A stretch of DNA of 64,000 nt from Oscillospiraceae bacterium (GTDB lineage Bacteria > Bacillota > Clostridia > Oscillospirales > Oscillospiraceae). The DNA lies in contig WQXY01000003.1 in assembly GCA_009781515.1 (NCBI GenBank), forward strand, positions 62,001 through 126,000, in the 5' to 3' direction. The notes below the pieces were generated by a model, which ran no database searches, had not been told where the DNA came from, and worked only from the letters and a program-made list of their open reading frames with translations. A program made the translations under genes and the position numbers. Numbering within the stretch: the stretch's first letter is position 1; each line of letters starts with the position of its first letter. Below, one piece after another: positions 1 to 64,000 of the stretch.

Positions 1-1143
1 ATGGAATCTTAGTAATTCTTGCTGTATTTCATATAGTCCGTTTTCATTAATATCCAACATTACTATACAGTTCGGATTAAGATGTGCTATTTGCCGACAT
101 AGTTCTGACCCTATTGAGCCTCCTGCTCCTGTCACCAAAATAGTTTTTCCGGCTAAACTTTTTACCTGATTATGTAGATTAATATCAACAACATCCCTAA
201 AAAGCAAGTCTTCTATGCTTATATCTTTAATCTGTGATATTACTGAGGTTGTATCTGTCATAAATGCATATAGCTCCGGTACTTTTTTTATTTGGCATTT
301 TGTAACAGAGCAAATTTTGGATATACGTTCCCTGTCCGCTTTTGATGCTGAGGGCACTGCTAAAATAATTATATCTATATCATACTTATCTGAAAGATTT
401 GGTATATCTTTAGTTCCTCCGGACACTTTTATGCCATGTATTCTTCGCCCAAACTTATCAGGGTCGTCATCAACAATACAAACTATTTCATATCGTCTGT
501 TTGGCTCACGATAGAGTTCTTGTATTATTGCGTTACCTGTGTAACCCGCACCTACCAATAATACTTTTTTTAGCCCCTCACTTATTGTTGTTCTTTTGCG
601 TTTACTGCGATATGCACGATAAGCCATTCGTACGAATAATGTACTTACACCTGCAAGAATAGCTGAAAAAAAGTACATCGATATAGGAATATACTTAGGC
701 ATTAGTGATAATGTTGAAATAGAAAATGTGATACTGAAAAAGGCAACAGCAGAGGCGATACTTGCAATCATACATCTAAAAAACTCGTATGCCTCGGCAT
801 ATCTTAATATGCTGTCATACATACCGAAAACATAAAAAGTTACGGGGAATACAATAACGAAGCAACCCCAACTTAACAATAATGTTGAAAGAAACTCGTC
901 ATTAGTTAAATTGCCAAACAATATCAGCCATGCAAAAATATAGCTTGCATTGGCAAGAAAGAAATCGACCATTATTAGCTTAAATTTACGGTAGTGATTC
1001 CTTGTTGGTTTCGATATATCTGAGACTGACTGCATTTGCACCTCATAGCTACACTTATCTTGTATATTAACTGTTTGTTGCAAAGTGTTATTATTTTCTG
1101 AAATTATACCACAGGACACATCTTTATGCAAAGATTCTCCCAT
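1..1143 (-). CDS. CapD/PglF-type membrane nucleotide-sugar epimerase-dehydratase, C-terminus cut by window edge
   Basis: The reading frame is open from 1143 to base 1 (381 codons, no stop), so only the N-terminal part is present. After a polar N-terminus it shows about four hydrophobic segments. A first Rossmann motif follows (GAGYTGNAI, about residue 185), then the start of the extended-SDR domain with a second motif (TGAGGSIGSEL, about residue 340). This two-part layout is that of the CapD/PglF/WbpM family, membrane enzymes that dehydrate or epimerise UDP-HexNAc for capsule and O-antigen sugars. The SDR catalytic residues lie beyond the edge. The ATG at 1143 has no clear ribosome site. An internal ATG at 1035 follows GAGGTG, so the start is uncertain. 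It is the last gene visible in the minus-strand polysaccharide run. Confidence 0.85.
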   Translation of the reverse strand, partial: MGESLHKDVSCGIISENNNTLQQTVNIQDKCSYEVQMQSVSDISKPTRNHYRKFKLIMVDFFLANASYIFAWLILFGNLTNDEFLSTLLLSWGCFVIVFPVTFYVFGMYDSILRYAEAYEFFRCMIASIASAVAFFSITFSISTLSLMPKYIPISMYFFSAILAGVSTLFVRMAYRAYRSKRKRTTISEGLKKVLLVGAGYTGNAIIQELYREPNRRYEIVCIVDDDPDKFGRRIHGIKVSGGTKDIPNLSDKYDIDIIILAVPSASKADRERISKICSVTKCQIKKVPELYAFMTDTTSVISQIKDISIEDLLFRDVVDINLHNQVKSLAGKTILVTGAGGSIGSELCRQIAHLNPNCIVMLDINENGLYEIQQELLRFH

Positions 1144-1191
1144 ACTTTACGGTTGTCCAAGACTCAGAAGTTTTTACGTCGGATAAATAGA

Positions 1192-2099
1192 TTATAGGAG
1201 CCTATAATACTCCAACGCTTCTCTTAGTGTTGCCTCTATAGGAATAACGGGGGACCACCCTGTATGCTTTGCAAGCTTTGTATTATCACACACGACAACC
1301 GGAGTATCCGATATTCTCATACGATCCTTATCCGCGGTTACAACTATTTCACACTCCACCATATTAATAAGGGTATTAAGCACTTCTTGAATTTTTATTC
1401 CTATACCGCTCCCTACATTATATACCTCTCCACTTACACCTTTTTCACCAATTAAACGATATGCCTTAACAATGTCTCTTACATCAGTAAAGTCACGAAT
1501 TGCTTCTAAATTACCGACCTTTAAGTCCTCAGCCTTACCTTGTTCAATTGCAACTATACCGCTGCAAATATCGGAAGCAATAAAACCAAGACTTTGTCCC
1601 GGTCCGCAGTGATTGAATGACCTTGTCATACAAATGTCTAAGCCGTATGCTTTTACGTAAAGCAGAGCCATTTCCTCTTGCGCTTTTTTGGATACTGCAT
1701 ATGGGTTTTTGGGGGAAAGTGTTACAGTTTCAGATATTGGTTTTACTATTCCTGTAACCCCGTATTGGTCGGCAGAGCCAATAAGCACAATACGGCATGC
1801 CGGATTTTCTTCACGCACTGCTTCGAGCAAATTTACTGTACCTATCACATTAACTTCAAATGTAAGCTGCGGTTTTTTCCATGATAATGGTATCTCGGCT
1901 TGTGCCGCTAAATGAAATATAACATCAGGTTTTATGCTTTTGATGCATTCTCGGATAGCTTGTCTGTCAAGTATATCAACAGCTGTTGTATTTTCATCTT
2001 TATGCAAATCAATACCATAAACTGTATAGTTATTACTAATTAACTCTGCAGAAAGATGCCGCCCGGCAAAGCCTCTGCTTCCTGTTATTAATGCTTTCA

Positions 2100-2100
<1 letters not shown>
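1192..2100 (-). CDS. rmd: GDP-6-deoxy-D-lyxo-4-hexulose reductase (GDP-D-rhamnose synthesis)
   Basis: This 302-residue extended SDR protein has an N-terminal TGSRGFAGRHL nucleotide-binding loop and a YAVSKKAQEE (YxxxK) catalytic motif. The RSFNHCGPGQ segment is typical of RMD rather than of GDP-fucose synthase. RMD reduces the 4-keto intermediate made by GMD, giving GDP-D-rhamnose in the cytosol. The ATG at 2100 overlaps the gmd stop by one base (TAATG), so the two are translationally coupled and form a two-step pathway. GDP-fucose or GDP-talose products cannot be excluded from sequence alone. Confidence 0.8.
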
Positions 2101-3134
<1,034 letters not shown>

Positions 3135-3148
3135 TTAATTACATAATT

Positions 3149-3163
3149 CACATATCATATGTG
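3149..3163. promoter_or_regulatory. short palindrome in the gmd leader
   Basis: The sequence cacatatcatatgtg is an inverted repeat with 6-bp arms lying between the gmd promoter and its ribosome site. It could be an operator or a leader hairpin. No regulator is known. Confidence 0.3.
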
Positions 3164-3190
3164 TTTTTATGCAAATAACTCGCATATATT

Positions 3191-3218
3191 ATCATAATAT
3201 ACATAAGTTTTCAAACAA
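3191..3218 (-). promoter_or_regulatory. candidate SigA promoter for gmd-rmd
   Basis: On the minus strand, TTGTTT (3213-3218) and TATGAT (3191-3196) are separated by 16 bases. They lie about 70 bases upstream of the gmd start, in an AT-rich gap of 119 bases. This is a motif match only. Confidence 0.45.
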
Positions 3219-3241
3219 TATTATCTCATCGCTTCCTTATT

Positions 3242-5248
3242 CTATTTACCTCCTTTTAGAAGCCCAAACAAGCGTTTATGTCTGTTTTTTACATTCTCTT
3301 TCACTGAAAAACGCAAAAGCGAAAATAGCTTATAGTCATTAAATTGAGTGTGCAAACTCAAAAGCTCACCTGATAGATTTCTGTTGTCTTCACCTAATGA
3401 GTCTATTTGATTTTGCAGCCTTGAAGCTTCTTCCCTGTGCACTTCGTTTAGTCTTGTTACTTCTTCATCTCGCACTTTGTTTAACGCCCCAACCTCAACA
3501 ATCATTCTATCTTCAACAGCTAATCTTTTTTCCTCAATCATCTTTATTTGCTGTCGGCGTCCATATAATCTATCTACATCAACATCTGCATTAATAATCC
3601 TGTCAAAAAAAGCCTCAAGCTCCGTTGCAACCCTGTCCCATGTATCATCATACTCGACAGCTGCGGGCTTAGGCGATGCGTCAACATTATTTATTATCTC
3701 ACCGATTTGTTCAAATCTTTCAAAAAACAGAAAATACTCGCTAAACTGATGAAAGAAGCTTTGGAGTTCATGGTTGAGCGGACTGTTATTTACTATCACA
3801 CGTTTATTGCTCTTAAGACTCATTACAATCGGGAAGCCGAAGCCTTCATAAAGGCTTGGCAAAATAACAGCTTTGCAATTAGCATATAAAAAGCTTAGGA
3901 AATCCTCGTCAATATGACCACTCTTATAGCTGTAAACATGCGGTGCTATATACTCATTGTCCCCATAACCTATAACTATGAAGTTATCATCTATACCTGA
4001 AACAACGTCAATTGCTTCTTTTATTGCTTTATGCTTATACTCATTTCCAACTATTAGGAAGTATTCGCTAAATGGTAACTCATAATCGTTTTTTATCGGC
4101 GGCTTAAATCCGGTAGTGTAATAAATGACCTCTAATTGCAAGTTGATTAGATTACATTTATTTGCAAAAAATGATAGAAAATCATTTTTACTGTAATTGC
4201 TGCAAAAAACTATTCCGTCACCCAATCTGACGCCTAATTCCACATTATTATGCACATTAAAAGGAAAGTGGTTATCAATTCTGAGCATCATTATATCATG
4301 CATTGTCTGGATAGTTTTCAGGCATAACTTATTAATTGTTACCTGCTGCTCATAAAACATTATTTGGTTGGCTGTATACCCCAAATGAAACACTCCTGTT
4401 ATTGTGTCAGGATAAAATATATTATCATATTTGCTTGACATCTTGTGGTATTCATCAGCTTCATAAGTTGTGTATATGTAAATATCATATTTGCTGCTAT
4501 ATAACCTGTAAAATGCTTCAAATATTGAAAGCTGATACTCCGATGTCCCGCAATGCTGCGGAGGCATCATAATAAAGTCAAACAATATTCTTTTCTTTGG
4601 ATAATACTCATCATCTAACAGCTCTAAAAACTCAACACATGGATGAGTTTCGTTTAATATATGCTGCTCTACCGTTTTTTCCCGATTTATATGTCTTGAT
4701 AAAAAGAGTTCCTTGTCACTGCTGCTCTGTATATGCTCAGCACAGTCATCATGTGAATATAATGCATGGTTCGCCATTATTGATGAAAAACCATACCTAT
4801 TTATTCTACAATAAAAATCAAGCAAAGCATAGTGCAGTTCGCTAAACGCTTCATCAAGAAATCCCAACATATTTACTACAGAACGCTTTATCAATACACA
4901 CTTTGCGCTGACACTAAGTGATATAGAATATTCCGGCAGATATTTTTTTGCCGTTTTTATTAAGCTTTTTCTATCGTCAATTTCTCTCCCATAAACTATA
5001 GCATGTCTGTCGCCTGCGTACAAAGCACGTTTCATATTATCAATAAGATTGTCGTGCAATATAATGTTCTCTGATAATATCAATATATCTGATGCCAAAT
5101 CAGAATTTCTTGCTATATCACAGCACTGCTTTACCATACTGTCATTATCTTCATAAGCAGCAATTAAAACGTCACCGTCTTTTTTGAGCCTATCATACCG
5201 ACTTATGTCAGTTTCTTTTGAAGTTGCACATAGAATAATCGTCAGCAT
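3242..5248 (-). CDS. two-domain glycosyltransferase (GT-A-like N-part, GT4 C-part) with coiled-coil tail
   Basis: This 668-residue protein is probably cytosolic and transfers sugars from an unknown nucleotide-sugar donor. Residues 1 to about 170 resemble the second half of a GT2 domain. Residues about 215-560 form a GT-B domain of the GT4 type, with NEYKHKAIKEA and the diagnostic LYEGFGFPIVMSL followed by NNSPLNHEL. Residues about 570-650 are charged heptad-like sequence, a likely coiled coil. The C-terminus (HKRLFGLLKGGK) is basic. It is a paralogue of the preceding gene, only two bases away, with many shared segments, so the pair arose by tandem duplication. A strong ribosome site (GAGGGGG) overlaps the previous gene's end. 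Confidence 0.8.
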   Translation of the reverse strand: MLTIILCATSKETDISRYDRLKKDGDVLIAAYEDNDSMVKQCCDIARNSDLASDILILSENIILHDNLIDNMKRALYAGDRHAIVYGREIDDRKSLIKTAKKYLPEYSISLSVSAKCVLIKRSVVNMLGFLDEAFSELHYALLDFYCRINRYGFSSIMANHALYSHDDCAEHIQSSSDKELFLSRHINREKTVEQHILNETHPCVEFLELLDDEYYPKKRILFDFIMMPPQHCGTSEYQLSIFEAFYRLYSSKYDIYIYTTYEADEYHKMSSKYDNIFYPDTITGVFHLGYTANQIMFYEQQVTINKLCLKTIQTMHDIMMLRIDNHFPFNVHNNVELGVRLGDGIVFCSNYSKNDFLSFFANKCNLINLQLEVIYYTTGFKPPIKNDYELPFSEYFLIVGNEYKHKAIKEAIDVVSGIDDNFIVIGYGDNEYIAPHVYSYKSGHIDEDFLSFLYANCKAVILPSLYEGFGFPIVMSLKSNKRVIVNNSPLNHELQSFFHQFSEYFLFFERFEQIGEIINNVDASPKPAAVEYDDTWDRVATELEAFFDRIINADVDVDRLYGRRQQIKMIEEKRLAVEDRMIVEVGALNKVRDEEVTRLNEVHREEASRLQNQIDSLGEDNRNLSGELLSLHTQFNDYKLFSLLRFSVKENVKNRHKRLFGLLKGGK

Positions 5249-5250
5249 GT

Positions 5251-7122
5251 TTACCCCCTCAAAAACGTAGCCCTAATCTTCTTCAAAAAACCGAAAAACC
5301 GCGGATGTTTTCTTCTCAACCGTTCTTTAAGCCTTTTCAGTAGCGGTTGTTTGTGACCCGATGCACTGTTTATAACAGTTCTGATAATCGGACTGCACAG
5401 CTTGGCTTCAATGAAGTTATATAGATTTCTTCGCTCATACAGCCTGTTCACGTCAATTTCGGTATTTAATATTTGCTCAAAGAAAATTTCGGTCTCTGCT
5501 GCTACTCTTTCCCACGAGTCTTTATACATGACAGGACTGAGCCCCACGGAAAAATCTGTACTGCTGATTAGTTCATCTATTTGCTCAAACCTGTCAAATA
5601 ACATGAAATGCTCGTGAAAATCAGTTAAATAATCTTGCAGTTCATGGTTAATCTCTGTATTGCTGACAATAACACGTTTATTATTTCGTAGTGCAATTAC
5701 AATTGGAAGACCGAAACCTTCGTACAGGCTCGGAAAAATAAGAGCCTTGCAGCTTGCATATAAATAACTGAGAAAATCATCTTCAAGATATCCGTTTTGA
5801 TAGCCATATATATTATCACCAAAATACTCGTTATTCCCATAACCGACAAAAATGAAGTTATGCAATGTTTTACCCAAGGCACATACAGCTTCTTTCATTG
5901 CTTTGTGCTTAAAAGAGTTGCCAACAACCAAAAAGTAATCATCAAACGGCAGTTTATATTTTTTCTGTAGCGGCGTCAAAGCTTGCGAGGCAATAAGTAT
6001 TGGTTTTACAGGTATTCGCTCAAGCTCCGAGTCATCTGAAAAATATGCTTTTAAGTCATGCATACTATACTTGCTGATAGTAACAATTCCGTCGCATAGC
6101 TTAAAGCCAACTCTTATTATGTTGTTGTATTGCATCTCGCCTGTTTGATGCTCATAACATCGAAGTGCGATAATATCAAGCACTGTCTGCACAACCTTAA
6201 GACACCGCTTGTTCATTTCTATTTGGTTTTCCATAAAGTACATCTGATTTGGCACAAAGCCGAGATGAAATGTGCTATCGCCTATCGTGTCCGGTAAAAG
6301 CACATTTTTATAACGCTTTGACAGCTTATGATATTCATCAGCTTCACGGTTCACATACATGTATATGTCATATTTATTGCCATATAATCTGCAAAACGCA
6401 TCAAACATAGAAATTTGATACTCTGATGTGCCATTACAAAACGGCGGCATAATAATACAGTCAAAAAGAATTTTCTTTCTCTGCCCACTCTCATTATCTA
6501 ACAAATCCAAAAATTTCAAGCATGGATGCAGCTCCGCCTGATTAAAATGCTGCTCCATTCTTTGAAAATACTCATACCTCTTGTTAAACAATTTTTCGTC
6601 ATCGCTGATTTGAGGCGATTTCTTCATTGCTTGGCTTGCTGAAAACATCGCATGGTGAGCGGTTATCGCCGTATATCCGAAATCATTTATTCGAAGATAG
6701 TAGTCCATAAGTGCATACTGCAAGCTCTCATATACTGCATCAAAAACGCCCAAATTATCTATGATACTTCTTTTTATCAGCGCACAGTTTGCTGTTGGCT
6801 TTATTGTTCGCGAATACATAGGCAAATATTTTGCAACTGTATTTATCAAATCAGCTTCTATTTCCTGTCCGCAAGCAATGGCATGTTTTTCAGTTGCATA
6901 AAGGCTTTGAGTCATGTTTTCAATAAATCCGTCATAAATTTCGATTTGATCGGACAATAGTAAAATATCCGAAAGTTCAACCGAATTTCGGATAGCCTCA
7001 TTACATGCCTCTACACTTTTCTCATCGCTGATAATAACAAGCTTATCCTTGTCATTCAATATCTTCGAATATTTTGATGCATCAACTTCGTTTGACGTTG
7101 TATGTAAAACTACGGTAAGCAC
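5251..7122 (-). CDS. two-domain glycosyltransferase, paralogue of the following gene
   Basis: This 623-residue protein has the same plan as its downstream neighbour: a GT2-like N-terminal remnant (to about residue 170), then a GT4-type GT-B domain with NSFKHKAMKEAV and LYEGFGLPIVIALRNNKR. It lacks the long coiled coil. Instead it ends in a strongly basic tail (RLRRKHPRFFGFLKK) that may sit on the membrane. The shared opening MLT(V/I)(V/I)L and the shared domain order show tandem duplication. The acceptor and the linkage formed are unknown. Confidence 0.8.
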   Translation of the reverse strand: MLTVVLHTTSNEVDASKYSKILNDKDKLVIISDEKSVEACNEAIRNSVELSDILLLSDQIEIYDGFIENMTQSLYATEKHAIACGQEIEADLINTVAKYLPMYSRTIKPTANCALIKRSIIDNLGVFDAVYESLQYALMDYYLRINDFGYTAITAHHAMFSASQAMKKSPQISDDEKLFNKRYEYFQRMEQHFNQAELHPCLKFLDLLDNESGQRKKILFDCIIMPPFCNGTSEYQISMFDAFCRLYGNKYDIYMYVNREADEYHKLSKRYKNVLLPDTIGDSTFHLGFVPNQMYFMENQIEMNKRCLKVVQTVLDIIALRCYEHQTGEMQYNNIIRVGFKLCDGIVTISKYSMHDLKAYFSDDSELERIPVKPILIASQALTPLQKKYKLPFDDYFLVVGNSFKHKAMKEAVCALGKTLHNFIFVGYGNNEYFGDNIYGYQNGYLEDDFLSYLYASCKALIFPSLYEGFGLPIVIALRNNKRVIVSNTEINHELQDYLTDFHEHFMLFDRFEQIDELISSTDFSVGLSPVMYKDSWERVAAETEIFFEQILNTEIDVNRLYERRNLYNFIEAKLCSPIIRTVINSASGHKQPLLKRLKERLRRKHPRFFGFLKKIRATFLRG

Positions 7123-7158
7123 AAATTTCGCTCCTCATCAACAACTGATTGCGGTTTA

Positions 7159-8973
7159 TCATTCTATCACAAAATCAGCATTTTTTGAACTAAAATTGAC
7201 ATTATAGTATGGATCACCGTTTTCCCAATAATCCTCCCACCTTTTTACAAACATTGCCCGTTCATTATTTTCACGTTTTTCCTTTTCCGGGGTATCATTG
7301 ATACCCCGTGATGTACATTCGTAGTGAATAAGTTCGCAAAATGGCGTCCACACTATAAGCTTTCCTTTTGCTCTCACTTTCATACACAAATCTATATCAT
7401 TATATGCAACAGTCATATCCTCATAAAATCCGCCGACATCAAGAAATAAAGCTTTTTTCATCATCATACATGCAGCAGTTACAGCGCTGTAATTTTGTGC
7501 GGTTTTAAGACGGCACGAATATCCGGGGTCATTGTTGTTATATATTTTGTAATGCACATGACTTGCCGCATTAAACAATCCTACAACTAAGCCTGCATGC
7601 TGCACCGAAAAGTCCGCATAATACAGTTTAGCACCGGCAATACCTACATCATCTCTTTGGGCGTACATAAGCAGTTCTTCTATCCAACTTTCTGTTATAA
7701 CCTCAGTATCGTTGTTAAGAAAAATCAGATATTCACCATTTGCGTGTGAAACTCCAAAATTATTTATCTTAGAGTAATTAAACACATCATCATAGTTTAC
7801 TACCCTAATGTTTTCCTTTGTCTCCAAGGTCTTATAATACTCAAATGTTCTCTTCTCAGTGCTGTTATTTTCAATAATAACAATCTCAAAATTCTTGTAC
7901 GCACTTTTTTCTAAAACCGAGTTTATGCATCGCTTTAAGTCGTTAATATGGTCTTTGTTCGGTACCAGTATTGAAACAAGCGGTTTTTCGCTTAGCTCGT
8001 AATTTATCTTATATGTGCCGGGTATTTGCAGTGCTTCTACTGCCCCGCCGAGCGAAATCCTCTCCAAGTGCTTTTCAACGGCTTTTTTTCCGGACTCAAT
8101 GGCATATGTTTTTGCATCAAAACTCACTGATGTAGAGGCAGCATGAGTGCGCCAGTGATAGAGAACCTTTGGTATATGATAAATGTTTTTTGTCTGCTCC
8201 GTAGAGCGCAGAACAAAATCATAATCCTGAGCACCATTAAAGCCGGAGCTTAGAAGCCCTATTTTATTTATAATTTCCCTGCTGACAGAAACAAAATGGC
8301 AAATATAGTTCATACTTCGCAGATAATCCGGAGCGAAATCGGGTTTATAACAATGCTCAGAGAATGTAATAGTTTTTTCACAAACCTTATCTTCATCAGA
8401 ATATATAAACTGTGCTCCATGCTCGCAAACAGCAAGCATTGTTTCATATAAAGCGTCAGGTGTCAGCAAATCATCATGGTCAAGAAATGATATATAGTCC
8501 CCTGTTGCAAACTCCAAACATGCATTGGTATTTTCTGCAATACCAATGTTTTGTTCAAGTCTTGTATATTTAATCCTGCTATCTTTTTTTACGTAACTCA
8601 TGCATATTGCTTCAACATTTTTATGCTCCGCATCACTACCGTCAGCTAAACAAAGCTCCCAGTTTTTGTAAGATTGAGCACGTACCGACTCAATCATTTC
8701 TGTCAAAAATTTCTCATTAGTATTATAGAGCGGAGTTAGTATACTAAACTCTATATCTTTCTTAAACTTGGCTTTTCTTTGCTTATCAAGCTCCGCTTTT
8801 GTCGGTGCAGTATATGTGTAAGCTGCAGCTTCTACCTTAACCTCTTTTATTAATTTTCGTTTGATTATCTTAAATACAGCTATTATCCCGTGATATCTAA
8901 TAACTAAGAGCGTTTTATACACCGCTCTTGTGAATTTATTTTTTGTCATAATGTTTTTTATAGCTTGTTTCAT
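7159..8973 (-). CDS. glycosyltransferase with two tandem GT2 domains
   Basis: This 604-residue protein has a first GT-A/GT2 domain from about residue 75 (FSILTPLYNTNEKFL, then YISFLDHDDLLTPDAL with the D-x-D-type motif). A second starts near residue 330 (LVSILVPNKDHINDL, then YLIFLNNDTEVITESW). Such dual GT2 enzymes often add two sugars or polymerise a repeat in rhamnan and O-antigen synthesis. The N-terminus is basic and may bind the membrane. It lies between a DUF2142 protein and the tandem GT pair, with 13- and 36-base gaps. Donor and acceptor are unknown. Confidence 0.85.
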   Translation of the reverse strand: MKQAIKNIMTKNKFTRAVYKTLLVIRYHGIIAVFKIIKRKLIKEVKVEAAAYTYTAPTKAELDKQRKAKFKKDIEFSILTPLYNTNEKFLTEMIESVRAQSYKNWELCLADGSDAEHKNVEAICMSYVKKDSRIKYTRLEQNIGIAENTNACLEFATGDYISFLDHDDLLTPDALYETMLAVCEHGAQFIYSDEDKVCEKTITFSEHCYKPDFAPDYLRSMNYICHFVSVSREIINKIGLLSSGFNGAQDYDFVLRSTEQTKNIYHIPKVLYHWRTHAASTSVSFDAKTYAIESGKKAVEKHLERISLGGAVEALQIPGTYKINYELSEKPLVSILVPNKDHINDLKRCINSVLEKSAYKNFEIVIIENNSTEKRTFEYYKTLETKENIRVVNYDDVFNYSKINNFGVSHANGEYLIFLNNDTEVITESWIEELLMYAQRDDVGIAGAKLYYADFSVQHAGLVVGLFNAASHVHYKIYNNNDPGYSCRLKTAQNYSAVTAACMMMKKALFLDVGGFYEDMTVAYNDIDLCMKVRAKGKLIVWTPFCELIHYECTSRGINDTPEKEKRENNERAMFVKRWEDYWENGDPYYNVNFSSKNADFVIE

Positions 8974-8986
8974 TTTTACATAAATC

Positions 8987-10846
8987 CTAAAGCATACTTA
9001 ATGGTTGTATTAACATTTCCCATGCGCCGTATAACAACACAAAACTCATCACACCAAATACAGCGGTTGAGTATAAAGATTTATCCATTAAATTTTCAAT
9101 TCGAAAACTGCCAATGACGTATAACAAGGGGAAGAGTGCCGGTAAAATATATCTGCCTTGAAGCCCTGCTATATGATGCGCACCCACTCCTGTAAACGCA
9201 ATGTATAGAGCGGTCGAAAATAATGCAATAGTAGATACAATGATTACAGCGACAATTGCTTTAAGCCCTATTGTTGATGTAAGCCTATCCTTAGTATTTC
9301 TATCTGTAATCGTAACAAATGCAACTAATGCCCATATTAGGTGATAATACGATGATGACCCTAAGTTTGCAAAAAATGTAACATAATTTTGCACTATGAA
9401 TATATTAAAATAATGACTTATATAACTAAGCAGTATACCGGAATATGTCAGCGGATTGTTAAATATAAAAGCCATTTGACCCGACGGGTCAACTTCTGAA
9501 CCTCCTCGAAAATCACCTTCACCGCCGCTTGATACCATTATTGGAATTAAGAAACTTGCTATTACAAACAATATCGCACATGACACTGTCAACAAATAGC
9601 AGTTATAACCTTTTTTTGTCTCAAACTTTTCTTTGCTTATTAAATACATGATGCACATCAATGGAAAATATATTGCCTTTGGTCCCATCGCAATAGTAAA
9701 TGAGGCAATCATTATTATTAAGCTTTTTAATTCTATTTTTTTATCAGGATTTTGCATTTCATAAAAACAATATGCCGCACCAAGCATAGCAAGCCCTATC
9801 ACCCAGTAGTCATAGCCATATGTGGTTGCTAACATCATTGTTGTTGGAAACATTGCAATAACTGCCATTATATGCTTGCCGCTACTTAACCGTCTTATTG
9901 CAAAATATATAATAGCTGTAAAGACCAAATGATTTCCTAACATTCCTAACTTAAATATTAATAACGGCGCGAGAGATAAACTTCTGCCAATAAACAACAT
10001 CAACCCTGATGGTATATGTGCAAGTCTATTAAATAAATCCCGTGATTCGTCATGACCCGTCCAAATAAGAGAATCAGTCCCTTTGCGAAAAAACGTTACC
10101 GTTGTGGACTCCTTGTCAAAAATGAGCTCTCTAAAACCTGAACCTTCGGGGGGAAGCAATGAGCCAAATACAACTCTTGCAGTTGGTCTTGTTAACTCTA
10201 TATCCATATCGGCTACCGAAACCGTCCTTATATACGACTCCTCTAATGCCCATGCGTAATGTATTTCATTGTCAAACCCATACCAAGCCGGTGGATGTGC
10301 TGCAATATACACAAATCCAATTATCAAGTATAAGGATAAAAATATTTTTTCAGGACTTTTTCTAAAAATAACAATTAAATATATAGAAAACCCTATAGTA
10401 GCATAGAACATCACCCTTACTGCACCAACCAAACCAACTTTCGTATTTGAACTTGTTAATGCCTCTATCACAAATGCCGCAAATACAATTGCCATAAGAA
10501 TAATTATATGCACCAATATTTTATTAGGATTTTTTTTGATGCTCAGTATTTTGCCTGATATATAACTAATTAACCTATCCATGCTCCCTGTATATAAGCT
10601 GATAACCCAAAGTATTGCAACAACTGCACTAATGGCGATTGTCATCATTATTCCGTCTTTGCTTCCGACCCATTGGCGAGTCATAATATCTGCATCTTCA
10701 AGACTTGGAAGCAAATGATATGATGAATATGCAAAAAAGTAATTGCTAATACCAATAAGCCATACAGGAATAAACAGCATAAAAAGCATAAGTAAGTGCT
10801 TTTTATGTATTTTTGAAGTAAATCGCGTCATACATTTTTTCATCAT
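8987..10846 (-). CDS. DUF2142 polytopic membrane protein
   Basis: This 619-residue protein has a basic N-terminus and at least ten hydrophobic segments. The long loop after WYGFDNEIHYAWALEESY and the late GRYILPALFPLLYVIG motif match the DUF2142 family, multi-pass proteins of polysaccharide loci that resemble GT-C glycosyltransferases. A role in lipid-linked sugar transfer or repeat assembly is inferred from context, not shown. A second family member is at 19441-21054. The gene is 9 bases from the GT upstream. Confidence 0.75.
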   Translation of the reverse strand: MMKKCMTRFTSKIHKKHLLMLFMLFIPVWLIGISNYFFAYSSYHLLPSLEDADIMTRQWVGSKDGIMMTIAISAVVAILWVISLYTGSMDRLISYISGKILSIKKNPNKILVHIIILMAIVFAAFVIEALTSSNTKVGLVGAVRVMFYATIGFSIYLIVIFRKSPEKIFLSLYLIIGFVYIAAHPPAWYGFDNEIHYAWALEESYIRTVSVADMDIELTRPTARVVFGSLLPPEGSGFRELIFDKESTTVTFFRKGTDSLIWTGHDESRDLFNRLAHIPSGLMLFIGRSLSLAPLLIFKLGMLGNHLVFTAIIYFAIRRLSSGKHIMAVIAMFPTTMMLATTYGYDYWVIGLAMLGAAYCFYEMQNPDKKIELKSLIIMIASFTIAMGPKAIYFPLMCIMYLISKEKFETKKGYNCYLLTVSCAILFVIASFLIPIMVSSGGEGDFRGGSEVDPSGQMAFIFNNPLTYSGILLSYISHYFNIFIVQNYVTFFANLGSSSYYHLIWALVAFVTITDRNTKDRLTSTIGLKAIVAVIIVSTIALFSTALYIAFTGVGAHHIAGLQGRYILPALFPLLYVIGSFRIENLMDKSLYSTAVFGVMSFVLLYGAWEMLIQPLSML

Positions 10847-10855
10847 ATAGAAAAC

Positions 10856-12076
10856 CTATCTAAAAATAAAATCTATTAACTTCTCCATATTAATGTTTCT
10901 CTCAAAATGCTCAAGGTAGTACGTTTTTGCATTTTCTCCCATTAATTTACGTTCATCTTTGCTTTTATTATACAGTTTAATTATGGCCTCTGCAAACCCT
11001 TTATTATCCCCTGCACCTACACTAATACCCGCTTTTGATGTCTCTATAACCTGTTGAACTTCTCCATCCATAGCCAATACCATTGGACGGCCGGCTGCGT
11101 AGTATGAAAGCACTTTTGCCGGTAGTGCACAATCTAAAAGCTCACTCTTTGTTAGGCAAGCAAATAAACCATCCGCTATGTATGTGTATTTTGGTATATC
11201 TGTCATTGGCACTTGCCCTATAAATACGAAATTGTCGCTGACACCGGCTTTTCCAACTTCTTCCTCAAGCCATGTTCTTGACATGCCGTCTCCGACAATT
11301 ATCCATCTGATATTATCATACCCGTTATTTTTTATTTCTGCAGCAGCACTGATGACAGTTTCAAATGATTGAGCAGGACTGATATTTCCCGCATATACTA
11401 AGTTAAAGGTATCAGAAAATCGGGCTGCCATTTCTTTGTCGGCAACCTGTGCTTCATATAATTTTTCACAAAAATGCGGTATGTATGTGATTTTACTGTC
11501 TTCTTTTTTTGTTCTTTCTTTCAATATTACTTGAAGCTTCTGTGAATTTGCAATTAATTTGTCAGCTTTTTTATAGTACCACATTGATGTGCTAAATGCC
11601 CATTTTCGCAACAGTTTGTTTTTTATGTTCAAAACGGAATATAGGTTTTCCGGCCATAAGTCAAGAACATACATTGTTGTCTCAATTTTTTTTAATCTGC
11701 CTAATAATAACCCTGACAGTGTCATTAAAACCGGTGATGTTTGGTATAAAAAAATCTTGTCGTACTTCTGTCTAAATAAATGTGGCAGTGAAAACAAGCT
11801 ACCAATCGGGAAAGAGATGTAGTTAAGAAATATCCTTATGTTTGAGTTCTTCCCTCTTTTAATTTCAAAGCATCTGCGTATCTTTATTCCGTTGTGCTCT
11901 TGCCTTTTATTTTTTGTATGACCATATCCATCAAAAAATTGCCCTCCCGGATAATTTGGTATCCCACAAAGGACTTCAACTTCATAGTCTTTCTCTATAA
12001 AGCCATCACAAATATCGTTTATTCGAAATGATTCAGGCCAAAAATGTTGGCTGACCACCAGTATGCGTTCAGGCAT
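10856..12076 (-). CDS. GT4 glycosyltransferase, WbuB-like (probable FucNAc transferase)
   Basis: This GT-B glycosyltransferase opens with MPERILVVSQHFWPES and carries the IPNYPGG and GHT motifs seen in WbuB/WcaI-type enzymes. The C-terminal donor domain has VPMTDIPKYTYIADG and LPAKVLSYYAAGRPMV. I chose the ATG at 12076 because it follows GGAG by seven bases; a longer frame would need a TTG at 12106 with no ribosome site. The start overlaps the fnlC stop by eight bases (ATGCCTGA). In known O-antigen clusters fnlA-fnlB-fnlC is followed by wbuB, the L-FucNAc transferase, which suggests the same job here. Confidence 0.8.
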   Translation of the reverse strand: MPERILVVSQHFWPESFRINDICDGFIEKDYEVEVLCGIPNYPGGQFFDGYGHTKNKRQEHNGIKIRRCFEIKRGKNSNIRIFLNYISFPIGSLFSLPHLFRQKYDKIFLYQTSPVLMTLSGLLLGRLKKIETTMYVLDLWPENLYSVLNIKNKLLRKWAFSTSMWYYKKADKLIANSQKLQVILKERTKKEDSKITYIPHFCEKLYEAQVADKEMAARFSDTFNLVYAGNISPAQSFETVISAAAEIKNNGYDNIRWIIVGDGMSRTWLEEEVGKAGVSDNFVFIGQVPMTDIPKYTYIADGLFACLTKSELLDCALPAKVLSYYAAGRPMVLAMDGEVQQVIETSKAGISVGAGDNKGFAEAIIKLYNKSKDERKLMGENAKTYYLEHFERNINMEKLIDFIFR

Positions 12077-13199
12077 CTGATTTTCTCCATATTCGTTGAT
12101 TGACAATGCCTGTATAGCCTTGAATAATCCCTGCTACTTTTATCGAGATATTTTCATCGAGATAGTCTGAGACAGGAGCGGTTTTCTTCGGCGATACGGC
12201 GAGTTCAACTGCTTGTAACAGAGACTGCGAACTAATCCCGCCTAAAATAAACCTGCCTTTATCCATAGCCTCGGGGCGCTCTGTGCTTGTGCGTATACTC
12301 ACCGCAGGAAAATCCATATATGCGGTTTCTTCAGGCAGAGTGCCACTGTCACTAACAACACAAAAAGCATGCTTTTGCATCTTGCAATAAGCGTGAAAAC
12401 CAAAGGGTTCCATACTGCGGACATTACTGTGAAACTCAAAATTACGTTTCTTGATAAATCCGGCACTGCGCGGGTGTGTAGAATAAATGATCGGCATATC
12501 ATATTTCTCTGCAAGAGCGTTAATTGCAGACATTAATGACAGGAAGTTATTCTCGATGTCTATATTTTCTTCTCTGTGAGCTGAGAGTAAAATAAACTTT
12601 TTATCTTCAATTCCGAGCTCTTTCAATACATTACTACTGTCTATCGCTCCCATGTTTGCTATTAAAACCTCTGTCATGGGGGAACCTGTGACAAATGTAT
12701 ACTCAGGTCGTTTTCCTTCGGCAAGAAGATTTCTCCTCGCATGCTCTGAATAGCACAGATTAATGTCGCTGGTGTGGTCAACAATGCGGCGATTGATTTC
12801 TTCGGGGAGATTTTCGTCAAAGCACCTATTGCCTGCTTCCATATGGAATATCGGTATTTTAAGTCTTTTAGCCGATATTGCTGATAGTGCTGAGTTAGTA
12901 TCCCCTAAGATTAAAACAGCGTCCGGCATTTGCTCTTTAAGGAGAGAGTATGAACGGCTGATGATATTCCCCATTGATTCGCCAAGGTCAGCACCAACTA
13001 CATCAAGATAGAAATTAGGCGTAGTCAATCCCAATTCTTCAAAAAACACTTGGTTCAGTTTGTAGTCATAATTTTGCCCTGTATGTATAAGGGTATGCTC
13101 AAATTGTTTTTCACAGACCTTGATAACCTCAGAAAGTCTGATAATTTCGGGACGCGTACCGAGGATAGTCATAAGCTTTAACTTTTTCAAACTATTCAT
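12069..13199 (-). CDS. fnlC: UDP-L-FucNAc synthase (WecB-like 2-epimerase)
   Basis: About 376 residues of the UDP-GlcNAc 2-epimerase fold. MTILGTRPEIIRLSEV opens the first domain; HTGQNYDYKLNQ, EAGNRCFDENLPEEINRR and SDSGTLPEE are the family's substrate-site motifs. In the CapE/F/G (FnlA/B/C) pathway this enzyme epimerises UDP-2-acetamido-2,6-dideoxy-L-talose to UDP-L-FucNAc. The ATG at 13199 was chosen because family members begin MKKLK(V/I)MT and because it overlaps the fnlB stop by eight bases (ATGAATAG). The frame extends to 13247 without a better start. Confidence 0.88.
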   Translation of the reverse strand: MNSLKKLKLMTILGTRPEIIRLSEVIKVCEKQFEHTLIHTGQNYDYKLNQVFFEELGLTTPNFYLDVVGADLGESMGNIISRSYSLLKEQMPDAVLILGDTNSALSAISAKRLKIPIFHMEAGNRCFDENLPEEINRRIVDHTSDINLCYSEHARRNLLAEGKRPEYTFVTGSPMTEVLIANMGAIDSSNVLKELGIEDKKFILLSAHREENIDIENNFLSLMSAINALAEKYDMPIIYSTHPRSAGFIKKRNFEFHSNVRSMEPFGFHAYCKMQKHAFCVVSDSGTLPEETAYMDFPAVSIRTSTERPEAMDKGRFILGGISSQSLLQAVELAVSPKKTAPVSDYLDENISIKVAGIIQGYTGIVNQRIWRKSDA

Positions 13200-14292
13200 C
13201 CACCTTTTCAAAAAATGTATCCGGATGTAATTTATCAAAAACCTCATTCACCCATATCAGTGTTACCATATCCTTATCTCCAAGATTGGTAAAGTTATGC
13301 GTGTACCCCGGAGGGATATTTACAACTTCGAGATTGTCATCGCTTACGTTGTATTCCAAAACATCTGCAGAATTTAGCTTCCGAAGCTTTACAACACCAT
13401 GCCCGCTGACTACTAAGAATTTCTCGCACTTTGTATCATGCCAGTGATTGCCCTTGGTGATACCCGGTTTTGTCACATTTACCGATACTTGTCCATGTCT
13501 TGGCAAGTGCAAAAATTCTGTGAAACTACCTCTTTCATCTTTATGCATAGTTAACGGATAGGTAATATTATTTTCCGGTAAAAATGACAAGTATGTAGCA
13601 TACAACTTTTTGGTGAAAATATCGCTAAAATCGCTTATTCCGAGCTTAAAATCTTCTGATGCAAATGTATTTATCTGCGATGCCAGTTCCCCAAGAGTGA
13701 TTTGGTATAAAGGTTCAATTTCCAATGTTTCCTGCTGATTCATGGTTTGCAGCAGCACGTCAACAACATCATCAACATAGCATAGAGTTAACGTATAGTC
13801 AGGGTCTCTTATGTCAATCGGCAGACCATGAGCAATATTGTGACAATATGTTGCTACCACTGTGTTATAGTCCGGTTTGCTCCATTTTCCAAATATTCCG
13901 GGGAACCTATAGATAAACACCTTTGCATCTGTACGTGCTGCATATTCTATCAGTGTTTTTTCTGCCATTTCTTTGCTTTTTGCATAATCACTGCCATTAC
14001 CAACCTGCATAGTAGAAGAAAATGCTATAGGTATCTTATTGCTTTTTTCTTCTATTATTTTTACTATAGTTTCTGTCAGTTCTGCATTACCCTCATAATA
14101 TTCAAATTGTTCTTTTGGTCTGTTAATCCCTGCCAAATGGAAAATAAAATCTGCTTTTAGTATATATTCTTTCAACTTATCTAATGTGTCATCAATATCA
14201 AATGGCAAAACAGTCCCGGTCTCCATAGCATTAATACGAGCTATGAGGTTTTTACCTAAGAATCCTTTTGCACCTGTGACTAAAATGTTCAT
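13192..14292 (-). CDS. fnlB: CapF/FnlB bifunctional epimerase-reductase with cupin domain
   Basis: This 366-residue protein has an N-terminal SDR domain (VTGAKGFLGKNL; FHLAGINRP; YAKSKEMAEK as YxxxK) and a C-terminal cupin from about residue 245 (HKDERGSFTEF, then GNHWHDTKCEKFLVVSG with metal-type histidines). This fusion is specific to CapF-type enzymes. The cupin epimerises C3 of the CapE product and the SDR domain reduces C4 with NADPH. The gene is three bases after fnlA and overlaps fnlC, as expected for a dedicated sub-operon. Confidence 0.92.
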   Translation of the reverse strand: MNILVTGAKGFLGKNLIARINAMETGTVLPFDIDDTLDKLKEYILKADFIFHLAGINRPKEQFEYYEGNAELTETIVKIIEEKSNKIPIAFSSTMQVGNGSDYAKSKEMAEKTLIEYAARTDAKVFIYRFPGIFGKWSKPDYNTVVATYCHNIAHGLPIDIRDPDYTLTLCYVDDVVDVLLQTMNQQETLEIEPLYQITLGELASQINTFASEDFKLGISDFSDIFTKKLYATYLSFLPENNITYPLTMHKDERGSFTEFLHLPRHGQVSVNVTKPGITKGNHWHDTKCEKFLVVSGHGVVKLRKLNSADVLEYNVSDDNLEVVNIPPGYTHNFTNLGDKDMVTLIWVNEVFDKLHPDTFFEKVDE

Positions 14293-14295
14293 TGG

Positions 14296-15327
14296 TTAAT
14301 AACCCTCTCCTGCAACACCTGTCTTGAGTGCTTCTTGCACATAATCAAGCGATAGGAGCAGTTCCCTAAGCTCGCTTGTGCTTAAACGGTGCGTGTTATG
14401 TGATGTATACCCTTCTATATCAATTTCCGTTTCTATACCGGAAGCGAAATAGTTCGCATAATTCAAATCACGTTCATCAATTGGAACCATGTAGTAATTT
14501 CCCAAATCTATTACTTTTGTCATTTCTTCATTAGTTAAAAGTGATTCATATATCTTTTCTCCATGCCTTGTTCCTATGATACGCGTCTTGCTATTGCCTT
14601 TGAATACTTCGTTTATCACAAGTGCCAAATCAGATATGGTGCTTGCCGGTGCTTTTTGTATGAACAGCTCCCCGCCTTTGGCCTCATTAAATGCAAACAG
14701 AACAAGGTCTATTGCGTCGTCAAGTGACATCATAAACCGTGTCATACCGGGATTGGTTATGGTGAGTTCATTACCGTTTTTTATCTGATTTATAAAAAGA
14801 GGAATAACCGAGCCTCTTGAACACATAACATTTCCATATCTTGTTACACATATTACCGTCTTAGCTTTTCCCGGAGCACGAGCTTTTGAAGTAGCTATCT
14901 TTTCCATTATTGCCTTTGACATTCCCATAGCATTTATGGGATAAACCGCTTTGTCTGTTGATAAACATATTACCTTTTCTACACCGCAGCTAATGGCTGC
15001 ATCTAAAACATTTTCTGTGCCAAGCACATTTGTCCGCACTGCTTCCAATGGGAAAAACTCACAGGACGGGACTTGCTTTAGTGCAGCAGCGTGGAAAACA
15101 TAATCCACACCCGCCATTACGTTTCTGACACTTTCCGGTTGACGCACATCACCAACATAAAACTTTATTTTATCATTCGAGTATTGGTTTCGCATATCAT
15201 CTTGCTTTTTCTCATCACGACTGAAAATGCGAATTTCACCAATGTCAGAGCCCAGAAACCGTCGCAGTGCTGCATTCCCAAATGATCCGGTACCCCCTGT
15301 TATCAGCAGTGTTTTATCTTTGAACAT
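14296..15327 (-). CDS. fnlA: UDP-GlcNAc 4,6-dehydratase/5-epimerase (CapE/FnlA)
   Basis: This 343-residue SDR protein starts TGGTGSFGNAALRRFL and has ALKQVPSCEFFP and INAMGMSKAIMEK, where the MxxxK motif replaces the usual YxxxK, a mark of the CapE/FlaA1 group. It also has CVTRYGNVMCSRGSVIP. It carries out the first step from UDP-GlcNAc towards UDP-L-FucNAc, and with the next two genes forms a complete pathway. It is soluble, unlike the long membrane-bound relative at the left edge. Confidence 0.92.
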   Translation of the reverse strand: MFKDKTLLITGGTGSFGNAALRRFLGSDIGEIRIFSRDEKKQDDMRNQYSNDKIKFYVGDVRQPESVRNVMAGVDYVFHAAALKQVPSCEFFPLEAVRTNVLGTENVLDAAISCGVEKVICLSTDKAVYPINAMGMSKAIMEKIATSKARAPGKAKTVICVTRYGNVMCSRGSVIPLFINQIKNGNELTITNPGMTRFMMSLDDAIDLVLFAFNEAKGGELFIQKAPASTISDLALVINEVFKGNSKTRIIGTRHGEKIYESLLTNEEMTKVIDLGNYYMVPIDERDLNYANYFASGIETEIDIEGYTSHNTHRLSTSELRELLLSLDYVQEALKTGVAGEGY

Positions 15328-15339
15328 ACCTTACTCCTT

Positions 15340-16236
15340 CTATGATGAACTTAACATCGAGATAATACCTTCGTCTAAAGATATTTTTGGTTCAAATCCG
15401 TATACATTCTTTATAAGTGAACAGTCAAGCACATTTGAGGCAACATCAAACCCTCTTGATTTTTTGTATTCAATATTGGCAGTTTTTTTCAAGCAACTCG
15501 CAATTTTAATCACTATCTCTTCAACAGTCATTCCTTTATTTGAACCTACATTAAAAATTTTCTCTGAACTACTTCTCATACCTGCTAACATCAATGCATC
15601 AACAGCATCTTTGACATTTATGTAATCCCTGACTGCACTGCCATCGCCCCATATTTCAATAGCTTCGTCTGCCATTAGTTTTCTCATAAAAATGTTAATT
15701 GCTCCTTGCGTGTTCGAGGTTTGGTATCTGCCATACACATTAGCAAATCGGAGTATGCAGTAGTCTATGCCATACATTTTGTGAAAAACCTGTACATACT
15801 TTTCAATCGCAAGCTTTGCTATACCATATGTACATGCCGGATTTGTAGGATGTTTTTCATCAATTGGCGAATATATAGCTTCCCCATATACTGTGCCTCC
15901 GGAAGACGGATAGACGATTTTTTTTACACCTTTTTTTACTGCTGCCTGCAATATCTGCACTGTGCCACATATGTTTGATTTTATGTCACTTAATATATCC
16001 TCAGTGGATGTTAAAGGGTTTGCCGAACTTGCAAGATGATATAGCACGTCTATGTTATCCAAAAGATATTCCCATGAGTCCACATTATTTATATCTTGTG
16101 TAAAATAAGAGCAATTATTAAGTTCAATCTCTTTACATTTATATCTGTCCACTATTATGACTTCGTTTTTATCATAAAGCTCTTCAATCAAGTTCCTGCC
16201 AATAAATCCCTGTCCGCCCAATACTAAAATTCTCAA
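15340..16236 (-). CDS. NAD-dependent sugar epimerase/dehydratase (GalE-like)
   Basis: This 298-residue extended SDR protein has LGGQGFIGRNLIEEL, a long hydrophilic middle, SSGGTVYG and YGIAKLAIEKY (YxxxK), then RFANVYGRYQ and GDGSAVRDYI, typical of UDP-glucose or UDP-GlcNAc 4-epimerases. It probably interconverts a UDP-hexose for one of the nearby transferases. Exact substrate cannot be read from the sequence. It is 12 bases from fnlA and 3 bases from the GT8 gene, within the same transcript. Confidence 0.75.
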   Translation of the reverse strand: MRILVLGGQGFIGRNLIEELYDKNEVIIVDRYKCKEIELNNCSYFTQDINNVDSWEYLLDNIDVLYHLASSANPLTSTEDILSDIKSNICGTVQILQAAVKKGVKKIVYPSSGGTVYGEAIYSPIDEKHPTNPACTYGIAKLAIEKYVQVFHKMYGIDYCILRFANVYGRYQTSNTQGAINIFMRKLMADEAIEIWGDGSAVRDYINVKDAVDALMLAGMRSSSEKIFNVGSNKGMTVEEIVIKIASCLKKTANIEYKKSRGFDVASNVLDCSLIKNVYGFEPKISLDEGIISMLSSS

Positions 16237-16239
16237 AGC

Positions 16240-17256
16240 CTATCTCCCTCGATTTTGTGCAATTTTATTTCTACGTTTTAGATACCTTTTTAATGAATAT
16301 CTGTGCATTCTCATATATATTTTTTTTGGTAAGATTTTATACAATCCTCTTTGAATGGCAAAGACTTTATTAAGCTTTACTTCTTTTTTTTGATAATCTT
16401 TCCAAGGTGATATCGCTAAATACTTGTCGAACATATCACTCAGAGGGTGTATATTATTTTCTTCCCATGGTCTTCCCGTCATTCCGCCCATACAATGATG
16501 TATAACAGGATTGCTCATAACAGACTTTATTTTCTCGTAACTGTCATAATGATCGGAAGACTGTCCGTATATTTCAAATGATTCTTTTACTCCGTATATG
16601 TAAAATCCACTATTGAAATTGTAAGTTATATCAAGATATTTAGTTTTATGTCTGAACAAGACATTTAGAATGTCTTGCTCTGCTGTGTGATAACCACTTC
16701 TGTTGTTGCGTATATGATCAATAATTTTTTCTTCGCAGTTCTCGTCAACCCACGCTTTATGATTAAAAAGTATAACCCCAACATTATAGTAATAATCTGT
16801 TGCGGGAATATCAATTAGCTCTTTGTATTCATTCATCACACAATCGTATGTCGCCGCCATTATATATCCGTCTAAGTCGAGTTCTGTGAGAGGTGAGAGC
16901 GAATCGGTTATAATCGTATCTCCATCTAAGTATAAAACCCTGTCAGTAGGAAAGCTAAGGTTTCTTAAAGCCAACATCTTGTAGTATGTAGTGTACGTTC
17001 CTTGCCAAGGGGCAACTTTTAACTCTTCTTTTAATCGTTGCAAAATACTATCTGTATTAATGACAGTCAATTTCCTGCCATATGTTTCACATGCTTCATT
17101 TAGTTTTGCTATATTTTCCTGACTAATATTATCATTTAATAAATAGAAATTTATCTCATCAATATCTTTGTTATTCTCCAATAACGATACCATAGACACT
17201 CCGGTAATTACAGCATAGTTATCATTGCTCTGGTACAATACATTCAATACTTTCAC
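16240..17256 (-). CDS. family 8 glycosyltransferase
   Basis: This 338-residue GT8 protein begins with VLYQSNDNYAVITGVSMVSLLEN and has the LYLDGDTIIT metal site (DxD), YNVGVILFNHKAW and HHCMGG, the motifs of the LgtC/WaaJ-type retaining glucosyl- or galactosyltransferases. The basic C-terminal helix (about residues 300-338) is common in this family for membrane attachment. Its start overlaps the stop of the preceding GT2 gene by four bases (ATGA type). Confidence 0.88.
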   Translation of the reverse strand: MKVLNVLYQSNDNYAVITGVSMVSLLENNKDIDEINFYLLNDNISQENIAKLNEACETYGRKLTVINTDSILQRLKEELKVAPWQGTYTTYYKMLALRNLSFPTDRVLYLDGDTIITDSLSPLTELDLDGYIMAATYDCVMNEYKELIDIPATDYYYNVGVILFNHKAWVDENCEEKIIDHIRNNRSGYHTAEQDILNVLFRHKTKYLDITYNFNSGFYIYGVKESFEIYGQSSDHYDSYEKIKSVMSNPVIHHCMGGMTGRPWEENNIHPLSDMFDKYLAISPWKDYQKKEVKLNKVFAIQRGLYKILPKKIYMRMHRYSLKRYLKRRNKIAQNRGR

Positions 17257-18257
17257 TTTTTTAACATGCTCCTTGTGTAGAGCTTAAATACTGCTCTGTA
17301 TAGAAAATTTGGAAAGAAAAACAATAGTGTTGCAGACATTTTTTCGGGAAAGCTGACAGGACTTTTTAAGATAGCTGTCACAGCACTCCATTTTACCTTA
17401 ACTTCTGTTTTTCGCTTTTGGATAATTGCTTTGTGTTTTTCGTTTGTGATGTATAAACAGCTTTGACATTCCACCATTTTATTAATTTCTTGAACTTTAT
17501 CCGGCAATATAGATCTCATAACTTCCGCAAGGTGTGCGAATGCCTTTATCGAATTCTCGACTATGTCACTTTTTCCTCCGGATGCCGGATTGTTAGCTGC
17601 CATAAAATTATACGGCAGGAAGTCTGCAAATGCAATTCCGTTTTTTACTTCGCTAATTATATCCGCATTAAACCATAAATCCCCTCCTACAACCAACCAC
17701 TCCGGAAATCTAATGGATTTTCCTCCTGCTTCAACTTCTGATATTAAACAAGTTCTGTAAAGCTTATTCCACGGCATTGGAAACACGAGGTTATATTTCT
17801 CAAAGTCTTTTACGTATGCAGCGACAAACTCCTCCATATCAAGCTTGCTGTCAACCGGCACGTTTATTATCCTTTTATAATTGCCAAAATCCTGTTTATA
17901 ACCACAAATGCATAGATCTGCCCCGGTTGTTTGCATAACCTCATGCATACATTCATACATACTATTGTCTAAAATATCATCGTGATCTACAAGCGCGAAA
18001 AATTCGCCATTTGCAGCATTTAGTCCTACATTTCGAGCACTCGATTCACCGCCGTTTTCTTTATGTATAACTTTAACTCTGCTGTCGCTGCCTGCAATAG
18101 CATCACAAATCTCACCGCTTTTATCTGTCGAGCCGTCGTTAACTAATATAACCTCTGTATTCTTATATGATTGTGCTAATATGCTGCGGACACATTTTTC
18201 AAGGAATGCCTCCGCATTATATATTGGCACTATCACAGATATTAATCCCGCGCTCAT
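17253..18257 (-). CDS. family 2 glycosyltransferase
   Basis: This 334-residue protein has the classic GT2 opening LISVIVPIYNAEAFLEKC, VNDGSTDKSGEIC and DHDDILDNSMYECM (nucleotide and metal sites). It then has a long acceptor domain and a hydrophobic, basic C-terminus that may touch the membrane. It resembles EpsJ/CpsJ-like capsule transferases. Donor sugar is unknown. It is 11 bases after the DUF2304 gene and overlaps the GT8 gene by four bases. Confidence 0.87.
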   Translation of the reverse strand: MSAGLISVIVPIYNAEAFLEKCVRSILAQSYKNTEVILVNDGSTDKSGEICDAIAGSDSRVKVIHKENGGESSARNVGLNAANGEFFALVDHDDILDNSMYECMHEVMQTTGADLCICGYKQDFGNYKRIINVPVDSKLDMEEFVAAYVKDFEKYNLVFPMPWNKLYRTCLISEVEAGGKSIRFPEWLVVGGDLWFNADIISEVKNGIAFADFLPYNFMAANNPASGGKSDIVENSIKAFAHLAEVMRSILPDKVQEINKMVECQSCLYITNEKHKAIIQKRKTEVKVKWSAVTAILKSPVSFPEKMSATLLFFFPNFLYRAVFKLYTRSMLKK

Positions 18258-18268
18258 GTATATCTCCG

Positions 18269-18625
18269 TTAATCCGATTTTGTACTATTACTTTTACTTT
18301 CAAACTCGCTAATTGCAATATTTTGTGTTAATTTACGTAGTCTGTCCGATAATCTGGACACAACTACTGTCAGGCTGATACATATACAAGCAAGAAAAGC
18401 AATACATATCAGAAAAAACGTGTTGACCGGTGTATCTATCCCAAGTAATGCTGATAATCTGTCAAGGATGTGAGGGAAAATGCAAAACACAGCAATTCCA
18501 ACTAAGCTGAGAAGCCAGACAAGGCAGTATCGCAGTTCAATCTTTTGTTTTCGTAGCAAAATAATAAAGAAAACAAACATCCCTGCAATAACTGTTAGCA
18601 TTAATATTCGAAGTCCAATTAGCAT
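18269..18625 (-). CDS. DUF2304 small membrane protein
   Basis: This 118-residue protein has three hydrophobic helices (about residues 5-23, 33-52, 68-92) and a polar C-terminus. The RKQKIELRYCLVWLL segment is typical of DUF2304. The family usually sits directly after a DPM1-like GT2 gene, as here (4-base gap), and is thought to help anchor or partner that enzyme. The partner role is inferred from gene order. Confidence 0.75.
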   Translation of the reverse strand: MLIGLRILMLTVIAGMFVFFIILLRKQKIELRYCLVWLLSLVGIAVFCIFPHILDRLSALLGIDTPVNTFFLICIAFLACICISLTVVVSRLSDRLRKLTQNIAISEFESKSNSTKSD

Positions 18626-18629
18626 TATT

Positions 18630-19361
18630 TTATACCTCTAATTCTGTCATTTTTACTTTTGGTTTTATAACACTGATAATAATACCTATTGATACTTTCA
18701 GCATGTAGTATACTGACTTTATTGCCGATATTGATGATTTGCCACCTTGGCGCTCGCGCATTTTGACCGGCACTTCACATACACGAAGCTTGTTTTTTAT
18801 TGCATGCATGTTACTTTCAGGTTCAGGGTAATCTGCTGCATAATACTTCGTGAAAAGCTGCATCGTTTTACGGTTTGCAGCTCGAAATCCACTTGTGGCA
18901 TCTGTTATTTTTTTGCCACTGAGGCAATATATCAATACTGTAAAAAACCGTATACCTACTCGTCGTATTACAGTTGATTGGAATCCTGCTTTATCAATAT
19001 ATCTTGAACCAATAGTCAAATCAGCAACACCTTGGATAATCGGGGCGATTACCTTGTCAATCCAATCAGGATCATGCTGTCCGTCTCCGTCAAGTTGCAC
19101 AGCTATGTCATAATTGTTGCGAATTGCAAAACGATAACCTGTTTGCACCGCTCCACCTATCCCAAGATTAATAGGCAAATTCAAGTGCGGAATGTTTCCT
19201 TTTTGTAGAATACTCTTACTATCATCTGTGCTGCAGTCATTAATAACGATTATATCATGATTTGTCTTGCTACAGACTTCTTTACATAGTTCTGAAATTG
19301 TATCTCGTTCGTTATAGCAAGGAATAATAATGAGTGTTTTCAATGTTTTAATCCCTATCAT
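18630..19361 (-). CDS. dolichyl/polyprenyl-phosphate sugar synthase-like GT2
   Basis: This 243-residue GT2 protein carries TLIIIPCYNERDTI, INDCSTDDS, QLDGDGQHDPDWI and GSRYIDKAGFQS, the set found in dolichyl-phosphate mannose synthase homologues. These enzymes load a sugar on a polyprenyl phosphate for use outside the membrane. GT-C type or DUF2142-like proteins may then use it. It pairs with the DUF2304 gene downstream, and the DUF2142 gene lies 79 bases upstream. Confidence 0.85.
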   Translation of the reverse strand: MIGIKTLKTLIIIPCYNERDTISELCKEVCSKTNHDIIVINDCSTDDSKSILQKGNIPHLNLPINLGIGGAVQTGYRFAIRNNYDIAVQLDGDGQHDPDWIDKVIAPIIQGVADLTIGSRYIDKAGFQSTVIRRVGIRFFTVLIYCLSGKKITDATSGFRAANRKTMQLFTKYYAADYPEPESNMHAIKNKLRVCEVPVKMRERQGGKSSISAIKSVYYMLKVSIGIIISVIKPKVKMTELEV

Positions 19362-19440
19362 TAATAATTGGAAAATTTATTTATAACTATTTTAGGCTTA
19401 AAAACTATTTTTCTTACATCTCATTACATTATAATGAGCA

Positions 19441-21054
19441 TTAGCGAATTGTCCAGTTAATAATATATTCAATAACATGACTTTGCACCATAATATACCC
19501 CACAATTAATGCAAATCTATAGTTTTTACTTTCTATTTGAATTTTAGAGCATTTCAACAATAATAATAAAAGCGGTAAAATCGGCAAGAAATATCTTCCC
19601 TGCACGCCGGCTATCATTAAGAACGTATCACTTGTCCATCCAAGAAAATGTGAAGCAAGGCATAGTCCGAATACAACAACAGCTACTATGAAATAAATAA
19701 CCCGATGCGATATTGTCGGTTGCCATTCATCCCGCTTTCCACAAAATACGCTTGCTATTAGCATAAGAATCGTGACATTAATTAACCATAATGGTACGTA
19801 CATCGTTAGTCCGCTAAGATATAACCCAAATATGCCATAAAACCAAAAGTTATAGTAATACGTGATGCTTCTGAAAAATATCATTATAGTTTCTATCGGA
19901 TTTTCAAAAATGAATGATAATCTATAATTTTGTCCACCAAAATAATTTGGCTCTTGTTCTATTCCTCCAATAACATTAAAATACCCATAATTTGTATAAA
20001 TAACTGCCATAACAGAAATAATCGCTATTGAGGAAGCCAATACCCAAGCTTTTGCCTTAATGTCCTTTTTCCATTTCCACGCAACAAGAAACACAAGAAA
20101 AATGATAGGTAAATACACTACTTTTGCAGGTGCAAGCAGTATACCTAACACTAACAGCATTGAGTAATCCCGCCAGCTAAATGTACTTTTTTCATAAACA
20201 CAACTTATGGCGTATGCTATAAATAACATGGATATTCCATTAACATATGCGTCATATGAAAATGACGCTGCTTGATGCAAGCACATCGGCAACAAACCAA
20301 TAAAGAAAATTGGTAACTTAAATGCCTTTAACCGCTTTATAGAAAATGATACACATAACGCATAAAATAATAAGTTGAAAAATCTGCCTAAGTAAAAACC
20401 CCCAAAGAAACTAAGTCCAATAAGTCGTGCTATTGATATTCCCAATGCCTGAGGAGCATGCCATAACGGATATACTACATTAAATTCAACTTGGTAGTTC
20501 ATTTGCTCGGGATCCCTATCAATAAAAAAAACGCCTTCTCTCATGAACCTGAGGTAGGTCAATATCGTATTTTGACGAATGACGGTACTACTAAAATCAA
20601 AATGGCGGATATCACCTATATATGGATCTTGTTCAAAAAGCATATATCCTGATACTGCATATGCACCGTGGTAATGATATGACTCATCAGGAACTGATAA
20701 TGGCGTAATCGCCATCATATATGCCATTCCTAAACCAAGAGCAGCTACAATAAATACATACTCTAATTTGACTTTCAAAAACAACATAATGCCAACAGTC
20801 AGTATTGTAGCTAAAAGCAACATATATAAACTATGCTTAAATACAGACAAGTGTATATGGCGATTATGCTGATTTTGAACGTCAGTTAATAAATCTCCCT
20901 CAATATACATTTGCGAGATCCTGTATATGCTAATTCCTAAAACCATAAGGACTATCACTGCAATTGCAATTGCCAACACAGCAATTTGCTTCTTGCTGTT
21001 AAAAAAACGCTCTATTGATTGAGCTATGTTACTTAGTAGTCCTTCTTTATTCAA
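19441..21054 (-). CDS. second DUF2142 polytopic membrane protein
   Basis: This 537-residue protein has about eleven hydrophobic segments, the PLSVPDESYHYHGAYAVSGY motif (aspartate-glutamate pair after the second helix, as in DUF2142), and GVQGRYFLPILPLLLLL near the end. It starts with TTG at 21054, ten bases after AAAGGA. With the DPM1-like gene downstream it may use polyprenyl-phosphate sugars at the outer face; that is inference. It shares the family but little sequence with 8987-10846. Confidence 0.75.
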   Translation of the reverse strand: MNKEGLLSNIAQSIERFFNSKKQIAVLAIAIAVIVLMVLGISIYRISQMYIEGDLLTDVQNQHNRHIHLSVFKHSLYMLLLATILTVGIMLFLKVKLEYVFIVAALGLGMAYMMAITPLSVPDESYHYHGAYAVSGYMLFEQDPYIGDIRHFDFSSTVIRQNTILTYLRFMREGVFFIDRDPEQMNYQVEFNVVYPLWHAPQALGISIARLIGLSFFGGFYLGRFFNLLFYALCVSFSIKRLKAFKLPIFFIGLLPMCLHQAASFSYDAYVNGISMLFIAYAISCVYEKSTFSWRDYSMLLVLGILLAPAKVVYLPIIFLVFLVAWKWKKDIKAKAWVLASSIAIISVMAVIYTNYGYFNVIGGIEQEPNYFGGQNYRLSFIFENPIETIMIFFRSITYYYNFWFYGIFGLYLSGLTMYVPLWLINVTILMLIASVFCGKRDEWQPTISHRVIYFIVAVVVFGLCLASHFLGWTSDTFLMIAGVQGRYFLPILPLLLLLLKCSKIQIESKNYRFALIVGYIMVQSHVIEYIINWTIR

Positions 21055-21180
21055 TCTATGTTAATCCTTTTGGTTTTTCTGTTTTCTACTTGGTTACTAC
21101 AGGCATAATTCGCGATTAAAGCAATAATTGTGTTATATAAATTCATAAATCCGCTAACACTGATAAATAGTACCACAAAA

Positions 21181-21220
21181 ACAAAAACTACTCAAGACGG
21201 TTGGGTAGTTTTGTGTTTTT
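21181..21220. terminator. bidirectional intrinsic terminator
   Basis: Arms acaaaaactactcaa and ttgggtagttttgt form a stem of about 14 bp with one bulge and a GACGG loop. T-rich tracts flank it on both strands. It probably ends the toxin-antitoxin transcript on the minus strand. Confidence 0.65.
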
Positions 21221-21350
21221 GCAGAGAAAAATAAAAATCGATTCACATATACTATTACAGGAAATGTGTCATTTAAGGAATTTACTTGTAGGAAAGTTAC
21301 TGTTTTCCGCCAATTCTTATATACTAAAAATCGTTAAAAATACAATATAT

Positions 21351-21378
21351 GTGACTTGCATGCTACCATGCAAGTCAC
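21351..21378. repeat. perfect 12-bp inverted repeat with 4-base loop
   Basis: The arms gtgacttgcatg and catgcaagtcac are perfect and separated by ctac. It lies 75 bases beyond the toxin stop. It may be an mRNA-end hairpin of the toxin-antitoxin transcript; on the minus strand, T-rich sequence follows after about ten bases. Confidence 0.6.
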
Positions 21379-21453
21379 TATGCAAGGTAACACACAAGTC
21401 GAAGCAATCAATTTGATACATACAATCAACTTTTTTTGACATAAATTTTTCCT

Positions 21454-21891
21454 CTACCCCACAAGCTTCATCAATTCCCCAAACTCGTTATCAAGAGTTT
21501 GCTCGATAAACGCTCGTTCTCCTACGTTTTTGGGCAAGTCGTTCTTTCCAAAAATAATCAGTATTGAAATTTTGCTTGCTGTGTTATCTAAGAACACGAC
21601 ACACCTATTACCCGAGGTTTTTGTGGACTCCTTCGTTTGTGCAATACGAAAATCATACTTAAAAACCCAATAGTTGTCCTTATGCCACAACTCATCAACC
21701 TGCTGAGTAAATTGCAGGTCACTCGTGTTCATTTTTATGCGGCTTAAATCTTGAAATATTGAATCCTCTGTAACTTCCCACTGCCTGCCTTTATAATCCT
21801 TCATGAACCTTTTGAGGTAGTGGCGTTTTGCGTATTCATCAAATTTCACTGTAAAGAGTTTATTTTCCTTAGGTAATTGGTGCAAAAACAT
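21454..21891 (-). CDS. putative toxin of a Panacea toxin-antitoxin pair (RelE-like)
   Basis: This 145-residue basic protein has no signal peptide. The C-terminal half (KYDFRIAQTKES, NRCVVFLDN, ILIIFGKNDLP) has the strand pattern and closing K-x-D of RelE/HigB-like ribonuclease toxins, though family membership is not certain. Its start lies 23 bases inside the upstream Panacea-domain gene, so translation is coupled to that likely antitoxin. Antitoxin-first order with overlap fits a type II system. The target is presumably translated mRNA if the RelE assignment holds. Confidence 0.6.
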   Translation of the reverse strand: MFLHQLPKENKLFTVKFDEYAKRHYLKRFMKDYKGRQWEVTEDSIFQDLSRIKMNTSDLQFTQQVDELWHKDNYWVFKYDFRIAQTKESTKTSGNRCVVFLDNTASKISILIIFGKNDLPKNVGERAFIEQTLDNEFGELMKLVG

Positions 21892-22543
21892 GATCCGGCT
21901 CTTCCTGTATTATTAGACTGTAAGGGATATACTCACCATCCCTGCAAGCTTTCCAAGGTTTTTGTTCATGGGTAAAATTAACAATTTCACCGGTTCTTTT
22001 GTCTTTCCAGTAATCTACAACTCTATTAATATGACTAATATCATCGTCAGAAAGCAAGTGCGTCTCTTGTTTTGATGATGGCTTAATTAAAAATGCATCC
22101 CCTTTAGTTTCAATGTTAATTTTTCCCTTTTCAAATAAATCATCTGTTACTTCGAAAAAAACATCAGCAACAGGACCATACTCACGGCGAACATATCTAA
22201 CACCACTCATCGACTCAAGGTTTTCATAGAAACTGCTGAAATCGATTAAGTACAACAGCTTTGCAAGTTTTGTCTTTGGAACACCGTCCTTGAAACGGTT
22301 TAGTATGTAGAAATACATTTGTTGAAACTTTTCTACATTACGCGGCTGATCGAAAAGCTCGGAAATTGGTACGTCAAAATATTCTGACAATCTCTCTAAG
22401 TTACTCGTCGTAAAATCGCGTTTTCCGTTAGTTATATTTATGTATGTTATACGGCTAACGCCAAGCACTTCAGCAATTTGTTCCTGTGTAAGGCCATGTG
22501 ATTTACGCAATTTTTCTATATTGTTAACTACATAGGATACCAT
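21869..22543 (-). CDS. HTH-Panacea (DUF4065) antitoxin
   Basis: This 224-residue protein has an XRE-type helix-turn-helix at about residues 8-60 (IEKLRKSHGLTQEQIAEVLG), then a DUF4065/Panacea domain (KLAKLLYLIDFSSFYEN, REYGPVADVFFEV, HEQKPWKACRDGEYIPYSLI). Panacea is a versatile antitoxin domain that neutralises many unrelated toxin folds. The HTH suggests autorepression. A consensus promoter and a 42-bp palindrome region lie directly upstream. The ribosome site is GGGG, about 9 bases from ATG. The pair interrupts the polysaccharide locus, which points to separate acquisition. Confidence 0.85.
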   Translation of the reverse strand: MVSYVVNNIEKLRKSHGLTQEQIAEVLGVSRITYINITNGKRDFTTSNLERLSEYFDVPISELFDQPRNVEKFQQMYFYILNRFKDGVPKTKLAKLLYLIDFSSFYENLESMSGVRYVRREYGPVADVFFEVTDDLFEKGKINIETKGDAFLIKPSSKQETHLLSDDDISHINRVVDYWKDKRTGEIVNFTHEQKPWKACRDGEYIPYSLIIQEEPDHVFAPIT

Positions 22544-22570
22544 AGCAATCGCACCCCTTTCGTATATTCT

Positions 22571-22598
22571 ATTATACTACATTTCCATCAATTGTCAA
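22571..22598 (-). promoter_or_regulatory. consensus SigA promoter for the toxin-antitoxin operon
   Basis: On the minus strand TTGACA (22593-22598) and TATAAT (22571-22576) match consensus perfectly with a 16-base spacer, about 28 bases upstream of the antitoxin ATG. Such a strong promoter implies repression, probably by the antitoxin HTH. Confidence 0.85.
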
Positions 22599-22603
22599 TA
22601 TTT

Positions 22604-22645
22604 TTAATATGCATATGTATAAATTATTATACATATGCATATTAA
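22604..22645. promoter_or_regulatory. 18-bp perfect inverted repeat upstream of the toxin-antitoxin promoter
   Basis: Arms ttaatatgcatatgtata and tatacatatgcatattaa are perfect, with loop aattat. The repeat ends five bases upstream of the -35 box and starts 36 bases after the rfbD stop codon on the other side. It could be a binding site for the antitoxin or a leftover transfer junction. It lacks a proper T tract, so terminator function for rfbD is less likely. Confidence 0.6.
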
Positions 22646-22680
22646 ATGTAAACATTTACTGCAACATTGCGCTTTATTTA

Positions 22681-23523
22681 TTACCCCAAATACCTGCCAA
22701 GCGCGTCCTGCCATGGTGGCAGGCGGTTAAAGCCCGCCCCGTCGAGGCTTGTTTTTGACATTCTTGAATTTTTGGGGCGCACTGCCTTAGTTGGGTACTC
22801 TTCTGTCTTGATATGGTTGATTTTACAATTGTTTCCGCTTTGTTTCATTATCTCTTCCGCAAAATCAGCCCATGAGCAGAAGCCTTCGTTCGTGGCATGA
22901 TATGTGCCATATTTGCCTGACAAGGCCATATCGCACAGCAGTATTGCCAAATCGGGCGTGTATGTCGGGCTGCCGACTTGGTCACTGACCACACTTAGCT
23001 CATCTCTTGTTTCGGCAAGCTTTAGCATTGTTTTGACAAAATTATTACCTGCTTGACCAAATACCCAAGATATTCTTACTATGTAAAATTTTTCGAGATG
23101 CCGGAGAATAGCTTCCTCTCCGGCATATTTGCTTTTCCCATAAACAGATATCGGCGCTTTGACCGCATCGGTTTCGTACGGCGTTTCGCCTTTGCCGTCA
23201 AAGACATAGTCTGTGCTGATATATATCATCTCAGCATTGATATCTTTGCATGCCTTTGCTAAATTTTCGGTACCCTCGGCATTAACCTTAAAGCATAGCT
23301 CTTTTTCATCCTCTGCCTTATCCACCGCCGTATATGCCGCGCAGTGAATTACACTTGTTGCTTTACATTCATGCAAGAACTCACGAACAGCTTTTCCGTC
23401 CGTGATGTCAAGGTCTTGTAAGTCAATACCACGAATATCTGTGTCTGGATTGCCACGCTTCGCTCGCAATGACGCAACAACATCTGTTCCAAGCTGCCCC
23501 GCAGCACCCGTCACTAAAATCAT
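22681..23523 (-). CDS. rfbD: dTDP-4-dehydrorhamnose reductase
   Basis: This 280-residue SDR protein performs the last step of dTDP-L-rhamnose synthesis. It has VTGAAGQLGTDV, HCAAYTAVDKAE, STDYVFDG, YGKSKYAGEE (YxxxK) and VRISWVFG, all typical of RfbD/RmlD. Residues about 17-27 (ASLRAKRGNPD) come from a short repeat element lying in frame between the first helix and the next strand (see 23446-23474). It is last in the rfbA-rfbC-rfbB-rfbD run; the stop is about 140 bases from the toxin-antitoxin start. Confidence 0.95.
   Translation of the reverse strand: MILVTGAAGQLGTDVVASLRAKRGNPDTDIRGIDLQDLDITDGKAVREFLHECKATSVIHCAAYTAVDKAEDEKELCFKVNAEGTENLAKACKDINAEMIYISTDYVFDGKGETPYETDAVKAPISVYGKSKYAGEEAILRHLEKFYIVRISWVFGQAGNNFVKTMLKLAETRDELSVVSDQVGSPTYTPDLAILLCDMALSGKYGTYHATNEGFCSWADFAEEIMKQSGNNCKINHIKTEEYPTKAVRPKNSRMSKTSLDGAGFNRLPPWQDALGRYLG
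23446..23474 (-). repeat. short hairpin repeat embedded in the rfbD coding frame
   Basis: Read on the minus strand this is a CATTGCGAGCGAAGCGTGG core followed by CAATCC, with ATTGC and GCAAT arms. I recognise this from memory as a short palindromic repeat found scattered in many bacterial genomes, which when translated gives SLRAKRGNP. Here it encodes about ten residues of RfbD without breaking the frame. Confidence 0.65.
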
Positions 23524-23528
23524 GCTAA

Positions 23529-24548
23529 TTATCTTGCTCCATAATTCTTCTCGTAGTATTTTTGATATTCACCGTCAAGTACGTTTTGCCACCAACCCGT
23601 ATTGTTCTTATACCACTCTATAGTCTGCGAAAGTCCCGTTTCAAAATTGGTATCAGGGAACCAACCAAGCTCTTTATTTATCTTAGTCGGGTCTATTCCA
23701 TAACGCATATCGTGACCGGGGCGGTCAGTGACATAATTAATCAGCGCTTCGGATTTGCCAAGCTGCTCTAAAATCGTTTTAACTACAACAATATTTGTTC
23801 TCTCGTTATGCCCTCCGATATTATAAACCTCACCAACAGTACCCTTGCGAACGATAAGGTCAACAGCACGGCAATGGTCTGTAACAAAAAGCCAGTCGCG
23901 CACATTCTCACCCTTGCCGTAGACAGGCAGAGGCTTATCTTGCATTGCATTGATAATCATCAGCGGAATAAGCTTTTCAGGAAAATGATAAGGTCCGTAA
24001 TTGTTGCTGCATCTTGAAATCGTAATCGGCATTTTGTAAGTGCGTGCATATGCGAGACAAAGCAAGTCTGCACCCGCTTTTGACGCCGAGTACGGGCTTG
24101 ACGTGTGAATTGGCGTTTCCTCGGTAAAGAGCAAATCCGGTCTGTCAAGCGGCAGGTCGCCATAAACCTCATCGGTCGAAACCTGATGATATCTTGATAC
24201 ATTAAACTCGCGTGCGGCGTCGAGCAGCACCTGCGTGCCGAGAATATTGGTTGTTAGAAACACGCCGGGATTTTCTATACTTCTGTCTACATGGCTTTCT
24301 GCAGCATAGTTAATGACACAGTCGGGTCTGTATTTTTCAAAGATAGCCCGAATTGCAGTTTTGTCTGCTATATCAGCCTTTTCAAAGTGAAAATTCTTGC
24401 AGCCAAATACCGGCTCAAGTGTTTCCATGTTCCCTGCATATGTAAGGTCATCTACGCAAATAACCGTGTCCTCAGGGTATTTTTCAATCGTATAATGCAC
24501 ATGGTTCCCGCCTATGAACCCCGCTCCACCTGTAATAAGTATTTTCAA
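23529..24548 (-). CDS. rfbB: dTDP-glucose 4,6-dehydratase
   Basis: About 339 residues: ILITGGAGFIGGNHVHY, the VDDLTYAGN segment, NYAAESHVDRSI, STDEVYGDLP, YSASKAGADLL (YxxxK) and SRCSNNYGPYHFPEKLIP all identify RfbB/RmlB. It dehydrates dTDP-glucose, the second step of dTDP-L-rhamnose synthesis. I chose the TTG at 24548 (LKILITGG) because GGGGGAGC precedes it by about seven bases. The longer frame to 24599 adds residues that the family lacks and overlaps rfbC. Confidence 0.95.
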   Translation of the reverse strand: MKILITGGAGFIGGNHVHYTIEKYPEDTVICVDDLTYAGNMETLEPVFGCKNFHFEKADIADKTAIRAIFEKYRPDCVINYAAESHVDRSIENPGVFLTTNILGTQVLLDAAREFNVSRYHQVSTDEVYGDLPLDRPDLLFTEETPIHTSSPYSASKAGADLLCLAYARTYKMPITISRCSNNYGPYHFPEKLIPLMIINAMQDKPLPVYGKGENVRDWLFVTDHCRAVDLIVRKGTVGEVYNIGGHNERTNIVVVKTILEQLGKSEALINYVTDRPGHDMRYGIDPTKINKELGWFPDTNFETGLSQTIEWYKNNTGWWQNVLDGEYQKYYEKNYGAR

Positions 24549-24561
24549 AATAAAGCTCCCC

Positions 24562-25095
24562 CTATTTAATAATATCTTTGAGTAATGGCGCTGACGCATC
24601 CTTGTCCGAAACTATCGGATTTGCCGTGCCCCAGTTTATCCCGATTTCCGGGTCCGACCATAAAACAGCCGCGTCACACTCCACGCTGTAGTAATTATCT
24701 GTTTTATATTGTATTTCGACATCATCTGTTAAAGATATAAAGCCATGCCCAAATCCGCGCGGTATAAATATCTGCTTATTATTTTGCGCCGAAAGCTCTA
24801 CCGATATCCACTGCTTAAATGTAGGACTGTCGGGACGCAAATCAACGGCATAGTCCATTATTACACCTCTTGAACAACGTATAAGCTTAGATTGCTCCAT
24901 TGGCGGTTTTTGAAAATGAATGCCGCGAATAGTGCCTTTTTGCGCCGAATACGAATGATTATCCTGCACAAACTCACACTCTATTTGTGGTGTTTTTATC
25001 TTGCTGTATGTTTCCATAAACCACCCGCGGGCATCGCCAAACACGCGCGGTTCAATGATTAATACACCATTTAATTTTGTCTCTGTAACTGTCAT
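24562..25095 (-). CDS. rfbC: dTDP-4-dehydrorhamnose 3,5-epimerase
   Basis: This 177-residue cupin-fold protein has [31 protein letters not shown] (catalytic histidine in RGIHFQ), [10 protein letters not shown] and [10 protein letters not shown], matching RfbC/RmlC over the full length. It works on the RfbB product and feeds RfbD. Its start overlaps the rfbA stop by four bases. Confidence 0.96.
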
Positions 25096-25967
25096 CTTAT
25101 CTTACCACTCAGAACCTTCAACAAATACTCGCCATATGGTGACTTTCCGTATCCCTGTGCAAGCCCTGTCAACTGCTTTTCATTTATATATCCCATTCTG
25201 TATGCAATTTCCTCTATTGCCGATATTTTTATACCCTGACGCTTTTCAACCGCCATAATATAGTTTGACGCATCCATAAGGCTGTCAATTGTCCCTGTAT
25301 CGAGCCATGCAAATCCTCGCCCAAGCAGACAGACATCAAGCTCCCCATTGTTTAAGTATACCTTATTGAGGTCGGTTATTTCAAGCTCGCCGCGGGCACT
25401 CGGTTTTAAGCTTTTGGCAAATTCAACACACCTGTTATCGTAGAAATATAATCCCGTAACAGCATAGTTTGACTTGGGCTTGCTTGGTTTTTCCTCAATA
25501 CTGACTGCTCTGCCATTATCATCAAACTCCACCACCCCAAACCTTTCGGGGTCATCCACATAATAACCGAACACAGTGGCACCACTTGGTTTTGCCGCCG
25601 CAGCCTGCAGCATACTCGAAAACCCGTTACCATAAAACAAATTATCACCGAGTATCATAGCACAGCTGTCATCACCGATATGCTCTTCTCCGAGGATAAA
25701 TGCCTGCGCCAAGCCGTCAGGAGAGGGCTGCACCTTATATGACAGGTTTATCCCAAGGCTCTTCCCGTCACCGAGAAGACGTGAAAAGTTTGGCAAATCT
25801 TCCGGTGTTGAAATAATCAAAATATCTTTGATGCCCGCAAGCATAAGTGTTGACAGCGGGTAAAAAATCATCGGTTTGTCATAAACCGTAAGCAGCTGCT
25901 TGCTTGTAACCTGTGTCAGCGGATATAGCCGTGTTCCGGCGCCTCCCGCAAGAATTATACCTTTCAT
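25092..25967 (-). CDS. rfbA: glucose-1-phosphate thymidylyltransferase
   Basis: This 291-residue protein begins [16 protein letters not shown], with the G-x-G-T-R nucleotide loop, and continues with [28 protein letters not shown] and [17 protein letters not shown], all RfbA/RmlA signatures. It makes dTDP-glucose from dTTP and glucose-1-phosphate, entering the dTDP-L-rhamnose pathway, and is normally feedback-inhibited by dTDP-rhamnose. It is first of the four rfb genes, 14 bases after a GT2 gene. Confidence 0.97.
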
Positions 25968-25981
25968 ACTAATGACCTCAC

Positions 25982-26842
25982 TTACTTTTCTTTTATATTC
26001 ACGACCAAACCTGCCGCTATACCTCGTGTAAACGCACTGAGTCTCTTAAACCTTTCAGGCTCAAAAATAAACTTCATGGTAAATGCAGTGAACAGCTTAA
26101 CCCAACGTACAAACGGACTTGGAACGTATTCGCGTCCGTATTTTCTGAGCATGTAAACTATATTTCTATGCTGATAGTATACACGAATTGGCGCATAATT
26201 GCGATATGTGACCACCCGCCAAAGAAACCTTCTTCTTATTGTTTTCAGCCCGTACTCATGATTTAGCACAGCTGTATTAACTCTGACAAGGCGATACCCC
26301 TCGCGCAATAACCGAAGACTCATCTCGAGGTCTACTTCATCAATAAAGAGCCACTCATTAAACCCGCCTGTGCCCAGTACAGCCTTAACATTAGTAAGAT
26401 TTCCCGAGGTTATACACCACTTGACATCTTCCGTATCGGGAAAGCCCTCTTTCGGGCTGTTATCAACATCTACAATGCCCCTGTCGATAATAAGCGGCGC
26501 TGCCATAGCAATTTTATTATCGGTTGTTGCCGTAGTAAGCAGCTTTTCCACATGATCGCCGGCACAAATGCTGTCTTGGTCAAGCGTTAATATCCACTCA
26601 TAGCTGTTAGTATCCGCAAACTCAACCAACTGATTTAATGCCTTTGCAATCCCGAGATTTGCTTCATTTTTGATTAAAACATCTCTTTCGGGGTCTAATA
26701 ATTTCTGCAACTCATCTACATTTTCAGACGCATTATCAACAAATACCAAACGATCTACCTGAGGACGGACAGCATCTATGCTTCCTTTAAGCCGCTCGAT
26801 GCTTGGATTATACAAAACAACTCCCGCACAGACATTTTTCAT
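25982..26842 (-). CDS. family 2 glycosyltransferase, rhamnosyltransferase-like
   Basis: This 286-residue protein has [35 protein letters not shown] (metal site) and [17 protein letters not shown], the pattern of RfbF/WbbL-type rhamnosyltransferases. It sits directly before rfbA, so transfer of L-rhamnose from dTDP-L-rhamnose is the simplest guess. The stop-start junction with the upstream GT2 shares one base. Confidence 0.82.
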
Positions 26843-27804
26843 TAATCAGTTCCCAACACAGCTTTTTTCGGCGAAGTAAATAGTATCATAATCTGAGCCG
26901 TTTTCCTTGCAAACCCATGCATAAAAGCTTTATACTTCATAACTGTTTTTAACCTTTTTATTCGTGATAATCTCGGAATTGATGCATAGGCTTGTATCAT
27001 CTCGTATTTATCTTTGGGGAGTTTATCTTCATAGAGCCTTAAAAATGCACCCGCCTGTTTATATGAGTCATCTATCATTGCTGCCATTTTTTTCAAATGC
27101 GTAAGCACATAAAATATATACACGGGCGATAAAACCCTCTTTGCACCTTTATCATTTCCCTCGTGCTGACGGTAGAGCACAGTTGCTTCGTTTACCACAC
27201 CTATCTTGCCAAATGCTGCGGCAATCAGCGCAAGCCACCAATCATGCATAACAATAAAATCAGGCACGGCCTGAATTAGGTTTGCAAGAGTTCTATTGTA
27301 AATAACGGTACTTCCGCCTACATTACTCAGCGCAAGAGCATAATTTAGCGAGTTTTTATTAAAATCCTTGCTCGCCATTTTTTGGTAAGAAGATGATATC
27401 ACATTGAGGTCATTGCTGACAACTTTCAAGTCGGTATGCACCAAGAGGGGAGTGTCCGCGCCGTATTCCTCTTCCATCTCTTTGATTTTTTTAAGGCTTT
27501 TTTCGATTTTGTCGGGCAGCCACACATCATCTTGGTCACAGAGCATGACATAATCATCTTTGTGCTCAATCATCATGTTAATAAAATTATACTCTGCCCC
27601 GCCGGTATTTTTTTTACTTTGCTCTGCGACAATCATGTCAGGATGTTTTTGAGAATATTCTTTAATAATCGTATATGTGTTATCGGTTGAAATATCGTCA
27701 CGGACATATAGCTTAAAGTCCGAAACCGTCTGAGATAGAAGAGAATTTATCTGCTCTTTAATATACAGCTCACCATTATATGCAGCAAGCAAAACCGAAA
27801 TCAT
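26842..27804 (-). CDS. family 2 glycosyltransferase
   Basis: This 320-residue GT2 protein has ISVLLAAYNGELYIKEQI, RDDISTDNTY and MLCDQDDVWLPDKIEK (the C-D-Q-D-D-V-W motif common in rhamnosyltransferases of O-antigen clusters). After the catalytic domain comes YRQHEGND and a basic helical tail. Its ATG overlaps the stop of the priming transferase gene by four bases, so it may act early in repeat-unit assembly. Confidence 0.85.
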   Translation of the reverse strand: MISVLLAAYNGELYIKEQINSLLSQTVSDFKLYVRDDISTDNTYTIIKEYSQKHPDMIVAEQSKKNTGGAEYNFINMMIEHKDDYVMLCDQDDVWLPDKIEKSLKKIKEMEEEYGADTPLLVHTDLKVVSNDLNVISSSYQKMASKDFNKNSLNYALALSNVGGSTVIYNRTLANLIQAVPDFIVMHDWWLALIAAAFGKIGVVNEATVLYRQHEGNDKGAKRVLSPVYIFYVLTHLKKMAAMIDDSYKQAGAFLRLYEDKLPKDKYEMIQAYASIPRLSRIKRLKTVMKYKAFMHGFARKTAQIMILFTSPKKAVLGTD

Positions 27805-29168
27805 CTATGATTTTTATCCTTCCGTTCTTCGTCTAATGCTGTAACACCGTCTTTGATACCCTCTGTGCTTGACCCTTGAAATAGAACCTTAACCGTCTGC
27901 AGCATCAGCTTCAAATCCTGTAAAATTGAAAATTTCTCAATATACATAATATCCAAAAACAGTTTTTCTTCGGGCGACGTGTTATATCTTCCGTATATCT
28001 GTGCAAATCCGGTTATTCCGGCTTTTACCTTTGTGCGAAATGCAAAATTCGGACAAGCCTGCTCATATTGCTCCGCTATCTCGGGGCGCTCGGGTCTGGG
28101 CCCCACAAGCGACATTGCACCTGAGAGCACATTAAACAGCTGCGGCAGTTCATCCAATCTTGTTCTGCGAATTACATGACCGACAGGGGTAATCCTGTCG
28201 TCATCCTTTGATGTAAGCCTCGGCACTCCGTCATCTTCGGCATCGGGACGCATACTGCGAAACTTGTAGAGCGTAAAGAGCCGCCCATTTTTTGTCATTC
28301 TGGTTTGTTTATATATCGCAGGGTGCCTGTCATAAAGCCTCACGGAAAGATAGATAATTATCATAATCGGACTTGTAATAATAATCGACGTAAGAGAGAG
28401 AATAATATCAATAAGCCGCTTCACCATTTGCGTAGCAAAATCCGGTGGCGGTTTCTTTAACGAAAAAGCAGGTGTGTCTGAGAGCCATATTGTGCCTGCC
28501 GCATTGAGCAGTATCTTAGAAAATGACGGCAGCACATATGTATGCTTGTCGTTTAAGTAACAATATTCCAGTAATCCCTCTTGTTTAACCTCTTCCACGT
28601 CAAGGAAAAACACTGCCTTCACATTGTTAATTGCATCAAGCAGCGGTCCGATATTTTCATGTTGCGAAACAACTCCCGCAACCTTAAATTTTCTGCGCTG
28701 CTTTGTAATCATTCTGCGGTATATCTGCAGCTTTTCAATATCCCCATAAATTAAAATCGTACTGAGTGCCGGATTTTGCATGTAATAAAACACATTGATA
28801 ATAATCGACATTGGAATTACAAAAGCAACTTGAACAAGGAAAATGACAATAAACCCTCCAACCGGCAGCATAAATGTTACAAGCAGGCTCAAGGTTAAAT
28901 ATATAAATGCATTGACAATAATTAAACATAAAACCCACGAAACGATAATGTCCTGTATGCTTGCATTCCCGTGAGTAAATCCGTTATAAATCCTGCTCGT
29001 TAAATATAACATAGCAGTATAAAGCAAGAGCACTATATTATTTCCCCAAAAATAGTACAGTGTGTCCTCATAATAAAACCGCTGCCCGAAAAAGAATATT
29101 GCTAAAATAGCAAAAACAAGTGTTGCTTTTGACAAAAACAGTATGAAACTACCTGCCTTTTGCCTCAT
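27801..29168 (-). CDS. polyprenyl-phosphate sugar-phosphate transferase (priming enzyme)
   Basis: This 455-residue protein has five hydrophobic helices in residues 1-145, a soluble CoA-binding-like middle domain, a re-entrant helix near residue 265 and the bacterial sugar-transferase domain: KRLIDIILSL, YKQTRMTKNGRLFTLYKFRSM, RRTRLDELPQLFNVL, SLVGPRPERP. It belongs to the WcaJ/WbaP family, which starts the repeat unit by moving a sugar phosphate to undecaprenyl phosphate. It is the first gene of the polysaccharide locus in transcription order, 12 bases after pgsA. Confidence 0.92.
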   Translation of the reverse strand: MRQKAGSFILFLSKATLVFAILAIFFFGQRFYYEDTLYYFWGNNIVLLLYTAMLYLTSRIYNGFTHGNASIQDIIVSWVLCLIIVNAFIYLTLSLLVTFMLPVGGFIVIFLVQVAFVIPMSIIINVFYYMQNPALSTILIYGDIEKLQIYRRMITKQRRKFKVAGVVSQHENIGPLLDAINNVKAVFFLDVEEVKQEGLLEYCYLNDKHTYVLPSFSKILLNAAGTIWLSDTPAFSLKKPPPDFATQMVKRLIDIILSLTSIIITSPIMIIIYLSVRLYDRHPAIYKQTRMTKNGRLFTLYKFRSMRPDAEDDGVPRLTSKDDDRITPVGHVIRRTRLDELPQLFNVLSGAMSLVGPRPERPEIAEQYEQACPNFAFRTKVKAGITGFAQIYGRYNTSPEEKLFLDIMYIEKFSILQDLKLMLQTVKVLFQGSSTEGIKDGVTALDEERKDKNHR

Positions 29169-29180
29169 TTGCTTTACCCC

Positions 29181-29735
29181 TTACTTGCTAAGCTTAATTA
29201 CATCTTTATTTTTTATTAAATATTCAATTCCGGAAACAACTGTTGTTATCCCTATAAGAGTCCAACAGCATATCAGCATCCACTCTTGCGTCGGGAAAAA
29301 CATATGTATCAAAAACATTGCGATAATGCAGCATACTGTAACAACAGTTTTCACCTTGCCTGCTATTGATGCTGCAATAACAGTGCTTTTTGCTGCGGCA
29401 ACAAGCCTCATGCCCGTCACCATAAACTCACGTACAATAATGATAAGCACAAGCCACGCAGGCATAAGTTCGACTTCAATAAACCACAGCATCGCAGCAA
29501 ATGTCATAATCTTATCAGCGAGCGGGTCCATGAATGTCCCAAAATCCGTCACCTGATTGCGCGCTCTTGCGACTATCCCGTCAGCCACGTCTGTCAGAGC
29601 GGCAATAATAAAGACAAGCAGTGCTATTGATACATTGTTGATTAGGTCATTTACCTCAAACTTTATATAGAGCAAGGCTACAAAAACAGGTATCAATAGT
29701 ACCCTTGTCATTGTTATTTTATTCGCTGTATTCAT
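29181..29735 (-). CDS. pgsA: CDP-diacylglycerol-glycerol-3-phosphate phosphatidyltransferase
   Basis: About 184 residues with four to five hydrophobic helices and the CDP-alcohol phosphatidyltransferase motif DG-x2-AR-x8-G-x3-D-x3-D (DGIVARARNQVTDFG, then MDPLAD). It makes phosphatidylglycerol phosphate at the membrane. I chose the ATG at 29735 (MNTANKITMTRVLLIP) because AAAGGAG precedes it by six bases and it overlaps the rimO stop (ATGA). The frame upstream to 29789 is not family-like. The rimO-pgsA order is common in Firmicutes. Confidence 0.93.
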   Translation of the reverse strand: MNTANKITMTRVLLIPVFVALLYIKFEVNDLINNVSIALLVFIIAALTDVADGIVARARNQVTDFGTFMDPLADKIMTFAAMLWFIEVELMPAWLVLIIIVREFMVTGMRLVAAAKSTVIAASIAGKVKTVVTVCCIIAMFLIHMFFPTQEWMLICCWTLIGITTVVSGIEYLIKNKDVIKLSK

Positions 29736-31033
29736 ATGGAACTCCTTTTGCCGAGTAAAACACCGTCTTTTACTCCGGTTATTCGGCATTCAAACGGCTC
29801 TTTTTCGTTTTTATCTTCTTCAATCAGTATATATCCGTCAACTTCCGGAGCTTCGGCATAGCTGCGTCCGTCAATCACCATTGTTGTTGTACCAAGCCTG
29901 CTGTTATTAAAATCGTCTAAAATCCCCGATTGCAACTTCTGCACTATTTCTGCTCTTTTTTGTGCCGTTTTGGCATCAGGGCGCTCCAAACTTGCTGCGG
30001 GCGTGCCCTCTTCCGGCGAGTAGGTAAAAACTCCAACCCTTTCAATCCGGGCATCTCTCAAAAACTCAAGCAGTTCTTCAAATTCCTCTTGTTCTTCTCC
30101 CGGCAAGCCCGTGATAATACTCGTTCTAAGCACAACACCATCAATGCGTTCTCTCAGTTTTTCAAACAGCTTTCTAATCTGCAAGCCCGTACCCCGACGG
30201 TTCATTTTACCAAGTATTTTATCACTTATATGCTGAACGGGAATATCAAGGTATCTGACTATTTTATCATTAATTACGATTTCGTCAATAAGCTGATCGT
30301 TTATCTCGTCGGGATAAAGATATAAAAGGCGGAGCCACATGATATTTTCAATGTTAGACAGTGCCCGAAGCAGCTCTGCAAGAGCGTATTTGCCATATAA
30401 ATCAAGTCCGTATCTTGTCACATCCTGTGCGACTAATATTAGCTCTTTTATGCCTCTGTCTGCCAATTTTTGTGCTTCGGCAACAATATTTTCCATACTT
30501 CGGCTCCGATACGAGCCGCGAATATCAGGAATACAGCAGTAGGCACAGCGGTTATCGCACCCCTCTGCGATTTTCAAATACGCCCAAAGAGGAGATGTTG
30601 TAATAATACGCCCTGCTTCACTAACAGGCGCATTAATATCTTTGAAGTACGTGACAAGGGGACGCAATCCCTGCGAGGGGGAGGGGTTTGTCACAACTTC
30701 TACAATATCGTCAAAACTACCGGTCCCGACGATAGCGTCGATTTCCGGCAGTTCATCTAATATATTTTCCTTGTAACGCTGCGGCAGACAGCCTGCAACT
30801 ATGAGCTTTTTGGTTTTGCCCGCTTTTTTGAGCTCTGCTATCTCAAGAATTGTTTCTATTGCTTCGCTTTTGGCACTTTCAATAAAACCGCATGTGTTAA
30901 TAATGACAGCTTCTGTATTTTCTACCTCACCTGAAACATAAAAGCCCGCCTGACTGAGCAGATACATCATCTGCTCAGTATTTATCAGATTTTTTGCACA
31001 CCCAAGTGAAATTACGCCAATCTTTTTTTTCAT
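29732..31033 (-). CDS. rimO: ribosomal protein S12 methylthiotransferase RimO
   Basis: This 433-residue protein methylthiolates an aspartate of ribosomal protein S12. The N-terminal UPF0004 domain has the three cluster cysteines at residues 12, 48 and 82. The radical-SAM domain has AEGCDNRCAYC (CxxxCxxC), and a TRAM-like domain ends the protein. Residues 114-128 ([15 protein letters not shown]) are encoded by a 44-bp palindrome-ended repeat inserted in frame between the UPF0004 and radical-SAM domains (30651-30694). It lies in the recA-recX-rimO-pgsA run. Confidence 0.95.
   Translation of the reverse strand: MKKKIGVISLGCAKNLINTEQMMYLLSQAGFYVSGEVENTEAVIINTCGFIESAKSEAIETILEIAELKKAGKTKKLIVAGCLPQRYKENILDELPEIDAIVGTGSFDDIVEVVTNPSPSQGLRPLVTYFKDINAPVSEAGRIITTSPLWAYLKIAEGCDNRCAYCCIPDIRGSYRSRSMENIVAEAQKLADRGIKELILVAQDVTRYGLDLYGKYALAELLRALSNIENIMWLRLLYLYPDEINDQLIDEIVINDKIVRYLDIPVQHISDKILGKMNRRGTGLQIRKLFEKLRERIDGVVLRTSIITGLPGEEQEEFEELLEFLRDARIERVGVFTYSPEEGTPAASLERPDAKTAQKRAEIVQKLQSGILDDFNNSRLGTTTMVIDGRSYAEAPEVDGYILIEEDKNEKEPFECRITGVKDGVLLGKRSSI
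30651..30694. repeat. 44-bp palindrome-ended repeat, copy 1, in frame within rimO
   Basis: Ends are GTGACAA and TTGTCAC. The interior is GC-rich (ggggacgcaatccctgcgag). The copy at 55273-55316 in truB matches it at 42 of 44 positions. Read on the minus strand from a codon boundary it adds 15 codons to rimO. Confidence 0.9.
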
Positions 31034-31044
31034 CTAAGCAGTCC

Positions 31045-31503
31045 TTATTCCTCGAGGGCTTCAAGGTATCTTCCTATTGCAGCTGCGGCTTCCTCATAAC
31101 TAAAGCCTCTGCGGATTAATGCGTCTTTTGCACGACGCAGATCGTCCTTGTCATCGCTGCCTCGCAGCTTTTTTTCTAAGAATGAAAATGCGGGGTCGTT
31201 TAAGTCCGCATTTTCAAGCTCTGCTATTTTTTCATCCCACATAAGTCGGGGTATACCACGCTTATATAGTTCATCTCTAATACGCGCTTCCCCATAACCT
31301 CTCGCTGCATAATGGTTTACAATAAGAGTTGCATAATTTGAGTCATCTATGTATCCAAGCCCTACAAGCCATTTTACGGCGGTCTCAGCATCTTCGGGAG
31401 TCTCACCCTTGCTTGTTAGCCTTTTTATCATCTCCTGCTCAGAGAAGTTACGGCTGCCAAGTATTTTAAGAGCCCGCTTCTTCGTCTTTTCAAGACTATC
31501 CAT
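31045..31503 (-). CDS. recX: recombination regulator RecX
   Basis: About 152 residues, highly charged and helical, with repeated three-helix units ([57 protein letters not shown]), as in RecX, which binds RecA filaments. The ATG at 31503 was chosen: it follows AGAGGA by about six bases and overlaps the recA stop by eight bases (ATGGATAG). Its place directly after recA supports the call. Confidence 0.9.
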
Positions 31504-32590
31504 CAAAGTCCTCTGCATCAATGTCTACTGCACGTCCTGCTGCCTTAGCTGCGGCTTTTTCCTGCGGTGACATCAGTTTTGCATAGTCGCGGCGTATTGA
31601 TGCTTCAAGCTCGTCGGCAACATCTGCATTATCTTTAAGATATTCCCTAACATTATCACGCCCTTGGAAACGCAGTTCATTAAAGTTATACCATGCACCG
31701 CTTTTCTCAATAATTTCAAGCTTAACTCCAAGGTCAACAAGCTCGCCGATTTTTGAAATACCCTCGCCAAACATAATATCAAACTCTCCCTCACGAAACG
31801 GCGGGGCGACTTTGTTCTTTACAACCTTTGCGCGGGTGCGGTTTCCAACATGCTCAGTACCGGACTTAATATATTCAGACCTGCGAACATCAATGCGTAC
31901 ACTCGAAAAATATTTCAGTGCGCGCCCGCCCGGTGTGGTTTCGGGATTTCCGTATGTAACACCGATTTTTTCACGCAGTTGGTTAATAAATATAACAACA
32001 CAGTTTGTCTTTGAGATAGAACCTGCAAGCTTACGAAGTGCCTGCGACATAAGCCTTGCTACAACACCAACGCTCGCATCGCCAATATCACCCTCAACCT
32101 CACTTCGCGGCACAAGTGCTGCAACAGAGTCCACAACCACAACATCAACAGCCCCCGAACGGACAAGCACTTCCGTAATCGCAAGTGCGTCATCACCCAT
32201 ATCGGGCTGCGAAATAAGAAGATTTTCAATGTCTACGCCAAGCGCTCTTGCATAAGCGGGTTCAAGGGCATGTTCGGCATCAATAAATGCCGCTTCGCCG
32301 CCGTTTTTTTGAGCTTCTGCAATGATATGCAGTGCAAGTGTTGTTTTACCCGAGGACTCCGGTCCGTATATCTCAATTATTCTTCCTCTTGGCACACCGC
32401 CTATTCCAAGTGCAAAGTCAAGCGATATGGAGCCCGTTGATATCGCATCAACATTAATCTCATTTCTCTCACCAAGCCGCATGATAGAGCCCTTTCCGTG
32501 GCTTTTTTCTATCTGCGAGAGTGCTGTTTCAAGTGCCTTCTTCTTGTCGCCTGCCGGTATTGCAGGTATGTATTTCTTCTTTTCAGCCAT
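31496..32590 (-). CDS. recA: recombinase RecA
   Basis: About 364 residues. Walker A is [13 protein letters not shown], followed by [32 protein letters not shown] and [12 protein letters not shown], all RecA signatures. It catalyses strand exchange and triggers LexA cleavage. The ATG at 32590 follows GGAGG by about eight bases; the five extra codons upstream in frame are not needed. No SOS box is recognisable just upstream, and the gene seems part of a longer transcript from the DUF1385 gene and prmC. Confidence 0.98.
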
Positions 32591-32614
32591 GATAATGTCC
32601 TCCAATTAATATTG

Positions 32615-33472
32615 TTATATTTTTCCGGTTAGTACCCTCTCGATACCCTGTGTATCTTTGAATACCTTGATATCACCAAAACCGTTTTGTTTCATTATAT
32701 AGCGCACGGCATCCGCTTGTCCTATTCCACATTCAAATGCTAAATTCCCTCCCGGTTTGAGCAACTTTTTCCAAATTGAAGCTATTGCTTTGAAGTAATC
32801 AAGCCCCTCACTTCCACCGTCAAGTGCACTGAGCGGTTCATATTCCCGCACTGATTTATCAAGTGTTTTAATATCTTCGGTCGGAATGTATGGCGGGTTA
32901 CTCACTATTACGTCAAACGCACCAAGAAGCGACGGCGGCGGCTTCATAACATCAGCCTCAATGGCTGTTATATGCTTGCTCAAATTGCTCTGCAGCATAT
33001 TCTGCCGGCATACGCTAAGTGCGTCCTCTGATATGTCTGCCAAAACTATACGGCTGCCTTGCACATTTGCAGCTATTGCAATTCCTACACATCCGCTTCC
33101 TGCACACAAATCAAGAACTCTTGTCTGCCAGAGCTTTCGATTTAAGAGTTTTATAGCTTCACCTGCCAGAAGCTCCGTATCTGCTCTCGGTATTAATACA
33201 TTCTTATTTACCATAATCGGAAGCCCATAAAACTCCCATTCGCCCAGCACGTAAGCAAGCGGCTCACCTTCAAGTCTTTTTTTCAGGCTTTCCTCTATTT
33301 TTCTTTTAATGGTATCGTCAGTCGCATATATCTTGCTCATAGCAAGTATTTCTTCTCTTGAGCGTCCTGCCCCGTGAGCTACAATCAGCTTTGCTTCAAA
33401 CTCCGAGCCTTCTATTCCTGCCGCTTTAAGACTCTTTCTGACTCTCAAATAAATATCATTATAAGTTTCCAT
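32615..33472 (-). CDS. prmC: peptide chain release factor glutamine methyltransferase
   Basis: About 285 residues, with an N-terminal helical domain, the SAM-binding LDLCAGSGCVGIAIA motif and the catalytic VSNPPYIP (NPPY). It methylates the GGQ glutamine of release factors. The ATG at 33472 (METYND) is taken as start; an in-frame TTG four codons upstream is the alternative. It lies between DUF1385 and recA. Confidence 0.93.
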   Translation of the reverse strand: METYNDIYLRVRKSLKAAGIEGSEFEAKLIVAHGAGRSREEILAMSKIYATDDTIKRKIEESLKKRLEGEPLAYVLGEWEFYGLPIMVNKNVLIPRADTELLAGEAIKLLNRKLWQTRVLDLCAGSGCVGIAIAANVQGSRIVLADISEDALSVCRQNMLQSNLSKHITAIEADVMKPPPSLLGAFDVIVSNPPYIPTEDIKTLDKSVREYEPLSALDGGSEGLDYFKAIASIWKKLLKPGGNLAFECGIGQADAVRYIMKQNGFGDIKVFKDTQGIERVLTGKI

Positions 33473-33477
33473 AACAA

Positions 33478-34461
33478 TTACCAACTCGCCTGTGTTTTTT
33501 CTTCTTCCACCGGAATTACATTTTCAAGTGCCTTAATCGCCACTTCAATCATATCATCATCCGGTTCCTTAGTTGTTATTCTCTGTAATGCCTTACCCGG
33601 CGCAGAGATAATAGAAGTAAGGATATTGTCATATCTTCCTGCAAGTTTTATTAGCTCATAACTTATAGAAACAACAACCGGCAGGAGGGCAATTCTAAGA
33701 ACAAAACGTATGAGTAAGTTATTCCAAGATATGACAGAGAACACGAGTATACTCACTACCATAACTATAAACATAAAGCTCGTGCCGCAACGAGGATGTA
33801 AGGAAGATTGTTGCTTAACATTTTCAATTGTGAGAGGAAGCTCTTTTTCGTAACAATATATCGCCTTATGTTCTGCTCCGTGATATTGCCACACTCTTCT
33901 CATATATGAAATTTTCGAAGTCAGCCAAAGATAGGTAAGGAATATTATTATCCGCATCGCACCCTCAATAAGGTTCCTGATTACAACACTTTCCACATAC
34001 TGCGCAACAAAACCGGCAAGCAGTGTAGGCAATAGCATGAATAGTCCGACCGACACTGCTATGCCGATAACAACCCCTATGGTAATGATAATTTTCTCTG
34101 CTCTTTCATTTCCTAATTTCTCTTCAATCCAACGGTCGAATTTGGTCGCTTCTCCCAGTTCATCGTCCGGCATTTGGTCGGCAGAGAACATTATGGAGCG
34201 TACACCAAGTGCCATTGAGCTGCCAAAGTTCACCACTCCTCTTATAAAAGGAAGTCCAAAGAGCTTAAACTTCTCTTTTAGCGGCGTATACTCCTGCGTC
34301 TTTTCAACAAGCCCTTCTTTGCTCCTTACAACAACCGAATATTTCGAGGGTCCACGCATCATTATGCCCTCAATAAGAGCCTGACCACCTATTGAGGTGC
34401 GAAACTCTTTTTTATTCGCCTTACTATTTTCCTTTTTTATGTCCTTACTTTGCGTCATCAT
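33478..34461 (-). CDS. DUF1385 membrane protein
   Basis: This 327-residue protein has the family's hallmark IGGQALIEGIMMRGP near residue 27, YHGAEHKAIYCYE, and HPRCGTSFMFIVM. It has about four to five membrane helices (residues 130-160, 165-190, 230-275). In Firmicutes DUF1385 genes sit next to prmC and prfA, as here. Function is not established; the two histidine motifs suggest a metal or substrate site. Confidence 0.9.
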   Translation of the reverse strand: MMTQSKDIKKENSKANKKEFRTSIGGQALIEGIMMRGPSKYSVVVRSKEGLVEKTQEYTPLKEKFKLFGLPFIRGVVNFGSSMALGVRSIMFSADQMPDDELGEATKFDRWIEEKLGNERAEKIIITIGVVIGIAVSVGLFMLLPTLLAGFVAQYVESVVIRNLIEGAMRIIIFLTYLWLTSKISYMRRVWQYHGAEHKAIYCYEKELPLTIENVKQQSSLHPRCGTSFMFIVMVVSILVFSVISWNNLLIRFVLRIALLPVVVSISYELIKLAGRYDNILTSIISAPGKALQRITTKEPDDDMIEVAIKALENVIPVEEEKTQASW

Positions 34462-34491
34462 TAACTCACTTATATATTACTAATTATATTA

Positions 34492-35943
34492 TTAGATGTC
34501 CCCAATATCAGCACTTGCGCCAACTGCCGGTAAAACGATAGTTACTAAGAAACCTCCGCCATTTGCGTTGGAAAGCTCCAACCTGCCACCATGATACTTT
34601 ATTATTTCCTCACAAACGGCAAGCCCTATGCCGCTTCCGCGTTCTTTTGAGTTGCTTCCCTTATAAAACTTCATTGTGAGGTTCTCTATCTCATCTTCGG
34701 GGACTCCCGGACCAAAGTCCCTTATGGTTATAACGATTTGCTCGTCAATTAAGCCGATATACACTTCAATTCGCTTTCCCTCGCGTCCATACTTGAGAGC
34801 GTTATCAAAAATGTTAAAAAACACCTGCTTAAGTCTGTTCGGGTCACCGGATATATTAGGGATGTCATATATATCATTGTGATAATCAAAGGAAATTTCA
34901 TCTTGATGAAGCAGCTCACGAAAAGCAAATATTGCATCTTCAAGCTCTGCCGATATGTCTATCTGTTCAATGTTCAGCGTAAATCTGCCGTCTTCAATGC
35001 GTGTAAATTCAAGCATTTCTTCAACCATTTTGGTCAGTCTTCGAGCTTCTTTAAGCATGATATCTATGCCACGTTTAGACTCGTTGTCAAGACCTTCTGT
35101 ATAAATAAGCGTTTCACCCCAACCTGTTATGGCAGTCAGAGGCGTTCGCAGCTCATGTGATATTGATGATATAAACTCTGATTGAATTTTCTCTGTTTGG
35201 GCGATTTTAAGCGACATTTCATTAATCGAGCCAACCATATCTCCTATTTCATCGGGATAGTCGTCGTTTATTTGTATTCCGTAGCTCCCCTCTGCTATGC
35301 GTTTCGCCATTTTTGTTATTTCACTGACAGGAGTAATGACAAAACGGATAAATACCATGTTTAGGGCAAGCACAATTGCCAAAACCACAAGACCGATAGA
35401 AACAACCATAAGAATGTTTAGAAATACCTGACGGTCTACATGGCGAAGACTTGTAACATAACGCAAAACTCCGATTATTTCACCGTCTGCAATAGCTAAT
35501 GGTGCCGAAACAGCCATAATACGCTCGCCCGTTGAAGCCCGTCTGCCCACCCATGATGAAATTCTGCCGAATTCAAGTGCCTGCTGGATATCAAGTGCAT
35601 CCGGTGACGCTCCTGATGTAAACCCTGACGAGGATATCATTACACTGCCGTATCTGTTGAGAAATTGCATTTCAATTCGCTCTGCTTCGGGAAATGTCTC
35701 GGCATATCTGAAAGCACTGTCAAAGTAACTGTCATAAGACCTTTCAACATGATATGCAATAAAGTCTGTTGCTGTACGAGCTTTTGTTTCAAGACCTGTA
35801 CGAATTGATGCAAAATAGTAACTGTATATGAATATCGAGAACATGGCAACTACAAAAACGACCCCTAAAAGTGCGACAAAAACCGTACTCCTAAGCCATC
35901 GCCTACGCAGTCCCTTTGTAAAGTTCTCGATAAAATTCGCCAA
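34492..35943 (-). CDS. membrane sensor histidine kinase
   Basis: This 483-residue kinase has a membrane helix at about 19-43, an extracytoplasmic sensor region to about 175, a second helix to about 200, then HAMP. The HisKA domain has FISSISHELRTPLTAITGW (phospho-histidine) and the ATPase domain has NALKYG, FGPGVPEDE and GSGIGLAVCEEII. It pairs with the response regulator three bases upstream. The layout resembles PhoR/WalK, but the signal is unknown. Confidence 0.95.
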   Translation of the reverse strand: MANFIENFTKGLRRRWLRSTVFVALLGVVFVVAMFSIFIYSYYFASIRTGLETKARTATDFIAYHVERSYDSYFDSAFRYAETFPEAERIEMQFLNRYGSVMISSSGFTSGASPDALDIQQALEFGRISSWVGRRASTGERIMAVSAPLAIADGEIIGVLRYVTSLRHVDRQVFLNILMVVSIGLVVLAIVLALNMVFIRFVITPVSEITKMAKRIAEGSYGIQINDDYPDEIGDMVGSINEMSLKIAQTEKIQSEFISSISHELRTPLTAITGWGETLIYTEGLDNESKRGIDIMLKEARRLTKMVEEMLEFTRIEDGRFTLNIEQIDISAELEDAIFAFRELLHQDEISFDYHNDIYDIPNISGDPNRLKQVFFNIFDNALKYGREGKRIEVYIGLIDEQIVITIRDFGPGVPEDEIENLTMKFYKGSNSKERGSGIGLAVCEEIIKYHGGRLELSNANGGGFLVTIVLPAVGASADIGDI

Positions 35944-35946
35944 AAC

Positions 35947-36633
35947 TCACAGCCCCCACTTATATCCAAATCCCCATACTGTTGTAATATATGTCGGATT
36001 TGTGGGGTCATCTTCGATTTTTATCCTAAGTCTTCTGATATTGACGTCTGCTATCTTCAACTCACCAAAGTAGTCGCGCCCCCAGACGGTGTTAAGAATA
36101 TCCTCACGCGAGAGCGCTTTTGCCGGGTTGTCCATAAACATCTTCATTATTGAATATTCAACCTGTGTCAGCTTTATGCGGCTGCCGTCTTTTTCAAGCG
36201 TCCTGTTTCGTGTATTAAGACGAAACGGTCCTTGTATTATCTCGCCGGTTTCCTGACTGCCTGCTGCACCTGTTCTTCTAAAGAGTGCGTCGATACGTGC
36301 TGTTAGCTCAGCGGGCGAGAACGGCTTGGTAACATAGTCATCAGCACCTGTCATAAGACCTGTTACCTTATCCATTTCCTGTGTTCTTGCCGTAAGCATG
36401 ATAATTCCTATGTGCGGGTCTGCTGTGCGTATTTTGCGGCACACCTCAAACCCGTCCGTATCCGGCAGCATAATATCAAGTATCGCAACCTTTATGTCAG
36501 GGTGAAGCCTAAGCTGTTCAAATGCCTCTGCACCCGTTCCTGCCTCGATGACCTCGTAGCCTGCACGGCTTAGGTTTATTACCACAAAGCTGCGTATACT
36601 GGTTTCATCCTCAAGAACTAAAATCTTCTTCAT
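35947..36633 (-). CDS. OmpR-family response regulator
   Basis: This 228-residue protein has a receiver domain with acidic pair E8-D9, phospho-acceptor D53 (AILDIMLPDTDG) and K103 (VTKPF). A winged-helix DNA-binding domain follows (LTQVEYSIMKMFMDN, then TVWGFGYKWGL). It is expected to bind direct repeats as a dimer when phosphorylated by the kinase encoded next. It lies 26 bases after the lipoprotein gene, so sensor accessory, regulator and kinase are likely one operon. Confidence 0.96.
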   Translation of the reverse strand: MKKILVLEDETSIRSFVVINLSRAGYEVIEAGTGAEAFEQLRLHPDIKVAILDIMLPDTDGFEVCRKIRTADPHIGIIMLTARTQEMDKVTGLMTGADDYVTKPFSPAELTARIDALFRRTGAAGSQETGEIIQGPFRLNTRNRTLEKDGSRIKLTQVEYSIMKMFMDNPAKALSREDILNTVWGRDYFGELKIADVNIRRLRIKIEDDPTNPTYITTVWGFGYKWGL

Positions 36634-36659
36634 AAAAATTTATACTTCCTTCCTAATCA

Positions 36660-38000
36660 TTAACTGCCAAGCTGCCACTGTGTATTCATCAGTCTGAAAT
36701 TATTTCTTATCATATCTTCATTGAATGTAATGCCGAAGCTGTCCGGCACTGCCAAAAGCTCAAAAGCATATGCAGACATTCCCTGCACCATTAAGAGTAC
36801 TCTTTCATCACTGCTTGCTCTTTGTTCGGCATTATCCCCCGAGAGCTTAAAAATCTTGAGGAAATCCTCATGCTGCTCCGCGTCCGTTGCAAAGTAAGAG
36901 AAAATAATAGTTCTCTCACCCGGCACTGCATCCTCTCTGCGAACAGACACCTTTTCCCGCCAATCGGGCGGCAAAATTAAATACCACTCATCAAAATTAT
37001 TATGATATGTAGTAAGCGATAAAAGCCTTTCGCCTAAGCTGCTGTACATGTACCAGTCAATGGCAAAATACTCTGTTTCAGATTGGGCAATGAGTCTTCG
37101 CAGCTGCGGTATTTTGATAATACCGTCATTATTTACCTCTGAGCTGCTCATTCTGTGACGAACTGTCTCATCACTTACTCCCGTTGCAGAATGAAGCGAA
37201 ATGTTTGTAAAATCACCGTCTCTGCGTGAGAGTACGTCCGTAACAAGACTGCCGTTATCAAACTTTCCCTCACTTTCCACAAAAACAGCGGGAATACTGT
37301 CTGATAGTTTGCCTGTGAGTATTCTTGAAATCGACTCCACGCCTGTGGATAGCCTGACTTCCTGTGTTACTATTTCACCGTCTTGCATAAGCGAAAAATT
37401 CTTTGCTATCGGCCCTCCTGCCTCCTGCGTCGGCAGTCTGAGAACAATTACATCCTCACCGCTGTCGTCATTTTTGCTCAGTGTTGTAATTTCAGTATAT
37501 TCCTCACCGCTGACAAGAAGCCGGTTTTGAAAACCCGCAATCGAATAAATTGACATGTATTTAAGCGCTGAGCCCATTTGCCAGCCGATGATGATTTCCA
37601 TGATGCCGTCGCCGTCCATGTCAACATATCTGACGCTGTCGATGTCTGTGCCAATTCCCTCAATAATATCAGCGATTATATAGTCGTCATCTATCAGCTC
37701 GAATATATATATCTTGAGTGTGCTCTCGCCGGGAACTGTAAAAAACGCTATGACCTCATTTGAACCCGTACCGTTTAAGTCCATAAGCTGAACTGCCTGT
37801 CTGTTGGGTCCTCTTGCGGGAGCGGCAAACTCTGCACCTTGAGCGAGCACTATGTTGATATGTGCTTGAAGCCTCAAGTATTCTTCAGAGACTTCGGGAA
37901 GTGCGTACAAATCGTCCGCTGAAATACGAAGACAGCCGGATAAAAACACAATTGATGACAAAATAAAGACAATAATTTGAATTCTTACTTTTACGTTCAT
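36660..38000 (-). CDS. lipoprotein with FG-GAP/VCBS-like segments
   Basis: This 446-residue protein has a short basic n-region, a hydrophobic core and a lipobox (VFLSGC, cysteine about 23), so it should be a membrane-anchored lipoprotein. Residues about 70-150 include LMDLNGTGSNEVIAFF and VDMDGDGIMEIIIGW, calcium-loop-like repeats of the FG-GAP/VCBS type. The rest is not recognised. Gene order before a response regulator and kinase suggests a role in signal sensing; that is inference. No ribosome site is visible before the ATG, and a TATGAT box ends only about 10 bases upstream. Confidence 0.7.
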   Translation of the reverse strand: MNVKVRIQIIVFILSSIVFLSGCLRISADDLYALPEVSEEYLRLQAHINIVLAQGAEFAAPARGPNRQAVQLMDLNGTGSNEVIAFFTVPGESTLKIYIFELIDDDYIIADIIEGIGTDIDSVRYVDMDGDGIMEIIIGWQMGSALKYMSIYSIAGFQNRLLVSGEEYTEITTLSKNDDSGEDVIVLRLPTQEAGGPIAKNFSLMQDGEIVTQEVRLSTGVESISRILTGKLSDSIPAVFVESEGKFDNGSLVTDVLSRRDGDFTNISLHSATGVSDETVRHRMSSSEVNNDGIIKIPQLRRLIAQSETEYFAIDWYMYSSLGERLLSLTTYHNNFDEWYLILPPDWREKVSVRREDAVPGERTIIFSYFATDAEQHEDFLKIFKLSGDNAEQRASSDERVLLMVQGMSAYAFELLAVPDSFGITFNEDMIRNNFRLMNTQWQLGS

Positions 38001-38009
38001 AGGACGTTA

Positions 38010-38015
38010 ATCATA
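38010..38015 (-). promoter_or_regulatory. -10 box next to the lipoprotein start
   Basis: Minus-strand TATGAT lies 10-15 bases upstream of the ATG at 38000, with a weak CTGGCA/TGGCAT -35 about 17-18 bases further. If used, transcription would start almost at the ATG and give a nearly leaderless mRNA, which fits the lack of a ribosome site. Confidence 0.35.
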
Positions 38016-38092
38016 CCATAAAAAAGTGCGGTATGCCAGTAAAATTTCGCATTTTTTGCATATCGATAAAACCATGTAGAAATCGCAACAAC

Positions 38093-38113
38093 TTTGTAGA
38101 ATAACTCTACAAA
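38093..38113. promoter_or_regulatory. palindrome between radA and the lipoprotein operon
   Basis: Arms tttgtaga and tctacaaa are perfect, with loop ataac. It lies in the 148-base gap between the radA stop and the lipoprotein operon. It may be an operator for the two-component operon or a weak terminator for the radA transcript. Confidence 0.4.
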
Positions 38114-38148
38114 TGATTAACGAAAAGTTACAATGGGTAAATGGTTTG

Positions 38149-39516
38149 TTATTTTATCACCACGTTTATAGCTTCATTTATATTTTTAACATGTATTAGT
38201 TCCAAGCCGTCGGGGATTTGAATTTTCCCTTTTGCTTTTTGCGGTAAAAGACATGCCGTAAAACCCATTCGTGCAATCTCGCTGAGCCTTTGCCCGATGT
38301 GCGACACAGCGCGTAGCTCCCCTGTTAGCCCCACTTCGCCAAAAACTGCAATATCTGCCCGTATCGGCTTGTCCTTATATGCCGAAGCAAGTGCCAATAC
38401 AGTTGCAATATCAACTCCGGGGTCATCTATACTCAGCCCGCCGATAACATTTATATATGCATCACAACCGCCCACACGCAAGCCGCCACGCTGCTGCAAC
38501 ACAGCGAGCAGCATCATCGCCCTGTTATACTCTATGCCGTTTGCGTTTCTGCGCGGCATGTTTGCACTGCTTGGTGTCACCAAGGCTTGAATTTCCGCGA
38601 GTATCGGGCGCGTGCCCTCTATTACACAAGTAACGCAAGTGCCGGGAGTGCCGGGCGGTCTGCCGCTCAGCAGCATTTCAGAGGGGTTTAACACCTCGCT
38701 CAGACCCGTATCAAGCATCTCAAATACACCTATCTCATTGGTTGAACCGTAACGGTTTTTAGCAGCACGAAGTATCCTGTAGTTCATCGAGCGCTCGCCC
38801 TCGAAATACAAGACACAATCAACCATATGCTCAAGCACCTTAGGACCTGCTATCGCACCCTCCTTGTTTACATGCCCGACAAGAAATACCGTGACGCCCG
38901 TATCCTTTGAAAGCCTAAGCAAGGACATTGTGCAGTCTTTGACCTGCCCGACACTTCCGGGAGCCGTTGTCATCTCGGGGTTGTAGAGAGTTTGAATAGA
39001 GTCTATGATGATAATATCGGGTTGCAGCTCCTCTGCCGCTGATAATATCTCAGTAATTTCAGTTTCTGCAAGCACAAAAATACCGCCGCCTAAAACTCCA
39101 AGGCGCTCGGCACGCATTTTTATTTGCCTTTCAGACTCCTCGCCCGAAACATAGAGTGTTTTTAAGTTCTTCGCAAGGCCGCATATTTGCAATAATAAGG
39201 TTGACTTTCCAATACCGGGCGACCCGCCGACTAAAACTAACGACCCTACTACAGCGCCTCCGCCAAGCACTCTGTCAAGCTCGCTGAGCCCTGTGGAAAA
39301 TCGCATTTCCTTTGAAGCGTCAAGGCTTTTGAGTTCCTGTGGTTGGCTTCGGAGTACAGGTGATGCACCCGCTTTTTTTGTGCCGGATGCCGTCTTCTTT
39401 GTATACGAGGGTTGCTCTACTATGGTATTCCATGCACCGCACCCTGCACACTGACCGCTCCATTTCGGAAATTCATTGCCGCAATCGGTGCAAAAGAAAG
39501 TCGTTTTATTCTTCAT
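38149..39516 (-). CDS. radA: DNA repair ATPase RadA
   Basis: This 455-residue protein has an N-terminal zinc finger (CTDCG and CAGCG), Walker A GGSPGIGKSTLLLQ, the RadA motif KNRYGSTNEIG and a C-terminal Lon-like domain (GGLSIDDPGVDIA, FGEVGLTGELR). RadA drives branch migration during recombination. The start lies 11 bases inside the preceding gene, showing coupling, and radA ends the long gdpP-to-radA run. Confidence 0.97.
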   Translation of the reverse strand: MKNKTTFFCTDCGNEFPKWSGQCAGCGAWNTIVEQPSYTKKTASGTKKAGASPVLRSQPQELKSLDASKEMRFSTGLSELDRVLGGGAVVGSLVLVGGSPGIGKSTLLLQICGLAKNLKTLYVSGEESERQIKMRAERLGVLGGGIFVLAETEITEILSAAEELQPDIIIIDSIQTLYNPEMTTAPGSVGQVKDCTMSLLRLSKDTGVTVFLVGHVNKEGAIAGPKVLEHMVDCVLYFEGERSMNYRILRAAKNRYGSTNEIGVFEMLDTGLSEVLNPSEMLLSGRPPGTPGTCVTCVIEGTRPILAEIQALVTPSSANMPRRNANGIEYNRAMMLLAVLQQRGGLRVGGCDAYINVIGGLSIDDPGVDIATVLALASAYKDKPIRADIAVFGEVGLTGELRAVSHIGQRLSEIARMGFTACLLPQKAKGKIQIPDGLELIHVKNINEAINVVIK

Positions 39517-40777
39517 CGAGCTTTAACTCATACATAAAGTCTTCCGCAAGCTTGGCATAAAGCCTGTCGCCCGTTTTCAGCGTTTTTGCCGTAAAGAGGA
39601 ACTTTTTCAAATTACTGTCAATTCCTGCACGCGACTGCATTCCTGCTATTGACAGGCAGGTTATTTGCTCTTGTACCGGAGTTAGGCGGCTCTCTGTATA
39701 CACACGCTCATACATTTCCGCAGCTTGAGTTGCGGCATATTTTTCCATTTCCTCATCTTTTACATCTTCATACAGCCAACTTAAATTGCCCCATAGCTTG
39801 GCAGAAATCTGCCTGCTCATTGCGGGAAATCCGGCTGAACAAATCAGCGCAAGATAGTGCGAAGTAAAAACATAATTAATATCACGGGCAGCTGCAAAAT
39901 TCATATGCACCTCTGCACGGGCAGCAGTCATTTCTGCTTCAATGTCAGCCTTTTTTATTGGCTTTGGTTCGGTAAAATATGTGTGGAATGTGCTGAAAAG
40001 GCAGCTGTGACATGTGAGAACATCGTACCATTCCGTGCTGAAATCCGTAAAATACTTACGCAAATCATATCTCATCGGTTGGCTTTCATACAGCTTTGAT
40101 CTGAATACCCTGTAATCATTAAATGTCTTCTTGCAGAAAGGACAGCTGTACTCTTTCGGAAATATGAGCTTATCATTTATAGAAAACTCAACATCAGAGT
40201 AGAATTTATGACCGGGCGGATATATACCCCCGCTCATAGTTTGCGCTTCACCGGATGCCGCTGCTGCTGCCGCACGTACCCGTGCTTGAGCTTGCGTCTT
40301 CTCAGTAGGCGCATGAACAGGCTCCGCTGCAGGTGCTGCTGCGGCGGGTTTTGCTGCCGCGGGCGCTGCAGGTTTCGCCGCTTCCGCTTTGGGAGCAGGC
40401 GCTTGCACTGCGGCGGGTTTGCGAGCAGGCATATATGAATTTCCTAAAATCCCAAACAATAAATCGGGATGCGACCATGACAAATCGTTAAAGCTCTCTT
40501 GTGTCAGAACAAACACAACAGACTCACTGCTTACAACATAAGTAAAATCATCAATGCCGTAAAAGAGTTCACGTCCGCCAAACACATCCCCGGCAACGCA
40601 AGAAGATGCCTTTTGCAAACCTCCGGCGGCACTTTTCTTTAAGATATCAATACTGCCGGAGAGCAGAATATACATGCACTTTTGTCCGTTTTCCTGTCCC
40701 GGACATTGAATTTTATCACCTGCTGAAAACTTTTTGCACGGACCTTGTTCAAGCAATACATTAACATCAATCATCAC
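39506..40777 (-). CDS. cyclic-nucleotide-binding domain fused to DUF2225
   Basis: This 423-residue protein has three parts. Residues 1-120 are a cNMP/CRP-like beta-roll (YILLSGSIDIL, AGDVFGGRELF). Residues about 125-185 are an Ala-Pro-Lys rich linker. Residues about 200-423 are DUF2225, with two zinc-like cysteine pairs (CPFCKKTF, CHSCLF) and helical repeats. No DNA-binding domain is seen, so it is probably a ligand-controlled scaffold rather than a transcription factor. The start is GTG at 40777 with a possible ATG one codon later. Confidence 0.8.
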   Translation of the reverse strand: MMIDVNVLLEQGPCKKFSAGDKIQCPGQENGQKCMYILLSGSIDILKKSAAGGLQKASSCVAGDVFGGRELFYGIDDFTYVVSSESVVFVLTQESFNDLSWSHPDLLFGILGNSYMPARKPAAVQAPAPKAEAAKPAAPAAAKPAAAAPAAEPVHAPTEKTQAQARVRAAAAAASGEAQTMSGGIYPPGHKFYSDVEFSINDKLIFPKEYSCPFCKKTFNDYRVFRSKLYESQPMRYDLRKYFTDFSTEWYDVLTCHSCLFSTFHTYFTEPKPIKKADIEAEMTAARAEVHMNFAAARDINYVFTSHYLALICSAGFPAMSRQISAKLWGNLSWLYEDVKDEEMEKYAATQAAEMYERVYTESRLTPVQEQITCLSIAGMQSRAGIDSNLKKFLFTAKTLKTGDRLYAKLAEDFMYELKLDEE

Positions 40778-40800
40778 TATATCCGCTTCCTTTCAAAGTA

Positions 40801-41571
40801 TTACCGTCTGACTATAACCACCTGCACCACTCTTGCATATGGCTCCGACATATTTACAATACCCTCGCCCTCACTGGGATGCCACCCGAGCGCAAGGTCT
40901 GCTCTGCCATGCCATACAGCGGTTGCAAGCTCCCATGCATCATACTCGAGCACTCCGATTTTTACACCAAGAATATCTCCGACAGCCATTATCACTTCAA
41001 CATCCATGCCGACAAATCTGCCTTCGTCATTTTTGAATGATAACGGCGGTGAGTCCGGCGGCAATGCGACAGTGAGCGAGTTTGTAAGTGTTTCCGGATC
41101 ATTTATCATTGAGTATGTATAATTTCTGCCTACAAAATACTTGTTATAAAGTCCTCTCAAGGTGCCGTTTCGCTCTAACGTTTCAAGCGCAGAGTCCACT
41201 GCACGAAGAAGCCTTGTGTTCTCTTTTGGAACAGCTATCCGCAGTTCATATTCAACGAGCGGTTCAAGTAGAATTCTGACTCCCGAAGTCCTCGAAACAA
41301 GCTCTGCAGCTGTTGTGCTTTCCATAATTACACAGTCAATCTGAGCAGCTTTTAAGTCTATCATCATTTGCTCTGCAGAGTAGTACGACCTCGCTGTGCC
41401 AAGCTCCGTAGCCAAACGTATTGACGGCGTACCCGCAAGACCGCCGATTGTACTGCCCTCGACATCCTCGCGCGAGTTGACAACATTCGGATACCCGCAC
41501 CCGATAAGCAGGAGTATCGGCACAATAAGCACTGCGATTTTTAAGATAGTTCCTCGAATGATATTACTCAT
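40801..41571 (-). CDS. amino-acid-type solute-binding lipoprotein
   Basis: This 256-residue protein has a signal peptide with lipobox (LLLIGC, cysteine about 25) and a periplasmic-binding-protein type 3 fold (VALPPDSPPLSFKNDEGRFVGMDVEVIMAVGDILG near the end and IRLATELGTARSYYSAEQMM earlier). The usual order of lobes looks unusual, with the classic SBP opening motif in the second half, as if circularly arranged or duplicated. No permease or ATPase gene is adjacent, so it may be a sensor or orphan receptor. Its start overlaps the ftsH stop by four bases. Confidence 0.72.
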   Translation of the reverse strand: MSNIIRGTILKIAVLIVPILLLIGCGYPNVVNSREDVEGSTIGGLAGTPSIRLATELGTARSYYSAEQMMIDLKAAQIDCVIMESTTAAELVSRTSGVRILLEPLVEYELRIAVPKENTRLLRAVDSALETLERNGTLRGLYNKYFVGRNYTYSMINDPETLTNSLTVALPPDSPPLSFKNDEGRFVGMDVEVIMAVGDILGVKIGVLEYDAWELATAVWHGRADLALGWHPSEGEGIVNMSEPYARVVQVVIVRR

Positions 41572-43544
41572 TTGTCTTTATTGTCAAAATAACTTCCTAA
41601 GTCCGGAATTTCCGGAAATTCACTTGAACGCTTCTCTGGCGTATCAGGGTGTTCTGACGGATTATCCGGTGTTTCTTTCTTTGGCGGCAGCTTTCCGCCG
41701 TTTTCGCAAAAATACTTAAAGTCATCACCGTTGATTGACTCATTTTCGAGCAGACATTCGACAGTTGCCAAAACGAGTTGCTTATGCTCGGTTAGAATAT
41801 CTTCGCAAATCTGACTGGCTGCATCAAATATTGCTTTTACCTCATCATCAATTGCGGCAGCGGTTTTTTCCGAGTAGCTCTTGGTCTGTGAAAAATCACG
41901 CCCGATAAACACACTGTGACTGCTGTTATCAAACGAAATTGGACCTATTGCATCACTCATGCCGTATTTCATAACCATGGAGCGTGCCATTGCGCTTGCA
42001 TGCTGAATGTCGGCACCTGCTCCCGTGGATATATCGTCAAGGAATATTTTCTCCGCAATACGTCCGCCAAGCATTGAAACAATACTTTCAAACAGCTCGC
42101 TGCGAGACCTGTAATCCTTGTCCTCCTGCGGACGAAATACAGTCATTCCTCCTGATTGACCGCGCGGGACAATCGTAACAAGATGCACAGGGTCAACATG
42201 TTCAAGATGATATGCTGCAATAGCGTGTCCTGCTTCGTGATATGCTGTGATTTTACGGCTTTTTTCTGTGACCACACGGCTCTTTTTCTCAGGTCCTGCC
42301 ATAACTTTAAGAGTAGCTTCTTCAATATCAGGCATTGTGATAAAACGCTTATTCCCGCGGGCAGCCAAAAGTGCCGCCTCATTAAGCAGATTTTCCAAGT
42401 CCGCACCCGTAAAGCCTATTGTACCTTTTGCAATCTCGGAAAGACTGATATCCTCACCGAGTATTTTGCCACGGGCATGAACTTTTAATATTTCCTCACG
42501 CCCTTTGATATCAGGCATTCCGATATATACCTGACGGTCAAAGCGACCGGGACGAAGCAGTGCATTATCGAGAATATCTGCACGGTTGGTTGCCGCAATA
42601 ATTATAACACCTTCATTTGTGGCAAAACCGTCCATTTCAACAAGCAGTTGGTTAAGTGTTTGCTCACGCTCATCATGTCCGCCGCCGAGACCCGCTCCAC
42701 GCTGACGGCCGACGGCATCGATTTCGTCTATAAATATGATAGACGGTGCGGCTTTTTTCGCTTGGTCAAATAAATCACGGACACGCGAAGCACCGACACC
42801 AACATAAAGTTCTACAAAATCAGAGCCCGATATCGACAGGAACTGAACACCGGCTTCCCCCGCAACCGCTTTTGCTATGAGGGTTTTACCCGTTCCCGGA
42901 GGTCCTACGAGAAGCACGCCCTTTGGAATTCGGGCACCGATTGTGATGTATTTTTGCGGTCCTTTAAGGAAGTCCACAATCTCGCTGAGTTCTTCTTTTT
43001 CTTCCTCAGCTCCGGCTACATCGGCAAATGTCACTTTCTTTTTATCATCACCGGCAATCTTTGTCCTCGCTTTGCCAAATCGCATGGCTCCCTTATCGCC
43101 GCCCATGCCCGAGCGGTTCATCATGGAGTTCCAGATAAAGAAGAACACGGCAATCAAAATAACATACGGCAGAAGCGATACCCACCACGGAATACGCATA
43201 CCCGGCTCATAATTATATTCAAACTTCGGGTCTTCCAATGCGCTTGTTATTACATCCGCAAAATCGGCATAGAAGATTTCCAAACTCCGCAAATCATGGA
43301 TAACATATGGGCTTCCCGATGTTCCGTAGTTAGTTTTGAGCTTTGCTTCGACTCTGTTGTTTTCATTAATCTTAAAGGTCTCGACCCTTTCTTCAATAAA
43401 CAACCGCCTAAGCTCCGAAAACTTAACCGTGGTTGTAGTCGGGTCATTTGGTGAATACATAAGCCAAAATGCCGTTAAAATTATAATGAGTATGAAAATA
43501 TAAAGACCTATCTCGCGCGGGCTCTTACTATTTTTTGCTTTCAA
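41568..43544 (-). CDS. ftsH: ATP-dependent membrane metalloprotease FtsH
   Basis: This 658-residue protein has two membrane helices (about 12-30 and 125-143) around an extracytoplasmic domain. The AAA domain follows (Walker [14 protein letters not shown], Walker [12 protein letters not shown], second region of homology [19 protein letters not shown]), then the zinc-protease motif HEAGH. It degrades membrane and regulatory proteins. It starts with TTG at 43544, ten bases after GGAG. It follows tilS and hpt in the conserved order. Confidence 0.97.
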
Positions 43545-43557
43545 CTGAAAAACACTC

Positions 43558-44094
43558 CTATGTGTATATTTCTTTTTTCAAGACTGCCACATTTGGCAGG
43601 TTGCGGTATTTTTCCGCATAATCCAAGCCGTAGCCTACAACAAACTCATTTGGACATGTAAAACCTGTGTAGTCTGCGGTAAATGGCATCTCACGCCTCT
43701 CGGGTTTGTCAAGCAGTGTGCATATCTTAAGAGATGCAGGCTTTTGCTTCGCAATCATAGCATGGAGGGCTGTCAGGGTGACACCCGTATCCAAAATGTC
43801 TTCAATAACAATAATATCTCTTCCTTTTGTCACAAAATCAATCGTTTCGTTAACGTTGACCTTGCCGGAAGAAACAGATGAAAACCCGTAAGATGAAGCT
43901 GTAAGAAACTGGATTTCACAATCGAGATTAATATTTCGTGCCAAATCCGCAAGAAAAACGTAGCAACCCTTAAGCACTCCTATGAGCAGTATCTTTTTTC
44001 CCGCGTAATCCTTTGTGATTTGCTCGCCAAGCTCTACAATCCGCTCTTTAATTTGCTCCTCGGTAAACAGGATTTTCTCTAAATCATTAGTCAT
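43558..44094 (-). CDS. hpt: hypoxanthine phosphoribosyltransferase
   Basis: This 178-residue type I phosphoribosyltransferase has the PRPP loop VIEDILDTGVTLTAL and the YAGKKILLIGVLKG segment. The C-terminal VGYGLDYAEKYRNLP is typical of bacterial HPRT. It salvages hypoxanthine and guanine. It lies two bases after tilS and 13 before ftsH, as in most Firmicutes. Confidence 0.96.
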   Translation of the reverse strand: MTNDLEKILFTEEQIKERIVELGEQITKDYAGKKILLIGVLKGCYVFLADLARNINLDCEIQFLTASSYGFSSVSSGKVNVNETIDFVTKGRDIIVIEDILDTGVTLTALHAMIAKQKPASLKICTLLDKPERREMPFTADYTGFTCPNEFVVGYGLDYAEKYRNLPNVAVLKKEIYT

Positions 44095-44096
44095 CG

Positions 44097-45461
44097 TTAT
44101 ATCTCCTCAAATATGATTGATACGGTTAAATCGCCTGACTTTGGAACTGCTCTGTCGGAAGCCCCGATGCCGTAGATGCCAAGTACACCCTCATCGTCAC
44201 ATATAACCGGAATTAACGCTCTTTTTCGCATCGGAATACGCTTTTCAATAAACAGCTTTTTCAGCGACTTTGTACCGCTTTGTCCGCTCAGCTTGACTGT
44301 GTCGCCGGAGCGACGTGGTCTGACGGTTATTCTACCACAAATGTCAACACTTTTGAACATAAATGAAGTTAATGACGCATTACCTTTAATATTATCATCA
44401 AATGTTATTGATTTGCAAGTTATTTTGAGCCCCAAACCGAGAATAATTAAACTATCTCCAACCATCGGGTAAACCGGAGCAAATTCTGCATCGCCGCTTT
44501 TCGGCTGCGCATCGAAAACAACACGGTCATACTCTCTGTATACAGTCATACCCGGAAGCGAAAGGCTCGCTGACGGGCTGTCACTTAAACATAATCTGAG
44601 CACATCATTTACATGGTTGTGCGACAGTGTCGGAGCGCCCGGCGATGAGGTGCTGTAAATTTTTCTGATGACACGTGACGAAACCGAAAACGGCAGCACC
44701 GCAAGGTCTTTTGCATCTGTTGTATGCCCTGCACAGCAGTCTTGAATGAATAAATTCGCAATGTCTGCAATAAAATCCTCATCGGCACGGAAAAGCCGGG
44801 CTGACGAAAATGCAATCTCATGAAAACGCGGGTTAAACTCCTCCAAAAGAGGAATTACATTGTGCCGCATTTTATTGCGTGAATATATATCAAGCTTATT
44901 TGTAGAGTCCTCTACAAAAGGCAGGTTGCGCTCCTCAATGAAACTCATCACTTCTTCACGCGAAATGCAAAGCAGCGGACGTATTACATCATCTCTGACC
45001 GGCGGAATGCCTGCCATACCAATTGCCCCCGCTCCGCGTACAAAGTTGAGCAGCATTGTTTCGGTATTGTCGTTAATTGTATGCGCCGTTGCAATCCGCA
45101 GGGCGCTTACCTTAGAGGCAGTTTGATAGAAAAACGAATACCGCATGTCACGCGCTGTCTCTTCGATACCCGTCGAGCGTCTTTTTGCATTTGAGCGTAC
45201 ATCACCTCTGTCGGAATAAAACGGTATGCCATGCTCCTCGCAAATATTCATAACAAATGTTTCATCACGGTCGGACTCCTCGCCGCGAAGCCCGTGATTG
45301 TAATGTGCCGCAACAATTCTAAATCCACGCTCGTATGAAATATGCCTCATTATTTCAAGCAGGCACATTGAGTCTGCGCCGCCCGACACACACACAAGCA
45401 CAACTCCCGCACTTGGAAGCATTCTATATTCATCTGCATACTCGAGCACTTTCGCTATCAA
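44097..45461 (-). CDS. tilS: tRNA(Ile)-lysidine synthetase
   Basis: This 454-residue PP-loop ATPase has VCVSGGADSMCLLE (SGGxDS), then HYNHGLRGEESDRDE and a TilS C-terminal domain (TVRPRRSGDTVKLSGQSGTKSL). It adds lysine to C34 of tRNA-Ile(CAU), which lets the tRNA read AUA. The start is a TTG at 45461 nine bases after GGAG. Confidence 0.95.
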   Translation of the reverse strand: MIAKVLEYADEYRMLPSAGVVLVCVSGGADSMCLLEIMRHISYERGFRIVAAHYNHGLRGEESDRDETFVMNICEEHGIPFYSDRGDVRSNAKRRSTGIEETARDMRYSFFYQTASKVSALRIATAHTINDNTETMLLNFVRGAGAIGMAGIPPVRDDVIRPLLCISREEVMSFIEERNLPFVEDSTNKLDIYSRNKMRHNVIPLLEEFNPRFHEIAFSSARLFRADEDFIADIANLFIQDCCAGHTTDAKDLAVLPFSVSSRVIRKIYSTSSPGAPTLSHNHVNDVLRLCLSDSPSASLSLPGMTVYREYDRVVFDAQPKSGDAEFAPVYPMVGDSLIILGLGLKITCKSITFDDNIKGNASLTSFMFKSVDICGRITVRPRRSGDTVKLSGQSGTKSLKKLFIEKRIPMRKRALIPVICDDEGVLGIYGIGASDRAVPKSGDLTVSIIFEEI

Positions 45462-45473
45462 AAATATATGCTC

Positions 45474-46823
45474 CTATTCCTCGTGATATCTGTCTATTGA
45501 CGAGAAGTTTGTATATTCGGGATCCCAACGCAGATTTACCGTACTTGTTTCACCTCTACGGTTTTTTAGCACAATACACTCTGCAATATTCGGAAACTCC
45601 GATTCTTCCTTAGTGTAATAGTCGTCTCTGTAAAGCCCCATAACAATGTCCGCATCCTGCTCAATCGAGCCGGACTCACGCAGGTCGCTCAGTTGAGGCC
45701 GCCTGTCGTCCATTTTTCGCTTATCACTCTCGCGGTTGAGCTGCGAGAGACAAATCACAGGCACATTGAGTTCTTTTGCCATGACTTTCATCATACGGCT
45801 GATTTCTCCGATTATCTGCACCCTGTTTTCGCCTCTGTAACCCTTATCGCTTGTAGCTGCCGACATAAGCTGCATATAATCGATAACAACAAGCCCCAAG
45901 TCTGATATACGGCGGCATTGCGCATTCATTTCCGTAACCGTAAGCGAAGCGTCATCGTTTATTTTCAGCTTAGCTTCACTGATATGTGCGGCGGCATCTG
46001 CAAGCCGTTTCCACTCTTCATCGCTTATTCTGCCTGTCTGCAACTTTTCACTTTTTATATACGACGAAGCCGAAAGAAGCCTCATAGCAAGCTGCTCACG
46101 CGACATTTCGAGAGAAAATACCGCAACCGTTTTTCCCGATTTTCTTGCTGCATGAAGCGCGATATTAAGTGCTATACTTGTTTTTCCCATACCGGGTCTT
46201 GACGCTATGATAATCAAATCCGATTTATTGAGTCCCATAATTATCCTGTCAAGGTCGCTAAAGCCTGTTGCCATGCCGGGTATTCCGACACCTGCTTTTG
46301 CTGTTTCTGAAATCTGCTGATAAACATCATGCATGATTTTTTTTATATCCTCAAGCTCCGCTCTGCTGCTGCCCGAACGCAGTCCGTATACCTTTCTCTC
46401 GGCGGCTTCAAGAATATTCATCGCTCCACCCTCGCCGGAAACAGCCATTGACGAAATGTCACTCCCCGCGTCGGCAATGCCACGAAGCAGTGATTTATCC
46501 TTAATAATCCACGCATATTCCATAACATTTGCGGCAGTCGGAGTTATCAGCATAAGGTCACGAATATATGCGGGCAAATCGTCCGTATAAACCCCGTCCT
46601 CACGCATTTGCTCAAGCACCGTCACAGGGTCAATAGGCTTTGCATAGCTGAACATCGAAAAAACTGTTTCAAAAACACTCCTGTTGACGGTTGAATAAAA
46701 ATCCTCGGGTCTGACAATCCCGATAACGTCACCGACACACCGCCCGTCTATCAGCATTGACCCTAAAACCGCCTGCTCCGCGGGAATACTGTGCGGTATT
46801 TGCTTACCTAACAAATCGTCCAT
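45474..46823 (-). CDS. dnaB: replicative DNA helicase
   Basis: This 449-residue protein has an N-terminal helical domain (HSIPAEQAVLGSMLID) and a RecA-like motor with Walker A ASRPGMGKTSIALN, FSLEMSREQLAMRLLS and SQLNRESDKR (H3/H4 motifs). It is the hexameric replication-fork helicase. It sits 10 bases after rplI, a common Firmicutes order (gdpP-rplI-dnaB). Confidence 0.97.
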   Translation of the reverse strand: MDDLLGKQIPHSIPAEQAVLGSMLIDGRCVGDVIGIVRPEDFYSTVNRSVFETVFSMFSYAKPIDPVTVLEQMREDGVYTDDLPAYIRDLMLITPTAANVMEYAWIIKDKSLLRGIADAGSDISSMAVSGEGGAMNILEAAERKVYGLRSGSSRAELEDIKKIMHDVYQQISETAKAGVGIPGMATGFSDLDRIIMGLNKSDLIIIASRPGMGKTSIALNIALHAARKSGKTVAVFSLEMSREQLAMRLLSASSYIKSEKLQTGRISDEEWKRLADAAAHISEAKLKINDDASLTVTEMNAQCRRISDLGLVVIDYMQLMSAATSDKGYRGENRVQIIGEISRMMKVMAKELNVPVICLSQLNRESDKRKMDDRRPQLSDLRESGSIEQDADIVMGLYRDDYYTKEESEFPNIAECIVLKNRRGETSTVNLRWDPEYTNFSSIDRYHEE

Positions 46824-46833
46824 AAATAAATCT

Positions 46834-47283
46834 CTAACTCTCTATTACTAACACATGAATTGTGCCGAAAATCTCAAATCCCAACTTGCACTTCACTTCA
46901 TATGAGCCATATGATTTTATCGGCTCGTCTTGAACAATCTTGTTCTTTTCGATTTCAATGCCATGCTGCTTTTTCAGTTCTTCCGCTATTTCCTTTGATG
47001 TAATCGAACCAAAAAGCTTGCCCCCCTCTTCACCTGAGCGCGCCGAAATTTTTACGAGCACATTTTCAAGCTTTGAAGCTACTTCATTTGCAGCAGCCTT
47101 GTCAGTTTCGAGCTTTCTTTGACGCTCTTTTTCCTGTTTGTTCATAATCGTCACATTTTCGGATGTTGCGGGAACCGCTAATTTTTTCGGGAAAAGGAAA
47201 TTGCGTGCATATCCGTCGGCAACATTAATGAGCGCACCCTTTTTGCCCGTGCCTTTTACATCTTCGCTTAAAATTACTTTCAT
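46834..47283 (-). CDS. rplI: 50S ribosomal protein L9
   Basis: This 149-residue protein starts [30 protein letters not shown]-like with the L9 signature [13 protein letters not shown], then the long central helix and a C-terminal globular domain. It binds 23S rRNA. Its start overlaps the gdpP stop by four bases (ATGA). Confidence 0.98.
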
Positions 47284-49298
47284 TGTCCGCTTCTCCTTTT
47301 TGCAGGCGTCTTCGTTGACATCCCTGTTTTCTTCAAATAATCATCTATTGCTTGCTCAAGTTCCGAAACCACATCGTCAACACTTCTATTTTGCACTTGA
47401 AAGCCTGCGGTTGCCTGACTTCCGCCGCCTCCAAGCTTTTCTAAAATCACCTGCACATTTATATCGCCAATGCTGCGCGCTGAGACATATACCGTGTCAT
47501 CGTCCTTTGCCACGGCAAACGACGTATGCACACCCTTGATGCCAAGCAATTCATCTGCCGCCTGAGCTATACTCACCTTGCTTTGTTTGTCATCACCTGC
47601 CGCAATCGCAATGCCGTCTCTGAAAATTTCGGCTGCCTGCATAAGATTAAAGCGTGCGGAAGCTATTTCAAAATCTGATTGCAGCAAACGTTTGACAGCC
47701 GCTGCGTCGGCACCCATACGCTTCAGGTATGCCGCCGCGTCAAATGTTCCGCTCCCCGTATTGACCGAAAAGCTTTTTGTATCAAGTACAATCCCCGCGA
47801 GGAGCGCTTCCGCCTCAACACGCAATATATCGCTGCGGTCAACCAAGTATTGCATCATTTCCGTGACAAGCTCCGAACTTGAGGATGCGTATGGCTCGTG
47901 GAAATTCAAAACGGCATTATCTATATAGTCCGCCGCCCGACGATGATGGTCAATAATCGCAATTCGTGTACATGACAATAGTAATGTGTGCGACTCAACC
48001 TTGTCGGGTCTGTTTGTATCAACAATTACAAGAAGCGTCTTTTTGTCAGCTTCGAGCACCGCATCTTGAGCAGTTATAAAAACATCGGCATATTCTTCCT
48101 GCTGCTTAATTACGTTCAGATAATCCTTTTGTGCGCCCCCTACCTTTGTCTCAATAATCACACGGGCTGTTTTTCTTTTGGCACGCGCAATGCAGCAAAC
48201 ACCTATTGCCGCTCCGATAGAGTCATAATCCGCATTTTTGTGACCCATGATATATACCTGCGACGCATCGCCGAGAAGTTCTCCAAATGCACTTGCCATA
48301 ACTCTTGCTTTGACCTTTGTGCGCCGCTCCATTGTCTGTGGTCTTCCGCCGAAAAATTCAAAACCGTATCTGTTTCTTATAACTGCCTGATTTCCTCCGC
48401 GGCTGAGCGCCATTTCGATACCAAGGCTTGCAAAACGGTAGTTTTCCTGCGGCGAGATGCCGTCTTTCCCAATGCCGATACTTAGGGTTGCCTGGACGCC
48501 GCCGGCTCCGATGCATGTGCTTACCTGTTCAAGAACAGAAAAATTATCTTTTATGACAGTTTCCAAAAACCGTTCTTCAAACAGGAAAAAGTATCTGTCT
48601 CTGTCAAATCTGCAAAGAAATCCGTCTTTGTCTCTTGTCCATGTGTTTATCTTTTCGCCGATATCCGATAGCAGAAACGACTTCTCTTTTTCGCTCATGC
48701 CCTTAAAAAGCTCATCATAATTATCAAGTGTCAAAAGTGCAAAAACCAAACGCGAGTCAAGATAGGACTCACAAATTCTTGTATATTCCGTGACATCAAT
48801 CCAGTATGTCATTGCAACGTATTCGCGTTCCGAGAGCACCATGCTTCCATATACCCAATACAGCTTATCGCCAATCGGGACAGGTTCTTCACATTCGCTT
48901 TTGCCGCCAAGTAGCCAGTCCCATGAATAATCAGGGATAATATCCGTTATGTTATTACCAAAAAACGGCTCCTGCGCACTTGTTATCGCAATAAATCTAT
49001 CGTTTGACCATACAATCTCTCCCGTTTCTGAGTTGTAAATCAAAACGGGAAGCGGTGTGTCGCGCACTGTCAAATCCATGCTGTCGGTAATGGTTTCAAG
49101 GTATCCAAGAAGTTTTGCCGTGCGTCGCCTCGATGCAAAAAATAAATATAACGCGGCGAGAATAATAACCCCCGCTTGAATTGCTGCAAGAATTCTGCCG
49201 TAACCGCCAATGAAAAATGTTGCAACAGCAAATGCTATCAGAAGTATAATATAAAACCGCACGTTGGGCTGTAACAGTCTTAGCAGTTTTTTGCTCAT
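47280..49298 (-). CDS. gdpP: cyclic-di-AMP phosphodiesterase GdpP
   Basis: This 672-residue protein has two N-terminal membrane helices (about 15-55), a PAS-like domain, a degenerate GGDEF domain with no GGDEF motif in place, then DHH and DHHA1 domains ([48 protein letters not shown]). It hydrolyses c-di-AMP and so affects potassium and wall balance. A promoter lies at 49335-49363, making it first in the operon that runs to radA. Confidence 0.95.
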
Positions 49299-49334
49299 TC
49301 GGGTACTCCAGTTCTCAAATTAGACAGGGTGCTT

Positions 49335-49363
49335 ATTATACCAAAGCAGGTTTATATATACAA
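49335..49363 (-). promoter_or_regulatory. SigA promoter for the gdpP-radA operon
   Basis: Minus-strand TTGTAT (49358-49363) and TATAAT (49335-49340) are 17 bases apart, 37 bases upstream of the gdpP ATG. Confidence 0.75.
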
Positions 49364-49391
49364 TATAATTTTAGCAAAACAAAAAATTTGC

Positions 49392-49420
49392 TTGCAATTA
49401 CTATAGAAGCATGGTAATAT
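49392..49420 (+). promoter_or_regulatory. SigA promoter for the nusA operon
   Basis: TTGCAA (49392-49397) and TAATAT (49415-49420) are 17 bases apart. It is divergent from the gdpP promoter, and predicts a leader of about 85 bases before nusA. Confidence 0.7.
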
Positions 49421-49445
49421 ACTTTTCGGCAGGAACAATTCCGAC

Positions 49446-49469
49446 GAGTGGGCACTCCCACTCTTTTTT
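49446..49469 (+). terminator. attenuator-like hairpin in the nusA leader
   Basis: GAGTGGG and CCCACTC pair around the loop cact and are followed at once by six T residues, forming a full intrinsic terminator between the promoter and nusA. Outer bases GGCAG (49428-49432) and CTGCC (49470-49474) could form a competing or enclosing stem. NusA itself affects such pauses, so autoregulation by attenuation is plausible. Confidence 0.7.
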
Positions 49470-49511
49470 CTGCCAAACAACTAAAAAGTAATTTAATAGG
49501 AGTATAAAAAC

Positions 49512-50576
49512 ATGAACGCTGAGTTCTTTTCCGCCATTGCGGACATCGAAAAAGAGAAAGGTATCCCTCAATCCTACATGATTGAAAAAATCGAGCAGGC
49601 ACTTCTTGCGGCTTTGAAAAAAGACTATCCCGCAGAGGCTGAGTGTGCTCGGGTGGTGCTTGACCCGGTGGAGAAAACAGTTGATATGTTTATGGAAAAA
49701 GAAGTCGTCAAAGAAGTTGAAAACCCGAAAACACAATACTTGCTTGAAGATGCCAAAAAAATTCAAAAGGGCATTAAAGCGGGCGAATTCATTAACGAGC
49801 CTGTGGACACAACCAAATTTGGAAGAATTGCCGCACAAGCTGCAAAGCAGGTTATTATTCAAGGTATCCGAGAAGCCGAGCGCAACATAGTTTATGATGA
49901 GTTCACATCAAAGGAACATGAAATACTCACAGGTGTTGTGCAGCGCATCGACTCTCGCACAGGCGGTGTATCAATACAAATAGGCACAGGCGGCGCCTCC
50001 GGCTCTGAGCACACGGAAGCAATGCTCTCATCGGGCGAGCGTATCCCCGGCGAGCCACTGCGTGACGGCGACCGCATAAAGGTTTATGTTATCGAAGTCA
50101 AAAAAACCACACGCGGTCCGCAAATTCTTATATCACGCACACACCCCGGGCTTGTCAAGCGTTTGTTTGAGCTTGAAGTACCTGAAATCGCTGAGGGCAT
50201 AGTCGAAATCCGCAGCATTGCCCGCGAAGCAGGCAACCGCACCAAAATCGCAGTTGAGTCCAACGAGCCGGAGGTTGAACCGATTGGCGCATGTGTCGGT
50301 TCAAAAGGCAGCAGGGTCAACGCAATTGTAGGCGAGCTTGGCGGCGAAAAAATCGACATTGTCAGATATAACGAAGACCCCACCGAATACATAGCCTCCG
50401 CACTTGCTCCCTCCGAAGTTATAGACGTTATGATGAATGAAGACGGCAAATCATGCCGTGTCATCGTTCCCGATAATCAATTATCACTCGCAATAGGCAA
50501 AGAGGGGCAAAATGTACGCCTTGCAGCCCGCCTCACGGGCTTTAAGATAGACATTAAACCGGAAAGCCAGAGTTAG
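49512..50576 (+). CDS. nusA: transcription elongation/termination factor NusA
   Basis: This 354-residue protein has the RNA-polymerase-binding N-terminal domain (1 to about 125), an S1 domain (about 135-200), and two KH domains (VGSKGSRVNAIVGELGGEKI; SLAIGKEGQNVRLAARLTG). It lacks the C-terminal acidic repeats found in proteobacteria, as is normal in Firmicutes. The ATG follows GGAG by nine bases. rimP, which usually precedes nusA, is absent here. Confidence 0.97.
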   Translation: MNAEFFSAIADIEKEKGIPQSYMIEKIEQALLAALKKDYPAEAECARVVLDPVEKTVDMFMEKEVVKEVENPKTQYLLEDAKKIQKGIKAGEFINEPVDTTKFGRIAAQAAKQVIIQGIREAERNIVYDEFTSKEHEILTGVVQRIDSRTGGVSIQIGTGGASGSEHTEAMLSSGERIPGEPLRDGDRIKVYVIEVKKTTRGPQILISRTHPGLVKRLFELEVPEIAEGIVEIRSIAREAGNRTKIAVESNEPEVEPIGACVGSKGSRVNAIVGELGGEKIDIVRYNEDPTEYIASALAPSEVIDVMMNEDGKSCRVIVPDNQLSLAIGKEGQNVRLAARLTGFKIDIKPESQS

Positions 50577-50606
50577 CAATCAGGATAAAATTAAGGATTA
50601 ATAAAA

Positions 50607-50867
50607 ATGGCAACAAAAATCCCAATGCGTATGTGTCTCGGCTGCCGCACCATGAAGCCAAAGACCGACCTCATTCGTATTGTACGCTCACCGGACGGAA
50701 AAATATCAATAGACAAAACCCTCAAACTCTCCGGGCGCGGAGCGTATGTATGCAATAACTCCGAGTGCTTTAAGCGGATAATAAAATCAAGAGCCGTTTC
50801 TCGCACTCTCAAAACCGAAATACCCGAAGATATTTATAACTCATTGCAGGAGAATTTGAATGGATAA
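50607..50867 (+). CDS. rnpM: YlxR RNA-binding protein (RNase P modulator RnpM)
   Basis: This 86-residue protein has MRMCLGCRTMKPK and LSGRGAYVCNN, the YlxR signature. In Bacillus the protein modulates RNase P. It sits between nusA and ylxQ as in most Gram-positives and overlaps ylxQ by eight bases (ATGGATAA). Confidence 0.93.
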   Translation: MATKIPMRMCLGCRTMKPKTDLIRIVRSPDGKISIDKTLKLSGRGAYVCNNSECFKRIIKSRAVSRTLKTEIPEDIYNSLQENLNG

Positions 50868-51177
50868 AGCCCTCGGATTACTGGGAATAGCAAAAAAAGC
50901 AGGACTTCTTGCCATAGGCAGCGAACAAACCGCCATATCGGCAAGGCATGGCAAAGCACACTTGATTATATCTGCAAATGATACCTCGGACGGCTCAATA
51001 CGACGGGCAAAAGCCAACGCCGAGACAAACGAAACCAAGTATCTTGCAGTTCCTTACAGTAAACACGAGCTTGGCACTATCACAGGACGCGGCTCACCGG
51101 GAATACTTGCAATATTAGACAAAGGACTTGCAGAAAATTTTGAAAGGAGAGTGATGCATAATGAGTACACTGTTTAA
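50860..51177 (+). CDS. ylxQ: YlxQ, L7Ae-family RNA-binding protein
   Basis: This 105-residue protein of the L7Ae/L30e fold starts LGLLGIAKKAGLLAIGSEQT and carries HLIISANDTSDGS, which matches the K-turn-binding family. It is probably an RNA-binding accessory of the ribosome or of RNase P. It overlaps ylxR by eight bases and infB by seventeen. Confidence 0.93.
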   Translation: MDKALGLLGIAKKAGLLAIGSEQTAISARHGKAHLIISANDTSDGSIRRAKANAETNETKYLAVPYSKHELGTITGRGSPGILAILDKGLAENFERRVMHNEYTV

Positions 51178-53509
51178 GTACAGAGTTCACGAAGTTGCAA
51201 AGGACTTTAAGATAACAACCAAGCTGATAACTGAAATTCTCACAAAATATGCAACAGCTCCAAAAAACCACATGCATATACTCTCGGTCCATGAGCTCGA
51301 CATTATTTTCGAGTATCTGACCGTCAATAATCAAATCGAAAGCATAGAGGTTGTGTTTGCAGAGGTTGCTAAACCGGTTGCAGAAGCCGTCCCCGCCGCC
51401 GAGCAGGGAGAAGCTCCCACTCCTGCAAGCAAAAGCACTCCCGATGCTCCTGTGGCAGAGAGCACTCCTGCAGATGCTGCAGCCCGCAAGCCGCAGAAAA
51501 AAATCGACAAACCTTTCATGCCGCATAAAACACCGCAAAAACGTGTTATTGACACGTCCGGCGCCACAATAAATCTGTCAAAATATGATGAACGCCTTGA
51601 TAACCTTGTGACTGAACGTGCAGAGCGAATGAAAGGCGGCAAAGAAAAAATTGTCAGAAAAGCAAGAACACCCATGCAAAACATGGCACAGGGTGCTAAA
51701 AAGCGTCAGGAAGAACGCGACAGAATGAACCGCCTGCAGCTTGAGGTAGCAAAGAAAACCACACTAAAAGTGCTAATACCCGATGAAATCAGCGTAGGCG
51801 AGCTTGCAAACCGCATGAAAAAAACAGGAGCCGAGGTTGTACGCCAACTTATCAAGCTTGGTGTTATGGCTTCCGTTTCCGACATTATCGACCACGACAC
51901 CGCAGCACTTGTGGCAATCGAAATGGGCTGCAAGGTTGAAACCGAAGTTGTTGTCACAATTGAAGAACGTCTCATTGACGACAGTGTTGACACCGATGAG
52001 GAACTTGTACCACGCGCTCCCGTTGTTGTTGTTATGGGTCACGTTGACCACGGTAAAACCTCACTGCTCGACCGAATTCGCAAAGAAAGCGTTGCATCGG
52101 GCGAAGCGGGCGGTATTACTCAGCATATCGGTGCTTACCAGACACAAATACACGGCAATCCAATCACTTTCCTCGACACCCCCGGTCACGAAGCCTTTAC
52201 GGCAATGCGTGCCCGCGGTGCAAGCATCACAGATATTGCAATTCTCATTGTAGCAGCGGACGACGGTATAATGCCGCAGACGATTGAGTCTATCAATCAC
52301 GCAAAAGCTGCCTCAATTCCAATAATCGTTGCAATTAATAAAATTGATGTAAGCGGAGCAAATCCCGATAAAATCATGCAGCAGCTCACGGAATACGGTC
52401 TTGTTTCCGAAGACTGGGGCGGCGAAACAATAGTATGCCCGATTTCTGCAAAAACAGGCGAGGGCATTGACCACTTGCTCGAAATGATTATTCTGACAGC
52501 AGAGATTGCAGAGCTTCGCGCCAACCCGAACCGTTTGGCACGCGGAACAGTCATCGAAGCCCGCCTCGACAAAGGCCGCGGTTCACTTATGACCGTACTC
52601 ATTCAAAACGGCACACTCCGTCAGGGCGATACAGTTATCGCAGGCACTGCAGTCGGTAATGTCCGCGTGATGATGACAGATGCAGGCGAGCGTCTTGAAG
52701 AAGCAGGACCCTCTGTACCTGTTGAAATTTCAGGCATGTCCGAAGTCCCGAGTGCAGGCGATATGTTTAACGTTGTCACAGATGAGCGCATGGCAAGAAT
52801 ACTTGCCGAGCAGCGTAAAGCCGAAAAACGCGACATGTTTACCTCTACGGTCAAGGTGTCACTCGAAGATTTATTCTCACGAATTCAGCAAGGCGAGCTG
52901 AAAGACCTCAACATTATCGTAAAAGCGGACGTTCAAGGAAGTGCCGAGGCGATAAAAGCCTCGCTCGAAAAGCTGACAAACGAAGAAGTCCGTGTGCGTG
53001 TTATACACTCGGGCGTCGGCGCTATCAGCGAGTCCGATATTATGCTTGCTTCAACAAGCGGAGCAATAATTGTAGGCTTTAATGTGCGTCCCGACAATGC
53101 CGCACGTGACAGTGCACTTCGCAGTAATGTTGACATGCGGATGTATCGTGTTATCTACGAGTGCATTAACGAAATAGAGCTTGCCATGAAAGGAATGCTC
53201 GCACCCAAGTTCCATGAAGTAGTTTACGGACAGGCCGAGGTTCGCGAGCTATATAAATCGTCCGCAGTCGGCACAATATGCGGCTGTTATGTACAAAGCG
53301 GAAAAATTATCAGAGGCGGCAAAGCTCGTGTTGTCAGAGACGGTATCGTTATACATGAGGGTGATATCGCTTCACTTCGCCGTTTCAAAGACGATGTTAG
53401 GGAAGTCGCCACAAACTACGAATGCGGCATTTCCTTAGAGAAGTTTGACGATGTTAAGCTCTCTGACGTTATCGAATGCTTCGCAATGGAAGAAATCCCC
53501 CATGAGTAA
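51161..53509 (+). CDS. infB: translation initiation factor IF-2
   Basis: This 782-residue protein has an IF2-N domain (YRVHEVAKDFKITTKLITEIL), a lysine- and alanine-rich linker to about residue 200, then the GTPase: VVVMGHVDHGKTSLLD (G1), DTPGHEAFTAMRARG (G3), AINKIDV (G4). Domains II-IV follow, ending with fMet-tRNA binding motifs. It delivers fMet-tRNA to the 30S subunit. The start lies inside ylxQ. Confidence 0.98.
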   Translation: MSTLFKYRVHEVAKDFKITTKLITEILTKYATAPKNHMHILSVHELDIIFEYLTVNNQIESIEVVFAEVAKPVAEAVPAAEQGEAPTPASKSTPDAPVAESTPADAAARKPQKKIDKPFMPHKTPQKRVIDTSGATINLSKYDERLDNLVTERAERMKGGKEKIVRKARTPMQNMAQGAKKRQEERDRMNRLQLEVAKKTTLKVLIPDEISVGELANRMKKTGAEVVRQLIKLGVMASVSDIIDHDTAALVAIEMGCKVETEVVVTIEERLIDDSVDTDEELVPRAPVVVVMGHVDHGKTSLLDRIRKESVASGEAGGITQHIGAYQTQIHGNPITFLDTPGHEAFTAMRARGASITDIAILIVAADDGIMPQTIESINHAKAASIPIIVAINKIDVSGANPDKIMQQLTEYGLVSEDWGGETIVCPISAKTGEGIDHLLEMIILTAEIAELRANPNRLARGTVIEARLDKGRGSLMTVLIQNGTLRQGDTVIAGTAVGNVRVMMTDAGERLEEAGPSVPVEISGMSEVPSAGDMFNVVTDERMARILAEQRKAEKRDMFTSTVKVSLEDLFSRIQQGELKDLNIIVKADVQGSAEAIKASLEKLTNEEVRVRVIHSGVGAISESDIMLASTSGAIIVGFNVRPDNAARDSALRSNVDMRMYRVIYECINEIELAMKGMLAPKFHEVVYGQAEVRELYKSSAVGTICGCYVQSGKIIRGGKARVVRDGIVIHEGDIASLRRFKDDVREVATNYECGISLEKFDDVKLSDVIECFAMEEIPHE

Positions 53510-53870
53510 GTCTATTTTAAGAATAAATGAAGATATACATCGGGAGCTGTCGGCACTGCTTCGCGACATCAAAGACCCGCGCATTAAGCAAGGCATGATA
53601 AGCATTACCGCCGTTGATGTGACAAGCGACCTTGGTCAGGCAAAGGTCTATTTGAGCGTTTATGGTATGCAAAACCAAACCGAGCTTCAAAAAGGCTTAA
53701 AATCTGCGTCCGGTCATCTTCGTTACGAGCTTGGGCGGGCATTGAGTCTTCGCCATACACCGGAACTCAAATTTATACTCGACGAGTCTCTTGAGCGCGG
53801 TGCTGCAATAAATACAATTCTAAGCGGGCTTGATATTTCACACGACGAAGAAGCAAGTGGGGAGTTATGA
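53502..53870 (+). CDS. rbfA: 30S ribosome-binding factor A
   Basis: About 122 residues with a KH-like fold: INEDIHRELSALLRDIKDPR, ISITAVDVTSDLGQAKVYLS, and LSLRHTPELKFILDESLERG are all RbfA motifs. It matures the 16S 5' end. The ATG at 53502 overlaps the infB stop by eight bases (ATGAGTAA); earlier in-frame codons belong to infB. Confidence 0.95.
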   Translation: MSKSILRINEDIHRELSALLRDIKDPRIKQGMISITAVDVTSDLGQAKVYLSVYGMQNQTELQKGLKSASGHLRYELGRALSLRHTPELKFILDESLERGAAINTILSGLDISHDEEASGEL

Positions 53871-53873
53871 TTT

Positions 53874-54836
53874 ATGAGCAAAATAATCTCAATCCTTGAA
53901 ACCGCAAAGTGGCTGAGCGAAAATGACAACTATCTCATCATAACCCACAGACGTCCCGACGGCGATACCTTGGGCTGTGCGGGCGCTCTTGCGCAAGGGC
54001 TTCGCGAACTCGGCAAATGTGCATACATCTTTGAAAATCACGAAGTAACTCCGCGTTATTTACCCTTTGTTGAAGATTATACAGCACCTGCTGATTTTTC
54101 TGCCGACCAAATTATAGCTGTAGACATAGCAACAACAGAGTTATTTACAAAAAGTGCTTTGGAATATAAAGATAAAATCGCTCTTTGCATTGATCATCAC
54201 AACTCTAATACAAACTACTCAGAGCTTCTTTGCATTGATGCAAGCCGTGCTGCTTGCGGCGAGCTGATTTACGACATTTTGACCGATCTTGCGGGAAGTA
54301 TCAGCAAGACCACAGCCACATGTCTGTATGTTGCATTATCAACAGATACCGGCTGTTTTTCATACGGCAACACAACTGCCGACACACTGACTATAGCAGC
54401 ACAACTCATTAAAGCAGGCGCTCCAAATAAACAGCTCAACAAACTGCTCTTTAGAACAAAAACACATGGGCGCATTTTGATAGAGGGAATGATTACCTCT
54501 AATATGGAGTTTCATTTTGACGATAAGGTCGCAATCGTAAAAATCACACGTGAAATGATGAACAGTTCCAAAGCAACCGAAGACGATATTGACGATATTG
54601 CAAGCCTCCCCGGCTCTGTAGAGGGCGTTGGAATTGGAATTACGATACGCGAGCTTTCATCACCCACTGATTGTAAGATTTCAGTCAGGGCAACTCCCCC
54701 ATACAATGCACATGAACTTTGCGCAAAATTTGGCGGAGGCGGTCATATCACAGCCGCCGGCGCTTCAATCAAAAAAACTGTAGACGAGATAAAAGCTGAT
54801 TTATTAGATGAACTTAAACGGAATTTTGATAATTGA
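53874..54836 (+). CDS. nrnA: bifunctional oligoribonuclease/PAP phosphatase NrnA
   Basis: This 320-residue DHH/DHHA1 protein has [33 protein letters not shown] (DHH) and [13 protein letters not shown]. It degrades nano-RNAs and dephosphorylates pAp. GGGGAG lies nine bases before the ATG. It sits between rbfA and truB as in many Firmicutes, and truB begins inside its last 29 bases. Confidence 0.95.
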
Positions 54837-55539
54837 TAAACCCGCAGACTGGACATCCCATGATGTTGTCGCTAAGCTTCGCGGCGCACTGCGGATAAAG
54901 TGTATCGGACATGGCGGCACACTTGACCCCATGGCAACAGGTGTGTTGCCTATTTTCATTGGCACAGCAACCCGTCAGGCAAACAGCTCCACAGATGCCG
55001 ACAAAGAATATATCGCAGGGCTAAAGCTCGGCGTCGTAACGGATACACAAGATATTACAGGTAATGTCCTGCGCGAAAGCGAAGTGTCGGTAACACAAGA
55101 CGACATTAACGCAATACTCCCGAACTTTACAGGTCCGCAAAAGCAAATACCGCCAATGTACTCTGCAAAAAGACAAAACGGCAAAAAACTGTACGAACTG
55201 GCACGAAAAGGTATCGAAGTAGAGCGCGAACCAAGGGATATAACAATAAAAGTATTGGAGTTGTTGAAGCATGTGACAGGGGGACGCAATCCCTGCGAGG
55301 GGGAGGGGTTTGTCAACTCGCATGTTCTTCGTGTTAAATGCTCAAAAGGCACTTATGTACGCACACTTTGCCATGATATCGGGGCTGCACTCGGCTGCGG
55401 CGGCACAATGTCTTCACTTCGCCGAACAATGTCAGGTGTCTACAACATCCAAAATGCTCATACGCTCGACGATGTGCTGGGAGCAATATCAAACGGCGAA
55501 ATCGAAAAACTTATGTTCGAGGTATATCAAAATGGCTAA
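54808..55539 (+). CDS. truB: tRNA pseudouridine(55) synthase
   Basis: This 243-residue protein has [16 protein letters not shown], the catalytic [15 protein letters not shown] (Asp40) and [18 protein letters not shown]. It makes pseudouridine 55 in the T loop of tRNAs. Residues 156-170 ([15 protein letters not shown]) are encoded by a 44-bp palindrome-ended repeat lying just before the RVKCSKGTY strand; the same repeat interrupts rimO. The frame is kept, and the flanks remain family-like. Confidence 0.95.
55273..55316. repeat. 44-bp palindrome-ended repeat, copy 2, in frame within truB
   Basis: It matches the rimO copy at 42 of 44 positions (differences at positions 7 and 44). On the plus strand it starts exactly on a codon boundary and adds about 15 codons. 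The gene is read in the opposite sense from rimO relative to the repeat, so both strands of the element code without stops. Confidence 0.9.
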
Positions 55540-56428
55540 AAAACGTGTTGCGGCACTTGGTTTTTTTGACGGAGTGCATATCGGTCATGCCGCTCTTATC
55601 AGTAGAGTAGTGGATGTTTCCTGCACTACCGGCTATACTCCTTCGGTTATTACCTTCAACACACTGCCGCAAAACATAATCAGCTCTGAGAATACACCGC
55701 TTATAAACTCATCGGCTGACAAAACAGGCTTGATAAAACGCATTTTCGGGATAGATGATATTATTTGCCTGCCTTTTGACAGTGCCATGGCGGAGCTGTC
55801 ATGGGACGAATTCATCGACCACTTGGTTATTGCTCATAATGTAAGCCATTTTGTAGTTGGCAGCAACTTCAAGTTTGGAAAAGGGGCACTCGGCAACAGC
55901 ATGTTTTTATCTGACAAATGCAAACGCAGCGGATTGGGCTGCGATATTATCAATGCCGTTAAATATTCAAATATTATATGCAGCTCGACATATATACGCG
56001 AGCTGCTGCAACGCGGCGATATTGAACAGGCAAACGCTTTTTTGGGACATAAACACGTACTGACGGGCATTGTCCGAGGCGGTCAACGTTTAGGTAGAAC
56101 CCTTGACGCCCCAACCATTAACATGCTTTTTGAACGCGGTGTTTTAGTTCCCGCTTTTGGCGTTTACGCAACAAAGGTTTTTATCGGGGAAAATCTTTTT
56201 CTTAGCGGTGTGACAAACATAGGTGTCCGCCCAACGGTCGCAAAAACCCGCCGCATAACAGCCGAAACTTTTATTTTTAATTTTGAAGAAACTTTGTATG
56301 ACAGCGAGGTACGCCTGGAATTTTGTAAATTCATCCGCCCCGAGCAGAAATTCGAAAGCGTCGATGAGTTAAAAGAGCAAATCCAAAAAGACTGCGACGT
56401 TGCATTGGAGTATTTTGATACTATTTAA
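55532..56428 (+). CDS. ribF: bifunctional riboflavin kinase/FAD synthetase
   Basis: About 298 residues. The N-terminal nucleotidyltransferase has ALGFFDGVHIGHAALI and VVGSNFKFGKGALGN; the C-terminal flavokinase has GGQRLGRTLDAPTINM and GVTNIGVRPTV. It makes FMN and FAD. The ATG at 55532 overlaps the truB stop by eight bases (ATGGCTAA); the frame upstream is only truB in another phase. It is the last chromosomal gene before the integrated element. Confidence 0.96.
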   Translation: MAKKRVAALGFFDGVHIGHAALISRVVDVSCTTGYTPSVITFNTLPQNIISSENTPLINSSADKTGLIKRIFGIDDIICLPFDSAMAELSWDEFIDHLVIAHNVSHFVVGSNFKFGKGALGNSMFLSDKCKRSGLGCDIINAVKYSNIICSSTYIRELLQRGDIEQANAFLGHKHVLTGIVRGGQRLGRTLDAPTINMLFERGVLVPAFGVYATKVFIGENLFLSGVTNIGVRPTVAKTRRITAETFIFNFEETLYDSEVRLEFCKFIRPEQKFESVDELKEQIQKDCDVALEYFDTI

Positions 56429-56466
56429 CATAAAAATATAGGTATTGTATAATCATGCAACAACGA

Positions 56467-56504
56467 CGGGGTGTGGCGCAGTTGGTAGCGTGCTTGACTG
56501 GGGG
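56467..56504 (+). pseudogene. 5' half of tRNA-Pro (GGG anticodon), cut after the anticodon loop; likely attL
   Basis: CGGGGTG forms a 5' acceptor strand, GCGC-AGTTGGTA-GCGT a D-arm, CTTGA the 5' anticodon strand and CTGGGGG the anticodon loop (anticodon GGG). The next bases should be TCAAG but are caatttgaacc, so the second half is missing. The tyrosine integrase gene starts 316 bases on. The break fits integration at the anticodon stem-loop. The matching 3' half should lie at the far element end, beyond the window. Confidence 0.75.
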
Positions 56505-56531
56505 CAATTTGAACCGATTTTAACTAAATAA

Positions 56532-56735
56532 TCAACATATCAGCGTTGCAGTTGCAACGCTTTTTTTGGATTTAGTTGACAGTGCAGATATGTTGATTTA
56601 TGATGCTCAAAAACACAGGTCAACGTCACTCAAAATGTCGAGTCAACCATACTTCGCAAACCCTTGCAAATACTACGCTTTTTGTTTGTTTATGTTGACG
56701 GAAATGAGGTGCAAATAGCCGTAAAGTTTGGTTGA
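56532..56735. promoter_or_regulatory. seven GTTGA/TCAAC motifs between tRNA half and integrase
   Basis: TCAAC occurs at 56532, 56620 and 56643, and GTTGA at 56575, 56592, 56694 and 56731. The 11-bp arms aatcaacatat (56530-56540) and atatgttgatt (56588-56598) form an inverted pair. Clusters like this are typical of integrase arm-type binding sites flanking a core site. Confidence 0.45.
56542..56568 (+). terminator. intrinsic terminator after the tRNA remnant
   Basis: agcgttgc and gcaacgct pair around agtt and run into seven T residues. It would end transcripts entering from ribF and the tRNA-Pro promoter. Confidence 0.85.
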
Positions 56736-56819
56736 TTCCACAACGAATTTTGAAACTCAAAAAGTATAATAAAAGAAAGGATTTGATAAAAAAAAGAACA
56801 AAAAAGGAGACCTAAAATT

Positions 56820-57833
56820 ATGGCTACAAGAACAAAAACAACTATTGAAAGATGCACAGACATTGACGAAATTTTAGTTGATACAGCATTTGAAGAATTT
56901 TTGATTGAGAAAAACGCAAGTAACATCTCGCCGACTACGGAAACTAATTACAAAAACAGTATCAAAAAATTGAAGATATTTATTGGTGAAGATAAAACGA
57001 TTGAATCTGTCACCAATAAAGTCATCTATCAATGGATAAACACAATGAAAAACGACGGAATCAAAGTCACTTCCATTAATCATTATTTGAGGGAAATTAA
57101 GTCTTTCTTGAATTGGTGTTCAGTAAAAGAGTATACAAAAGAAAAATACAAAATTGCTTTTTTGAATGGTCAAGAAGAAACAATTAAGACTTTTTCGGAT
57201 GCAGAGCAAGCAAAAATACTTGTCAAACCTGATAAAAATGCGAATTTTGCGGAACATCGAACTTATGCCATAATTTGTTTTGTATTAGATTCGGGTTGTC
57301 GAGCGTCTACAGTTTGTAATGTTAAAATGCAAGATATTGATTTTAAGACAGGATTTATAACTCTTGCACACACGAAAAACAAAAAGACACAAAAAGTTCC
57401 GATGAGTTCTGCGTTTAGTTCCGTTATTACAGAATATATTAGAATTTGGCGCAAACGTGCAAAGCCTGACGAGTATCTTTTTTGCAATGTTGGCGAACAG
57501 AAATTAACTCCGTCAGCATTGCGGTTGGCTTTTGGGAAATACTGCTTCAAACGTGGAGTTACAAGATTGAATGTTAAGGGTGAATTTGAGGGCAAGTCAA
57601 ATATCCACGGACTCCGTCACACGTTTGCTAAAGGATATTTGATGAATAATGGGAATACTTTTAAATTACAGCAAATTTTAGGTCACTCGACTTTGGATAT
57701 GACAAGAAAGTATGTTGCATTATTCAGCGAGGATATAAAAGAAGGACACGATGATTTTAGTCCGTTTGCAGTATCAAAGCAAAATTTAAGTCGCACACAG
57801 ACAGTTAAAAATGATGAAGATAAGTCGGCATAA
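56820..57833 (+). CDS. tyrosine recombinase (integrase)
   Basis: This 337-residue protein has an N-terminal SAM-like core-binding domain (about 20-120, TETNYKNSIKKLKIF) and a catalytic domain with the R-K-H-R-H-Y set: SGCRAST (Arg), TKNKK (Lys), HGLRHTFA (His-x-x-Arg), GHSTL (His), MTRKYV (Tyr). AAAGGAG precedes the ATG and a TATAAT box lies about 45 bases upstream (near 56766). It should catalyse integration into, and excision from, the tRNA-Pro site next to it. Confidence 0.92.
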   Translation: MATRTKTTIERCTDIDEILVDTAFEEFLIEKNASNISPTTETNYKNSIKKLKIFIGEDKTIESVTNKVIYQWINTMKNDGIKVTSINHYLREIKSFLNWCSVKEYTKEKYKIAFLNGQEETIKTFSDAEQAKILVKPDKNANFAEHRTYAIICFVLDSGCRASTVCNVKMQDIDFKTGFITLAHTKNKKTQKVPMSSAFSSVITEYIRIWRKRAKPDEYLFCNVGEQKLTPSALRLAFGKYCFKRGVTRLNVKGEFEGKSNIHGLRHTFAKGYLMNNGNTFKLQQILGHSTLDMTRKYVALFSEDIKEGHDDFSPFAVSKQNLSRTQTVKNDEDKSA

Positions 57834-57834
57834 G

Positions 57835-57985
57835 GAATCGCATTCTAAACACAGATATTGCTCAATTTGAATCATTACACGCAAATAATGAAAATGTCTT
57901 TAGAATCGAAAAACTGACGTAAATTTGCATATCCAGAGTTGTTGCTTGGCAAACGCTCTGGATTGCAAGCCCGAGAATGCGATTC
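57835..57985. repeat. 151-bp segment bounded by 12-bp inverted repeats
   Basis: gaatcgcattct (57835-57846) and agaatgcgattc (57974-57985) are perfect inverted ends directly after the integrase stop. Inside is a further hairpin with arms ccagag and ctctgg (57933-57961). No ORF is present. It could be a small hairpin element, a large terminator, or a structured RNA. Confidence 0.5.
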
Positions 57986-58031
57986 TACGCAAAAAATGAG
58001 ATTGAAAAAATAACGAAAGGAAATTATAATT

Positions 58032-58268
58032 ATGACAAAAGAGCAGTTAGCAGAAATGGGTATGTCGAGAAGCGAGTGGAAGAAATTAGAATCTGAAGTC
58101 AGATTTTTCAAAAAACTTGAAGATATGGAATATGCAGACGAGCGAGTAAGCGATATCCCCGAAGCACTTGAAATTTATTTGAATACAGGAAGAACTTATA
58201 CAGGCAAAAAAAGAGGAAGAAAACCGAGTAGAGAAAAGGAGTATATATTATGCCAAAGAAGCCATTAA
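58032..58268 (+). CDS. small protein with AT-hook-like tail
   Basis: This 78-residue protein was not recognised as a family. It is charged and helical and ends with KKRGRKPSREKEY, whose RGRKP core resembles an AT-hook that binds the DNA minor groove. AAAGGA precedes the ATG. The next gene starts 19 bases before its stop, so the two are coupled. A DNA-binding accessory role (for example in excision) is possible but unproven. Confidence 0.55.
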   Translation: MTKEQLAEMGMSRSEWKKLESEVRFFKKLEDMEYADERVSDIPEALEIYLNTGRTYTGKKRGRKPSREKEYILCQRSH

Positions 58269-58630
58269 CTTGGGAAAACTACAAAGAATACGAGAAACGA
58301 GAACTTTTTGATATCTTGCGGAGAAAAATAAAACGATTAGAAAAAAAGATTGATGAACTCGAAAACCCAGTTTGCGAGTTAAATGGTTTTCGAGGCGAAC
58401 TGATAGACAGCACAGTTCGCAAATTTATAGAAAAGAACACGGGTAAGTTCAAGATATCAGATGAAGACATATTTAAGATATTCTCTGCTTATAGTTGGTG
58501 GGAAAAATATGACAATTTTACTGCTTCAGAACTTATAGAAATTATGGAATCAGTAATGGAAAGCAATCTATCTGACCCGAGCTCACTGAGACAACTAACA
58601 TTTGAGTTTGACGAACCATACGACTTTTAA
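58250..58630 (+). CDS. hypothetical protein with N-terminal coiled coil
   Basis: This 126-residue protein was not recognised. Residues about 10-42 (YEKRELFDILRRKIKRLEKK) are a likely coiled coil; the rest is acidic and helical. The ribosome site is GGAG, eight bases from ATG. It overlaps the preceding small gene and is followed by an intrinsic terminator at 58657, so the pair probably forms one unit. Confidence 0.55.
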   Translation: MPKKPLTWENYKEYEKRELFDILRRKIKRLEKKIDELENPVCELNGFRGELIDSTVRKFIEKNTGKFKISDEDIFKIFSAYSWWEKYDNFTASELIEIMESVMESNLSDPSSLRQLTFEFDEPYDF

Positions 58631-58656
58631 TGGCAAGAATAGAATATAACAATACT

Positions 58657-58681
58657 AACGCTCCCGAAAGGGTGCGTTTTT
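58657..58681 (+). terminator. intrinsic terminator
   Basis: aacgctccc and gggtgcgtt pair around gaaa, with a T tract after. It lies 26 bases after the stop of the coiled-coil gene. Confidence 0.75.
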
Positions 58682-58786
58682 AATGTCATAAAACGAAGCA
58701 TAGTTTTACAAAAGACTCCTTCTTTTGAAATATGCTTTTTTGTTGGAATCCTGTTTTCTGTTTTTGTCAATTAAACGAAGTTACCT

Positions 58787-58799
58787 AAAACGATATTTA
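58787..58799 (+). promoter_or_regulatory. shared 13-mer upstream of the serine recombinase
   Basis: AAAACGATATTTA here is identical to sites at 60448-60460 (before rep) and 63458-63470 (before the HTH gene), always 24-39 bases before the ATG. It may include a -10 region or bind a shared regulator. Confidence 0.55.
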
Positions 58800-58823
58800 A
58801 TAACAAAAAGGAGTGCAAAAATT

Positions 58824-59372
58824 ATGAAATTCGGAATCAGTCTTATCTCGACCAAAAAACAAGACCATCAAAAACAAATTGAATATCTTTTGAGCCAAAA
58901 TGTCCCCGACGAAAACATAATTGTAATTACAGAATCAGGCAAAACAAGAGCCAACTCTATTGTTGAGAAATTAAAAGAAAAGAATGTTCAATCGGGTGAC
59001 GAAGTTGTTTTTGAGTGTTTTGACAGAATCGGGCGAAATATAGTTTCCATTATAAACGCTGTTGAATGGTGCGAAGATAACAAAATCGAAGTTTATTATG
59101 ATGGAAAATTTTTAGACAGAAGCACGGAGCAAGGCGAGATGGAAACTCTGACACAAGCGTTTATAGCTGAAATGTATAGAATCAGACGGTCGCATCAATC
59201 GAAAAAAATTATAGCAAGAGATAAGGCAAACGGAACATACAAGGGCGGAAGACCGGCTCTCTCTGATAAAAAAATTAAGGAAATAAAAAAATGGCAAGCA
59301 AAAGGTCTTAAACCTGCGGAAATTAGCAAAATTACAGAAGTGAATCGCACGACCGTTTATAAATATCTTTAA
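58824..59372 (+). CDS. small serine recombinase (resolvase/invertase family)
   Basis: About 182 residues. GISLISTKKQDHQKQ aligns with the usual GYARVSTxxQ start, with the nucleophile Ser kept but the conserved Arg two residues before it replaced by Leu. ECFDRIGRN keeps the D-R-x-G-R active-site set. The C-terminal HTH (KWQAKGLKPAEISKITEVNR) binds DNA. The ATG at 58824 follows AAAGGAG; earlier in-frame codons lack a site. A multimer-resolving role for the plasmid-like replicon is likely. Confidence 0.82.
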   Translation: MKFGISLISTKKQDHQKQIEYLLSQNVPDENIIVITESGKTRANSIVEKLKEKNVQSGDEVVFECFDRIGRNIVSIINAVEWCEDNKIEVYYDGKFLDRSTEQGEMETLTQAFIAEMYRIRRSHQSKKIIARDKANGTYKGGRPALSDKKIKEIKKWQAKGLKPAEISKITEVNRTTVYKYL

Positions 59373-59377
59373 GTTTC

Positions 59378-59414
59378 TATTTGTTTAAAAAGTCTCGGAT
59401 ATTTGTTTAAAAAG
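59378..59414. repeat. 15-bp direct repeat after the serine recombinase
   Basis: TATTTGTTTAAAAAG occurs at 59378-59392 and 59400-59414, spaced 22 bases start to start, just after the recombinase stop. It could be part of a resolution site. Confidence 0.5.
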
Positions 59415-59478
59415 CCGATTGCTATTCTCGGACTAAAAGTTATAGTGCTAATTACAAATTGAAAGGAGCGCAAAGACA

Positions 59479-59664
59479 ATGAATAAAAAAACAATCAAAC
59501 AAATGCCCAAAAAAGATGTCAGAAAAATGTGCGAAGACCTGAAAGCAATCGGTGAAAAATATAAAATTGCCGAAGCTGAAAAAATCGTGTTTAACAGCAT
59601 TATGTCCTGTCTCCAATTAACGTGGAATGAAATCCACGGAGATGAAAACATTCTCCAAATGTAA
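59479..59664 (+). CDS. hypothetical small basic protein
   Basis: This 61-residue helical protein (KQMPKKDVRKMCEDLKAIG, then a short acidic end) was not recognised. A strong ribosome site (AAAGGAG) and a terminator hairpin at 59685 bracket it, which supports expression. No function can be assigned. Confidence 0.5.
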   Translation: MNKKTIKQMPKKDVRKMCEDLKAIGEKYKIAEAEKIVFNSIMSCLQLTWNEIHGDENILQM

Positions 59665-59684
59665 TTACACATTAAATTGAATCT

Positions 59685-59714
59685 GTAAACGAGGCGTTTT
59701 GACGCCCCGTTTAC
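59685..59714 (+). terminator. hairpin terminator after the 61-residue gene
   Basis: GTAAACG-a-GGCG pairs with CGCC-c-CGTTTAC around ttttga; a moderately T-rich tail follows. The preceding ttgaatct is shared with the next terminator at 59979. Confidence 0.6.
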
Positions 59715-59759
59715 ATTATTTCTGATATTTAATAAAAACAGTTTAGAGTGAGGTTAAAA

Positions 59760-59957
59760 ATGAAATTCATTAAAACAAAACTTAAATCAAGTAAAGGCGA
59801 TCCAAACTCTGCAAGTATGGTTATATGGATATCTATTGCCGTAGTCGTTGTTTTAATTCTTGCGAGTTTGATTATTCCGGCTATTACAGAAAAGGCAGGG
59901 GACATTGCTGATGAAGTCAACTGCACTGGTTCGCTTTTTGGCGGAAGTTGTGATTAA
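59760..59957 (+). CDS. small single-span membrane protein
   Basis: About 65 residues: a basic N-terminus (KFIKTKLKSSKGDPN), one hydrophobic helix (ASMVIWISIAVVVVLILASL) and an acidic, cysteine-containing outer tail (NCTGS, GGSC). The KG before the helix resembles a prepilin cleavage site, but the usual Glu is missing. The ATG at 59760 follows GAGGT. It may be a pilin-like or small regulatory membrane protein; function is unknown. Confidence 0.55.
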   Translation: MKFIKTKLKSSKGDPNSASMVIWISIAVVVVLILASLIIPAITEKAGDIADEVNCTGSLFGGSCD

Positions 59958-59978
59958 AAGAAAAATAAATTGAATCTT

Positions 59979-60014
59979 GCAAACTGGACGCACATTGCGT
60001 CTTAGTTTGCTTTT
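59979..60014 (+). terminator. intrinsic terminator after the membrane protein
   Basis: gcaaact-g-gacgc pairs with gcgtc-t-tagtttgc around acatt and runs into TTTT. Confidence 0.75.
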
Positions 60015-60332
60015 AGTTTGCAAGTTTATAAAACTATGTGCCTGCTATTAGAATCTCGCTAAACGTATTCTAATCTGTCTATTAAATATGTCTTTGCCAT
60101 AACTATAAAAATACTGATACCTAATATCCTATTAATGGCAAAAAACTTTTTACTGGAACTTTCCTAATTTTGCCATTCCTTAACGACTAAATCTATACTG
60201 CTAACTCGCTAAAAACTCTCTCAACGAGAGAAAAACAAGAGAATCTTGGTTTTTTTAGTTTTTAAATATGTTTTTTATAGTTTTTAGCTACGGCTATTCC
60301 TGTTGCTATCCTATGCGTTGGGGATAGCTTCA

Positions 60333-60420
60333 GTAATAAAATACGACACACTGGGTAATAAAATACGACAGCTTCGGTAATAAAATACGACACGTTGGGT
60401 AATAAAATACGCCGTAATAG
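60333..60420. repeat. four 22-bp iterons of the replication origin
   Basis: gtaataaaatacg recurs at 60333, 60355, 60377 and 60399, exactly 22 bases apart, usually followed by acac/acag. The 5' flanks alternate (agcttc, then ctgg or gttgg), so the array is two 44-bp pairs. It lies about 70-150 bases before the initiator gene, as in iteron plasmids. Confidence 0.85.
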
Positions 60421-60447
60421 ATATTAAGATGATATTACTTATTACTT

Positions 60448-60460
60448 AAAACGATATTTA
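60448..60460 (+). promoter_or_regulatory. shared 13-mer upstream of rep
   Basis: This AAAACGATATTTA copy is identical to those at 58787 and 63458 and lies 29 bases before the rep ATG, between the iterons and the gene. Confidence 0.55.
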
Positions 60461-60489
60461 AACTAAACACAAAAACGAGGTATAAAATA

Positions 60490-61326
60490 ATGGAAAAAAG
60501 ACTTGTAATTTACGATAACAAATTGAACAACTTCGGTCTGCGGAATTTTCTTCCGCACGAGCAAAATTTATTTTGGGCGCTAATTATGAAAGTTATAGAT
60601 AGAGAGGGAGATACTATAAAAATATCTCGAAAAGAAATTGAAGAACTTTCTAAATATAAAGCGAAAAATTATAAAGCAACGACTTGGGAAGACAGTATGG
60701 AGTCGATGGGTAGCAAAGTTATTAAGTTGAATACAACGCTTAAAAATGAAAAAGGTGGCACAGTATTATTTGTTTGCTTTCCTGTTTTTGAAATTAATGA
60801 TGATGGAATCGAAATTGAAGTATCGAGATACTTTCAACCGTGGTTCAATAACTTTGCAGGCAAACAGTATACAAAATTTGAATTAAAAAAAATGATTGGA
60901 TTAAGAAGCGGATATGCAAAAGAGTTATTCAGATTTTTGATGCAGTATAAAAGTTCGGGATATTGGGAAGTATCTGTAGAAAAATTTAGAGAACTGCTAT
61001 GTATACCAAAAAGCTACAAATGGGCAATGGTCGAAAAACAAATAATATATCCTGCATTAAGTGAACTTACGTCTGATGCTAACCCTATTTTTGAATATCT
61101 TGAATACTTTAAGAATAAAAAAGGCAGAGTTACGGAATCTATCAAATTTGAATTTAAGGCAGTATCAGAAAACAAACAATATAACGGTAACAAAAAAGAA
61201 TATGCAAGCGTCAAGGCAGGTAAAATGGAGAATCCTCCAAAGCCAACCACACGCAAAACTCAAAAGAAAGAAACACACGAAGAAGAATTGCAAAGAAAAA
61301 TTGATTCTGGTGAAATTGATTGGTAA
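60490..61326 (+). CDS. Rep_3-type plasmid replication initiator
   Basis: This 278-residue protein has two winged-helix-like halves (residues about 15-130 and 130-230) with FFNNFAGKQYTKFEL-like sequence (PWFNNFAGKQYTKFEL), GYAKELFRFLMQYKSSG and VEKFRELLCIPKSYKW. These match the RepB/Rep_3 family of iteron plasmids. The C-terminus is lysine-rich. It should bind the four upstream iterons and load the host helicase. GAGGT precedes the ATG. The gene marks the element as a former or current replicon. Confidence 0.85.
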   Translation: MEKRLVIYDNKLNNFGLRNFLPHEQNLFWALIMKVIDREGDTIKISRKEIEELSKYKAKNYKATTWEDSMESMGSKVIKLNTTLKNEKGGTVLFVCFPVFEINDDGIEIEVSRYFQPWFNNFAGKQYTKFELKKMIGLRSGYAKELFRFLMQYKSSGYWEVSVEKFRELLCIPKSYKWAMVEKQIIYPALSELTSDANPIFEYLEYFKNKKGRVTESIKFEFKAVSENKQYNGNKKEYASVKAGKMENPPKPTTRKTQKKETHEEELQRKIDSGEIDW

Positions 61327-61341
61327 GGAGGAAAACTAAAA

Positions 61342-62337
61342 ATGAAAACTAAAAATAATTTACTTGATTATGAAGAAGTTGAACACGTCCATTCTGACGA
61401 AGAATTTACCGAAAAAGCAAATACACCTGACCCAGTTCTAAATGACATAATGAATATCTTTGCTGTTCCTGAATCTGACCTTAAAGAAAATTCTGCACAA
61501 CCAATCGAAGATAAGGACTTTCAACTTCGACTTGAAGCATCTAAAAAAGAATATAAAATTTCCTCAGATGAAGTAAAAAATAAAAACAACGGACTTTCTA
61601 AACTGACCAAGAAAACCGATGTCCCCGAATCTCAACCACAATCCCAAAAGAACGATGAACTAAAGTCCACCGAAAACCAAAGTTCTTCCGTTTCTCTCGC
61701 TGACAGAATAGAAACAGCAAATGGATATTATGAAGAATATCTCGAAATTATTGACTGTATTAGAATAGTATCGTGGCAACTTATAAATAAATTCAGTCCT
61801 GCTAAACGCACAACTATAAATAGCCGATTAGACAAATTAGTTAAAGATAAAAAAATTCAAAAATTCAAATGTAAAAAAACTAATGATACCTACTATGCGT
61901 CCAATAATTATTTTAATTCTTCTCATAATAAACATAATTTGTGGGTTGGTCTTATGAGTTATAATGCTCTTCTCGATGGCTGTGAAGTGATTAAAGGATA
62001 TGAAGTCAAAAAAGACAAAAACCATAAATACAGATTTTCCAGAGTTGGCAAAAATGATAACTTTATTCCTGACATCGTGACAGTTAAAGATGGAATTACA
62101 GTTGCACACGAAGTTGAGTTGAATAAAAAAAGTGGTGATGCACTTAAAAATAAAATCGAAGCCTATGCAAAAAGTATCAGAAACGGATTGTTTCAACTCG
62201 CTTTCTATTATATTGACCTTTCTGACCAAGATGGCAATAGTATTAAAAAGAAACTTGAATACTGGGTAAAAGAATTTAATGCCGTAGATAAAATTCAAAT
62301 AGTGAATTTTACAGATGAAGAACTTGGAATTAAATAA
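61342..62337 (+). CDS. Replic_Relax-like protein (possible MOBC-type relaxase)
   Basis: This 331-residue protein has a disordered acidic N-terminus (1 to about 110), a winged-helix segment (RTTINSRLDKLVKDKKIQKF, about 155-175) and a nuclease-like domain with NFIPDIVTVKDG followed by AHEVELNKKSGDALKNKIEAY, a D..ExE pattern as in the PD-(D/E)XK fold. This order matches the replication-relaxation family, some of which act as relaxases in mobilisation. It follows rep by 15 bases with a strong AAGGAGG site, so the two are co-transcribed. Family assignment is from motif memory. Confidence 0.55.
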   Translation: MKTKNNLLDYEEVEHVHSDEEFTEKANTPDPVLNDIMNIFAVPESDLKENSAQPIEDKDFQLRLEASKKEYKISSDEVKNKNNGLSKLTKKTDVPESQPQSQKNDELKSTENQSSSVSLADRIETANGYYEEYLEIIDCIRIVSWQLINKFSPAKRTTINSRLDKLVKDKKIQKFKCKKTNDTYYASNNYFNSSHNKHNLWVGLMSYNALLDGCEVIKGYEVKKDKNHKYRFSRVGKNDNFIPDIVTVKDGITVAHEVELNKKSGDALKNKIEAYAKSIRNGLFQLAFYYIDLSDQDGNSIKKKLEYWVKEFNAVDKIQIVNFTDEELGIK

Positions 62338-62350
62338 AATTGTTTGACTT

Positions 62351-62389
62351 AATATACCCTTATCAGTCGAGATAAGGGTATATTTTTAA
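62351..62389 (+). terminator. strong intrinsic terminator after the rep operon
   Basis: aatatacccttatc and gataagggtatatt pair perfectly (14 bp) around agtcga and run into a T tract. It separates the rep operon from the structured region. Confidence 0.9.
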
Positions 62390-62416
62390 TTTCTTGCTAT
62401 CGAAAATTTTTAACTG

Positions 62417-62526
62417 CTGACGAAAACTATATTTCGTCAGTTCGTTTCGTCAGCCGTTTCGTCCAACTGACGAAAACTCTGACGGGGACTATTCAATGCA
62501 ACCGCAATGCCTGACCGTTTCGTCAG
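62417..62526. repeat. cluster of CTGACGAAA motifs in both orientations
   Basis: ctgacgaaa occurs at 62417 and 62467, and its complement tttcgtcag at 62432, 62445 and 62518, with partial copies at 62457 and 62479. The first two form a hairpin. They may be protein-binding repeats or alternating pairing partners at the 5' end of the structured region; an oriT role is also possible. Confidence 0.7.
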
Positions 62527-62694
62527 AACTCGTAAAATTTGCGTGATAGTCTAACGGGTATCAGCCGTTAGATATTTCATATTTCGGACTGTTCTACAGT
62601 CCACATTTAGAACAACTGCTTCGCAGTTGTGAACTCCAGCCCAGCCAACCGCAGTTGGCAACTCATCCTGCGGGACTCGTGGAGGCTCGTCTGC

Positions 62695-62790
62695 GCCATT
62701 TACCAATCAGCCACCAACCTATTTCTAATTAAAAAAAGAGAATCGCAGATTCTTTTTAATTAGAAATATGGTGACTGATTGCTAAATGGC
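62695..62790. repeat. long imperfect inverted repeat, arms about 45 bases
   Basis: gccatttaccaatcag at the left matches the complement of ctgattgctaaatggc at the right. The inner arms atttctaatt and aattagaaat, and agaatc and gattct, extend it to a nearly continuous helix around a short central loop. Confidence 0.85.
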
Positions 62791-62958
62791 TTGCCAAGTC
62801 CATCAGACTCACTGCGGTTCGTCTAATGGGAAAGTCTGCGGACTTTAGGGATTGACTCGTCAATAGATAGGTAAAGCTATCTCTCGACTCATCAATCAGA
62901 TGTGGCTCAAATACCGTGCTTTTCAGGGAAAACCTCAACGGCAAAACCAAGCAAGCCT

Positions 62959-63052
62959 GATAGACTATGGCTCATAAATTAGAAAATGGACTTTCTAATT
63001 TATTCTAAAAATACCAACAGGACGTTGGTATCTTTAGACTCCATAGTCTATC
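62959..63052 (+). repeat. three-way-junction module
   Basis: gatagactatgg (62959-62970) pairs perfectly with ccatagtctatc (63041-63052). It encloses two perfect hairpins: ataaattagaaa with tttctaatttat (12 bp) and ataccaac with gttggtat (8 bp). Chance occurrence of this nested set is very unlikely. Confidence 0.85.
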
Positions 63053-63422
63053 GGTATGCAAGTTGGGGTATTAAAGCTGTCAGAGTCCATTCTGACTAAA
63101 TAGTAAGCCAACTTGCAGGCTTGCGGAATGCCTGCACGAACACCAAATGCTTGACCACGAGCAGTATGCACCACGGGATGCTTACAATGAGCGTGAGAAC
63201 CTGCGGACGTTCTCAATTGAACAAGACTTTGCGTAAAGCTCTCCCGTAAACTTTGACAAGGAAATCCTTAGCCAACTGACAGACCTTGAAGCGCCCTGTG
63301 GGCGCTGAGAATAAGCGCTCGGCGGGCGGGCAGACGGCAAGCGGTCAGAACAAGAAAAACAAGACACGAAGAAGTTCGTGCCTCTCGGTGGCAATGCAGT
63401 TATAGTTTTTGTTTTTTTGGTT

Positions 63423-63457
63423 GTTGTTGAAGCGTGAAAAATTTTCGTTTCGACAAC
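63423..63457. promoter_or_regulatory. imperfect palindrome upstream of the HTH gene
   Basis: gttgttgaagcgtgaaaa and its partner ttttcgtttcgacaac are largely complementary, directly before the shared 13-mer at 63458. It is a candidate operator for the small HTH protein downstream. Confidence 0.45.
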
Positions 63458-63470
63458 AAAACGATATTTA
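63458..63470 (+). promoter_or_regulatory. shared 13-mer upstream of the HTH gene
   Basis: This is the third identical AAAACGATATTTA copy, 39 bases before the ATG at 63510. Confidence 0.55.
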
Positions 63471-63509
63471 GTTATACCGAAGTAAAAACCTAAAAAGGGG
63501 GTTAAAATT

Positions 63510-63860
63510 ATGATGAAGCACGAGAATCACAATTTGCAAACAATCAATAAAAAGCAAACAACAATCTATTTAAGAACGAGAAAAGAAAAGCCTCCAAAAG
63601 TATTTGACGGCATAGATGAAATTGTAGTTATTTATTTTGTTGGTGAAAATGGAAGTATCGAGCCAGAGAACAAACTTAATCAAGATGTAATTGATGTAAT
63701 TTATAAATTGTTAGATGAAGGGGAAACGGTAAAAGCCATAGCAGACAAATTGGGAATCCATAAGACGACAGTTTATAATTATAAAAATCAACGAGAGTTA
63801 AAGCAAAAGGAAGCTATGTTAAATAACGTTGGACTAAAGTCTAACGAAGATGCAAAGTAA
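63510..63860 (+). CDS. small HTH protein
   Basis: This 116-residue protein has a basic N-terminus (QTTIYLRTRKEKPPKVF) and a C-terminal helix-turn-helix (KLLDEGETVKAIADKLGIHK, then TTVYNYK) similar to the HTH tail of the element's serine recombinase. No recombinase domain is present. A palindrome and a shared 13-mer precede it and GGGGG forms its ribosome site, so it may regulate element genes that share the 13-mer. Confidence 0.65.
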   Translation: MMKHENHNLQTINKKQTTIYLRTRKEKPPKVFDGIDEIVVIYFVGENGSIEPENKLNQDVIDVIYKLLDEGETVKAIADKLGIHKTTVYNYKNQRELKQKEAMLNNVGLKSNEDAK

Positions 63861-63881
63861 ATTCAGAATTGCATACAATTA

Positions 63882-63910
63882 TTGCAATTATTCTGCGATT
63901 ATGGTAAAAT
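63882..63910 (+). promoter_or_regulatory. SigA promoter near the right edge
   Basis: TTGCAA (63882-63887) and TAAAAT (63905-63910) are 17 bases apart, pointing right. The 85 bases that follow have no start codon with a ribosome site, contain the hairpin ggtcgcagcgacc, and are GC-richer, so a second RNA or a long leader may begin here. Confidence 0.55.
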
Positions 63911-64000
63911 TGCCAGATGTGAGACCATAAATGTGGTCGCAGCGACCGTGAAGTGATTGCAACACGACACGGCGAATGTAGAGAACTCGGTAAAAGCTCA

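Follow-up and report, generated by a model that had tools for sequence, protein, structure and literature searches.

A hairpin-dense non-coding region in an integrated Rep3 plasmid-like element, tentatively interpreted as a single-stranded DNA locus

Introduction

At plasmid transfer origins (oriT), nic has been described as lying beside a hairpin, with (C/T)ATCCTG(C/T) as the MOBP nic consensus (PMC3772185). Relaxase-less plasmids with an oriT are mobilised in trans in the case of pWBG749, and a branched single-stranded DNA hairpin is predicted at this oriT (PMC4652767). The locus described here recalls the pWBG749 family in two respects reported in PMC4652767, namely branched single-stranded DNA hairpins beside the oriT core and plasmids mostly lacking Mob genes of their own, but those plasmids are staphylococcal, and the likeness is one of description. 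An RNA beside oriT can also be needed for mobilisation, as stated for sgm-sRNA of SGI1 in PMC9299015; unlike the present region this is a small RNA, and the two are likened by description only. Among large structured RNAs, ROOL (RF03087) resembles the region in its similar size range and mobile-element setting and GOLLD in its size and mobile-element setting (PMC12286853).

The window analysed here is the whole stretch of 64,000 nucleotides from an Oscillospiraceae bacterium (contig WQXY01000003.1, positions 62001-126000). A reading of the letters alone, hereafter the sequence-only reading, had singled out positions 62403-63418 as a candidate giant ornate non-coding RNA of about 1 kb. Hairpin runs of the kind found there mark places where DNA acts single-stranded. 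It is proposed, tentatively, that 62400-63135 functions as single-stranded DNA within an integrated Rep3 plasmid-like element, most likely as an oriT with its leading region, for which another element would supply the relaxase in trans.

The integrated element

The presence of an integrated plasmid-like element, already suspected in the sequence-only reading, was borne out by Phage_integrase and Rep3 domains, by 22-bp iterons and by an apparent tRNA gene half, recognised by eye, that precedes the integrase. The element begins after approximately position 56470, where the G+C content drops to about 33%. The probable 5' half of the tRNA gene (56470-56507, +), by eye like tRNA-Pro with anticodon GGG, would have been cut by the element and is the likely left attachment site. 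ARAGORN found no tRNA gene in the window, and one pattern search for the other tRNA half returned three unlike matches only.

A tyrosine integrase is encoded at 56820-57833 (+; Phage_integrase, E 1.5e-29), with small orphan genes after it. A serine recombinase or resolvase-like protein follows at 58824-59372 (+). The listed ORF opens at 58725 (Resolvase, E 2e-12), and the in-frame start at 58824 was picked by eye. The 69-aa protein at 59748-59957 has one hydrophobic stretch and seems membrane-like, pilin- or coat-like by eye, with no family match at 0.001 in Pfam or PHROGs. Iterons with a 22-bp unit (60326-60411, +) precede the gene for a Rep3 family replication initiator (60490-61326, +; Rep3_N, E 2.3e-21; Rep3_C, E 6.2e-11) and comprise a tandem repeat at 60333-60411, of 3.6 copies with 87% match, and a 44-base row from 60326. 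The orphan protein o331 (61342-62337, +), which adjoins the structured region, had no match at 0.001 in Pfam, PHROGs or NCBIfam, and its likely intrinsic terminator, a 14-pair stem then a T run (62351-62384, +), lies outside the reported interval.

An HTH protein (63510-63860, +; HTH_7, E 1.6e-07) has a relative further along the element that is 40% identical to it (E 6e-15). The N-terminal segment of this second HTH protein (9952-10386 of sequence L005) is apparently doubled. A BspA-type leucine-rich-repeat protein is also encoded further along, and the right end of the element lies beyond the contig end, the contig stopping 2747 bases past the window. The motif AAAACGATATTTA occurs three times in the window (58787, 60448 and 63458; all +), ending 24-39 bases before the start codons of element genes, those of the recombinase, Rep and the HTH protein, and is perhaps a shared promoter or operator.

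Extent and anatomy of the hairpin region

Several descriptive elements of the sequence-only reading held. Between the end of o331 at 62337 and the start of the HTH gene at 63510, the list of ORFs contains only three of at least 60 aa, each on the minus strand (64, 60 and 70 aa), in agreement with the region being free of genes. The G+C content is raised, at 0.45 for 62403-63418 versus 0.332 for 56820-62337. More than fifteen hairpins had been claimed, and 18 stems with a net score of at least 6 were found in 62400-63135; 40% of the bases here lie in net-8 stems, against at most 13% in 200 mononucleotide shuffles. The extent of about 1 kb was correct only in part. Excess structure is present over some 730 bases (62400-63135), and the rest of the 1016-base interval (63136-63420) has little or none, with z scores of -0.7 (+) and -2.3 (-). 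Genuine hairpins, well beyond chance expectation, therefore extend over about 730 bases and not the 1016 first reported.

When the window was divided into 344 tiles of 736 bases, for which the median share of bases in near-perfect stems was 0.049, the top three tiles (0.38, 0.33 and 0.32) all came from this region. The next densest tile was at 56305 (0.24); the hairpin tiles concerned span 56305-57224, over the probable attachment site.

The region opens with a cluster of five exact copies of TTTCGTCAG (62417-62526; three + and two -). Five of the six copies in the window fall within these 110 bp, and shuffles of the whole 64 kb average 0.5. The cluster can form alternative hairpins and is iteron- or operator-like. 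Four successive perfect hairpins of 6-8 bp, taken from the stem list, then occupy 62550-62659. Starting four bases past the hairpin at 62644-62659 is CATCCTGC (62664-62671, +), a nic-like site that matches the MOBP consensus. Hairpin and site follow each other as in published descriptions of oriT, but the consensus occurs in the window at chance frequency (7 copies versus 6.2 expected), and the site is a lead only. A giant hairpin of 96 bases follows at 62695-62790, with stems of 22 and 16 positions plus an inner stem, and the stem list gives three more hairpins at 62800-62829, 62831-62846 and 62850-62897.

The last part is a nested domain (62951-63124), in which an 8-bp outer stem encloses two successive three-way junctions with arms of 9, 12, 15 and 12 bp. 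The minus strand of 62940-63135 has a z score of -10.4 and a tightly defined fold. Two apical loops of the domain, 62986-62991 (ATGGAC) and 63085-63090 (GTCCAT), are 6-nt complements, with a P value of 0.024 when loop letters were shuffled, computed after the pair had been noticed and from a hand-made list of loops.

Folding energies

The region is more stable than its shuffled controls, with none of 20 and none of 60 shuffles as good on each strand. 62400-63399 reached minimum free energies of -368.8 (+) and -390.8 (-) kcal/mol, whereas its shuffles averaged -266 and -285. For 62400-63135, z scores with RNA energies ranged from -12 to -18 over both strands. The excess also appears under DNA energies, at -17.4 and -17.2 on the two strands. 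Long folds were compared with 20-60 shuffles, and the z score for 62400-63420 varies by batch between -10 and -21.

Windows of 250 bases, each compared with 200 shuffles, were strong on both strands at 62300-62549, 62600-62849 and 62900-63149 (z -5.9 to -9.3) and ordinary at 63050-63299 and 63200-63449 (z -1.1 to +0.5). The strands differed in two of the eight windows, 62450-62699 with z scores of -4.2 (+) and -2.3 (-), and 62750-62999, exceptional only on the minus strand (-1.6 on + and -5.3 on -). Wobble pairs made up 5.6% (+) and 6.7% (-) of pairs in the minimum free energy folds of 62400-63135, versus 11.7% and 13.4% in shuffles, and are thus about half as common as in shuffled folds. Elsewhere in the window, 22603-22646 is an AT-rich perfect inverted repeat with 20-base arms, and the windows over it are also folding outliers.

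Comparison with DNA origins and structured RNAs

Yardsticks were all measured in one way. They comprised 10 RNA pieces (16S and 23S rRNA in six pieces, rnpB, ROOL, csrB and tmRNA), six of them from one rRNA operon, and six DNA pieces from single-stranded DNA origins. The comparator gaps are taken as origins, that of IKe being annotated as such, and the gap at 66159-66478 of the F plasmid (NC_002483) is taken to be oriT.

Near-perfect stems account for 40% of the bases of the candidate, 0-6% of those of the RNA pieces and 6-36% of those of the DNA pieces. The M13 intergenic region reached 0.32 and the four other filamentous-phage pieces 0.06-0.14, with If1 b (0.06) and I2-2 (0.10) near the RNA range. 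The F oriT gap comes nearest in this share; like the present region it is a non-coding gap in a mobile element, with a stem share of 0.36 versus 0.40 here, and folds well on both strands. It differs in being less than half as long, in its z scores of about -5 to -8 versus -12 to -18 here, and in adjoining traM and traY. The densest of 62 tiles over 60-72 kb of F (0.26) overlaps the oriT gap before traM. Tiles of pC194 and pUB110 reach 0.25-0.27, and the sites in them are without annotation. The intergenic region of M13 and other filamentous phages is likewise a run of near-perfect hairpins in non-coding DNA acting single-stranded, but in M13 the wobble-type mismatches in net-8 stems fall 8 to 0 on one strand, which also folds better, and the element here has no recognised phage gene.

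With DNA energies, z scores were -0.3/+0.3 for a 16S piece (-2.1 to +0.3 over the 16S piece and rnpB), -3.5/-2.0 for ROOL, -5.5/-3.2 for M13 and -5.3/-5.1 for the F oriT tile. The candidate exceeds every DNA yardstick as well and is far more structured, so that it has no true match among the controls. Unpaired A-T skew was 0.34-0.62 in all 10 RNA pieces and 0.14 (+) and 0.08 (-) in 62400-63135. Because four of the six DNA pieces also reach at least 0.33 on one strand, the skew speaks against RNA without being DNA-specific.

The DNA reading is favoured by a stem share like that of known single-stranded DNA origins and unlike that of the RNAs, by structure that stands out to the same degree on both strands with DNA energies, and by the low share of wobble pairs. 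Most of the stems appear to be maintained, for both strands, as Watson-Crick DNA. Against this reading, the candidate surpasses the DNA yardsticks themselves, the strand-uneven windows, two of eight, are not predicted by purely strand-symmetric DNA, and the nested junctions and complementary loops would suit RNA too.

Search for homologues

None of the routes tried led to a homologue of the region. By DNA, the region was found in one of 300 family genomes, its own. In 19 genomes of the genus searched at E 10, the best match outside its own genome among the matches listed was short, with E 0.047. The plasmid and phage collections gave no blastn match. A covariance model of the nested domain (R1, 62951-63124) was built from one sequence given twice and run with strict filters that may miss distant relatives; it matched 4 of 300 family genomes, its own and three at per-genome E values of 0.05, 0.19 and 0.43, taken as chance.

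The proteins of the element are similarly isolated. o331 was found in one of 394 genomes of the order, its own (0 of 393 others), Rep in one of 250 and the HTH protein in one of 119, in each case the own genome. Collections of viral contigs held no match to o331, Rep, the HTH pair or the integrase, the genome contigs none to Rep or o331 (two queries), and plasmids and phages none to o331 or the HTH protein. Distant relatives of Rep (<60% identity) occur in 2277 plasmid records and one phage record. Relatives of the integrase (27-37%) occur in 10 other genomes of 200; five stretches carrying them had no match to Rep, o331 or HTH and none to R1.

A pattern search of the viral contigs returned one contig with clustered TTTCGTCAG, otherwise unlike the element, and none with the stem pattern. 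In that contig (L046, 2305-2530) CTGACGAAA/TTTCGTCAG is repeated in non-coding DNA; a GroEL-like gene was recognised by eye, and there is no other similarity to the element. Three further sequences (L054, L055 and L056) gave short exact matches without wider similarity.

A possible transfer origin and a putative relaxase in trans

The region is marked by dense near-perfect hairpins that fold well on both strands, by a repeat cluster and by its setting in a replicon, and inverted repeats or hairpins in a non-coding gap, a feature of oriT, are present. We infer single-stranded action, transfer, a relaxase in trans and a role for the repeats. In the proposed mechanism, a relaxase from another element would nick one strand in trans, and the nicked strand would fold into branched hairpins. 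These may position the relaxosome, start complementary-strand synthesis in the recipient, or both. The TTTCGTCAG cluster would be bound by an accessory DNA-binding protein, possibly an HTH protein of the element.

No relaxase in cis was found by Pfam among the 9 window proteins of the element or the 4 tail proteins, that is, in the visible part only. Of the two relaxase families looked for in the genome, PF03432 gave no protein (0 of 1), and Mob_Pre (MOBV) gave one relaxase gene, on another contig. Comparison of the hairpin region with the Mob_Pre locus gave no sequence similarity (best E 0.58). The locus itself (L062, 679-3374, contig C7) carries the Mob_Pre relaxase gene and, by eye, a MobC-like and an integrase-like gene, with hairpins in the 133-bp gap between the Mob_Pre and MobC-like genes, and is likely a mobilisable element. 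Within the surrounding 14 kb, at least six 300-base windows are denser than this hairpin gap. The Mob_Pre gene in the cell and the pWBG749 precedent favour a transfer origin served in trans; the lack of a relaxase in the visible element and of PF03432, the dissimilarity of the two sites, the low rank of the hairpin gap and the chance frequency of the nic-like site count against it.

Alternative interpretations

The giant ornate RNA of the sequence-only reading was not upheld. There was no Rfam match at gathering score anywhere in 50000-64000, and the excess of folding is present on both strands and under DNA energies, with about half the wobble pairs of shuffles and, in 62400-63135, loops without the A-richness of all 10 RNA pieces, although 62540-63400 on the plus strand approaches it. 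ROOL, GOLLD, OLE and HEARO were absent from the 15 sub-threshold Rfam matches up to E 10 in 62200-63600, which were mostly microRNA families scoring the giant hairpin. The ROOL copy used for comparison differs further in having no net-8 stem, 17% wobble pairs on its RNA strand versus 16% in shuffles, and four tRNA genes nearby, the window here having none. That copy (L042, 1501-2056) comes from a genome of the same order, and its four tRNA genes lie within 3.6 kb. Known ribozymes, introns and HEARO were rejected, none reaching gathering score and Hammerhead_1 and RNase_MRP lying far below. A tRNA or tmRNA was rejected on the ARAGORN result.

It is unlikely that the region encodes a large structured RNA belonging to a new orphan class, some 600-860 nt from one strand and perhaps oligomeric via loop-loop contacts as in ROOL and GOLLD. 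The nested three-way junctions with their tightly defined fold and the complementary loops are in its favour. So is the motif CTGCGG/CCGCAG, which occurs five times in 62400-63420 versus 0.7 expected (P 0.0007) and closes stems of at least 3 pairs in three of five cases here versus 4 of 42 elsewhere in the window; four of the five would give UNCG-type loops on the plus strand. Mismatches of A-C versus G-T type number 5 to 1 on the plus strand, not significantly, so that wobbles favour the minus strand, and the unpaired A-T skew of 62540-63400 is 0.31 (+) and -0.11 (-). These strand hints conflict, however, and each is weak. Near-perfect stems (0.40 here, 0 in ROOL) and the A-T skew of 62400-63135 are outside the ranges of the RNA pieces, no Rfam model matched at gathering score, and promoter-like sites in 61000-64000 (13 versus 8.8 expected, sd 3.0) are not above chance. 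The oriT and leading-region reading, itself held tentatively, is preferred over an orphan RNA.

Quite unlikely is a locus acting on double-stranded or cruciform DNA, such as a partition site, a serine recombinase site or a second replication origin, in which proteins would bind the TTTCGTCAG repeats and the hairpins would form cruciforms. The cluster at one end, the Rep3 replicon and recombinase in the element, and the equal folding of both strands with DNA energies would be consistent with such a locus. Against these, the repeats are confined to 62417-62526 while strong structure continues to about 63130, and a Pfam scan of 9 proteins from the window detected none for partition.

An assembly artefact, or decayed repeats without function, is improbable. 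The draft genome (2.3 Mb) comprises 57 contigs and carries the region once, but different hairpins with different sequences extend over 730 bp, nested and between intact genes, and the region is not an inverted copy of one read end. An attC array was dropped, only one short RYYYAAC/GTTRRRY pair being recognised by eye. A filamentous-phage-like provirus, whose packaging signal and strand origins the region would contain, is very improbable, since, despite a stem density close to that of the M13 intergenic region and the membrane-like protein at 59748-59957, Rep3 is a theta-type initiator and no inovirus-annotated hit was found for 8 proteins of the visible part in PHROGs at 0.001 or for 6 at up to E 5, integrase and recombinase left out.

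Implications

The measures used here suggest a cheap discriminator between RNA and DNA, combining near-perfect stem share, wobble share, strand symmetry and loop composition, based on few yardsticks. It is possible, if doubtful, that a very large folded single strand of a new class, either DNA or RNA, is represented here, about 700 nt long and carried on a Rep3 integrative element. Such a class would, with the same doubt, be nearly all Watson-Crick paired, with nested three-way junctions and complementary loops, and stabler relative to chance than all the origins and RNAs compared. Were the region an RNA, it would add another ornate class, though one whose helices are nearly perfect. If instead it is a transfer or single-strand origin, as tentatively preferred, its size and elaboration would be unusual, and it would reveal how an integrated plasmid can move with no relaxase in its visible part.
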